Of a stretch of 36,668 nt of DNA, positions 1 to 36,668 are shown piece after piece; position 1 is the first letter of the stretch; the number at the start of each line of letters is the position of its first letter. This DNA is from a virus. The notes under the pieces were generated by a model, which searched no databases, was not told the DNA's origin, and saw only the letters and a list, made by a program, of their open reading frames with translations. The translations under genes and the position numbers were made by a program. The stretch lies in the IMG/VR virus record IMGVR_UViG_3300024518_000015, positions 1 to 36,668 of that record. One strand, 5' to 3'.

Positions 1-101
1 TCTTTCAGCTTCAGTTCGCGGGCGGTATATATCTGCCCCTTGATCTCTACTTCTATCTCTCGGCGTATTGTGTCGCCTGCGGTCGTTCCCTGTTGTAACA
101 T
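1..101 (-). CDS. Tail assembly chaperone, duplicated N-terminal fragment
   Basis: This is the first 33 codons or so of the tail chaperone gene, seen a second time because of the terminal overlap. The full gene is read at the right end of the window. The start is an ATG at 101, with a GGGAGATATAACG ribosome site just upstream. It is not a separate gene. Confidence 0.9.
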   Translation of the reverse strand, partial: MLQQGTTAGDTIRREIEVEIKGQIYTARELKLK

Positions 102-127
102 CGTTATATCTCCCTTGATTCGTTTAT
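1..127. repeat. Terminal direct repeat, left copy
   Basis: These 127 bases are identical to the last 127 bases of the window. An exact overlap of this size at the two ends of a contig is what a circular (or circularly permuted) genome gives on assembly, so the unique genome is 36,541 bp. The repeat lies inside the start of the tail chaperone gene and has no sign of being a biological terminus. Confidence 0.95.
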
Positions 128-1038
128 GTTGGCCATGCAGTTGTGCGTGGCACTAGTTGAATCTGTGCGCTTATGGTGACAGTATCTCCATCGCCTTCGT
201 TCCCTGGTAATGAACCAGTTGCAAGCGAGATCGTGCCTGCCACGACTGCTGTGATTGTGTAATCTCCATCGCTGGAAGTCGAACCGGACACAGTTATTTT
301 GTGACCAACTTCAAAGCCAGCCCTTATGAAGCCGTTCCCGGTGTCTGTTATAGTGTCGTCGCCGCCGCCGCCATCAACAAAGGCAATCCCTGTGCCTTGT
401 ATGTCGGCTGTACCCGATCCCTGGAACGTGAGGCTCTCGCCTATGGCTATCTCCACAGCGGTATCAATATCGATTCCGCTGACAAATGCCTTACCTCTAA
501 AGAGATGGACAGTCGTCACATTTGGAGCATCATCATACAGGGCAAAAAACTGTATGACCACCTCTTGTCCGATCATGAAATGGTGAAAATCATCAGTGAG
601 CCAGAAGCCAGAAGCCCCGCCAGTCCAGTCCTTCATGCCAGCCAGCCACTTCTTGAACCCGCCAGGACCATCAGCGAAGTCTGTGATCTCTACAACGTCT
701 AATACCTCACCGAAATTCCAACCGAAGAAACCTGCTATTTGCTGGCCTGGAAGCGCAACGAAAACCGTCACATTATCGCCAGCGGCCTCAACAGTCAAAA
801 CGCCAGTTGCAAGCGTGATTGTGCCTGCTACTACTGACACAATGGTATAGTTACCATCATTAGATGTGGAACCTGACACAGTTATAAGATCGCCACCTTT
901 GAAACCGGCGGTCACGAATCCGCTCCCGGTATCTGTTATGGTATCAGCTCCGGCGCCGCCATCGACAAAGGCGATGGTAATGGCGGTAATCGTGGGTGTC
1001 CAGTAAAGCGCACCTGTTTTCCCGTGTACTTTAGCCAT
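124..1038 (-). CDS. Major tail tube protein with two inserted beta modules
   Basis: This 304-aa protein is probably a tail-tube subunit or tube-surface variant. It shares the N-terminal MAK.HGK start and the motif FADGxxGFKKWLAGxxDW (about residues 121-138) with the 122-aa neighbour encoded just upstream, so the two are paralogues. Residues about 22-93 and 218-290 are two copies of a beta module with the core DTITDTGxGF...AGF..G..ITVSGSTS.DG.YT. The first copy sits within the N-terminal region, and the second sits behind the tube core as a C-terminal domain. The modules probably project from the tube surface, as Ig-like insertions do in other tail tubes; this is inference. The ribosome site is AGGGGTGATATAGT before the ATG. 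The chaperone gene follows 22 bases later. Confidence 0.7.
   Translation of the reverse strand: MAKVHGKTGALYWTPTITAITIAFVDGGAGADTITDTGSGFVTAGFKGGDLITVSGSTSNDGNYTIVSVVAGTITLATGVLTVEAAGDNVTVFVALPGQQIAGFFGWNFGEVLDVVEITDFADGPGGFKKWLAGMKDWTGGASGFWLTDDFHHFMIGQEVVIQFFALYDDAPNVTTVHLFRGKAFVSGIDIDTAVEIAIGESLTFQGSGTADIQGTGIAFVDGGGGDDTITDTGNGFIRAGFEVGHKITVSGSTSSDGDYTITAVVAGTISLATGSLPGNEGDGDTVTISAQIQLVPRTTAWPT
169..387 (-). repeat. VSGSTSNDG beta module, copy 1 (tail tube, C-terminal)
   Basis: This covers residues about 218-290 of the 304-aa tail-tube protein. The core reads DTITDTGNGF then KITVSGSTSSDGDYTI and ends in a TISLAT strand. It is one of six copies in the genome. Confidence 0.85.
760..975 (-). 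repeat. VSGSTSNDG beta module, copy 2 (tail tube, N-terminal)
   Basis: This covers residues about 22-93 of the 304-aa tail-tube protein. The core reads DTITDTGSGFVTAGF then LITVSGSTSNDGNYTI. At the DNA level it shares the exact string gtggaacctgacacagt with the copy at 33003-33215, which suggests recent copying. Confidence 0.85.
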
Positions 1039-1051
1039 ACTATATCACCCC

Positions 1052-1420
1052 TTATGCTGGCGGAGTCAATACGCCGTTGCCCTTAAATGTCCACTCATCA
1101 ACAATGGCGTCGTTTACGTCGGTCGTGACTGTATGACTTACCAAGATAGCATTACCAGCAAAAGTGCTGCCTGCTACTAATGTCAACGTCAAAGTCGCTT
1201 CATCGCCAGGAGCTGCGGTGTTTGGCGTATCGTCCCATTTGCTCTGAACTGTAACCTCCCAATCTCGAAGACCAGCGAGCCATTTCTTGAAGCCAGCAGC
1301 TCCGTCAGCAAAGTCGGTTACTTCCGGCGTGTCCAGTGTGTCGGTAATAGTGAAAGTGAAATCACCAACAGTGAGATTGGTGAAGGTTAAACTCGATCCT
1401 TTTCCATGTGCTTTAGCCAT
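1052..1420 (-). CDS. Major tail tube protein, short form
   Basis: This 122-aa protein is a tail-tube-like subunit with a compact beta core. It contains FADGAAGFKKWLAGLRDWEV, closely matching the 304-aa protein encoded next. Its C-terminal half (TLTLVAGSTFAGNAILVSH..DEWTFKGNGVL) resembles the last strands of siphovirus tube proteins. It lies directly after the tail terminator gene, the usual place for the tube gene. This copy lacks the inserted modules, so it is the best candidate for the principal tube subunit. The ribosome site is GGAGCTGTATA before the ATG. Tube identity is inferred from size, motifs and position. Confidence 0.7.
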   Translation of the reverse strand: MAKAHGKGSSLTFTNLTVGDFTFTITDTLDTPEVTDFADGAAGFKKWLAGLRDWEVTVQSKWDDTPNTAAPGDEATLTLTLVAGSTFAGNAILVSHTVTTDVNDAIVDEWTFKGNGVLTPPA

Positions 1421-1431
1421 TATACAGCTCC

Positions 1432-1848
1432 TTAGTCGTCTTCGATCATTATTTCATAGTTGATGAAAAACCCCTGCGTCTGATCTACTGTGGGCAAAAA
1501 GCCGGATGTTTGACGTGTCACACCGATGGACGTGTGATCTGCCAGTGTTAGTGTGGCATCATCGAACACTGTCGAGAGCTTCTTTACAGCATCGTTGAGG
1601 ACAGTAAAATCTCTGGGCTTGTCTTTGTCCTGATTATATACACTGAACTGATAAGTTGTTATCTCTCCGTCGCTGGTGAACGTGGGATCCGGCTCCCCTG
1701 TTATGTATTGAAATACTGCGTAAGGAGATGACACACCCTGGGGAGCTTCCGTGTCACGCAAGCCGCCAACTAATGCGGCCACCGCTGGCGCATTCGCGTC
1801 AAAGGCTGCCGTTATCCCTGTAGTTATAGCACCCAGATCTAAAGCCAT
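1432..1848 (-). CDS. Tail terminator / tail completion protein (DUF3168-like)
   Basis: This 138-aa protein probably caps the head-proximal end of the tail tube. The pattern is a short N-terminal helix, then SPYAVFQYITGEPD, a strand YQFSVYN, and a closing strand FFINYEIMIED. This is characteristic of gpU/HK97 gp11-type tail terminators (DUF3168-like). It sits between the gp10-like neck protein, whose stop codon it overlaps by one base, and the tail-tube genes, which is the canonical siphovirus order. Confidence 0.75.
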   Translation of the reverse strand: MALDLGAITTGITAAFDANAPAVAALVGGLRDTEAPQGVSSPYAVFQYITGEPDPTFTSDGEITTYQFSVYNQDKDKPRDFTVLNDAVKKLSTVFDDATLTLADHTSIGVTRQTSGFLPTVDQTQGFFINYEIMIEDD

Positions 1849-2198
1849 CAGCGCAACTCCGATTTCAACATTGACAGCATCGTCCTGAGAACTGGACGCG
1901 CTGGCATCTTGTGAGTTCCCAGGAAAACATGAATGGCATATTTGAGGGGCTTGCCGTCAGACCTTGCGATGTATGTGCCTATCCTGATAGCAAGCTGAGT
2001 CTCATCCACTATCCAGGTCAGACTGTTCATGAGGAAGCCTTTATCCAAAGCTCTTAGTCCTGCTCCCATACCGCCAGAGATGATATGTTTAGATAACGCC
2101 TCACCGCGGGCCCCGACTCTGTTCAGGAAATCAATTATCCTGGGATTCAGAGTGTTCCGCTCGAACTCTTTATCAAACCATCTCACTCTAACAGGCAT
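1848..2198 (-). CDS. HK97 gp10-like neck / minor tail protein
   Basis: This 116-aa basic protein matches the HK97 gp10-like pattern. It has an N-terminal helix ending in RGEALSKHI, a central strand pair (LAIRIGTYI), and the C-terminal PARPVLRTML helix common to this family. These proteins lie at the head-tail joint. The gene overlaps the head-closure gene before it and the tail terminator after it by one base each, so the three are probably translationally coupled. Confidence 0.75.
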   Translation of the reverse strand: MPVRVRWFDKEFERNTLNPRIIDFLNRVGARGEALSKHIISGGMGAGLRALDKGFLMNSLTWIVDETQLAIRIGTYIARSDGKPLKYAIHVFLGTHKMPARPVLRTMLSMLKSELR

Positions 2199-2563
2199 CA
2201 GATCACCTCTCGAAGTATTAACTGGAACTGGATTATCTTCCCGCGCCCGCGCTTGACAGTCCTGACCATCGTTATATCAAACAGTTGTGGAACTTGTAGA
2301 TTCTCCGTGTTGAGGACTGAGATCCTGTTTTCCTCTTTCACATCTGCGATATTGTCTTTCCTGATAAACGCAGGAGAGACAAGCAGTTTATGAGTGCTGA
2401 CTACGGTTTCCCTGGCGAACAGCTCCGCCTCCGTCGCTGTGAGATCTATCAAGACGCCGGGGAACTCCACCAGATCCTCCCAGGTGTCTGTCCCGCCGCC
2501 TGTGCCTGTACGCGTCTCCGTGGGCTTCTGGAGCCTACAACGTGTTTGTGGTCCTCTACTCAT
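2198..2563 (-). CDS. Head closure / head-tail joining protein
   Basis: This protein of about 121 aa starts at the ATG whose bases overlap the TGA stop of the connector gene (ATGA). A GTG two codons upstream is the alternative start. The pattern is WEDL then PGVLIDLTATEAELF, followed by EENRISVLN and a closing QLILREV strand. This is typical of head-closure proteins (SPP1 gp16 / HK97 gp7-like). They seal the connector after DNA packaging and bind the tail. The position directly after the adaptor gene supports the call. Confidence 0.72.
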   Translation of the reverse strand: MSRGPQTRCRLQKPTETRTGTGGGTDTWEDLVEFPGVLIDLTATEAELFARETVVSTHKLLVSPAFIRKDNIADVKEENRISVLNTENLQVPQLFDITMVRTVKRGRGKIIQFQLILREVI

Positions 2564-3750
2564 AGCCACGTATCCTTGTATTTGTCCAGCGTGTTCTGGA
2601 TAGCTGAGGGTATTTCGTCTAGATAAGCCAACGAAACGCCGCCGCCTAAGCTCACAGTTCTCATCCCATCGCCAGACTCCTGGATCTTATCATAGGTCAG
2701 CTTCACCAATCTCAGGACTGCACCCTTGAGATCGCCGGGTATAGTAGAGAATCCGCCGGTATAAGTAGCCATGACGTTTCTGTTGCCCTCAGGCCAGCCA
2801 CCGGGCATATATACCATTCCAGTTTCTTCGTTCACGTCTACCTGGATTATGGGATCAGGAGCCAATAGATCCTCGTATGGCGGAGTCCCTGTGTCTTCGA
2901 TGTCTGTAACTACCAGCCCTTTGACTTCCAGGAGTTCCGTGGAGAGCATATCCTCAAAAGCTGGATCGTCGATCAAGGCATCCCATCCTACGCCTAAAGC
3001 GTTGATGGTCGTTATGAGTTCCGCTATAGTGTCAGAGCCAGCAGCAGTCAGGTCGATGGGGCTTGATACCCCTGCATTATCTCCACCGATGACAGACAGC
3101 CTCAGCTCCTGATCCGCAACATCCACGCTTACCAGGGCCCTGGTAGCATCTGAAGACGTGTTCCGGATCTGGATCACCGGTCGTTTTGACCAGGAGACTG
3201 AGGATAGCACCGTTACTGGCCAGTTCCTCAGCCTCAGATACCGTGTCCCATCTCCAGAGTATAACTGATTCACATACGACGCTGAAGCGTAATCGTCGCG
3301 AACCTCGGTCAGAATATCCGCCTCTATATCGTTCCGCACAGTGGCCACCAGGTCAGAGGGATCCGCAGGGACTTCGGTATCGGACGTGATGGTCTGAGCT
3401 GCGGCAGCGTCGGCAGAGAATCCCAGAGTTAAAGCGGCGTCAGAGCCTGTGAATGTGAGAGCTATGGTCTTCCCCACTGTGGCATCGATGGTGAACTTGA
3501 GCGTTGACGAGGAATAGGTCACAGCGAAAGTTATTGTCCCGCCGGTCAGGGTGGCGTTGTTGTTCATGGCGGTCTGGAGAGCTGTGGCCAGTGCAGCGCC
3601 CTCGTATGTTCCATCGGCTATGTCGATAGATTCAGGGCCGCCTTCGTCACTGGTCAAGACCAGAACGTCATTGGCAGCATTGATCTCGAATACGCCTTTG
3701 CTGTCGACGCCTATAAATGCTAAACATTCAGCTAATGTGGTGACTGCCAT
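2560..3750 (-). CDS. Head-tail connector (gp6-like adaptor) with two inserted domains
   Basis: At 396 aa this is far longer than the roughly 100-aa gp6-like adaptors. The adaptor skeleton is visible in pieces: MAVTTLAECLAFIGV at the start, LRLRNWPVTVLSSV near 172-185, then ATYTGGFSTIPGDLKGAVLRLV and a C-terminal helix ending TLDKYKDTWL. Residues about 20-128 are an inserted Ser/Thr/Ala-rich beta domain (TFAVTYSSSTLKFTID, IALTF). Residues about 195-290 are a second insert with ATRALVSVDVADQELRLSV and TIAELITTINALGVGWDALI. The adaptor ring joins portal and head-closure protein. The inserts probably face outward and may bind whiskers or the capsid; this is inference. The ribosome site AAAAGGAATAAC precedes the ATG. 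Confidence 0.7.
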   Translation of the reverse strand: MAVTTLAECLAFIGVDSKGVFEINAANDVLVLTSDEGGPESIDIADGTYEGAALATALQTAMNNNATLTGGTITFAVTYSSSTLKFTIDATVGKTIALTFTGSDAALTLGFSADAAAAQTITSDTEVPADPSDLVATVRNDIEADILTEVRDDYASASYVNQLYSGDGTRYLRLRNWPVTVLSSVSWSKRPVIQIRNTSSDATRALVSVDVADQELRLSVIGGDNAGVSSPIDLTAAGSDTIAELITTINALGVGWDALIDDPAFEDMLSTELLEVKGLVVTDIEDTGTPPYEDLLAPDPIIQVDVNEETGMVYMPGGWPEGNRNVMATYTGGFSTIPGDLKGAVLRLVKLTYDKIQESGDGMRTVSLGGGVSLAYLDEIPSAIQNTLDKYKDTWL

Positions 3751-3751
3751 G

Positions 3752-4039
3752 TTATTCCTTTTCCGGTTCGTCGTTCTGTTCCACAGGCTTTATCTCAGGC
3801 TTCACTTCTTCAGTGATGATCATATATTTGACTCTATTCAATGTCAACTCTAATTTCCTGGCCTGCACTATCTTAACGATAGCTGATTCGCGACCTTTCT
3901 GGAACCATTCAGCTCGCCGTTTGTCTCGTGCCGCATCCCGTCGCTTTGTGTAATGCGAAACGCTGGTGAATCCCACAGTATATAAAAGAAGCAGTAGAAT
4001 CGCAATGATACCAACCCACCGCAATATTTTATTTCTCAT
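3752..4039 (-). CDS. Single-pass membrane protein, possible i-spanin-like
   Basis: This 95-aa protein has one N-terminal membrane segment (about residues 8-25, WVGIIAILLLLLYTVGF). A strongly basic helix with RRDAARDKRRAEWF follows, then an acidic tail ending EQNDEPEKE. The layout (short cytoplasmic start, one membrane span, long helical exterior) fits Rz-type inner spanins, and a holin-like gene lies three genes upstream. However, no lipoprotein partner is visible and the tail is charged rather than proline-rich. Its function is not established. The ribosome site GGGAGATATAACG is identical to that of the tail chaperone gene. Confidence 0.6.
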   Translation of the reverse strand: MRNKILRWVGIIAILLLLLYTVGFTSVSHYTKRRDAARDKRRAEWFQKGRESAIVKIVQARKLELTLNRVKYMIITEEVKPEIKPVEQNDEPEKE

Positions 4040-4066
4040 CGTTATATCTCCCCAGATATTCTTAGT

Positions 4067-4405
4067 TTAAGGCGCAGCCCATCCATCAGGTGTTAAAACT
4101 AGGGAAGTAGCCAAAGCCTGATACCTGGGTATGATGAAATTCGACAAAGTCGTTTGCTGACCAGCAGTTAAGGGAACGGGATCGTTCCTCCCTTTTCTGA
4201 GACCTGCCCCAATCTGTGTAGAGTTCATATACAGCTTGAACTCTCCTGCCTCCACATCATATCGGATCACCATATTCTCAAAGCCGAGGTGAGTATACGT
4301 TTCGGTCAGATCGGCTTTTGCTATGAGTGTTGGTGCTACCATAGAACCAGCAACACAAACAAGAACAAACAGCAATACGGTTCCCCATCCTTTTTTCAAC
4401 ATCAT
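4067..4405 (-). CDS. Small secreted protein with Sec signal peptide
   Basis: This 112-aa protein starts MMLKKGW and then has a hydrophobic stretch up to about residue 28. A likely signal peptidase I site follows at AKA-D (about 30-31). The mature part is about 80 residues (FKLYMNSTQIGAGLRKGRN, then a helix LSNFIIPRYQALATSLV). C17 lies in LVCVAG but lacks a proper lipobox residue before it, so it is not an obvious lipoprotein. I do not recognise the family. It follows the signal-bearing fibre gene by two bases and is probably exported together with it. Confidence 0.65.
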   Translation of the reverse strand: MMLKKGWGTVLLFVLVCVAGSMVAPTLIAKADLTETYTHLGFENMVIRYDVEAGEFKLYMNSTQIGAGLRKGRNDPVPLTAGQQTTLSNFIIPRYQALATSLVLTPDGWAAP

Positions 4406-4407
4406 CT

Positions 4408-6513
4408 TTAATTGCCTCCATTCTGTTGTTCTAACTTCGTAATCTGATCTTGTAGTTCATTGAAACGCTCTTTCCAGTGATCAATCTGTGCCTGTTGCTC
4501 TTGAAGCCCCTGTACCATCAAGGCTACAGTAGCCCTAGTGTATAACCCCCATCTCTCTGTTCCATCTTCGCCAAATGCTAATGGAGCAGCCTCTGGATGC
4601 ACCTTGTGTACATCCTGTGAAATAAAACCAAACTGCCTATTAGTACCTCTCGCAGGATTTTTCCAGGTATAATACTTGCCCGAAGGATACCGAAGCAGAA
4701 GTTCAAGCGCATCATCGATTTCCCCATCAATATTCTTTTCTTCACGAGAAGAGGATGTCGTAATCAGTCCTGTGCCACCAGAAAATGTCACATCACCATC
4801 TCCGTACTGTGGCATAAACACACTGCTAGCTCCGTCAACAATAAGGGCATCCGTGCCATCTTGTTCTTCTACCAATAGCGCAATATCTCCCGCATCATTG
4901 CCAGCGGTAATTTGCGCACCATTTCCTTGGCCACTAGTTACATCATTATTTGTTATTAACCACATGGGCACTGACGAATCAAGCCCATTTGCATTGGTCA
5001 TATTTATCTGACCACCAGAAGGCGTAATGGTTAAATATCCATTAGCATCCGTTTGAAAATCGGTATACACCGTGCCATCCGTGTGAGTCATCCGTACTTG
5101 CGGAGCAGAAGCATGTAATACATCCAGTTCTCTGTCTGGGCCAGATGTACCAAAGCCAAAATTGCCGGCGTGTACTATCCACGAATCTGAATCAGCTTCA
5201 AACGCGTAAGTCTGAACCTCCGTATCGCTATACATGTATATAAAAGGATTAGTAGTATCACCACCCGGAAAGAATTGTATCCTCTCCTCACCAGTGCCAG
5301 TGGACTTAAAATATCCAGTTCCACGCACTTCTAAAATACCATCCGGTGCTGAGGTCATTCCAATTCCAATCTCAGGCACGAAAGTTCCAGCCCCACCTAA
5401 GGCCGGAATGAACTGAACTGCTGCGACTTCGGCAGCATTGTATATCGTGAAAGTCGGATTGGTAGTAGCGCCAGCTACGGCGAATAGAAATCTGTCTTCA
5501 CCAGAAGTATCAAGTATTTGAGCATTGCCTTGTATTGTTGCTGGAATAGACCCATGAGCAGCAACCCCCACACCTAAGCGCGCAAACTGCGGTGTGCCGG
5601 CAATTACAACACTTTGATCCAGGGAAAAACCGTCTGTAGTATCGACGTTCAGGTTCGTCACCACTGTTGTCGATGCAATGGTAAAAGGAGCCGTTCCCGT
5701 GGCTATATCTGATTCAAATGTTTCGGAGCGAATTTCTTGGCCGCCCGCGTCCCAATCCGAGGTCAACGCCACGCTTCCATCTTTGTTAAGATATACCGAA
5801 TGCGTATGACCAGGATCGGCCCCTGACGTAACGTTAGGCCCTAAGATATTCCCAGTCACAGTCACGCCGCCACTGAACGTCATCAGGTCATTGCCAGCGA
5901 TCATAGTGTGATCAGTACCCGACACGTCAAATGTCCAGGTATTTGAGGCGTTTGACCCATCGCTCCAGGTCGTAGCGTCTATTAGTGTAGTATCTAACGA
6001 TACTGTATCACCCGTTAATACTATCGGCGTTGAAACCGCAAGATTCGTATCGGCTGAAATGTCAATAGCGGCGTTATAATAGATCTCTCGCCAGTCAGCA
6101 CCATCGAATCTGAGAGCGATAGAACTGGTGGCTCCGATAGCCCTGGAAGCGATGCTATTAAGCAACAATACATTCGTTCCGGCCAGCGTCCCTTGATCCT
6201 GGAGCGTAACAGTATTCGCTTCCGCAGGATCGGCGGTTATGATGACAATCTGTCCCTCTGTGCCATCCGCTACGTGGGGAGTGGACGTGAGGGTGTAGTT
6301 AGCATCAGGATTCACCTCGACTATGGTGGCATTGGCTAGAATAGCATCGCCAACGGCAGTTATGGCTTGCGCTGCTGAAGGCGTAAATACGGACGTGAGA
6401 GTGACTTTCAGGTCGGTGATAGTAGCAGGAACGTCGTTCACCTGTACCCGAACCGCATAAGCCGATCCAGCAACCAGAAGAACTATGAAGATAAGACTTA
6501 GTAACCTTCTCAT
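4408..6513 (-). CDS. Fibre protein with Sec signal peptide and C-terminal peptidase S74 chaperone
   Basis: This 701-aa protein starts with a textbook signal peptide (MRRLLSLIFIVLLVAGSAYA, cleavage after residue 20). Residues about 49-145 form a beta module (AITAVGDAILAN...ANYTLTSTPHVADGT...FDGADW) shared with the 601-aa tail fibre. The centre is repetitive, glycine/threonine-rich fibre sequence with a tail-fibre-like HTHSVYLNKDG segment. From about 588 to the end is a peptidase S74 intramolecular chaperone (SSREEKNI, FGFISQDVHKVHPEA, ending in a coiled coil). That family trimerises fibres and cuts itself off using a Ser-Lys pair, here plausibly in SSREEKN. The ATG overlaps the TGA of the holin-like gene. 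A Sec signal on a phage fibre is odd. Either it is displayed on the host cell, or the N-terminus is a membrane-like anchor on the virion. Confidence 0.8.
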   Translation of the reverse strand: MRRLLSLIFIVLLVAGSAYAVRVQVNDVPATITDLKVTLTSVFTPSAAQAITAVGDAILANATIVEVNPDANYTLTSTPHVADGTEGQIVIITADPAEANTVTLQDQGTLAGTNVLLLNSIASRAIGATSSIALRFDGADWREIYYNAAIDISADTNLAVSTPIVLTGDTVSLDTTLIDATTWSDGSNASNTWTFDVSGTDHTMIAGNDLMTFSGGVTVTGNILGPNVTSGADPGHTHSVYLNKDGSVALTSDWDAGGQEIRSETFESDIATGTAPFTIASTTVVTNLNVDTTDGFSLDQSVVIAGTPQFARLGVGVAAHGSIPATIQGNAQILDTSGEDRFLFAVAGATTNPTFTIYNAAEVAAVQFIPALGGAGTFVPEIGIGMTSAPDGILEVRGTGYFKSTGTGEERIQFFPGGDTTNPFIYMYSDTEVQTYAFEADSDSWIVHAGNFGFGTSGPDRELDVLHASAPQVRMTHTDGTVYTDFQTDANGYLTITPSGGQINMTNANGLDSSVPMWLITNNDVTSGQGNGAQITAGNDAGDIALLVEEQDGTDALIVDGASSVFMPQYGDGDVTFSGGTGLITTSSSREEKNIDGEIDDALELLLRYPSGKYYTWKNPARGTNRQFGFISQDVHKVHPEAAPLAFGEDGTERWGLYTRATVALMVQGLQEQQAQIDHWKERFNELQDQITKLEQQNGGN

Positions 6514-6905
6514 GAGCTATCACCGCCGTTCCTGTCATGCACAGCCGATTCTATCAGCGTGTTCAGCAACTCGTCAAGATCGGAATTGACTTTCCCCATG
6601 AACTTCATGGCTGCATCTGGCGCTATCGCTTTCAGAACATCAACCGCGCTTTCTTTCAGCTCCGTCTTCTCTTCATCTGTCAACTTACCATCAGCCGCCG
6701 CCAGTTTTAATTTATCGCCGGTTGTCTGCGCGACTGTCTTGACAGCTTTCTCAGCAAGATCCGCCAAAAGGTCGCCATAGCTCTGGAGCTTGTCGTTCTT
6801 TATCCTGGCGAATAGATAACGGATGCCAACGCCTAACAGACCAGCTAGAACGACACTGACTCCAGCCAGAAATTCCTCTAATATGCTCGAAATCATCATG
6901 TCCAT
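6510..6905 (-). CDS. Holin-like membrane protein (LLH-type layout)
   Basis: This 131-aa protein has one N-terminal membrane segment (about residues 6-33, ILEEFLAGVSVVLAGLLGVG). A basic RIKNDK follows, then a long amphipathic helical domain with AEKAVKTVAQ, KLTDEEKTELKESAVDVLKA and a C-terminal helix. The order (membrane helix, then AEKAV helix, then acidic/lysine-rich helix) resembles LLH-family phage holins, which permeabilise the host membrane at lysis. It is coupled to the fibre gene by an ATGA overlap. The ribosome site is AAGGAGAACGAC. Alternatively it is a structural anchor for the exported fibre. Confidence 0.5.
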   Translation of the reverse strand: MDMMISSILEEFLAGVSVVLAGLLGVGIRYLFARIKNDKLQSYGDLLADLAEKAVKTVAQTTGDKLKLAAADGKLTDEEKTELKESAVDVLKAIAPDAAMKFMGKVNSDLDELLNTLIESAVHDRNGGDSS

Positions 6906-6915
6906 GTCGTTCTCC

Positions 6916-7404
6916 TTAGCTGTTCAGGCTCCTGGACTTTTCAACCCAACGCGTGCCATCGTAAAGCAGCACAATGGTGTCCAGTATAGCCGATGGCCCA
7001 AAATCATTAGCGGGGCTTGATTGACCGCCCTGCAAGACTAAGCTGGCACTCGCCTGGAGTGTCGTATCGGTATCACCAAATACAATAGTAATCTCATGTC
7101 CGCCAGATGCAGGATCATCGAAGTCTGTTATGGTAGTCGCGCCGGTGTTCGCCGTCTTGAAATGCGAGCCGCCGGCTATTGATGGTGTCGTGTCCAGATC
7201 CGTGAACGTGGCGAAGGTGACAGCGCCACTACTGGAGCCAGCCGGAGCGAAGAGCGTCCATGCCGTCCCGTTCCAGATGTAAGTTAGTTTCGTGTCAGTC
7301 TCGAAAAACGTGGAGCCGGCTTTCACGCCCGTTGTGGATAACGTCGCGCGCTCGGCTGCCGTTCCGATGTATTTTTGTATGTCCGTCATCAACAGAGCTG
7401 CCAT
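6916..7404 (-). CDS. Virion-associated protein with FETDT..YxWNGTAW motif
   Basis: This 162-aa protein opens with TDIQKYIGTAAERATLSTTG, then GSTFFETDTKLTYIWNGTAWTL at about 31-52. The W-N-G-x-x-W strand motif is common in phage fibre and structural proteins. The second half has SIAGGSHFKTANTGATTITDF and a closing LYDGTRWVEKSRSLN strand, a jelly-roll-like pattern seen in fibre tips. Its first 52 residues are paralogous to the 52-aa gene immediately upstream. Its function in the virion is not known. Confidence 0.6.
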   Translation of the reverse strand: MAALLMTDIQKYIGTAAERATLSTTGVKAGSTFFETDTKLTYIWNGTAWTLFAPAGSSSGAVTFATFTDLDTTPSIAGGSHFKTANTGATTITDFDDPASGGHEITIVFGDTDTTLQASASLVLQGGQSSPANDFGPSAILDTIVLLYDGTRWVEKSRSLNS

Positions 7405-7419
7405 CGCCGGATCCTTTCG

Positions 7420-7578
7420 TTAGGTAGTCGTCCAGGCCGCGCCAGTCCAGACGTAAATCAACTGTGTGTCAGTCTCGAAGAAAGTAGCACCAGCCTTAAC
7501 CGCAGTGGTAGTCAGGCCAGCGCGTTCGGCGGCTGTGCCTATATAGTTCTGTGTATCTGTTATCAATACCGCTGCCAT
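7420..7578 (-). CDS. 52-aa paralogue of the next gene's N-terminal domain
   Basis: A short ORF starts at the ATG at 7578, with AGGGGTGATAGC as ribosome site, and ends at TAA at 7420-7422. Its product (ITDTQNYIGTAAERAGLTTT, then FFETDTQLIYVWTGAAW) matches the first 52 residues of the following 162-aa protein almost position for position. It therefore looks like a tandem duplication of a stand-alone domain, or a remnant of a longer copy. The good ribosome site and clean stop favour a translated gene. Confidence 0.7.
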   Translation of the reverse strand: MAAVLITDTQNYIGTAAERAGLTTTAVKAGATFFETDTQLIYVWTGAAWTTT

Positions 7579-7638
7579 GCTATCACCCCTGAAGGAGCAG
7601 AGCGACCGAAGCCGCCCCGCTCTATGATATTTGCTATA

Positions 7639-9099
7639 CTACGCCGCTGCTATAGTTGCTCCAGCGGTTATCCTGCGGAACACCATAGTCACATCAACAG
7701 TTCCGCCGCCTGTGCCAACGCCATCATCACCGTTGATGTATAGCTTCTTCGTTGTTTCGAGCGTGATGGGCAGATTGTTCACATCCGCCAACGCGTTGTT
7801 GATAGTGGCGTTTGCTCCCAGGTTTGCGGTAGCTTCATCCCATAGTGGGACCGTGCCGCCTGTTAAGCCTTTTGCATTATCGCATACCACCTGGATAGTG
7901 GTCGGATTGACAAGCCCTGTGCCGTCGGTCTGCATTATGATTTCTTCTAACACTAGCGAGCCGCTTGCAGCTCCGGTCAGCGGTTCATCCAGAGGACTGG
8001 CTCCATCGTCGGGTATGTCGCTGGAAGTGATAGTCTTAGTGATTATCAGCGCCGTTCCAGCGGCAACAGCCGCATTCGCTATGTCAGTAGCCAGATCCGT
8101 ATCTGCCGGCGTTCCCAACGTGGCAGGAAGAGTCGTGCCTGTGTCTACCAATATGGCGGCTGTGCTGTCATCAACTCCGCCAGCGATTGCAGCATCAACA
8201 GGGATGCCTTCCTCGTCGTTAGAGCCGTCAACATCACACCAGGTATTACCAAACCGGGAACATGCCGCTCCATCAATAGTTGCAGCCTGGGTATCTGTTT
8301 CACATTCATTCCGGGCGATCCTGCCGGTTACTGCTGTGCCAATGATCTGGATCGCGTGTTGTCCGGTCAAGAGGTTTGACAATTCGTTGCCAACAATCCT
8401 GATATTCGTGCAGGCGTTCCCTGCTGTAGGGATCTGGACGCAAGCCTCGTCGAAGTCGCCATAGATCTTATTGCCTTCTATGGTTATTTCGTCGTGGTCT
8501 TTGGCGATCTCAATAGCCTGGTTGTAATTCCCTGCTGTCGGGGCATAAAAAACATTATTGACTACCGTCAAGCGGTCGGAGTCATTATCCACCGTGTCTG
8601 CCGTGATGAAACCCAACCCCGTGGCGGAGCCTTCCCTGAATTCGTTACCATCAATAATAACGTCATCCGCCGCCACGTCAATGGATTCGGTCTGGCTTGC
8701 AATATTACAGATGAACCGTAACCCCATAAAGCGTCTGTTAGCACCCGTAACAGTCAGCGCCGCTACAGCATTCGTTATGGAAGTGAATGTCGGGCGCAAA
8801 GTGCCCCAGGTCAAGCCCAGTGTTAGTATACCCGCTTTAGCCAGCGCAATGGCCGCTGTCAGCGATTCGGCATGACCAGGGCGTATGATTATAACATCAC
8901 CCTGATTAGCGGTCGCTAAGGCTTCCGCTCCCGCATAGGTAGAGCAGGGAGCTTCGTTTGAGCCGACGTTATTGTCAGCGTTAGCATCGCCGGAGTCAAC
9001 CCATATAAAATCCCCGTTGTAGATCTGTTTGTTGACTATGATTGCCGGGCGGCCTGCGATGTTTCGCCAGAAAAATGGTGTTTCTCGTCTTGATCCCAT
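7639..9099 (-). CDS. Right-handed beta-helix virion protein
   Basis: This 486-aa protein has residues about 75-300 rich in rungs of the type V.I.GN.F (DDVIIDGNEF, RLTVVNNVFY, DEITIEGNKIYG, NIRIVGNEL, GRIARNECE), the signature of a pectate-lyase-like parallel beta-helix. The N-terminal part has WVDSGDANADNN, a frequent opening in phage beta-helix proteins. The C-terminal 150 residues form a separate beta domain (SLVLEEIIMQTDGTGL, TVDVTMVFRRI). No catalytic residues can be assigned. Sitting next to the capsid genes rather than the tail fibres, it may be a head-decorating fibre, or part of the surface cassette that follows. The ribosome site is AGGAGACAAAGACA. Confidence 0.7.
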   Translation of the reverse strand: MGSRRETPFFWRNIAGRPAIIVNKQIYNGDFIWVDSGDANADNNVGSNEAPCSTYAGAEALATANQGDVIIIRPGHAESLTAAIALAKAGILTLGLTWGTLRPTFTSITNAVAALTVTGANRRFMGLRFICNIASQTESIDVAADDVIIDGNEFREGSATGLGFITADTVDNDSDRLTVVNNVFYAPTAGNYNQAIEIAKDHDEITIEGNKIYGDFDEACVQIPTAGNACTNIRIVGNELSNLLTGQHAIQIIGTAVTGRIARNECETDTQAATIDGAACSRFGNTWCDVDGSNDEEGIPVDAAIAGGVDDSTAAILVDTGTTLPATLGTPADTDLATDIANAAVAAGTALIITKTITSSDIPDDGASPLDEPLTGAASGSLVLEEIIMQTDGTGLVNPTTIQVVCDNAKGLTGGTVPLWDEATANLGANATINNALADVNNLPITLETTKKLYINGDDGVGTGGGTVDVTMVFRRITAGATIAAA

Positions 9100-9140
9100 T
9101 GTCTTTGTCTCCTGTTCAGGATTTCAACCTGTGTGAAGGG

Positions 9141-9326
9141 TTATTTTTTTTGTGGAGCGCGCCCTTTTCTGTTCTTGGGGGCGGCTGTTGCTTTCTTGGG
9201 TTTAGCAGGCAGCTTCACTGCCTCGCAATCCTCCTGAGATATACACCTCAGAGCTGCGGCTTTGCTAATATCAACCACCTGACCAGCTTCCCAACCCTTG
9301 AACGGTTTTGTGATTTTTACTTTCAT
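9141..9326 (-). CDS. Small lysine-rich head-region protein
   Basis: This protein of about 61 aa starts at ATG 9326, with AAAGGTGTTTGAC as ribosome site. A GTG three codons earlier would leave no spacing. It has a folded N-terminal half (KITKPFKGWEAGQVVDISKAAALRCISQ), a pattern seen in small phage proteins near capsid genes. A basic Ala/Pro/Lys tail follows. I cannot assign a function; DNA or capsid binding through the tail is possible. Confidence 0.65.
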   Translation of the reverse strand: MKVKITKPFKGWEAGQVVDISKAAALRCISQEDCEAVKLPAKPKKATAAPKNRKGRAPQKK

Positions 9327-9348
9327 GTCAAACACCTTTAGTTGAGCA

Positions 9349-9828
9349 TTATTTCACTTCTGATGCAGACGCCTTCTTGTTGGCCGGTGCTTTGGTTGCC
9401 TTTGCACCTTCTGGCTTTTTCTTTTTCTTGCTAACAGGAATCGCCACTTTGCGGTCTATTAACTTCTCCGCCATCAACCGCGTCATAGGCATGACCGGAG
9501 TTTGCTCTAGATCGACAACAACGTCCATGACGTTCAAGATCTCGCCATCTTTCCTGATGCGATACTGAACCCCGCCGTCTTCTCCATACATTTGCCATAC
9601 ATTTTCCCTGGCGCGGATCCGGGTTTTGCCAGGAAGCGGAACGCCTGCCTCAACAAACTGTGCCACTATAGGCTCTGTTAGACGAGCCTCGTTTAGATGC
9701 TCTTCGCATTCCAGCCCCATAGTAAACAACACATCATTATCAGCGTAAGCAGGCATCTTGCCCATCCAGGGCATAGCCAGCTTTACATTGATATATTCCA
9801 TTCCTTTATGACTCTTTTGGATCCCCAT
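9349..9828 (-). CDS. Unknown head-region protein with Lys/Ala tail
   Basis: The start is placed at ATG 9828 (MGIQKSHKG), because AAGGGAGAATCAA lies just upstream. A longer reading would run back into the preceding gene. The product is about 159 aa. It has strands around VKLAMPWMGKMPAYADNDVLF, a RIRKDGEILNVMDVVVDLE segment, and a C-terminal tail of KKKKK and Ala/Lys like that of the next gene. Two consecutive head genes with similar basic tails suggest a shared binding role, for example to DNA or the capsid interior. The family is not recognised. Confidence 0.6.
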   Translation of the reverse strand: MGIQKSHKGMEYINVKLAMPWMGKMPAYADNDVLFTMGLECEEHLNEARLTEPIVAQFVEAGVPLPGKTRIRARENVWQMYGEDGGVQYRIRKDGEILNVMDVVVDLEQTPVMPMTRLMAEKLIDRKVAIPVSKKKKKPEGAKATKAPANKKASASEVK

Positions 9829-9908
9829 TTGATTCTCCCTTGAATGGACGCGGCGGCAGATGGGAAGAATCGTTTGGCACGATCCCATCCACCGCCTGTC
9901 CGTGTTAT

Positions 9909-10334
9909 TTACGGCAGTTGGTCGCTCTGATAATCCGCTCCACTGGCTCGCAGGGTGGCAGAAATCAGGTCGCTGTTCTGGTTTGTTGTCACGTCCACAC
10001 CAACAAACCATTTATCCTCATCGATGCCAACGAGATCATGGGCATTAAACAGTATCTTGTCGATCTGTTCCAGATCTCCTGCTGCGCCGGTGAGTGTAAC
10101 CGTCTTCCCGGTAACGTCTTCTTTGTTTGCGCCTGCTGCGCTTGTGGCAACGGTCAACTGTGCAATGGCCGTTTTCGTGTCTGTCAAGACAGCCTGGATC
10201 ACCATCTCGCCAAACTCATAGCCGCTGAAATCAACATATGCACTGGCATCAGTGCTAGTCTCAGCCGCCGGGTTTATTACAGCCGGCCCAATAATAGAAA
10301 ACTGGCCTGCTTCTTTTCCTGGATCTCTACTCAT
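9909..10334 (-). CDS. Probable head auxiliary or decoration protein
   Basis: This 141-aa protein is probably all beta. It has a flexible start, then SAYVDFSGYEFGEMVIQAVL, TAIAQLTVATSAAG, VTLTGAAG, and a DKWFVGVDVTTNQ strand. The gene follows the major capsid gene by 56 bases, the place where decoration proteins or capsid-vertex proteins are often found. The ribosome site is CGAGGTGACAAGTT. I do not recognise a named family, so the role is inferred from position. Confidence 0.5.
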   Translation of the reverse strand: MSRDPGKEAGQFSIIGPAVINPAAETSTDASAYVDFSGYEFGEMVIQAVLTDTKTAIAQLTVATSAAGANKEDVTGKTVTLTGAAGDLEQIDKILFNAHDLVGIDEDKWFVGVDVTTNQNSDLISATLRASGADYQSDQLP

Positions 10335-10389
10335 AACTTGTCACCTCGAATTAAGTGTTATCGGTCAATCCTGAAATATCAGGACAGGT

Positions 10390-11688
10390 TTATCTAGCTG
10401 CCAACGTGATCACAGGAGCCAGCGTGTCGCCGAATCGCGGCTGTAGAGTTGTCCGCCTCTTGATCTTGCCGTCCATGTAGAACACCGACCGGAAAGACGT
10501 TTTCACCTTATCAAACGAGAAATGGATCGACGTGTCCCATGTTCCGTTAGGCATCCCTGCCGGAATGACAACCACATACTCACTGGGATCCAGGAGAGCT
10601 ATATCTCCCAAGTCGCCGATGGCGCTCATGTGTTCGCTTGAGAAGAATGGACGCCCCTGGAACGCTTCCTCTTTACTGATTGCCGTTCCGCCTGCGCCGA
10701 TCACAAAAGCAAGGCTGGCAAGCTGCGGGAAGGCTGTCTGGTTATATGCCCATACCGTCCTGTCGGAATGGATTGCCCTGGCGAACATATTGATCAAGTT
10801 TTCATACTCGATTGTGTCAGCTGCCTGTCCCGCTTCGGCTGCTTGCGCTATTTTAGCGTCAGCATTCAAAAATCCCGTGGGCTGTCCTGAGCCTGTTCCC
10901 TTCAGTAGCAGGAAATCAATTCGCCATGCCAGAGCCTCAGCGTACAGCGAACTCATGAAGGCGCTAACGGTAATTGGCGTGAACCTCATCATGGCGTCAG
11001 AAGCATGGACGAAAGCCGCCTGCATACCCATATTCCATTCCACCATCTCGAACTTCGGGCGGCTCTCTGAAAGAGTGTCGTTCTCTCCCTCGTCGTTGAA
11101 TATCACCCCGCCATATACCGTACCAGACGAGTGATCCGTATCGGCAACGACCGGCATCCTCACCTGTTGATTACCCGCCACTGGCAAGACCTGGACTCTA
11201 CTCATGAGGTTTGACTGCTCAAGAGCTGGCTGCCATATAGACATGCGGAACGCTTCAGGGGATAGGAAGCCGCCAAACTCTGCGTTGTCAACTTCCAGGC
11301 CATCTCCGGCGGCTTTACCTGATGCAACATTCTTCTCGCGCTGCATGTTGATCAAGGCGTTCAGCTTATCAGGCACTTTGCCATACATGCCCAGATTGTA
11401 GATGTCCCTCATATAGTCGCCGCCGCCCATGTTGGGATCGTACCCACACCAGGGGTCGCCTTTCTCATCAACGCCGCCCAGGGGAGCATTATCGCGGGGC
11501 TTCATGAGTTCCTTGATCTGGTCTTCGAGTGCGCCGATCTTGGTGTCAAGTTCCGCTCTGTATTCGGTGTCAGGCTCACCGTATTTGCCGTCGAGATCCG
11601 CCTGGAAGACAGTCTTCATTTTCTCTATCTCTGCCTCTAAAATCTTTCTGATGTTGGCCATTAGTTCTGCGAGTTCTTCTGGAGTCAT
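10390..11688 (-). CDS. Major capsid protein, HK97 fold
   Basis: This 432-aa protein is the shell subunit. Residues 1-95 form a charged, helical delta/scaffold domain (MTPEELAELMANIRKILEAE), normally removed by the prohead protease. The core then has the HK97-family pattern: GGFLSPEAFRMSIWQPALEQ, VQVLPVAGNQQVRMPVV, an E-loop-like stretch, AWRIDFLLLKGTGSGQPTGF, and the C-terminal strands YVVVIPAGMPNG and IKRRTTLQPRFGDTLAPVI. The conserved GTGSGQPTGFL segment is diagnostic. The gene follows the protease gene. The ribosome site is CGAGGTGTATTATC. Confidence 0.93.
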   Translation of the reverse strand: MTPEELAELMANIRKILEAEIEKMKTVFQADLDGKYGEPDTEYRAELDTKIGALEDQIKELMKPRDNAPLGGVDEKGDPWCGYDPNMGGGDYMRDIYNLGMYGKVPDKLNALINMQREKNVASGKAAGDGLEVDNAEFGGFLSPEAFRMSIWQPALEQSNLMSRVQVLPVAGNQQVRMPVVADTDHSSGTVYGGVIFNDEGENDTLSESRPKFEMVEWNMGMQAAFVHASDAMMRFTPITVSAFMSSLYAEALAWRIDFLLLKGTGSGQPTGFLNADAKIAQAAEAGQAADTIEYENLINMFARAIHSDRTVWAYNQTAFPQLASLAFVIGAGGTAISKEEAFQGRPFFSSEHMSAIGDLGDIALLDPSEYVVVIPAGMPNGTWDTSIHFSFDKVKTSFRSVFYMDGKIKRRTTLQPRFGDTLAPVITLAAR

Positions 11689-11808
11689 GATAATACACCT
11701 CGATTGATTGTTGATAGTATTGCTACGTGTCTCACTGACTATCCCCAGAATCGAGACCCTAATGTCGATCAGCCAACATCCCCCGGTCTGGTCATCCTGA
11801 TAGTTCTC

Positions 11809-12729
11809 TCAAATTGCGGATGTCTTTTCCCACAATTCCTCAAGCGTCGGTTTCTTTTTCGTGCTATCCCATAATGCCTGTAAATCTATTGGCAAAGGCT
11901 CAGGAGCATTGCCAGCCTTCACCTGTTCCAGTTCTAACTCTAAATCGGTGACACGCTGTATTAGCTCGGCGATCTGTTCTGAATCTTTCGGCTCCGGATC
12001 TGCCTCAAAGCTCACAAGGTCTTTGCCCTCGCTTGGAGTCATTATACCCTTGCTCACGGCTATCTGAATCGCGTCGGGATTACTGCCTATGAACACGTCC
12101 GAGTATTCCCATAGCTCCCACTTAGTAAAGAACCTAAACGGCTCTTTGAACTCGTCTTTTGTGGGCTTGATGCCCTTCTCTTTCAGTAACGCCTTCACCC
12201 TGGGAACCCAGTCTTTGAACACGTCATCATAGCCAGTCTCGCCCTTGCGGACGCTCTCCACTGACCGGAAGCCTACTGACTGACCCAGTGGATTCTCTCC
12301 TTGCCTGTAGAGGAACACCTTGTGGCCCAGTTCGGAAAGCTCACCCAGGTACGCTGTCTTTGCTATGATCTCATTGGGCTTGCCCTTTGGTATGCGTTCC
12401 CGCCATAGGCTTTTAGCATGTGGAATGTCATCTCGCCAGTGATCGTGCTGCCACAAGACGATCCCGGAATACTGCGATTCATCCATGCCCTCTGACAGGA
12501 GAACCTCGTCGTCCCTGTCTTTGCGGATGTCAGAGATCACGCCGACTATGGACTGTTCTCCTTCATCGAACCGGAGCAACCTCGCCGGCACTGGAGCTTT
12601 CGGCTGCCAGAGTTCTTTCCTGATTATCTCCGTCTCTGGCTCCAGCTTGCCTATAGACGCTGCGAACTTCTCCGGGAGCGTGTCGCCGCGGAACGAATCA
12701 ATTATCTGCTGTACGGTGAATACTGACAT
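11809..12729 (-). CDS. Prohead maturation protease (HK97/S78-like)
   Basis: The start is placed at ATG 12729 (MSVFTVQQI), eight bases after AGGAGC. A reading 16 codons longer would overlap the previous gene and lacks a ribosome site. The 306-aa product has SIVGVISDIRKDRDDEVLLS, then VLWQHDHW (H95/H97 candidates for the catalytic His) and LGQSVGFR (S151 candidate nucleophile). These are the hallmarks of HK97-type prohead proteases. The last 60 residues contain a coiled coil and may act as scaffold, since no separate scaffold gene is seen. The 120-bp gap before the capsid gene holds only a weak 5-bp hairpin. Confidence 0.85.
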   Translation of the reverse strand: MSVFTVQQIIDSFRGDTLPEKFAASIGKLEPETEIIRKELWQPKAPVPARLLRFDEGEQSIVGVISDIRKDRDDEVLLSEGMDESQYSGIVLWQHDHWRDDIPHAKSLWRERIPKGKPNEIIAKTAYLGELSELGHKVFLYRQGENPLGQSVGFRSVESVRKGETGYDDVFKDWVPRVKALLKEKGIKPTKDEFKEPFRFFTKWELWEYSDVFIGSNPDAIQIAVSKGIMTPSEGKDLVSFEADPEPKDSEQIAELIQRVTDLELELEQVKAGNAPEPLPIDLQALWDSTKKKPTLEELWEKTSAI

Positions 12730-12740
12730 GATATAAGCTC

Positions 12741-13568
12741 CTATAGTGTCACAACGGGTTTGAGTGTACAACGGCATTGGACGTGCAAAGGCGGCCCAAA
12801 TACATTCTCGTAATCCAGATTAAGTGTCAGCTCATTTCCTGCATCGCTCTCAGCGTGGATCACGTCTCCCTGTTGGAAGTAAGTGAAGCCTACCACGACG
12901 CGGCGGCCTGCCATCGGTTCGCAGAAGGGGCATAGCCTGGAATCCCTGGACACCACCCATTCTTTCTCGGTCACGACCCCACTCTGGAGGTATGCCTGCT
13001 CCGCTCCGAAGTTCGCTGCTCTGATAACCTCGCTTCGTGCTATCTGCTCCGCCTGCCATCGTGTCTTGAAAGTGAATATCTCATTGATGCGCTTCGTCAG
13101 CCCCGGGACGCCTTCGCCTTCCACTAGTGACGCCGTGAACGCTTCTCTGAGCTTCTTCTGTGTGCCAGCGTTAGTGTCAAAGCTGAACCTGAAGCTCCGG
13201 TTCTCGATGAACGCCAGAACTCTGGGATTCTCCACCTCGAAGTCAACGCCGATGAAGATCTTTTCCAGTTCAACCTGTCCGTAATCTCCCACGACTTCGG
13301 GGAGAAATAGCTGTCCGTATTCTTCAAACGTGACCAACCATTTAGGCCAGTCTGCCCATTCGTTGGGGCCCTTAGTCATCGCTGCTTTGCCAGCTTCGAT
13401 ATTCCCGATGATCTCCGCCTGCTGTTGGCGGAAGAACGACCTCACTTGACGCTCCACGGCGTTCCTGCGTGGTCGTGTCCACATCTCGAACTCACGCCAG
13501 AGAGCGGCTTTCTGTAAGTCCAGGAGCCTTGATTGGGTGTGTTCAATTAGTGCAGGGCTTGCCGTCAT
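12741..13568 (-). CDS. Phage Mu F-like minor head protein
   Basis: This protein of about 275 aa joins the portal vertex during head assembly. The C-terminal half carries the Mu F-like signature: QIARSEVIRAANFGAEQAYL, then a zinc-binding-type RDSRLCPFCEPMAG, and the closing GPPLHVQCRCTLKPV. The four cysteines and the His suit metal binding. The start is uncertain. ATG 13568 overlaps the preceding small gene by 26 bases and is preferred, while an ATG at 13595 and a GTG at 13619 are in frame with poorer ribosome sites. Confidence 0.85.
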   Translation of the reverse strand: MTASPALIEHTQSRLLDLQKAALWREFEMWTRPRRNAVERQVRSFFRQQQAEIIGNIEAGKAAMTKGPNEWADWPKWLVTFEEYGQLFLPEVVGDYGQVELEKIFIGVDFEVENPRVLAFIENRSFRFSFDTNAGTQKKLREAFTASLVEGEGVPGLTKRINEIFTFKTRWQAEQIARSEVIRAANFGAEQAYLQSGVVTEKEWVVSRDSRLCPFCEPMAGRRVVVGFTYFQQGDVIHAESDAGNELTLNLDYENVFGPPLHVQCRCTLKPVVTL

Positions 13569-13737
13569 TATCAAACCTATCAATTCGTTTGTCATCAACA
13601 AAGACGTCGAGATAGCCACTATCCCGATTGGTCTTCAATTTTATTCTACTTTTATCTCCGTCAGCCCATAGCTCTGCCGCCGTTTGTACCATACGAAACA
13701 GCGAAGAGAAAAGATCTTCTTTAATTTCCTCTGCCAT
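13543..13737 (-). CDS. Small unknown protein in packaging operon
   Basis: This 64-aa acidic protein has MAEEIKEDLFSSLFRMVQTA as an N-terminal helix, then strands KIKLKTN-like and YLDVFVDDKRIDRF. A strong ribosome site (AAGGGGAGATAGACG) precedes the ATG, which supports real translation. It lies between the portal and the Mu F-like gene. The family is unknown. Confidence 0.65.
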   Translation of the reverse strand: MAEEIKEDLFSSLFRMVQTAAELWADGDKSRIKLKTNRDSGYLDVFVDDKRIDRFDNDGKPCTN

Positions 13738-13740
13738 CGT

Positions 13741-13938
13741 CTATCTCCCCTTAGCTTGCGGCGGCGGCGGTGGTGATACTTTCCAGGGGCGCGCAAGCGG
13801 TATTCTCCCCTGCTTGTGATCTGGATTCGCTAACAAACATTTGAGATGAGTATTGACATTCTCGATAACGTATGCTGGCCTTTCAATTCGTTGTTTCCGC
13901 ATACGCCTTCCGCATATAATACACTGCTTAATGCTCAT
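13741..13938 (-). CDS. Small CxxC protein
   Basis: This is probably 65 aa starting at ATG 13938 (MSIKQCIICGRRM), which overlaps the portal stop. An ATG five codons earlier is also in frame. The CIICG knuckle plus HLKC about 25 residues later could bind one zinc ion. The C-terminal end is proline-rich (SPPPPPQAKGR). It lies between portal and the next small gene, with three bases between its stop and that gene's start. Its role is unknown. Confidence 0.6.
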   Translation of the reverse strand: MSIKQCIICGRRMRKQRIERPAYVIENVNTHLKCLLANPDHKQGRIPLARPWKVSPPPPPQAKGR

Positions 13939-15346
13939 GCCCACAATCCCCATTCCGCATGTCGTCTATCTTGCCATCTATCACACCATCAATAGCAGCC
14001 TTCGCCATGCGCTCCACTTCGCTTGGTTCCGTTGGCTCAATAGGAGCGCGCACAGGAGCCAGCTCATCAGCTTCTTCGCTTGGATGAGGCTCCATGCCAT
14101 CCTCTCGGCGCTCTTCGTTGGGCGTCGTAACGCCGGTCGTCCTGTTGACTCTGCGCTTCATGATCTTCATCCTGGTATCTTCTGGAACCGGGTTAGCAAA
14201 CATATAAAACGCCCCGGTATCTGCCAGTGACGGGAACAACGGGATCATACTCTCGGTCAGTTCCTCAGCTATCATGGTCAGGTTGGGGAGTATGGTATCT
14301 CTGAGGAACTCTGTATTCCCCGCTTCAGCGACAGCCCTATTGCTGGACTCCATAGTCAGCTTGGAAAGCGGCACTTGCAACACGTTAGCGATAAACTCCC
14401 GGAGCATCTTCGCACCTTCCAGATAGCCCATCTCCTGGAGCGTCTGTCCCAGAACTTCGATCTCCCATTCGCCTTGCGTGAATCCGACACGGCCCGCGTT
14501 TGATGCGCTTTGGTACAGGTCGGCAAAAGCCTTCTTGAACTCATTGAACTGCTCCGGCCCCATCTGTCGTAACACTTTCACAATAGCCGCCGGCACTCCC
14601 ATGTTGTGTAACGTGCTGTTCTGGAACGTGGAAGTACTCACCTCGCCGGATATTCTCTGCGATGCCGCTGCAACTGGCGAATGTCCTTGAGACATGGAGA
14701 ATGGATTCGGATACCAGAAATGGATTATCTCTTCGAGAGCGAATTTCTTGTCTGTCTTGGTGAATCCTCGCTTTAGCTTGTAGCCTGTGACCTGGCCGTT
14801 ACTCTCAATAGGCTCCATTCTAGTCGTCGGCATTCGTTGGATCTGCACTGGAATTGCGCCGTTCTCGTTCATGATAGGATGCCAGTATTCATTCCCGTTC
14901 AGCCCCATGTTGATCATGAGGTTGTCAAATAATTGATACCGCGTCATGGAGCCATTGGCTCGTTTGAACACATCCAAAGCAGGGTGATCGGTTATCTCTT
15001 CAACGTTTTCATTGTGCGTCATGGTCTGCTTGCAAAAGTGTATCTCTGAGAGAAATGCTTTCATGTCATCAGTGACAGGGATCCGCTTTGAACTGTTCCG
15101 GGAATCGTTCTCCGCCGGGATGAATAAATGAAACGGAGCTGACGCCACCGCTGGTGCAATCTTTCTGATACATGCGTATGTCGTGCCACGGTATTCCTTG
15201 CGTTGTGCCGTCCAGTTATTCCACGCTATCTCACCGGTGTTCTTCCCAGTCATGCCCATGAACGCGGCGAAGCTAGGGGCCTTGTCGAAGTCCTGGCTGG
15301 CGGCTTTCCCTGCTATCACACTGGCTATCTTTGTCCTGAAACTCAT
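13928..15346 (-). CDS. Portal protein, HK97 type
   Basis: This 472-aa protein forms the dodecameric DNA gate. The pattern fits HK97-family portals: TTYACIRKIAPAVASAPFHL, then HPALDVFKRANGSMTRYQLF, NGNEYWHPIMNENG, EIIHFWYPNPFSMSQGHSPV (diagnostic), and a helical end with RTTGVTTPNEERREDGMEP (the clip/crown region). The ATG overlaps the TerL stop (ATGA), so the two are coupled. The ribosome site is GGGGAGCTT. Confidence 0.93.
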   Translation of the reverse strand: MSFRTKIASVIAGKAASQDFDKAPSFAAFMGMTGKNTGEIAWNNWTAQRKEYRGTTYACIRKIAPAVASAPFHLFIPAENDSRNSSKRIPVTDDMKAFLSEIHFCKQTMTHNENVEEITDHPALDVFKRANGSMTRYQLFDNLMINMGLNGNEYWHPIMNENGAIPVQIQRMPTTRMEPIESNGQVTGYKLKRGFTKTDKKFALEEIIHFWYPNPFSMSQGHSPVAAASQRISGEVSTSTFQNSTLHNMGVPAAIVKVLRQMGPEQFNEFKKAFADLYQSASNAGRVGFTQGEWEIEVLGQTLQEMGYLEGAKMLREFIANVLQVPLSKLTMESSNRAVAEAGNTEFLRDTILPNLTMIAEELTESMIPLFPSLADTGAFYMFANPVPEDTRMKIMKRRVNRTTGVTTPNEERREDGMEPHPSEEADELAPVRAPIEPTEPSEVERMAKAAIDGVIDGKIDDMRNGDCGHEH

Positions 15347-16632
15347 AAGCTCCCCAGTACTTGTGGGATCAGATCCATCTCTTTGAAATATGTATAAAGC
15401 CCATAGCGTTCAGCATCAGGGCCGTCATCTCGAACTTTCACCGGCTGGAAGTCTAACACATTACCATGCCGGTCTTCCTTCAGCTTGTATGATTTCCGCT
15501 GCTTCAGATACTGCTGTCCAGCTTCACTGCCTGTGTGAATAAACGGCGTCTTGGTCTGGACTAGGGAGATCCCGGCCTTCACGTCATTATCGGCTTTGCT
15601 GATATTATACCCGCCATTGTATACGATGTCAATAAGATCCGATCTGGACGGGTCAGCATACATAAAAGCGTTTTTGTCAACTTCCAAGTCATCAAAGCGG
15701 TCAACGATATTGTCACTTCCTACCTTAGACTCAAAGAGCAAGGGGCGTTCATATATCTGGTCTTCTATCCTTCCAATCTCAACTAATACCATAGCATGAA
15801 CGTCTCCGAAGTCCAGCCCATACCACAGGTCGTCAAAGTCTTCTTTAGCTGGCCACTTCTCAGCAGCAAGTTCATGATATTTCGGGAAGATGAGGTTCTT
15901 GATAATACCCCAGATACCAGCGGCATAGATCTTGTATAGGTTCTCATCCTGGTCTTTCAGTGCCTCCAGCTCATCCACGTATTCCGGATCGTTCAGGAAC
16001 TCGTTATCCTTGTATGTAGAGTGCATCACTGTGGCTGTCTCGTCGTTGGCTTTCGGTTCGCCGCCCTCGAAGAACCGGTCATTGAGGAATGAGAACTGGT
16101 CAACGGGATTGAATGACAGTACGATCTGTTTTTTTGTTCGCTTCTTGCCACGGAGCCTGAGATTGAGCTGCGTTATATCCATCTCATCAAACTCTGTGCT
16201 TTCTTCTGCCCAGGCGCTTGTCAGATTCTCGAAGCTCTTTATCTTCTCTGGATCATCCATACCGGCGCAGCGGATCACTGAGCCACCCATCCAGTTTATC
16301 TCCATCGTGGACTCTTTGACGTTCACCAGGGAGCGGAGATTCCATTCGTCAATGTAGTATTTGAATAGCGCAAAGACTGAATATCTGACTGACGGTGAGG
16401 TCTTTCTGACTGCCAGGATGTTGTGCTTGATGCCCCTGGAGATGCCTGCAAGGATGCGGATGATAAACATCTGGGCAATGAAATGGGACTTCCCTGAGCC
16501 TGCGCCGCCTATGAGTACCAGGAAGCGTTTCAAGTCCATCAGGAGCGGGTAGAACTTTGTGTTCATCAGGTTTTTAACCTGACGGAAATCCCACTCGATG
16601 TTTTGTATATTTACGTTAGATGATGTCGTCAA
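15343..16632 (-). CDS. Large terminase subunit
   Basis: This 429-aa packaging ATPase and nuclease of the terminase_3 type has a Walker A motif at about 42-49 (GGAGSGKS). A Walker B/catalytic Glu region lies at about 136-145 (FENLTSAWAEESTEF). Motif III is near VLSFNPVDQFSF. In the nuclease half, D274 (WYGLDFGDVHAM) and D327 (FMYADPSRSDLID) are the expected metal-binding acids. It starts with TTG at 16632, with AAAGGATTTGGACA upstream, and overlaps the small subunit by 17 bases. It is followed by portal with an ATGA overlap. Confidence 0.93.
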   Translation of the reverse strand: MTTSSNVNIQNIEWDFRQVKNLMNTKFYPLLMDLKRFLVLIGGAGSGKSHFIAQMFIIRILAGISRGIKHNILAVRKTSPSVRYSVFALFKYYIDEWNLRSLVNVKESTMEINWMGGSVIRCAGMDDPEKIKSFENLTSAWAEESTEFDEMDITQLNLRLRGKKRTKKQIVLSFNPVDQFSFLNDRFFEGGEPKANDETATVMHSTYKDNEFLNDPEYVDELEALKDQDENLYKIYAAGIWGIIKNLIFPKYHELAAEKWPAKEDFDDLWYGLDFGDVHAMVLVEIGRIEDQIYERPLLFESKVGSDNIVDRFDDLEVDKNAFMYADPSRSDLIDIVYNGGYNISKADNDVKAGISLVQTKTPFIHTGSEAGQQYLKQRKSYKLKEDRHGNVLDFQPVKVRDDGPDAERYGLYTYFKEMDLIPQVLGSL

Positions 16633-17125
16633 TGTCCAAATCCTTTGGCAGTGTCAATGTGATGTTCCGATCTGTTCTGTCTGGCACGTCTTCGCCTACC
16701 AGTTTGAGATCCAGGAGCACATAATCTTTGTCCAGGTCATGCAGCTTCTTGAGTGTCGATGTTACTCTGTCAAGTTCGTTCACATCGTTGATCTTGATCT
16801 CTCCGCTTGCTATCTTTGCAGTGGCATCAGCGATCAACTTCTCTGCCTGTTGCCTGATGGTTTTCAGTGAGTCAAGGTTTTTCGCTATCTCCGCCCGATA
16901 GTCGGCTTTCGTGTTGACGATGGCATTTGTCGTTTTCTTCTCGACTCGCTTGTTGACTTCCAGGTCGCGCTGGATGACGCGCTCTTTCCAGTTTAAAGCC
17001 TTCGCCCATCGCTCAACTGTCCGGGAAGCGACACTAAACCGACCAGAAACCGACACATACGTCCTATCTTCTCCAAGAGAGTAATAATAATCGAATGCCT
17101 CGCCGTGTCGTGTCGTTTCGTCCAC
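16616..17125 (-). CDS. Small terminase subunit
   Basis: This 169-aa protein starts with GTG after AAGGGGGTATGAT. The N-terminal part is an HTH with the pattern RFSVASRTVERWAKALNWKE, typical of small terminases that bind the packaging site. The central part is a long coiled coil (KADYRAEIAKNLDSLKTIRQ) for ring assembly. The C-terminal strand TLTLPKDLDIDDI would contact the large subunit. It lies immediately before TerL. Confidence 0.85.
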   Translation of the reverse strand: MDETTRHGEAFDYYYSLGEDRTYVSVSGRFSVASRTVERWAKALNWKERVIQRDLEVNKRVEKKTTNAIVNTKADYRAEIAKNLDSLKTIRQQAEKLIADATAKIASGEIKINDVNELDRVTSTLKKLHDLDKDYVLLDLKLVGEDVPDRTDRNITLTLPKDLDIDDII

Positions 17126-17126
17126 A

Positions 17127-17309
17127 TCATACCCCCTTTACCAATTCATCAGGCGCAGGAATCCGTATCTTGCCTTTCCTTATATTTCTGATTTTGACTT
17201 TTACTCTATAGGATTCTAACGGTAAAGGGTGTAACGCTACTTCGGACAAGGGGAGTCGCTGTGTTTCTAACTCCGCAACTTCGAGGGATGTTTTTGGTTG
17301 GGGACCCAT
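17127..17309 (-). CDS. Small unknown protein at head of late operon
   Basis: The start is placed at ATG 17309 (MGPQPKTSLEVAELETQRL), with CAGAGGTGTTT upstream; a longer reading has no ribosome site. It encodes about 60 aa, with SYRVKVKIRNIRKGKIRIPA as a basic beta-like stretch. The GTG of TerS begins one base before its stop ends. It is the first ORF of the late transcript. The function is not recognised. Confidence 0.5.
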   Translation of the reverse strand: MGPQPKTSLEVAELETQRLPLSEVALHPLPLESYRVKVKIRNIRKGKIRIPAPDELVKGV

Positions 17310-17484
17310 AAACACCTCTGAGGGAGAAGTGGGGCAGGTCAGAGGATCGGGAGGCTTGCGCCTGCGTATCTCCAACCCGCCCCAAAGGGCTGTAACCGTT
17401 TTTGAGTAATACGTTATCTAATGGGTCTTTGGCTTCCTGACGGTTATATTATTACATCATCGCGTGGGTCTCGGTTTTGTCTGA

Positions 17485-17545
17485 TTATAAAAACAAGCCA
17501 GCCGCTGTGTAGCCTGATAAATCGGAGATGGAAGCGGCTGGCTAT
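17485..17545 (-). terminator. Intrinsic-terminator-like hairpin ahead of the terminase operon
   Basis: On the minus strand an 11-bp perfect stem (AGCCAGCCGCT at 17543-17533 with AGCGGCTGGCT at 17506-17496) closes a 26-nt loop and is followed by TGTTTTTAT. This is a terminator layout with a large loop. CTGATA just before the stem can instead pair with TATCAG in the loop. It lies about 20 nt downstream of the predicted start of the promoter at 17572-17600, so it would act on the leader of the late transcript. Confidence 0.65.
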
Positions 17546-17571
17546 CAGCAAATGAACACTATCATATTTTC

Positions 17572-17600
17572 ATTTTACATGTATTGACCGAGGATGTCAA
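17572..17600 (-). promoter_or_regulatory. Late promoter P2, sigma-70 type
   Basis: On the minus strand the -35 is TTGACA (17600-17595), the spacer is 17 bp, and the -10 is TAAAAT (17577-17572). The -35 lies in a small dyad (TTGAC-7 nt-GTCAA, 17600-17584), which could be an operator. It drives transcription leftward into the terminase operon through the hairpin above. Confidence 0.75.
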
Positions 17601-17693
17601 GTTTTTTCTTGCCAGAAAACGTCATCAGACGCGACGAGGCGGCCACCATCGAGTTAATGATGACCGCTCGTATAAGGCAAGGAGTAGGGTTCA

Positions 17694-17722
17694 AGAATAG
17701 CAGATACTGAGGGCGGTGTCAA
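17694..17722 (-). promoter_or_regulatory. Late promoter P1, sigma-70 type
   Basis: On the minus strand the -35 is a consensus TTGACA (17722-17717), the spacer is exactly 17 bp, and the -10 is TATTCT (17699-17694). It begins immediately after the stop codon of the last early gene and lies 122 bp upstream of P2, giving tandem promoters. The 90 bases between P1 and P2 hold no ORF. Confidence 0.7.
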
Positions 17723-17723
17723 A

Positions 17724-17885
17724 TCAATTCATCGTGTGCGCCGCCTGGTAGCCAGTAGCCAACAAGGTCGCATACGCATGGCTCATGAGCTTCATGGCGC
17801 AGTATATAGACCCCGTCTTCTCCATGATTCCCTGCGCCGCCTCGTCCATGATGGCCACCTCTTGTTGAGCCTTTATCTCTTGCAT
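17724..17885 (-). CDS. 53-aa unknown helical protein, last early gene
   Basis: An ATG at 17885 follows AAGGGAGTGACGAC; the TGA is at 17724-17726. The product is helical (MQEIKAQQEVAIMDEAAQGI, then SIYCAMKLMSHAYATLLATG). The central hydrophobic stretch could be a weak membrane helix or an oligomerisation helix. It overlaps the coupling zone of the previous gene by its ribosome site. It is the last gene before the late promoters. The function is unknown. Confidence 0.65.
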   Translation of the reverse strand: MQEIKAQQEVAIMDEAAQGIMEKTGSIYCAMKLMSHAYATLLATGYQAAHTMN

Positions 17886-17889
17886 GTCG

Positions 17890-18054
17890 TCACTCCCTTG
17901 CGCTGGTCTCCCCTGGCTCCTGGATGACCTCTATGTCGGCGGAACTAGGATAGCTCTCACACGCTTCCAGATACATAACATCCCATAATGTTTTAAGCCT
18001 GACCTCGCGATCCTCCCCTGCAATATCCACCAATTCGGGCTTATTCCATTCCAC
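17890..18054 (-). CDS. 54-aa unknown acidic protein
   Basis: It starts with GTG at 18054, one base after the stop of the previous gene, with GGGGTGAATAGC as ribosome site. The TGA is at 17890-17892. It contains ELVDIAGEDREVRLKTLWDV, then an acidic Pro/Glu-rich tail (IEVIQEPGETSARE). The tight spacing on both sides suggests translational coupling. The family is unknown. Confidence 0.6.
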   Translation of the reverse strand: MEWNKPELVDIAGEDREVRLKTLWDVMYLEACESYPSSADIEVIQEPGETSARE

Positions 18055-18055
18055 G

Positions 18056-18361
18056 CTATTCACCCCGCGCTTTGTTGATGACTGCTATGATAGTACCCCG
18101 CTGCTTTGCGATGTCGGTCTCTGGCGGATCTGGCTCTGCTTCTTTCCGCGTCATGGCGGCTATTTGGTTCTGTAACTTCTTGTTGTCGGCAGCCAGCCGC
18201 AACGCATGTTCAATCAGTTCTGCCGTTCGTGTGATTTCAGGCAGCTTCTCTTGTATAGTGTTTACCTTAGCCTCAAGCGTTGCCACTCGGCCAAGCGTTT
18301 CGGCATATGCTGCCGTCAAATCTTCTAGTAGAGTGCCTTCGTCTTCCGATTTGACTGTCAT
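18056..18361 (-). CDS. Coiled-coil protein of about 101 aa
   Basis: The start is placed at the second of two adjacent ATGs (18361), four to five bases after GAGGG. The first ATG at 18364 overlaps the stop of the 14-aa ORF. The product is a long coiled coil (LEAKVNTIQEKLPEITRTAEL, ALRLAADNKKLQNQIAAMTR) with an acidic start. It may be an oligomeric accessory protein. No catalytic motif is seen. Confidence 0.6.
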   Translation of the reverse strand: MTVKSEDEGTLLEDLTAAYAETLGRVATLEAKVNTIQEKLPEITRTAELIEHALRLAADNKKLQNQIAAMTRKEAEPDPPETDIAKQRGTIIAVINKARGE

Positions 18362-18405
18362 CATTCCCTCGCTTTCTTGTGTTCTGGATTCCCTGGGCAT
18401 CTCAT
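18361..18405 (-). CDS. 14-aa micro-ORF in coupled chain
   Basis: ATG 18405 overlaps the TGA of the preceding 39-aa ORF, and its own TGA overlaps the start of the next gene. GAGGAGGG lies 8-9 bases upstream. The product would be MRCPGNPEHKKARE. Its main role may be to pass ribosomes along rather than to make a peptide. Low certainty that the peptide is stable. Confidence 0.35.
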   Translation of the reverse strand: MRCPGNPEHKKARE

Positions 18406-18521
18406 TTCGGTTTGCCCTCCTCGTCTCGCATTGTGTCCCGCTCACGTCTCTGTATTGGCAATCTTGCCTCACGCCTGCGCTTATTCCGTTTCCGCTTTCG
18501 CTCTATCAGTTTCTTTCTCAT
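18402..18521 (-). CDS. 39-aa very basic protein
   Basis: An ATG at 18521 follows GGAGAGGCAAC; the TGA is at 18402-18404. More than half of the residues are Arg or Lys (KKLIERKRKRNKRRREARL), so the peptide would bind nucleic acid or acidic surfaces. It lies between a cysteine-rich gene and the micro-ORF. The family is unknown. Confidence 0.5.
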   Translation of the reverse strand: MRKKLIERKRKRNKRRREARLPIQRRERDTMRDEEGKPK

Positions 18522-18542
18522 GTTGCCTCTCCACCTTTTACC

Positions 18543-18773
18543 CTATCCAGGGAGTCGTTTATCGACACCTAACCCATAGGTGCAAAATATCTGATAGTTT
18601 CCTTTAGCAATACATGAATCTGTTATACACTCAAATACGCACCGAGACGCAGCTCTGTCGATTGACAAGCGCGGACACCATACTGAGCGACCCTTGCTAG
18701 TGCCAGCCAAGACGTCCGCCATCGTTGGCGACGCTATGTTCAGACGCCTAAACTTTGCGCGGTTTCTCTTCAT
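18543..18773 (-). CDS. Small cysteine-rich protein
   Basis: The start is placed at ATG 18773 (MKRNRAKFRRLN) after AGGAGGTGAGTGAAGAT; an 18-codon longer reading has no ribosome site. The product is about 76 aa. A basic N-terminus is followed by VWCPRLSIDRAASRCVFECI and DSCIAKGNYQIFC. Five cysteines in about 30 residues suggest a zinc-bound or disulfide fold. The function is unknown. Confidence 0.6.
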   Translation of the reverse strand: MKRNRAKFRRLNIASPTMADVLAGTSKGRSVWCPRLSIDRAASRCVFECITDSCIAKGNYQIFCTYGLGVDKRLPG

Positions 18774-18789
18774 ATCTTCACTCACCTCC

Positions 18790-19116
18790 TCAAAGATCCT
18801 CAATACTAACCGCAAGCCACCGCTCATCTACACTCATTCGCTTCCATACTCCCATCTCTGCCTCTATCCAATCCTTCACCCTCCTGCCATAAGCCCTAGC
18901 CCCGCTCCTGCCAACAGACCTTGAATAATGCTCCCACGGATGCCCGAACTTAACCACCACCGCACGCATATGACTAGCGCACAGATCCACATCGTAAAAC
19001 TCATCATCCATATCACCAGCCGCGTCCATTCGCCTATCATAGAAAAACGAATGCCCTTCCGCACCCTCTCTTCCGCATATATCACAACTAATCTTTTCAG
19101 TAACTTCCTTCACCAT
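18790..19116 (-). CDS. Zinc-finger-like protein (CxxC plus CxSH)
   Basis: This protein of about 108 aa begins at the second of two ATGs (19116), after GGAGGTAATG. The N-terminal part has ISCDICGREG, then DVDLCASHM about 30 residues later, a C2-C/H metal site. The rest is basic and helical (RSGARAYGRRVKDWIEAEMG). Small proteins of this type recur in phage early regions and may bind DNA or a host protein. The target is unknown. Confidence 0.65.
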   Translation of the reverse strand: MVKEVTEKISCDICGREGAEGHSFFYDRRMDAAGDMDDEFYDVDLCASHMRAVVVKFGHPWEHYSRSVGRSGARAYGRRVKDWIEAEMGVWKRMSVDERWLAVSIEDL

Positions 19117-19148
19117 CATTACCTCCTTTCACGTCGCAACTGACCCTA

Positions 19149-19427
19149 TCAACTCGATAATCGCCTCAGCACCATCTTGCGCCATTTGACAATCTCCACT
19201 GCCATCGCTTCCTCTAATGCAATACTGCGCTCAAGACCACGCAGGTCATCATCCAGTTTGCTCTCAAACTCAGATAAAACCTTATCCACCGTTAGCTTGT
19301 CCAGATACTCGATACGCGCTTGACGACACTCCTCCAATACACATGCAATAGCCTCGCCCGGCTCCCACTCGCCAAACTCAACCAATCCATTAACCTCCTC
19401 AAACATCCACCTAAAATCATCATTCAT
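19149..19427 (-). CDS. Unknown 92-aa helical early protein
   Basis: It is acidic and all-helical, with WMFEEVNGLVEFGEWEPGEA, a mid helix RIEYLDKLTVDKVLSEFESK, and a basic end (VKWRKMVLRRLSS). A good ribosome site (GTGAGGCAAT) precedes the ATG. It is co-directional and 11 bases from its neighbour. I cannot assign a family. Confidence 0.6.
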   Translation of the reverse strand: MNDDFRWMFEEVNGLVEFGEWEPGEAIACVLEECRQARIEYLDKLTVDKVLSEFESKLDDDLRGLERSIALEEAMAVEIVKWRKMVLRRLSS

Positions 19428-19438
19428 ATTGCCTCACC

Positions 19439-19858
19439 TCAAAACCCAAACTCTTCCATAGCCGCCTCATCTTCAGCCGCCGTCATACCAAACCCACGCT
19501 GACCAGTCCTCACATAATCAAACCACCCCTGCACCACCTCGCCCATATCCAAACTATACTCAGCCTTATACTCAGCCAACTCACCTAACACCTTAGCATC
19601 AGACTTATTCTGCATAATATTCGCCTCGTTGCCCTTGAAACGCTCCCCACTCATAGGCTTCTTCGCATTCGGGTTGTAATACTCAAACTCCCTATCAGTC
19701 TTGAGAACACCCTCGCTCTCCTGCCAGGCAACGATATTATAATTCACAGCATCAATAGTCGCCTGGTCCAGCCCGGCCTGTAAGAACTCAATAAACCGCT
19801 CGCAAAACGGCGTCTTCTCTCTCTGCGCCTTCGCCACCACTGACAATATCTCATTCAT
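19439..19858 (-). CDS. Unknown 139-aa early protein after the replication initiator
   Basis: It overlaps the end of the initiator-like gene by 8 bases, with GCGGAGGTAGGAC as ribosome site. The features are FCERFIEFLQAGLDQATID, a charged middle with YYNPNAKKPMSGERFKGNE, and a C-terminal helix rich in acidic residues (AAEDEAAMEEFGF). Being coupled to the replication gene, a helicase-loader or accessory role is possible, but no Walker motif is present, so this is only a guess. Confidence 0.55.
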   Translation of the reverse strand: MNEILSVVAKAQREKTPFCERFIEFLQAGLDQATIDAVNYNIVAWQESEGVLKTDREFEYYNPNAKKPMSGERFKGNEANIMQNKSDAKVLGELAEYKAEYSLDMGEVVQGWFDYVRTGQRGFGMTAAEDEAAMEEFGF

Positions 19859-20786
19859 GTCCTACCTCCGCTTCCGCTATGGCGACCTGCATAGCCATTA
19901 TATGATCTGACCAGTCGCCTTCTGTCTTCGCCTCCAACTCCGCCAGTTCTTCCTTCATGTGCGCCAAATGTTTCGCCTCCTCAGCCCGGCGTCTAGCACC
20001 GATGCTATCGGCCGCACCACCGTTACCACCATCCGCCTGAGCATACCAAGCATCGTAGTTGTCCAAACCATTCTTAGTATACGTTATCGCATTGTCCTGA
20101 TGCAGCTTCCCCTTCTCGCCAGCCACTTGGATAACACGGAGTATCTTTTCATCTGAGTATTCCATAACTGCGCTAAAAGCATCGAGCTGGTAGCTGTTCG
20201 AAACAAGAGTGATCGCGTTGGGATTTCCGCCGATGGCCTTCTTGAGCGCATCAGTTATTCTATCATGGCGTCCGTCTTCCTCGTTTTCTGGAGGTGGAGC
20301 CGAATCATGATTATTATTTTCTTCTCTAACCTCTTCTGATCTAGTCTTAGGATAGTCACGCCTCGCGTCCGTCTCGCGGTCACCCTTCGTCACGGCTCGC
20401 GTATCACCTTCGTCACGGCTACTGTTATATTTCTGTGACGGTACTTGGTTTTCCTTAGACCAGATGCCGTTGTAGCGGCATATCAAATCGTAGTCAATTT
20501 GGTACTTACAGCAGGTATTCTTCCCTCTATTACCACCCCTAACCACGAGTATAGGAGTTCCGTCTATCCTAAACTTCGCCAAAGCGTCGCGCCTCCGCTT
20601 GACAGATTGCCTGTTATTTCCGCCGCCTGCCGCCATCGCCTGCCCATTGGTCATGTCGAAGTCATCCTTGAAGCCAACCTCGTTATGTTCCTGTATAATC
20701 CCAACCAAAAAAGTAAAGAGTTCCTCTGGTAACTTCGTAATAATCCGATGTTTATATATGCCACGCATTACATCAGTTAGTGTCAT
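19851..20786 (-). CDS. Replication initiator-like protein
   Basis: The start is placed at ATG 20786 (MTLTDVMRGIYKHR), which overlaps the stop of the 41-aa ORF. A 15-codon longer reading is less likely. The product is 311 aa. Residues 1-105 look like a winged-helix domain of phage replisome organisers (KLPEELFTFLVGIIQEHNEV, MTNGQAMAAGGGNNRQSVKR, ILVVRGGNRGKN). A low-complexity charged linker follows, then a C-terminal helical domain with ENAITYTKNGLDNYDAWYA-type sequence as in DnaD-like/O-like proteins. It would bind the origin and recruit the host helicase. The family is inferred by pattern. Confidence 0.6.
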   Translation of the reverse strand: MTLTDVMRGIYKHRIITKLPEELFTFLVGIIQEHNEVGFKDDFDMTNGQAMAAGGGNNRQSVKRRRDALAKFRIDGTPILVVRGGNRGKNTCCKYQIDYDLICRYNGIWSKENQVPSQKYNSSRDEGDTRAVTKGDRETDARRDYPKTRSEEVREENNNHDSAPPPENEEDGRHDRITDALKKAIGGNPNAITLVSNSYQLDAFSAVMEYSDEKILRVIQVAGEKGKLHQDNAITYTKNGLDNYDAWYAQADGGNGGAADSIGARRRAEEAKHLAHMKEELAELEAKTEGDWSDHIMAMQVAIAEAEVGHE

Positions 20787-20908
20787 TCGCCGCCGCCCTT
20801 GCCGTGAAACTGAGCATGATGTGACGCACACAAAACTATAACATCCATCGGCTCCTCAGCACCCATTAGCCATATTACATTTTCTTTGAAAGTTTTTCGT
20901 CCTGGCAT
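20783..20908 (-). CDS. 41-aa ORF, HNH-remnant-like, coupled to replication gene
   Basis: ATG 20908 follows ATAGGAGGCAATC, the best ribosome site in this region; the TGA overlaps the initiator start (ATGA). The product has VIVLCASHHAQFHGKGGGE, which recalls the end of an HNH-type nuclease (LC..CH..H), but is far too short to be active. It is probably a coupling ORF for the initiator. Confidence 0.6.
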   Translation of the reverse strand: MPGRKTFKENVIWLMGAEEPMDVIVLCASHHAQFHGKGGGE

Positions 20909-20917
20909 GATTGCCTC

Positions 20918-20955
20918 CTATGAAACGACATGACAGGCGAGGTAACGCTTCATAG
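20918..20955 (-). promoter_or_regulatory. Hairpin abutting the ribosome site of the replication operon
   Basis: Ten-base arms CTATGAAGCG (20955-20946) and CGTTTCATAG (20927-20918) pair with one G-U. The hairpin ends directly against GAGG, the ribosome site of the 41-aa ORF. It also spans exactly an 11-codon ORF from ATG to TAG. Translation control of the downstream genes is a reasonable inference. Confidence 0.5.
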
Positions 20956-21051
20956 GTACGCCACCCCGTCTATCATATCAGGCTTGCCTTCGGGAGCTTA
21001 TCCCCGTCAGCGTATTTCCTCCCTGGCGGGAGTAAAGTTTTCGACACTGTA

Positions 21052-21080
21052 ATTATACCATAAGTGACCGCAAAATACAA
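21052..21080 (-). promoter_or_regulatory. Promoter for the replication genes
   Basis: On the minus strand TTGTAT (21080-21075), a 17-bp spacer and a perfect TATAAT (21057-21052). The leader to the first good ORF is about 140 nt and is structured, with a CTCCC-GCCA-GGGAG hairpin soon after the start. Confidence 0.65.
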
Positions 21081-21093
21081 GCCAATTCCCGCC

Positions 21094-21147
21094 CTACCAC
21101 CCGTTTATCACTCTAGGTCTTGTTGGGTCATGAGTACCCTCATTCAC
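21094..21147 (-). CDS. 17-aa micro-ORF
   Basis: A GTG at 21147 follows GGGAGGTGATGCCT and runs to TAG at 21094-21096, overlapping the 23-aa ORF by its start. It ends just upstream of the replication promoter. It has a good ribosome site but is very short, so expression as a peptide is uncertain. Confidence 0.3.
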   Translation of the reverse strand: MNEGTHDPTRPRVINGW

Positions 21148-21211
21148 AGGCATCACCTCCCTTCACGGCTTTATCATGCACCTCATTCAGCATTGGATAA
21201 AAGCCATTCAT
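21140..21211 (-). CDS. 23-aa micro-ORF
   Basis: An ATG at 21211 follows GGAGGCGGTGACAA and ends at TGA 21140-21142. The product is MNGFYPMLNEVHDKAVKGGD plus three residues. The ribosome site is strong. It lies between the 86-aa gene and the replication promoter. No function can be given. Confidence 0.35.
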   Translation of the reverse strand: MNGFYPMLNEVHDKAVKGGDACE

Positions 21212-21274
21212 TTGTCACCGCCTCCTCTCTATCAAAGTGAGCCTGCCCTTGCTGTGTGTAAAAGTCAAGCAGAA

Positions 21275-21535
21275 TCAGGATATAGTAGTGCGCCCCAACC
21301 GCTCCACAATCGAATCTGTTTCATGCTTGGCGATGCCGAACCGCTCCAGAAAATAATCCTGGACTGCATGAATGTTACTCAATACAGCGTCTTCTGTAGG
21401 ATAAAATTTCCTTTCTGGAATCTTTATTTCATCGCGTAGGCACACATACCCTCCAGGAACTCTTATCTTTGGATAGCCATCACCTTCAGAAATATGGAAA
21501 ATATGTCTGACAGGAACATCTGTTATTTTCATCAC
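21275..21535 (-). CDS. Unknown 86-aa early protein
   Basis: GGAGGTGATTAA precedes GTG 21535; the ATG one codon later is an alternative. It is a compact alpha/beta protein with KITDVPVRHIFHISEGDGYP, IRVPGGYVCLRDEIKIPE and a helix NIHAVQDYFLERFGIAKHE. It resembles small early phage proteins of unknown role. Confidence 0.6.
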   Translation of the reverse strand: MMKITDVPVRHIFHISEGDGYPKIRVPGGYVCLRDEIKIPERKFYPTEDAVLSNIHAVQDYFLERFGIAKHETDSIVERLGRTTIS

Positions 21536-21578
21536 TTAATCACCTCCTTCAGTTCCCTGAGCGGTGTTAGGGTAGTTG

Positions 21579-21743
21579 TTACTTGCCCGATCTCTTCTGC
21601 ACGCGGCTGTTCTTTATGCAGAACTTAATATGCTTAGTGAAACTATCTTTGCCATATGTACTCAGCCACCACGTTATATTTATGGATTCATAGAATGCTA
21701 CCAAAATCATCAATACTATCCCTATGGATGCTATAACAATCAT
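21579..21743 (-). CDS. 54-aa membrane protein
   Basis: An ATG at 21743 follows AACGAGGTGATTAT; the TAA is at 21579-21581. An N-terminal membrane helix (MIVIASIGIVLMILVAF) is followed by a basic, probably cytoplasmic tail (KHIKFCIKNSRVQKRSGK). Small early membrane peptides of this form often modify the host envelope or exclude other phages; that is inference only. Confidence 0.6.
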   Translation of the reverse strand: MIVIASIGIVLMILVAFYESINITWWLSTYGKDSFTKHIKFCIKNSRVQKRSGK

Positions 21744-21761
21744 ATAATCACCTCGTTAGAT

Positions 21762-21821
21762 GCCGCTCCCCAAGTTGTCGAGGTAGTGTGAAGGACTCCG
21801 ATATACTATGCGGAGAGCGGC
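21762..21821 (-). repeat. 10-bp inverted repeat with 40-nt loop
   Basis: GCCGCTCTCC (21821-21812) and GGGGAGCGGC (21771-21762) pair on the minus-strand transcript with one G-U. It lies between the 67-aa gene and the membrane-protein gene, about 19 nt before the latter's ATG. There is no U-run, so it is probably an RNA processing or stability element, not a terminator. Confidence 0.5.
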
Positions 21822-21827
21822 TGTGTG

Positions 21828-22031
21828 TTAGTCAGGATGCCCGTAGTAACGCGGCCAGATAAATAGATCCTCCACCGGCTTGACATTCTCGACCCGCGAC
21901 ATTTTCATGCCATGCTCATCGAAGTAAATGAAAGCGAGGTTTCCCCGGATGTAGTCCAGCCTGCCAGTCCAGCCCGTGTACGTGTTACGGACTTTCTGGC
22001 GGTCGTTCAGATCTAACTCTAGCTGCCTCAT
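21828..22031 (-). CDS. Unknown 67-aa beta-rich protein
   Basis: The start is at ATG 22031, overlapping the TGA of the methyltransferase. The sequence [20 protein letters not shown] then RLDYIRGNLAFIYFDEHGMK and VKPVEDLFIWP looks like a small SH3-like barrel. It is translationally coupled to the methyltransferase. The role is unknown. Confidence 0.6.
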   Translation of the reverse strand: MRQLELDLNDRQKVRNTYTGWTGRLDYIRGNLAFIYFDEHGMKMSRVENVKPVEDLFIWPRYYGHPD

Positions 22032-22717
22032 TTCGTGAACTCCCGCATGATATATTCCGAATACGCCGGAGGCACAGCTTCTCGTAGCGTCTTCTTGCTT
22101 GAGATCCACGGAGTACCCATAGCGAACTGCCACGTCTGAAGCTGGTTCGCTCCTGGAAGCTCCCACAACTTGCAGAAGTTGTGTCCTGCATAGTCTCCGC
22201 CGTTTCCTGCTACGGTTACATAATGCCCGTCCTTAACCATGCCACGGTGCTTGATATGTGCTGGCTGAGTAACTGAGAACCCGTGGATCTCGAAGTACCT
22301 ATGTCTGATCACCTTCAGGCCAAACATTTCACCACAGAGCATCAGGTCGTGGCGCAGCGGCGCGCCGGCCACGTTCTCGATGACAAATGGAACTCCGGCG
22401 TACTCAAGCATCGTCCTAGTCCCTGGTAGCAAGTCCGGCCATGTCTTGCCAGAATTCCGCCATCGGTGAGCTGCGTATGAGTAAGCCTGACAGGGCGGAG
22501 ATGCCCATACGAAATCGAACTCTCTGATATAATCCAGGGACAAAGTGAAAACATTCTTCTGCCTAAAGTCGAATCGCTCAGCCGCAAACAGATCCATCGC
22601 TGGATGTTCGTGTTGATATTCGATGTCGATGCCTGTCACATGCGCTCCCGCACTGCTCATGCCCATAGAAGCTCCACCACCACCGCAGAAGAGATCCAAC
22701 ACTCTGATCATCTCCAT
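22028..22717 (-). CDS. DNA C5-cytosine methyltransferase
   Basis: This protein of about 229 aa methylates cytosine at C5 using S-adenosylmethionine. Motif I is [12 protein letters not shown] at about 8-19. Motif IV is SPPCQAYS, with C76 as nucleophile. Motif VI is FVIENV at about 111-116. Motif VIII is [11 protein letters not shown] near 137-146. It is short, as phage C5 methyltransferases often are, with a small target-recognition domain. No restriction nuclease partner is nearby, so it probably protects phage DNA from host restriction. ATG 22717 and 22711 are both possible starts; the second has the better ribosome spacing. Confidence 0.9.
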
Positions 22718-22854
22718 AACCTCAGCTTGCCCAGGGCGCGCCCTACGACCTTGTTTTTAGCCCTGCGCGCCATCTTCCTGGGACTCCCGCTGGTCAATGC
22801 GGATATATCCCCCAGGAGCCGCGCTAGTGAGTATAGAAAGCTTCGTATGCCCAT
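22708..22854 (-). CDS. Small basic phage protein of 48 aa
   Basis: An ATG at 22854 follows GGAGGTTAAGTG, and it ends at TGA 22708-22710, inside the start of the methyltransferase gene. It has [20 protein letters not shown] and then a basic tail [20 protein letters not shown]. Short proteins with an RRxKNKxxGR..GK pattern are frequent in phage genomes and remain of unknown function. Confidence 0.7.
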
Positions 22855-22877
22855 CACTTAACCTCCGTGTAGCGATC

Positions 22878-22958
22878 CGTCTCCAGTTAAAAAAGGGGCA
22901 TCTCAACACACGTTATCAACGGGTCTAAGACACCCCTACATTTCGTCTCCAGTTAAAA
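22878..22958 (-). repeat. 15-bp direct repeat in the leader of the methyltransferase group
   Basis: The string TTTTAACTGGAGACG (minus strand) occurs at 22958-22944 and again at 22892-22878, 66 bp apart. The first copy is followed by AAATGTAG, which is a GGAG ribosome site, an ATG and an immediate TAG (start-stop). The second copy leads into the real ribosome site of the 48-aa gene. Confidence 0.6.
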
Positions 22959-22961
22959 TGT

Positions 22962-22979
22962 GGCGGGTGTTACCCCGCC
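22962..22979 (-). terminator. Possible terminator after the annealing-protein gene
   Basis: On the minus strand GGCGGG, a 6-nt loop and CCCGCC form a GC-rich stem seven bases after the stop codon of the annealing protein, followed by ACATTTTAAC. The U-run is short and interrupted, so termination may be partial. Confidence 0.4.
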
Positions 22980-22986
22980 GTGGTTG

Positions 22987-25011
22987 TTATACAGCGGTTT
23001 TAGCGTCACTAAGCTTGTCCTTGAGTGCCAGGATAACATCACCGATCTGCTCCGTGGTCAATAGTCGGATTCCATGGAACGGCTTTTTGGTAACGGTTGA
23101 GATAAAGTCTCTGGCTTCCTTAGAGCCTGCCGCATACGTCTTGTCAGGCATCAATTCAGTAAACAGTGTCTTGAGTTCCTCGAACTGCTTCTTAGCTTCA
23201 AGTGCATCCAGAGCGGCATTCGCTTTATCGAAATGCTCCTGATGCCATAACCCGAAATTCCCGATCCCTGTATTTAGTTCTTGGAATTCAATCATCTCAG
23301 CAACACTATCAAAGCCGCCTTGAACCCGGGCCATATATGCCTCTCTAGCTCTAGCGCATTCAGCAGACGCTAACCAGCTTGTCTCTTCTTCCTGTTCCGC
23401 GTATTCCTTGTCCTGGGCTTCCTCGCCGACTTTTTCGGACGTGACGCGCGGCCCTGTTCCGTTGATGGAGGCTTTTTCATCTTCCAGGGAGGCAATGAGA
23501 GCTTTCGCCTCGTCTTCACTCAGATCACCTACATTCTGAATCCATCGGTCAATGACTTCTTGGGCCCGCTTTTTGAACGCTTGCGAGCGGACTGTCTGAT
23601 ATACACCTTCAGGGAAGTCGTTCACCAAGTCTATCAAGATCCGCCGCGTAGCTTTGCTCATTTTAGCTTGCTCTGCATCAGCCTCGCCCTGCTCCTGCCC
23701 ATCCTTAGCATCTTCCTGGGTATTACCCCCGCCAGTGTCATCCGTGGGCTTCTCAGCGGCAAACTCAATGAGCATCTTGACGCCTGTTTCAAACGCACTC
23801 ATTGCCCATTTGTCAATACCCTCAATCGGAAACAGATTTATACGACACCAATTTGACCGATGATCTGGCCGGTCAAATATCTTTTCCAAAAGGCGAAGGA
23901 ATTCTTCTTTCACTTTCTCTTTTGGGCTATCCAGATGTTCCTCTGGCACGTCAGGCAAGCCTTCCAGGAACTTGTCGCCGCCCGTAACCCCCATAGCGGC
24001 GTCCATCGCTTTATCAGCACTTCCCGCCCAATCTTCGCCCACGATCTCCCCGGTGGTCTTCTCTGTCGGCTTCTGTACCCCGCCCGTAGACGGCGGATCT
24101 GGATCAGTCTTTGGTATTTCATGAATTATATCCATCATCTGACTATAGTCCTCAACAGTCCATTCTGTTGTTGATGCCTTGCCAACGGCCTCGAGTTGCC
24201 ATTCCTTGCGCTCGTCATCATCCTGGAAGATTCCCCGCTCTGCCAGAGCCTTGAAATAGGATTTCCTGAATGGTGACATATCTATCTGGTGATCTGCCGC
24301 CGTCACTACCCCAGGAGTAGCCTCGCCCTGCTCAGGTAAACCATGAGCGTCAAGCTGATCTTGAGTCAAAGTCCGATGACCGGGAGCGGAGAAATCTGGC
24401 ATCTCGTCCATCGTAGGCGGCAGGATCCCCAGTGTAGCGATGCCGGCCATCCGTAGAGTATTTGTCACAGAACACTTGATCAACATCTGACGCTTTGCTT
24501 TTACCCAACGAGTGTTTGGCTGTCCGTTCCGCTCCGCCACAACTTCTGATAGCCATGTCTCCCAAGTGAACTCAGGTCGTCCTTCTATATCTAAAGTGAC
24601 AACACAGGAGTCAAGCTCGCCTGTTTCCTCGTCATACACTAACTCAGGTTTATGTATATGGTTCAGTCCGTTAGCGTATGCCTTCCTGATATATACATGA
24701 TAGCCCACAAACAGAGCCAGTGGCCCGCCGCCTGTTTTGAAATAATGACAATCCCCACGGATGGCAGGATTCAAACCAGCCGCCCGCGTCTCGTTGAAAC
24801 ACTTCGCTTTCTCTGCCCTGGTAGCATCTACCGGGAGATAGTAGCTGATGAACTGTTCCTGAGTGATAGTCAATATCTGACCGCTATCCATTGGGATTTC
24901 TAGCGGATCAGACATATCGACTTTTGCCAGTAACGAAGCCAATACATTGCTCTTAGTTTCTTCCTGAGCCTCGGTTGTTGTCTGTTCTTCTTCTCGTTTC
25001 TTTTCCATCAT
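22987..25011 (-). CDS. Bet/RecT-like single-strand annealing protein with long C-terminal extension
   Basis: This 674-aa protein has an N-terminal core (about 45-225) that fits Bet/RecT-type recombinases: ISYYLPVDATRAEKAKCFNE, LNPAIRGDCHYFKTGGGPL, FVGYHVYIRKAYANGL, then ELDSCVVTLDIEGRPEF and a W..M..K..VTNTLRMAGI helix. Such cores are about 200-300 aa. The remaining 400-450 residues are mostly acidic helices (EDAKDGQEQGEADAEQAK, DLSEDEAKALIASLEDEK) with three or so folded segments, ending in IGDVILALKDKLSDAKTAV. The nuclease gene just upstream is its expected partner. The ribosome site is AAGGAGATATGA. The annealing call rests on pattern; the extension is unassigned. Confidence 0.7.
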   Translation of the reverse strand: MMEKKREEEQTTTEAQEETKSNVLASLLAKVDMSDPLEIPMDSGQILTITQEQFISYYLPVDATRAEKAKCFNETRAAGLNPAIRGDCHYFKTGGGPLALFVGYHVYIRKAYANGLNHIHKPELVYDEETGELDSCVVTLDIEGRPEFTWETWLSEVVAERNGQPNTRWVKAKRQMLIKCSVTNTLRMAGIATLGILPPTMDEMPDFSAPGHRTLTQDQLDAHGLPEQGEATPGVVTAADHQIDMSPFRKSYFKALAERGIFQDDDERKEWQLEAVGKASTTEWTVEDYSQMMDIIHEIPKTDPDPPSTGGVQKPTEKTTGEIVGEDWAGSADKAMDAAMGVTGGDKFLEGLPDVPEEHLDSPKEKVKEEFLRLLEKIFDRPDHRSNWCRINLFPIEGIDKWAMSAFETGVKMLIEFAAEKPTDDTGGGNTQEDAKDGQEQGEADAEQAKMSKATRRILIDLVNDFPEGVYQTVRSQAFKKRAQEVIDRWIQNVGDLSEDEAKALIASLEDEKASINGTGPRVTSEKVGEEAQDKEYAEQEEETSWLASAECARAREAYMARVQGGFDSVAEMIEFQELNTGIGNFGLWHQEHFDKANAALDALEAKKQFEELKTLFTELMPDKTYAAGSKEARDFISTVTKKPFHGIRLLTTEQIGDVILALKDKLSDAKTAV

Positions 25012-25021
25012 TCATATCTCC

Positions 25022-25786
25022 TTATTGTGCGACCGTCCCGCCGCAGTCTTGCTCACAAATTTCCCAATGTGAGCAATATTTCCGTGAGCATAAATAGTGA
25101 TTCCGAAATACCGGCCACCATTCGCGCTGTATACTCATTGCCACATTGTCAAAGGTTGATACAACGCTCTGAGTATCTTGTAATTCAACATCCAGGGAGA
25201 TCGTTTCTTCCTTGCCGCGTATAGCAAGGTCAAGTCGTCCGTGAATCCCTGGGCGTCCTGTCTGTGCCTTCCAGCCCATAGCGTAAGTGGACACTTGGAA
25301 GACTTGTTCTGGTCTGGGCTTCGATAACCGCCGCCCAGAGGTCTTGAGATCAATCACCAGGTCGTCATCGGTAATCAGATCCGTCTGACCAGTGATTACC
25401 CAATCCCTGTTTCCGACTTCCATGCTCCACAGATGCTCCACAACTTGAGGCTGGACCCCTGGAGCGACCTTCTCCTGATACGCCTTCACGGTCTTGACGC
25501 CCTGAGCCTTCATGTCGTCCAGGGATTCCGATTGCTCCTTCCAGTCCACGTCATCCCTGTATTCCAGATCCTCTACAAAGAAATCTGTCAACAGATCGAT
25601 GGGGAGATCCTTCTGAGTCCTCACCTTCTGCCAGAAGTTTTCCTCTGCTGTTTTGTGGAAGGAAGAACCAAACGCCATCGAAAAGTTTGACCGCCGTGGA
25701 AGCCGTAGACAGTAATCATAATAGAACTGCCTCGGACACTTGCGGTATGTGTTCACCATCGAAGGTGATAATGAGGTTATGTTCAT
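25022..25786 (-). CDS. PD-(D/E)XK nuclease, Cas4/RecB-like, with cysteine cluster
   Basis: This 254-aa protein has candidate active-site residues H44 (GSSFHKTAEENF), D136 (TGQTDLI), D146 and K148 (VIDLKTS), and a Q-xxx-Y helix (VFQVSTYAMGW, Q164/Y168). C17 (RKCPRQFYYDY) and the C-terminal C233, C238 and C244 (YLCSRKYCSHWEICEQDC) are placed as in Cas4/AddB-type 4Fe-4S nucleases. It presumably resects double-strand ends to single strands for the annealing protein encoded next. It overlaps the HTH gene by 4 bases. Confidence 0.85.
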   Translation of the reverse strand: MNITSLSPSMVNTYRKCPRQFYYDYCLRLPRRSNFSMAFGSSFHKTAEENFWQKVRTQKDLPIDLLTDFFVEDLEYRDDVDWKEQSESLDDMKAQGVKTVKAYQEKVAPGVQPQVVEHLWSMEVGNRDWVITGQTDLITDDDLVIDLKTSGRRLSKPRPEQVFQVSTYAMGWKAQTGRPGIHGRLDLAIRGKEETISLDVELQDTQSVVSTFDNVAMSIQREWWPVFRNHYLCSRKYCSHWEICEQDCGGTVAQ

Positions 25787-26019
25787 GTGTCCTCTCCATT
25801 GTCTATTACTGGCGGCACTAATAACATAAACGGCTCAATATCAAATGCTTTCGCCAGCTTCCCAACTACGTCAATACTCGCGCCGCGCTCGCATCGTTTC
25901 AGCTTATAAATCGCATCCACGCTAACCGCTGAACGATTCGCTAATGCCGCATTGTCAAGCCGCATTCGCCGTTGCCATATCCTGATATTTGCACTCAGGA
26001 TCACTCTCAAAGCTTCCAT
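25783..26019 (-). CDS. Cro-like HTH transcription regulator
   Basis: This 78-aa XRE-type HTH protein has NIRIWQRRMRLDNAALANRS as helices 1-2, then AVSVDAIYKLKRCERGASID (recognition helix) and VVGKLAKAFDIEPFMLL. It lies second in the early operon, 30 nt or so after a GC hairpin, with AAAGGGGGTGATTTTAG as ribosome site. It is the only classical repressor-like gene in the genome, so it probably acts on the early promoter at 26.44 kb; this is inference. There is no partner CI or integrase. Confidence 0.85.
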   Translation of the reverse strand: MEALRVILSANIRIWQRRMRLDNAALANRSAVSVDAIYKLKRCERGASIDVVGKLAKAFDIEPFMLLVPPVIDNGEDT

Positions 26020-26036
26020 CTAAAATCACCCCCTTT

Positions 26037-26057
26037 CCTGGGGGCTTGCGCCCCCGG
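26037..26057 (-). promoter_or_regulatory. GC hairpin between the first two early genes
   Basis: GGGGGC-TTGC-GCCCCC (26040-26055) with flanking CC/GG forms a very stable short stem between the stop of the coiled-coil gene and the ATG of the HTH gene. No U-run follows on either strand. It may be an RNA stabiliser or partial attenuator that tunes the regulator. Confidence 0.5.
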
Positions 26058-26071
26058 TTAGTGGTTGTCTG

Positions 26072-26368
26072 TTAGAATGGGATAGGCTCTACTTCGCTTC
26101 TGTCGTAGCCTTCAACCGCGATCTGTTTCTCTGCGTCGCTGTTAGTCCACAGAATCTGCCGCGCTTCTGATTCCCATTTGCTATCGTCCTCTATATTGGC
26201 CTCGTCAAGATACTCACGCCAGAGCGAGGAAAACTGTTCTCCTTGAGCCTGACCTCTTTCCGCCTTTTTCAACTCTGCTTCCAGCATTGCGATTTCCTTA
26301 TCCATCTTCATGATTTCCATTTCCAGATCGCCTATCGTAACTTCTCTTTCAATTCTAAGTGCGCCCAT
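26072..26368 (-). CDS. First early gene, coiled-coil protein
   Basis: This 98-aa acidic protein has an N-terminal coiled coil (MEIMKMDKEIAMLEAELKKA), then SSLWREYLDEANIEDDSKWE and a flexible end. It is the first gene after the early promoter; the ribosome site is AAAGGAGACAAAGCAA. First genes of early operons often counter the host, but no known family is visible here. Confidence 0.65.
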   Translation of the reverse strand: MGALRIEREVTIGDLEMEIMKMDKEIAMLEAELKKAERGQAQGEQFSSLWREYLDEANIEDDSKWESEARQILWTNSDAEKQIAVEGYDRSEVEPIPF

Positions 26369-26424
26369 TTGCTTTGTCTCCTTTGCCAGATTTCGTTAAG
26401 TAACTCGATTTCCTTTATGTTTAT

Positions 26425-26453
26425 AGTATAACCGATCTGGCCGGCAAAGTCAA
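26425..26453 (-). promoter_or_regulatory. Early promoter with operator-like dyads
   Basis: On the minus strand TTGACT (26453-26448), a 17-bp spacer and TATACT (26430-26425). The spacer holds CCGGCCAGATCGG, and the element CTTTGCC-GGCC-AGAT on the minus strand recurs as CTTTGCCAGAT on the plus strand at 26381-26391, 43 bases further along the transcript. These give an imperfect inverted pair around the start site, as expected for repressor sites. Confidence 0.75.
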
Positions 26454-26461
26454 GGAAAAGA

Positions 26462-26713
26462 TTAGACTATTCGCCTAAGCACCGCCGTTTCTGAAAAATA
26501 ATTTCGTGAATGATTGCAAGGCGGGAGGTCGTTTACCAGGTTCAGCTCAGCGAATGACTTTCCACACAAACTGAAGGAGCTGGCTCCAGGAAGATCCATT
26601 CCTTCAGGAGCCCCACGTGGATATGTGAAAAGTATTTTCGTCTGGAGATTATTTACTATTGACATAAGTGCTTCGAAGGTTTTCCAGCTGGATCCATCGA
26701 TGATCTGCTGCAC
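26462..26713 (-). CDS. Doubtful 83-aa ORF
   Basis: A GTG-initiated reading on the minus strand gives KTFEALMSIVNNLQTKILF and DLPGASSFSLCGKSFAELN. There is no clear ribosome site, and it runs up to the -35 of the early promoter. The sequence looks protein-like in places but matches nothing I know. I list it only as a possibility. Confidence 0.2.
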   Translation of the reverse strand: MQQIIDGSSWKTFEALMSIVNNLQTKILFTYPRGAPEGMDLPGASSFSLCGKSFAELNLVNDLPPCNHSRNYFSETAVLRRIV

Positions 26714-26880
26714 GTGGATGTCTCATATATGTATTCGCCTTCCAGGAAGGATCCCAGGGCCCAAGCTGCTACAGATTTTCCACATATAAGAGACAGGAAG
26801 GGAGGCGCTCCCAACGATGAAGGCCGTTGTGCGGCTGTGGGAGATATGGCCCCAGGGAGCGCCAGTTATTTGGAGAGGGT
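26462..26880. other. Late/early junction region, probably non-coding
   Basis: About 420 bp lie between the membrane-protein gene and the early promoter. It has several dyads: GGCGCTCCC/GGGAGCGCC (arms 26804-26812 and 26855-26863), a GGCTCC/GGAGCC hairpin (26582-26612) and the palindrome CCTTCC-A-GGAAGG (26738-26750). Only weak ORFs are present on either strand. It may hold late termination, regulatory sites or an origin. Confidence 0.5.
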
Positions 26881-27083
26881 TAGCTCTTTATAAAGGCTAT
26901 AACAATGTTGGCGACCAGAGTGAGGAACACCAATGCAGCGCCGAGGATCTTCCAGGCAGTTACGCCGCGCTTGTCTTTCATCTCTTTAAGGTCTTTTCTG
27001 ATTTCTTTTATATCATCAACCACGGCGTCCACCTTTTCATGCCGTAAGGCACATACTTGCTCGGTCACATATTGATCGCTCAC
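26880..27083 (-). CDS. XhlA/holin-like membrane protein
   Basis: This 67-aa protein starts at GTG after AGAGGTGAGTCATT. The first 40 residues are a charged coil (EVDAVVDDIKEIRKDLKEMK-like), followed by one C-terminal membrane helix (WKILGAALVFLTLVANIVIA). This coil-then-membrane layout is that of XhlA-type haemolysin/holin accessory proteins. It is the last late gene. No endolysin follows it. Confidence 0.6.
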   Translation of the reverse strand: MSDQYVTEQVCALRHEKVDAVVDDIKEIRKDLKEMKDKRGVTAWKILGAALVFLTLVANIVIAFIKS

Positions 27084-27159
27084 AATGACTCACCTCTGGT
27101 TTTTGCTAGTTTTTGTCAACGCCCCAAAAATGAGTTTTTTTTTAGGGAGGACTCCTATA

Positions 27160-28101
27160 TCATAATATCTGAGCGCGCATTATCTGACCGCCTTCAACGG
27201 CGGTGAACTCAAAGAGCCTGCCGCCTTGAGCAGTCCCGCCATAGATCTTGCCGCCAATCTTGCCCAACGAAAAGATAAAGAGTTGTCCGTTAAGTTGAGC
27301 AGAAACCTCAGTCCAGGCTCCGACGCCGTTCCATTGCAAGAGCTTACCACCACTAACACCCGTCCCCTCTGTGCCGCCGTATATAACACCCCCGATAGTA
27401 ATCAGCGAATGTATAGCGGTCTGTGTGCCAAATTGCGGCGCTACTTGTGTCCAGGCATTAGTTCCATTCCACTTGAATAAGCGGCCGCCAGGGGATGTCC
27501 CGCCATAGATCTCATTGTTCAATATAGTAAGGCTACTGACGCTCGTCTGTGCGTTCAACTGCGGTGCTACGTTAGTCCAGGCGTTTATACCGTTCCACTC
27601 AAAAAGGTTCCCTTTCGTCGAGCCAGTGCTACCATAGATCTTGCTGTTAAATTCTATCAGATCAAGAATGCGTATCTGTGCATTGACTTGAGCAGCTACT
27701 GATCCCCAGGCGCTTGCGCCATCCCACTTGTATAATAGTCCTGTGCCTTCTGTGCCGCCGTATATGTCGCCGCCAAACAGAATCAGTGAGCGGATCAATT
27801 CAGCGCCTAATTGTGGAGCTACCTGTGTCCAGGCGCTTATACCATCCCACTCAAATAGATTGCCGCGTGGTGTTGTGCCGCCGTATATCTTGGAATTGTG
27901 TTCCACCAACGCCATGATGCCATTTTCTAAATTGAGCTGCGCTGCAACTTTCGTCCATAAACTTGAGCCGTCCCATTTGAAAAGATTACCATAAGGCGGC
28001 CCCGGGTCAAGCGTTCCGCCATACATTTCTCCGCCGAAGTTTAATAGACTTCTGATCTGGTTCTGACCATTAAGTTGTGGAGCTACTTCTGTCCACGCCA
28101 T
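27160..28101 (-). CDS. Seven-bladed beta-propeller fibre protein
   Basis: This 313-aa protein consists almost wholly of seven repeats of about 42 residues, each with the pattern AWTxVAPQLNxQxxIxSLxxxxxxIYGGTxxxGxLFKWDG. Seven such repeats make a closed seven-bladed propeller. Such Kelch-like propellers are known at the tips of tail fibres, where they would bind host surface sugars or proteins. It is the last of the fibre genes, one base after the FCCH-domain gene. The ribosome site lies in the end of the previous gene. Confidence 0.75.
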   Translation of the reverse strand: MAWTEVAPQLNGQNQIRSLLNFGGEMYGGTLDPGPPYGNLFKWDGSSLWTKVAAQLNLENGIMALVEHNSKIYGGTTPRGNLFEWDGISAWTQVAPQLGAELIRSLILFGGDIYGGTEGTGLLYKWDGASAWGSVAAQVNAQIRILDLIEFNSKIYGSTGSTKGNLFEWNGINAWTNVAPQLNAQTSVSSLTILNNEIYGGTSPGGRLFKWNGTNAWTQVAPQFGTQTAIHSLITIGGVIYGGTEGTGVSGGKLLQWNGVGAWTEVSAQLNGQLFIFSLGKIGGKIYGGTAQGGRLFEFTAVEGGQIMRAQIL

Positions 28102-28920
28102 CTATACCCGCCTTATACTAAACTGTACGCTCTCAAGAGTAACGTTAGTGGCATCTGATACATTCTTGACGTGCAATTCCAATGTGCCGCCAGCCGTGAG
28201 CGTCGCTATGCCGCCGCCGCTCATTGAGCCAACATCAGCAGCATTGCCGAACTTTCTGTGTGCATGAGCAGCATCGTGACCAGTAGCTAGAAACGCCGTC
28301 CCGGGCGTTGCATATGCGCCGTAACCAGTAGAGTCGATCCCGCCTGCGTTGTCATCGTTCAGCGTGAAGTCATTTGCTCCAGCCGCCGCCACAGTATAGA
28401 TCTGACCGTTCAATTCGGTCATGCCGCCAATGCCCGAAATCTTCACCCTGTTGCCATTGCTGAAACTGTGACCGGTCGCTGTTACCACACAAGGATTTGC
28501 CTGTGTCGCTCCCGAAACGGCATCTCCAGAAGCCGCGATCTCGAAAGTGTCAACTTCGTATATTTTACCATTCCCCGCGCTGGAGCCTGCCATAGCTATA
28601 CTGATCATATAATCTGCCGTGGCTCCTATGGTGATATTATAATTTGTATTGTCTCCATTGCTGATGATCTCTGGCATATCAGTATCAAAGATTGTAATGG
28701 GCTCAAAAGCATCAATTAGTAGAATGGTCGTAGCTACAGCGTTTTCATCCACCAGAATGCCGGCGTAATCAGATACAGCGATGCGATGCTCTACGCCAGC
28801 GCCATCCTGGAAGTAAAAGAAATTATCGCTCTTTGTGTATATCTGCCCATGACTGGCGATAGCCGTGGGCGTCGTTGTCTCTGGTATGAGAATGCGGTCA
28901 TTTACGAATCCTTTTGTCAT
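28102..28920 (-). CDS. Fibre-like protein with FCCH domain and jelly-roll end
   Basis: This 272-aa protein has an N-terminal segment GQIYTKSDNFFYFQDGAGVE, typical of phage fibre proteins that follow a repeated 'in silico' linker. Residues about 143-205 match the ubiquitin-activating E1 FCCH-type domain often seen in phage proteins (VTATGHSFSNGNRVKISGIG, then LNGQIYTVAAAGANDFTLND). This domain splits a TNF/jelly-roll-like fold, whose strands are ADYMISIAMAGSSAGN before and GGTLELHVKNVSDATNVTLE after. It is probably a receptor-binding fibre tip. The ribosome site is CGAGGTGATAGC. Confidence 0.65.
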   Translation of the reverse strand: MTKGFVNDRILIPETTTPTAIASHGQIYTKSDNFFYFQDGAGVEHRIAVSDYAGILVDENAVATTILLIDAFEPITIFDTDMPEIISNGDNTNYNITIGATADYMISIAMAGSSAGNGKIYEVDTFEIAASGDAVSGATQANPCVVTATGHSFSNGNRVKISGIGGMTELNGQIYTVAAAGANDFTLNDDNAGGIDSTGYGAYATPGTAFLATGHDAAHAHRKFGNAADVGSMSGGGIATLTAGGTLELHVKNVSDATNVTLESVQFSIRRV

Positions 28921-28932
28921 GCTATCACCTCG

Positions 28933-30738
28933 TTAATTTGACATATTGATGAGCATTGTGCTTGAGCCCCACTCCCAGGTCTCAGCGCCGATGCCTGTCA
29001 CTCTCACCAGCAAATTGTTCCCGCTCACGGTGAATGTGGCATCAAGGGCGGCGTTCGATTCGTTTGCGTGGAGTTGTGTTACCCCGCCCTGGAGTGTTGC
29101 TCCCCCTGCCGCCGTTCTGTACGCTGTGCAGGCTATATGATACGATGCCCTGTCAGTTCCATCAGACTGGACGCCCACAACGAAAGCCTCGACGTGATAC
29201 GTGTTCTCGTCCAGGAGAGCGATAGTGTCCAGTGTTGTCTGTACGGCGTCGCCGGTCTGCACTTCCGCTGTATCAGATATAACATAGCCATCGTGTTTGG
29301 TTCCTGAGCCGATAGTAACGCCGCCGGTCAAAGTAGTCATGCCGCCAGTAGGCCCCATTTCGATCCAGTCCACGCCGTCGAACTGAAGCAGGAGCATGGC
29401 TTTCCCAGAGATATCCCTGGTGGGAGCCAATAGCTGCAAGTTAGTACCAGCCAGGAGCTCCTGGTCCTGGACAGTGACCGTATTAGTTTCAGCGTTTGGC
29501 GCTGTCAAAACTACACGCTGGCCTGGTGTCCCATCTGCTATCGTGGGAGTCGAGGTCATGGTGTAGTCCGCGTCGGGATTCAACATGACTGTCTCAGCAT
29601 CAGCGAGTATGGTATCACCCGCGGCAGTGATAGCCTGTTCCCCAAACGCCATAGATCCATTCCCAGAGAAAACTGTGTGAGTAGGCGGGATCATATTGAA
29701 AAATGTTGCAGTGATCCCTATATTGATACTCAGAGTTGCAGCAGGGTCGAACCACAGGGGAGCATCGGCGTTGAACGTGATACTGGTTCCCAGATTGTAA
29801 GTACCCGCAGGAAAGAATATGAACCCGCCGGAAGCTGTGGCGGCTGAATGAGCTGCCGAGAGAGCTGCGAATTCGTCGTGCATTACCAGGACGCTGGAGA
29901 CTGTGACCGTGGCATTTGCAGCTAACGTTATAGCCGTCCCTGTTATGGCTGTTATGGTAGTACTGAGATTGTAGTTGACGGTGATATTCGCGCCAACATT
30001 GGCCCCCAGAGTTGACCAGGTGGGAGCGCCGTTAGAGTCAAACTTGGCGCATTCATCCAACCCGGCGGCTCCGTTGGCATCTGTCTCCCAGATAACCTCA
30101 GTAACGCCATCAGTGTAGGTGTACCCTATCGTTTTGATGACATACCAGTAATCCACGCCGGTTACTAATACAGGGAAGTCAGCAGACCAGGTGAACGTTT
30201 CCTCAGCTCCGCTGGCGTTCAGTGCAGTATTGGTGATAGCGTCGCTTGCGCCGCCTATGATCGCCGTTCCGAATGGAGTGTCAGGGAGCGACGTGCCGCC
30301 GCCGTCATCTGCAAAGATTGACAAAGTACACGTTCCCGCAGGAGCGCCGGTCTTTTTCAACCTCACGTTGGAAACAGTTCCCACAGCGCCGGAGTTTGTG
30401 GCAGTAAACTTCCTGGCGTACCATTCACCATCCACAGCCGCACCTGTGGTTGTGAAGTCGTTGTCTGTGTCCTCTGTGTTACCTGTATCGGTAACGTCCA
30501 GCTTTGCGCCCAGAACGACGATCCCCTGTCCTTCGGCAAAGGTAGACCCAGAGGCGACTGTCAAGTCATCCGTGGCGGCTGTGATGCTACCTGTGGTAGT
30601 TGTCCCGCCATCAGGAGAGGCATCAAACGACTTCACGTCGAACACAGGTCCCAGGCGTTTCTTGAACTCAATGACCATCGCATTCCATTCGGCCGATGGG
30701 ATTATATCTGACGAGGTTTTTGTGTCATCAAACGCCAT
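28933..30738 (-). CDS. Pectate-lyase-like tail fibre with inserted domains
   Basis: This 601-aa protein has the pectate-lyase-3-like start (FDVKSFDASPDGG) at about 33-45, with its continuation only at about 285-320 (DEFAALSAAHSAA, then GGFIFFPAGTYNLG). Between them, residues about 82-258 hold an inserted choice-of-anchor R-like domain (ARKFTATNSGAVGTVSNVRL, CTLSIFADDGGGTSLPDTPF, VLVTGVDYWYVI). Residues about 368-461 are the module shared with the signal-bearing fibre (AITAAGDTILADA...DYTMTSTPTIADGT...FDGVDW). The C-terminal 130 residues form a beta domain with a clear closing strand. It probably recognises or trims surface polysaccharide. The ribosome site is AAGGAGCGATC. Confidence 0.75.
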   Translation of the reverse strand: MAFDDTKTSSDIIPSAEWNAMVIEFKKRLGPVFDVKSFDASPDGGTTTTGSITAATDDLTVASGSTFAEGQGIVVLGAKLDVTDTGNTEDTDNDFTTTGAAVDGEWYARKFTATNSGAVGTVSNVRLKKTGAPAGTCTLSIFADDGGGTSLPDTPFGTAIIGGASDAITNTALNASGAEETFTWSADFPVLVTGVDYWYVIKTIGYTYTDGVTEVIWETDANGAAGLDECAKFDSNGAPTWSTLGANVGANITVNYNLSTTITAITGTAITLAANATVTVSSVLVMHDEFAALSAAHSAATASGGFIFFPAGTYNLGTSITFNADAPLWFDPAATLSINIGITATFFNMIPPTHTVFSGNGSMAFGEQAITAAGDTILADAETVMLNPDADYTMTSTPTIADGTPGQRVVLTAPNAETNTVTVQDQELLAGTNLQLLAPTRDISGKAMLLLQFDGVDWIEMGPTGGMTTLTGGVTIGSGTKHDGYVISDTAEVQTGDAVQTTLDTIALLDENTYHVEAFVVGVQSDGTDRASYHIACTAYRTAAGGATLQGGVTQLHANESNAALDATFTVSGNNLLVRVTGIGAETWEWGSSTMLINMSN

Positions 30739-30747
30739 GATCGCTCC

Positions 30748-31191
30748 TTATATAATAGTGAAATTGACTTCCAGACCAAGCTGGTTTATATCTGTAGCTG
30801 GCAGCGTTGCGTAAATATAATCCCCAACGCCTACCACGTCATTATTCAAAACGCTGGTCTCCGCTTCTGTTCCTGCCGCTGTAGCCACTGTCGCTATCGT
30901 TGTGGGGCTTGCGTCAGTGGGATCTGTCCGGATCTCGAAGGTGACAGAATACGTGCTGGATTCGCCGGTGTCTATCTTTACTGTCTGAACTTTCAATCCG
31001 CCCGGGGCCCAATCTGCATGAGCGTGGATCAGTCTCACCTCAGCAGTTCCCAATATATCCGGCTGGTCAACAGCTACCTGAACGGTTCTTATCTTCCCGC
31101 TGCCGCCCGACTCCAGGAAGTCCGCTCTGTGATGCGCTGAGGGATCCCGTCTATGTGCCTGCCAATCCGTCACCTCTATACGGTCAAGCAT
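30748..31191 (-). CDS. Tail-tip associated beta protein
   Basis: This 147-aa protein starts by overlapping the stop of the tail-tip gene by one base. It is mostly beta (KIRTVQVAVDQPDILGTAEV, STYSVTFEIRTDPT, DYIYATLPATDINQLGLEVN). The pattern of a C-terminal strand pair with TDINQLGLEV is frequent in small fibre-adapter proteins of siphoviruses. The role is likely to link the tail tip to the fibres. Confidence 0.55.
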   Translation of the reverse strand: MLDRIEVTDWQAHRRDPSAHHRADFLESGGSGKIRTVQVAVDQPDILGTAEVRLIHAHADWAPGGLKVQTVKIDTGESSTYSVTFEIRTDPTDASPTTIATVATAAGTEAETSVLNNDVVGVGDYIYATLPATDINQLGLEVNFTII

Positions 31192-33470
31192 CAGTTACCC
31201 CGCTCTGCTTTTATCTCTGCCCTGCCTTCTTCTATATCTATATCCACGTTCTTTATGAAATATGTCTGATCGGTTATATTCTTATGCGCTTCTGTGACGT
31301 GGATCTCATCTCCAATGTCACTGAGGAACGCTATCATAGTAGCATCTATCCTGGCGACTTCCGCGGGGAATTTGTATATCTTCAGCTTTTCGTCGGCTGC
31401 ATTGGCGGCGCTTTTCTGGTTGTCGTGCCAGACCAGTTTGTCCTCATCGGTCAGGACGCGCGTTCCGTATAAAGCCACACTCTCGTCGTCAATGTCTGTG
31501 AGAAGCGCCTCAAACTGTTTCCCTGAAGATGCCAGGGTATGCTCCTGGGTTACTGTCACAAATACATCGTCATCACCTGGTCCGGGATTTTCATCAGCAA
31601 GTGTTTGATTCAACAAGTCCATCTGGACTGACGTAACATTCGCCAGGTTATACGTTCCATCATTGCTCACCGAGCCGGAGACAGTCACAGGAAATTGAGG
31701 CACAAACCCTGTGGTTAAAAAATTACCGTCAGATTTGTTGATATGGTCCACTTGCGCTCTGTCGCCTCGTCGGGGCTCCGGCTGAATCCCTGCCTCCCGT
31801 TCATCGTCGTTAAATGCTATAGTAGTCGCTGTGAGCGTTACAGAATGAGTCTGAGTCAATACTACCAGCTCGCCTGATGCTTCCTGTGTCAGCGTTTCGG
31901 CTATATCAAGAGTAATCGTGTTGGGCGTGACTGATTCAACTCCATACGTTCCGTCGTTGCTGAGAGAGCCGGATATAGTTATGGAATCGTTGGCGTCTAT
32001 GCCTAACACGACAAAGCTCTCGGTCACGTCTGTTATAGTGTCATTGGATCCAGTGTCATTGAATACCAGAGATGTGGTCTGAATGGTCGAAGTATCCCTA
32101 TTCTGCGTCAGCGTAACACTGGCTCCAGAATCCTCATCAGTGAGCCCGTTTGATGCTGTCAACGTTATGACGCGCCCGGCGACCGACTGGACTGCATATT
32201 TTCCGTCGTTCTTGTTAGAGCCTGATATAGTAACAGGATCGTCGGTGTTGAATCCCTGGACAAGGAAGCCGCCTTGAGCTGCAAAGCCGGCCAGATTCAG
32301 GAAGATGCGGTCTGGGTTGTCGTTGGCGAAGCCGATCCCGCGACTGCCTATGATTGACTTTGGGTTGTAATTTGCATCAGGGTCGTGGCCGTAGTATATG
32401 TTCATCACGTTTCTGACGGTGCTTTTGTCTATATCTATATCTATGTCTATGGAGTTGTCCAGGTCGAATGTCTCGTCACCAGCGCCGGCCACGTAAGGCG
32501 GCTCGAACATAGTGAACTGAAAAAAGCCTTCTGCATCTACCCAGATGAATGAGTTTGTGAGATCTCCGATTCTTAGAAGCGCGTTCTGGATAGTCATCCC
32601 AGGGAATCGCGCGCGCACCTCATAACTATGAGCTGTACAGCGGTCAAACCATGCCTGCCAGCTCGTGAAGTTTATATCGATATTGTCTGTGCTGAATGTG
32701 GAATCCAACCCTCCCCAGGCGGTCAGAATATTGAATACGATTGTCGCCGGGTTGAAAGGATCACGCTGTGTGTAGTAATCGGCGGGAGCTTGACCAGACC
32801 CGATCCGGTTCTCCAACATAGGAGCCATCTTGTCTCTGATACTCAGCGTTATAGTAGCCCCGTTATATGACACTTCCTCAACTGTCCCGGTCATGAGATA
32901 TAAATAGCCTAAAGTGCCATCGAAATAAAAACCCAGATGACACGGCTTCCCCAGACTGTTGATCCTGTCAGCAATGAAGAAGTTGAATACTGGTTCCGAT
33001 AGGATAGTCACCAACGCGGACGCTCCCTCAACAGATAGGCTATCGCTTGCGTTGAGAGTGAGTGTGCCAGCGGCTACCGTGACCACTGTGTATGTCCCAT
33101 CGTTGCTGGTGGAACCTGACACAGTAATCTTGTCGCCTGCCTGAAATCCAGCAGTGACAAAACCACTACCGCTATCTGTTATAGTGTCCGGGTCGCTATC
33201 AACGAAAGCAATCCCCACGCCATCGATGCGCGCCCTGGGAGTGTTGGAGAGGGTAATAGTAGCAGCTCCAGCCACAATGTCACCGCCCCTGGAGATGATA
33301 GGAGCATCCATCACAAAGTCATCGTAGATAGTGCCGTCGTATACAAAGCGGAAGATAGGCTCGTTAAACTCCGCCGCTATCTTTGTGGCGAATGCTGCCG
33401 TCCCTGGCACAGCGTCAAACAGCGCAGTGTCGAACTGGTCAAAGTCAAATCCTGCTTTCAGTTCTGGCAT
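31191..33470 (-). CDS. Tail-tip / central baseplate protein with four beta modules
   Basis: This 759-aa protein holds a tail-hub skeleton: DTALFDAVPGTAAFATKIAA, FVYDGTIYDDFVMDAPI, SIRDKMAPMLENRIGSGQAP, SFIWVDAEGFFQFTMFEPPY, and at the end a helix plus EIHVTEAHKNITDQTYFIKN. Copies of the VSGSTSNDG module occupy residues about 86-156, 378-456, 466-540 and 549-642. The last three are in tandem, and the first is a single insertion. A short IDIDIDID run lies near 341-348. It follows the Dit-like gene and precedes the fibres, as the hub (gpJ/Tal-type) does. The ATG overlap with the next gene suggests coupling. Confidence 0.7.
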   Translation of the reverse strand: MPELKAGFDFDQFDTALFDAVPGTAAFATKIAAEFNEPIFRFVYDGTIYDDFVMDAPIISRGGDIVAGAATITLSNTPRARIDGVGIAFVDSDPDTITDSGSGFVTAGFQAGDKITVSGSTSNDGTYTVVTVAAGTLTLNASDSLSVEGASALVTILSEPVFNFFIADRINSLGKPCHLGFYFDGTLGYLYLMTGTVEEVSYNGATITLSIRDKMAPMLENRIGSGQAPADYYTQRDPFNPATIVFNILTAWGGLDSTFSTDNIDINFTSWQAWFDRCTAHSYEVRARFPGMTIQNALLRIGDLTNSFIWVDAEGFFQFTMFEPPYVAGAGDETFDLDNSIDIDIDIDKSTVRNVMNIYYGHDPDANYNPKSIIGSRGIGFANDNPDRIFLNLAGFAAQGGFLVQGFNTDDPVTISGSNKNDGKYAVQSVAGRVITLTASNGLTDEDSGASVTLTQNRDTSTIQTTSLVFNDTGSNDTITDVTESFVVLGIDANDSITISGSLSNDGTYGVESVTPNTITLDIAETLTQEASGELVVLTQTHSVTLTATTIAFNDDEREAGIQPEPRRGDRAQVDHINKSDGNFLTTGFVPQFPVTVSGSVSNDGTYNLANVTSVQMDLLNQTLADENPGPGDDDVFVTVTQEHTLASSGKQFEALLTDIDDESVALYGTRVLTDEDKLVWHDNQKSAANAADEKLKIYKFPAEVARIDATMIAFLSDIGDEIHVTEAHKNITDQTYFIKNVDIDIEEGRAEIKAERGN
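31545..31826 (-). repeat. VSGSTSNDG beta module, copy 3 (tail tip)
   Basis: This covers residues about 549-642 of the tail-tip protein. It is the most diverged copy, with an extra loop of about 15 residues (EAGIQPEPRRGDRAQ) before VTVSGSVSNDGTYNLAN. It is the last of three tandem copies. Confidence 0.7.
31851..32075 (-). repeat. VSGSTSNDG beta module, copy 4 (tail tip)
   Basis: This covers residues about 466-540 of the tail-tip protein, with NDTITDVTESFVVLG and ITISGSLSNDGTYGVESV. It is the middle of the tandem set. Confidence 0.8.
32103..32339 (-). repeat. VSGSTSNDG beta module, copy 5 (tail tip)
   Basis: This covers residues about 378-456 of the tail-tip protein, with GIGFANDNPDRIF and VTISGSNKNDGKYAVQSV. 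It is the first of the tandem set. Confidence 0.8.
33003..33215 (-). repeat. VSGSTSNDG beta module, copy 6 (tail tip)
   Basis: This covers residues about 86-156 of the tail-tip protein, with DTITDSGSGFVTAGF and ITVSGSTSNDGTYTVV. It is the closest relative of the tail-tube copies, including at the DNA level. Confidence 0.85.
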
Positions 33471-33472
33471 GA

Positions 33473-33838
33473 TTAGACCTCCACTATGACGAGCGTGCCG
33501 GCGTAGACGTCAAAGTCTTTGAGATGGAATAACTGGAGAGGAAAGATCGGATTCATGAGCTTTACTGTGAAAGTCGTTCCAGGAGCGCCATCCAGATCCG
33601 GCGTCCAGGTCAACTCTGTTTTGGAATCCCACCAGGTGAAGAGCTGATCTCTGTCGGCTTGGGAAACATTCACCAATGGGGAGTCGTCCAGTCGTTTCTG
33701 ATGCCATTTATGGACGAATCGCTTTCCGCTGATGGTAACGTTCACAGCCTCACGCCGGGCATATGGCGTCGCAAAGCCCAGGATGGGTGAGAAATTAACG
33801 GTGTTGCCGCCGTCTGTTAGGCGCATGTTTCCAGCCAT
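33473..33838 (-). CDS. Distal tail protein-like
   Basis: This 121-aa protein, between tape measure and tail tip, probably is the distal-tail (Dit-like) or gpM/gpL-type hub adaptor. It contains EAVNVTISGKRFVHKWHQKR, a DQLFTWWDSKTELTWTPD segment and a closing FDVYAGTLVIVEV strand. Such a split beta barrel suits a tube-to-tip adaptor. The ribosome site is AAAGGATTCAC. The family is assigned by position and fold pattern only. Confidence 0.65.
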   Translation of the reverse strand: MAGNMRLTDGGNTVNFSPILGFATPYARREAVNVTISGKRFVHKWHQKRLDDSPLVNVSQADRDQLFTWWDSKTELTWTPDLDGAPGTTFTVKLMNPIFPLQLFHLKDFDVYAGTLVIVEV

Positions 33839-33847
33839 GTGAATCCT

Positions 33848-35956
33848 TTACATCGTCTGTGCGATCACTCCCCGGCGCTGTAGTCGTCTTCTTGCCGGAG
33901 TAAACTGTCTCTGTATAGCTCTCTCAACCCGCGCCGGGCTCATGTGTTCAATATCTGCGTTAGGGAATATTACGTTCACGCCAGGAGCCATCTGTGATGG
34001 AGCGCCGAGTGCAGGCGGTGCAATTACCGGCGGCGGAGGTGTAACTTGCTGATTGGCTGCCGCAGTGGTTCCTTGCCCACGCAAGCCCTGCACCAGACTA
34101 AAGAGTTGATCGAATGCCTCATCAACAGCTATCTCCGCGAGCTTCCTGGTGGCTATATTGGCCATATCTGTCCAGAACCTTGTCCAGAGGCTTTTCGTCC
34201 GCCCACCTAAAAGATCGGCAAACATATTGGTGAACGATGATCGGAAGTCGCTGGTGAAATCATTGAAGTCGCTCCGCATCTCAACTAAACGCCGGGCTTC
34301 TAACTTTGCCAGCTTCTTTGATTCTCGCGCTGCTGCTTTCCTTGCCGCTAGTAATCGGTTCAGGGCTGCTATAGTCTTGTCAGCACTGTCTTGAGCAGCC
34401 TTGCCGAAGAACTCTGCGTTAGCTGCACTTAGGTCAGCGAATACTTGAACTATGGAATCCAGCGCCGGAGCTTCTTTCTTGATCTTCTTCAGGGATTCTT
34501 CTAGCTCCTCCAATGCTGCCACCGTCTTGTTGACACTATCCGATATGTCTTTATCAGCAAATGCCTGTAACTGCTTGCTAATGTCAGAGAACGCGGTGGC
34601 CAGACTCTCAAGCTTCACGCCCTTGCCGATATTGTTCAGGGTCTTTGCTGCCTCTTTCGCTGGTTCAGCTATTTTCTCCGGTATCTGGCTCGTTATGGAA
34701 TCCAACGCAGCCAGTATCTCTTCTAATGAGCCGCTAAGAGCTTTGGGTATAGTTGCGAATTCTTCAATCCCTATCTTTGCAGCATTCTTGAAAGCCTTAT
34801 CGAATTCTTCCTCAAAGTTTTTCGCTGCTTTGTTGTTGGCTTCTTGATTCGCATTGATAATGTCAACCAGGAATCTCTCGAATGTCGTTTGTGAGATAAG
34901 TCCTGTTTTCCGTAAAAGTTCATTGGTAATTATATTCAAGCCGGCAGCAATATCTCGGAAGCGCGCTTTTGCAGCCTTCTCCAATGGCTTGAATATCAAC
35001 GGAGCGACGGCAGATACGATCCGCAACATGCTTTTCAGCATCTTCCCTGTCAAGTCTACAGCAATCCGAGCTACTCGTTGGAATACCTCAGACACATCAT
35101 CCTGGTATAGCTTCCAGACTGGGATAATTTTTGTGATGCTTTCTATTATCTTGGTGAGGGTCTGTAACGTGGTAGACGTGGCGGCTAACATCGTCCTGCC
35201 AATCTCACCCTTCAGCAACTCAAAGCTGATGCCTATGTTCTCTATGTCATTGGCGACGCCCCCGGCGGCTGTTGGCAACTTCTCCAGCTCGATGATCATG
35301 GTCTCTAGCAGTTCTTTCCCGCTGATGCTTAACTCTTCGATGGGCTTGTTGTTGAACGCCCTTCTGAGAAGCGGCCCGATCTGCGGAACGGTTTCCCGGA
35401 GGATCCTCAGCTCCTGCCCAAACCCGCTGGATTTTGTCACCAACTGCGTGAGCTGGAGGTTTACCCGCTGGAGTTCCGGGACTCCGCGACCAACAGTCAC
35501 CAGGGCATTGCCAAAGGCTTTTAACGACCGCTCTGCCAGCGATGCGCTAACCTCTGCCGCCTGGAGATTGATAGAGCCTTCTATAGCAGCTCTGAACGAA
35601 AGTCCTGGAAGTTCTGCCACTTTCCTCAGCCGGATAAATTGACGTGTGGCATTTGCAGCTCCACCAGACACGGCACTCAAGCCACGGAATAGTTTGTCAT
35701 AGCTGGCCGCCGTCTTGATAGCTTCCACACCCGCGCCAATTATAGCCCGCGTCAGCTTTACAGCGATAATGGCGGCAGCAGCGGCAGCGGCTACGCCAAT
35801 AGCAACCAGGCCCACGGCGATTGTCTTCAGGTTTTTCGTTGCACTCTTGGCAAACCCGCTCATCTCCAGCTTTGCGCCTTTGATAGTCTTGCTAAATCTG
35901 CCTTTATCGCCTCGTATCACTACGAAAGCTTCAGCTATTTTCTTCCCGAATGCCAT
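33848..35956 (-). CDS. Tape measure protein
   Basis: This 702-aa protein sets tail length; at about 1.5 angstrom per residue it predicts a tail near 105 nm. It begins with a positively charged helix and an Ala-rich hydrophobic stretch (about 46-68, GLVAIGVAAAAAAAIIAVKL). It has the tape-measure N-terminal motif (TAASYDKLFRGLSAVSGGAA, VAELPGLSFRAAIEGSINLQ, LRETVPQIGPLLRRAF). Long coiled stretches follow (DSVNKTVAALEELEESLKKI) and a C-terminal Pro/Gln-rich region. The ribosome site is GAGGTAGAGC. Confidence 0.93.
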   Translation of the reverse strand: MAFGKKIAEAFVVIRGDKGRFSKTIKGAKLEMSGFAKSATKNLKTIAVGLVAIGVAAAAAAAIIAVKLTRAIIGAGVEAIKTAASYDKLFRGLSAVSGGAANATRQFIRLRKVAELPGLSFRAAIEGSINLQAAEVSASLAERSLKAFGNALVTVGRGVPELQRVNLQLTQLVTKSSGFGQELRILRETVPQIGPLLRRAFNNKPIEELSISGKELLETMIIELEKLPTAAGGVANDIENIGISFELLKGEIGRTMLAATSTTLQTLTKIIESITKIIPVWKLYQDDVSEVFQRVARIAVDLTGKMLKSMLRIVSAVAPLIFKPLEKAAKARFRDIAAGLNIITNELLRKTGLISQTTFERFLVDIINANQEANNKAAKNFEEEFDKAFKNAAKIGIEEFATIPKALSGSLEEILAALDSITSQIPEKIAEPAKEAAKTLNNIGKGVKLESLATAFSDISKQLQAFADKDISDSVNKTVAALEELEESLKKIKKEAPALDSIVQVFADLSAANAEFFGKAAQDSADKTIAALNRLLAARKAAARESKKLAKLEARRLVEMRSDFNDFTSDFRSSFTNMFADLLGGRTKSLWTRFWTDMANIATRKLAEIAVDEAFDQLFSLVQGLRGQGTTAAANQQVTPPPPVIAPPALGAPSQMAPGVNVIFPNADIEHMSPARVERAIQRQFTPARRRLQRRGVIAQTM

Positions 35957-35959
35957 GCT

Positions 35960-36148
35960 CTACCTCAGTGGTGGTTTCAGGCCCAACAGTTCTGCCTCTT
36001 CTAATACTGCGTCAATATCTACCCCTTTGTCTTCTTCTTCATCTGCATCAATTCCGCTGAGTTCTGGTATAAGCTGGTAATAGTTCCGCGCCTGCCGTTT
36101 GGTGAGGTTATCAATATCGTCAGGAGACCAATGATAAAAGATAGCCAA
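35960..36148 (-). CDS. Tail chaperone T-extension, made by -1 frameshift
   Basis: This 62-codon ORF has no ATG (first codon TTG) and no ribosome site. Its frame is open leftward into the end of the chaperone gene. Read as a continuation, the peptide crosses the junction as TWWHVKGQLAIFYHWSP, followed by DDIDNLTKRQARNYYQLI. That pattern (aromatic W.., then WSPDDIDNLTxRxxxxY) is typical of the T part of gpGT tail chaperones. The fusion would be about 227 aa, from 36642 to 35960. It lies directly before the tape measure gene. Confidence 0.75.
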   Translation of the reverse strand: MAIFYHWSPDDIDNLTKRQARNYYQLIPELSGIDADEEEDKGVDIDAVLEEAELLGLKPPLR

Positions 36149-36156
36149 CTGGCCTT

Positions 36157-36642
36157 TTACGTGCCACCAGGTGACTGCATTTCCGTCGGAGTCGCCAGAG
36201 CCACCGCTATAGGGTTTTCCTCACCACCGTCGCCTTCCTCTTCTGGAGGATTCGCATCGCTGATATTTTCCACAAGCTCCGCGATCTCTGCGAAGTTCTC
36301 CATATCGACCAGCTCGTTAAAATACTGTCGAGTCATCCCTGGATTGTGCCTTAACGCCAAAAACACCACTAACCCCTGAGCGTCAATAGCTTGTATCTGC
36401 TCGCCTAATTCTTCAGGTTCCAGTGGTGTTTTCAGTATCTTCATGGTCATGGCGTCAACAGCATCAGGATCAGAGCCTTCCGCAACTTCCCTGTATTGCT
36501 TTGCCAGTTTCGACTTGATGAAATTTTCTATCTCTCCGTATTCTTTCAGCTTCAGTTCGCGGGCGGTATATATCTGCCCCTTGATCTCTACTTCTATCTC
36601 TCGGCGTATTGTGTCGCCTGCGGTCGTTCCCTGTTGTAACAT
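36157..36642 (-). CDS. Tail assembly chaperone (gpG-like)
   Basis: This 161-aa protein has an N-terminal beta part (REIEVEIKGQIYTARELKLK), then a helix with KSKLAKQYREVAEG, and a helical body (QAIDAQGLVVFLALRHNPGM, YFNELVDMENFAEIAELVEN), and a Gly/Glu-rich end that precedes the stop. This resembles gpG-like tail chaperones that hold the tape measure during tube assembly. It is followed by an overlapping -1 frame, as expected. The ribosome site is GGGAGATATAACG. Confidence 0.7.
   Translation of the reverse strand: MLQQGTTAGDTIRREIEVEIKGQIYTARELKLKEYGEIENFIKSKLAKQYREVAEGSDPDAVDAMTMKILKTPLEPEELGEQIQAIDAQGLVVFLALRHNPGMTRQYFNELVDMENFAEIAELVENISDANPPEEEGDGGEENPIAVALATPTEMQSPGGT
36214..36220 (-). 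promoter_or_regulatory. Candidate -1 slip site of the tail chaperone
   Basis: The heptamer GGAAAAC (codons GAA-AAC in the gene frame) lies immediately after the last stop codon (TGA) of the -1 frame, which is the left edge of where a slip can happen. It is not a canonical X-XXY-YYZ heptamer, so the exact site is uncertain. GGAAATG about 30 bases further on is a weaker alternative. Confidence 0.45.
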
Positions 36643-36668
36643 CGTTATATCTCCCTTGATTCGTTTAT
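36542..36668. repeat. Terminal direct repeat, right copy
   Basis: This is the exact second copy of bases 1-127. It marks where the contig closes on itself. Confidence 0.95.

Follow-up and report, generated by a model that had tools for sequence, protein, structure and literature searches.

Phage fibres are taught as virion parts that are assembled in the cytoplasm, and the tail fibres and spikes that bear an S74 domain, such as the K1F endosialidase and the L-shaped fibre of T5, are built into virions there and have no signal peptides. The Bdellovibrio MAT proteins are experimentally known to combine a signal peptide with a working, self-cleaving S74 domain, and MAT fibres such as Bd3182 have a beta-rich domain of about 130 residues directly after the signal (PMC10769870). 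Lambda Lom is encoded in the structural region and its product is exported to the host envelope (PMC12309495), and phages of Porphyromonas gingivalis encode proteins with host-type Sec signals that follow the Q rule (PMC10367356). No paper on exported phage fibres was found in the literature searched, an absence which is not in itself proof.

The window analysed here is the whole of a 36,668-base IMG/VR record, which has almost every gene on its minus strand and encodes an S74 fibre protein with a predicted Sec signal peptide (Table 1). As in the MAT fibres, a signal peptide is combined with a long fibre and a C-terminal S74 chaperone, and the trimeric state, self-cleavage and extracytoplasmic action of the MAT fibres would also apply to the window fibre. 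The MAT fibres, however, are cellular and measure about 1000 residues, whereas the window fibre is phage-encoded, apparently coupled to a holin gene, and has a phage fibre module after its signal; we liken it to the MAT proteins by its signal and S74 architecture and do not class it as one of them. It shares with the K1F endosialidase and the T5 L-shaped fibre an S74 domain with a Ser/Lys pair and a fibre body, but differs in its signal and in the position of its gene between the head and connector genes. Like Lom, it is encoded in the structural region and predicted to be exported to the host envelope, although Lom is a small outer-membrane barrel and the window product an S74 fibre. The Sec signal of a phage-encoded protein is shared with the P. 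gingivalis phage proteins, which are products of Bacteroidota phage genes of unknown function and obey the Q rule, whereas the predicted site in the window lies between Ala and Val and not before Gln.

Table 1. Positions of the cassette, the parts of its fibre and the surrounding genes in the window
Feature	Position	Strand	Basis or remark
LLH-type holin (predicted), 131 aa	6510..6905	minus	N-terminal TM at about residues 7-26, long charged C-terminal part
S74 fibre with predicted signal peptide, 701 aa	4408..6513	minus	Pfam Peptidase_S74; 4-nt overlap with holin gene
Sec signal peptide (predicted), fibre residues 1-20 (MRRLLSLIFIVLLVAGSAYA)	6454..6513	minus	Rule-based screen; character kept in L171
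Fibre module, residues 49-144	6082..6369	minus	Common to the window's own tail-position fibre
S74 intramolecular chaperone/protease domain with Ser588...Lys593 (SSREEK)	4588..4755	minus	Pfam over cut-off, alignment, fold match
Small secreted protein (predicted), 112 aa	4067..4405	minus	Signal peptide, no family
95-aa protein, one N-terminal TM, charged tail	3752..4039	minus	TM hydropathy 2.39 at residue 8
Variable slot	3752-9908	minus	Between head genes (conserved down to 9909-10334) and connector genes; L002 syntenic on both sides, other content within
Terminase genes	16616-17125 and 15343-16632	minus	
Portal gene	13928-15346	minus	
MuF-like gene	12741-13619	minus	
Protease gene	11809-12777	minus	
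Major capsid protein gene	10390-11688	minus	
Head-tail connector genes	2560-3750 and on	minus	
Tail genes	down to 124, resuming at 36642 and descending	minus	
Conventional tail-position fibre without signal	28933..30738	minus	Same 96-aa module; internal control

The first-pass annotation described four consecutive genes for exported and membrane proteins, coupled or closely spaced, and all four open reading frames are indeed present on the minus strand where it placed them. The stop codon of the holin gene (TGA) and the fibre ATG overlap by 4 nt (ATGA, 6510-6513), followed by gaps of 2 nt between the fibre and 112-aa genes and 27 nt between the 112-aa and 95-aa genes, and plausible ribosome-binding sites lie 5' of all four. 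This arrangement strongly indicates that the fibre is translationally coupled to the holin gene. Apart from the tape measure, five genes in the window encode a TM segment or signal, four of them being the cassette; the probability of at least four such genes falling consecutively by chance among about 42 genes is about 0.002. The fifth, at 26880-27083, encodes a 67-aa protein that weakly matches a PHROG of hemolysins (XhlA-type).

The first of the four products combines a single N-terminal TM segment with matches to PHROG holin clusters (phrog_13712, E=1.2e-10) and on these grounds resembles the LLH holins (Holin superfamily 6), but its score against Pfam Holin_LLH (PF09682) is below threshold (16.6 bits against a cut-off of 24.9), and formal family membership is not claimed. 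Neither the 112-aa nor the 95-aa protein matched a family in the PHROG and Pfam searches, and the former found no relative in the viral contigs; its single-sequence AF2 model had a pLDDT of only 55, too poor for a fold search. The layout of the 95-aa protein is suggestive of a spanin, and by their position both small proteins could be partners of the fibre. No endolysin was recognized by Pfam or PHROGs among the window genes scanned. By eye, an M15-like candidate was seen at 42093-42467 of the record of the nearest relative, L002, with no counterpart in the window.

The signal peptide, MRRLLSLIFIVLLVAGSAYA followed by VR, has a positive n-region, an h-region of mean hydropathy 3.35, an Ala-X-Ala site and no lipobox. 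Signals were called with a home-made rule-based screen, which is permissive, chooses freely among in-frame starts, and gives a positive call for 13% of shuffled versions of this N-terminus, itself very hydrophobic, so that the score alone is weak. One could thus argue that the start is wrongly called or the hydrophobic stretch fortuitous, and that the fibre is an ordinary cytoplasmic one, which we find scarcely credible given a comparison with a second contig, L171. Over residues 23-150 the two fibres are 88% identical (dN 0.10, dS 1.77), while identity is as low as about 37% over residues 1-22; yet MRRLLSLIFIVLLVAGSAYA in the window and MKKLLIVLIISLVAVYSTTA in L171 have equal charge, Ala at -1 and similarly hydrophobic h-cores (3.35 in the window, 3.53 in L171), and the n/h/c layout, short core and small residues are common to both. 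The start, the ribosome-binding site (GGCGGTGRTAGCTCATG) and the 4-nt overlap are likewise conserved at near-saturated synonymous divergence. A signal that has diverged in sequence and kept its character is the pattern of a working Sec signal, and argues against both a start-codon error and a fixed virion anchor. An uncleaved N-terminal segment that tethers the fibre to the inner membrane or to the particle would agree with the very strong hydrophobic core, but is distinctly improbable, since the short core, the small residues and the Ala at -1 are kept in both contigs while the rest diverges. With KK in L171 and no Tat motif, the Sec route is indicated rather than the Tat route.

Translation from the annotated ATG with a Sec-type signal is thus strongly indicated, and export of the fibre well supported, by sequence comparison. 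The signal peptide proposed by the first-pass annotation was positive in the screen and draws its decisive support from the conservation in L171; the virion-linked hydrophobic anchor offered there as the alternative is weakened, as it is the signal-like character and not the sequence of residues 1-22 that is conserved. None of the roles suggested there, a superinfection block, clumping of cells or action at lysis, is singled out by the sequence.

At its C-terminus, the fibre scores 29.5 bits against Pfam Peptidase_S74 (cut-off 22), and in the alignment the catalytic SDxxxK reads SSREEK, with Ser588 and Lys593 kept and the usual Asp replaced by Ser. An AF2 model of the last 142 residues (pLDDT 81) matched PDB entries 7dc3 (E=8.5e-5) and 3gw6 (E=0.019) in a fold search, the matches being the MyRF intramolecular chaperone (ICA) and, in 3gw6, a phage entry named 'intramolecular chaperone'. 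The product is an S74 fibre protein, for which trimerization and self-cleavage are predicted.

To what extent is a signal unusual on such a protein? We scanned 80 viral S74 loci, sampled by motif similarity to the window and not at random, of which 57 had an intact 5' end, and convincing signals were found in three of these (L015, L021 and L043). At the same threshold (score >=9), and with starts chosen as freely as in the viral set, 41 of 54 S74 proteins from bacterial genomes carried signals (Fisher P=4e-15 against the viral set), and some of the remaining bacterial proteins resemble prophage fibres. A signal combined with an S74 domain is thus the norm in cells (chiefly Bacteroidota, besides Patescibacteria and Verrucomicrobiota) but a rarity among viruses. 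The earlier remark that a signal is unusual for a phage fibre accordingly holds for the S74 family, but not in its sweeping form, as signal-bearing fibres recur in L015, L021, L043, L171/L172 and L175. Weak screen matches with scores below 8 (L020, L025, L052, L053 and L062) were judged false on inspection, and StenR_269 (L009) was rejected as a similar layout, its S74 fibre having no signal and its neighbours being unrelated. Patescibacteria (candidate phyla radiation) contigs L106, L118, L137, L138 and L164 encode signal-bearing S74 fibres of up to about 2700 residues (L138).

This common bacterial architecture, together with a best tblastn match of the S74 domain to a Chitinophagaceae protein (44-46%), would be consistent with a surface adhesin like the secreted S74 fibres of cells, altering how infected (or lysogenic) cells attach or clump. 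We regard this as improbable: the presence of a phage tail-fibre module in the N-terminal half means that the gene is not simply bacterial, a scan of the window genes recognized no integrase among those covered, and the S74 tree gives no placement, with the window fibre in no well-supported clade and on an end branch of 1.3, too weak to position it. A TerL search of genome contigs found no host.

Over 96 aa, the tail-fibre module is 58% identical (E=5e-27) to its counterpart in the tail-position fibre of the window itself. The signal-bearing gene lies between head and connector genes, at the end of a variable slot; this position does not fit a tail fibre, and we do not class the product as one of the virion. 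Since a signal-free second fibre occupies the usual tail position, the exported fibre need not be the receptor binder of the virion. In the main rival explanation, which we consider rather unlikely, the fibre, once exported and cleaved, would attach to virions extracytoplasmically, upon lysis or later. It would agree with the shared module and with the same slot between head and connector genes in L002 and L174, which holds structural-type fibres without signals, so that a virion role would be natural; this counts against our own proposal. Its best argument comes from L021 and L043, where consecutive fibre and spike genes bear signals, hard to explain if none of the products is in the virion. 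Against it stand the signal-free fibre already in place, the tight coupling to the holin gene, and the lack of a precedent in the literature searched.

Fibres with signals recur in several settings. In L015, a small signal protein comes next after a signal-bearing fibre, and genes identified by eye as lysozyme-, peptidase- and holin-like lie beyond it, in an arrangement that recalls the window. L021 (2629-11705) and L043 (1657-8753), Bacteroidota-like phage contigs, have runs of fibre, spike and SGNH-hydrolase-like genes with signals, several obeying the Q rule, and in the S74 fibres of both the cut is predicted before Gln; these runs are perhaps whole exported adhesion modules. The podophage-like L175 encodes consecutive signal-bearing fibre-like proteins at 7125-8303 (with the same 96-aa module) and 8293-9879, and an RlpA-like secreted protein (by eye) upstream at 4777-5211.

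Relatives of the cassette were sought with several queries. The whole fibre found none in the viral contigs or INPHARED, nor did the S74 domain or the holin in the viral contigs, and the cassette surfaced elsewhere solely through the 96-aa shared module, which recovered L171 and L172, near-identical and counted as one lineage. Both contigs end inside the fibre, and the comparison thus covers its upstream part. In L171, the order small fibre, holin, fibre and the 4-nt overlap recur, and the holin (7468-7860), 77% identical to that of the window, adjoins the same fibre N-terminus. From residue 151 on, identity falls to 31%, a divergence as expected for a ligand- or receptor-binding part. The capsid proteins of the window and L171 are only 37% identical, whereas L002, which stands closest to the window in capsid (77%) and terminase (78%) and shares its gene order to either side of the slot, has no S74 domain anywhere in its 43.2-kb record and no counterpart of the fibre N-terminus. 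Because of this discordance between capsid and cassette, the holin-fibre pair appears to have moved independently of the capsid by horizontal exchange between phages, and its passage as a unit is supported. The slot is hypervariable (3752-9908 in the window, 9610-17420 in L002), and the beta-helix, LamG-like and fibre proteins that fill it vary from one close relative to another.

As a potential explanation, to which we give a probability of about 0.4, the late holin and coupled fibre pair would produce a Sec-exported, trimeric fibre that is held at the host envelope and might mask receptors. Sec would very likely export the fibre, and its signal (about residues 1-20) would be removed. Once the fibre is exported, trimerization would be driven by the S74 domain, which would then release itself at Ser588, as suggested by the conserved Ser/Lys pair and by the secreted Bdellovibrio S74 fibres, which do so. 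One could further speculate that the mature fibre remains periplasmic or at the surface of the infected cell, where its variable middle might bind a surface ligand, and that adsorption by other phages, or by progeny that encounter the cell or its debris, might be prevented because the receptors are covered. More generally, and tentatively, we propose a mobile module of holin plus exported fibre, with which different phages would send S74-matured trimeric fibres through Sec, late, onto or outside the envelope, whether for receptor masking or for an unrecognized extracytoplasmic loading of virions. If true, fibres would serve some phages as tools, either free or anchored to the host, or virions would be finished outside the cytoplasm, and a phage gene annotated as 'S74 tail fibre' need not encode a tail fibre.

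Since the tail genes reach one end of the record and resume from the other (Table 1), the gene order implies that it is circularly permuted. Among the tail genes, a repeated domain (IAFVDGG..DTITDTGSGFVTAGF..GDLITVSGSTSNDGTYTV) is found in the major tail protein (124-1038) and, in several copies, in a 759-aa tail protein (31191-33470). In the tail-fibre region, a 313-aa protein (27160-28101) without a useful family match has several kelch-like repeats (FKWDG..W..VA.QL...I..L..F...IYGGT).
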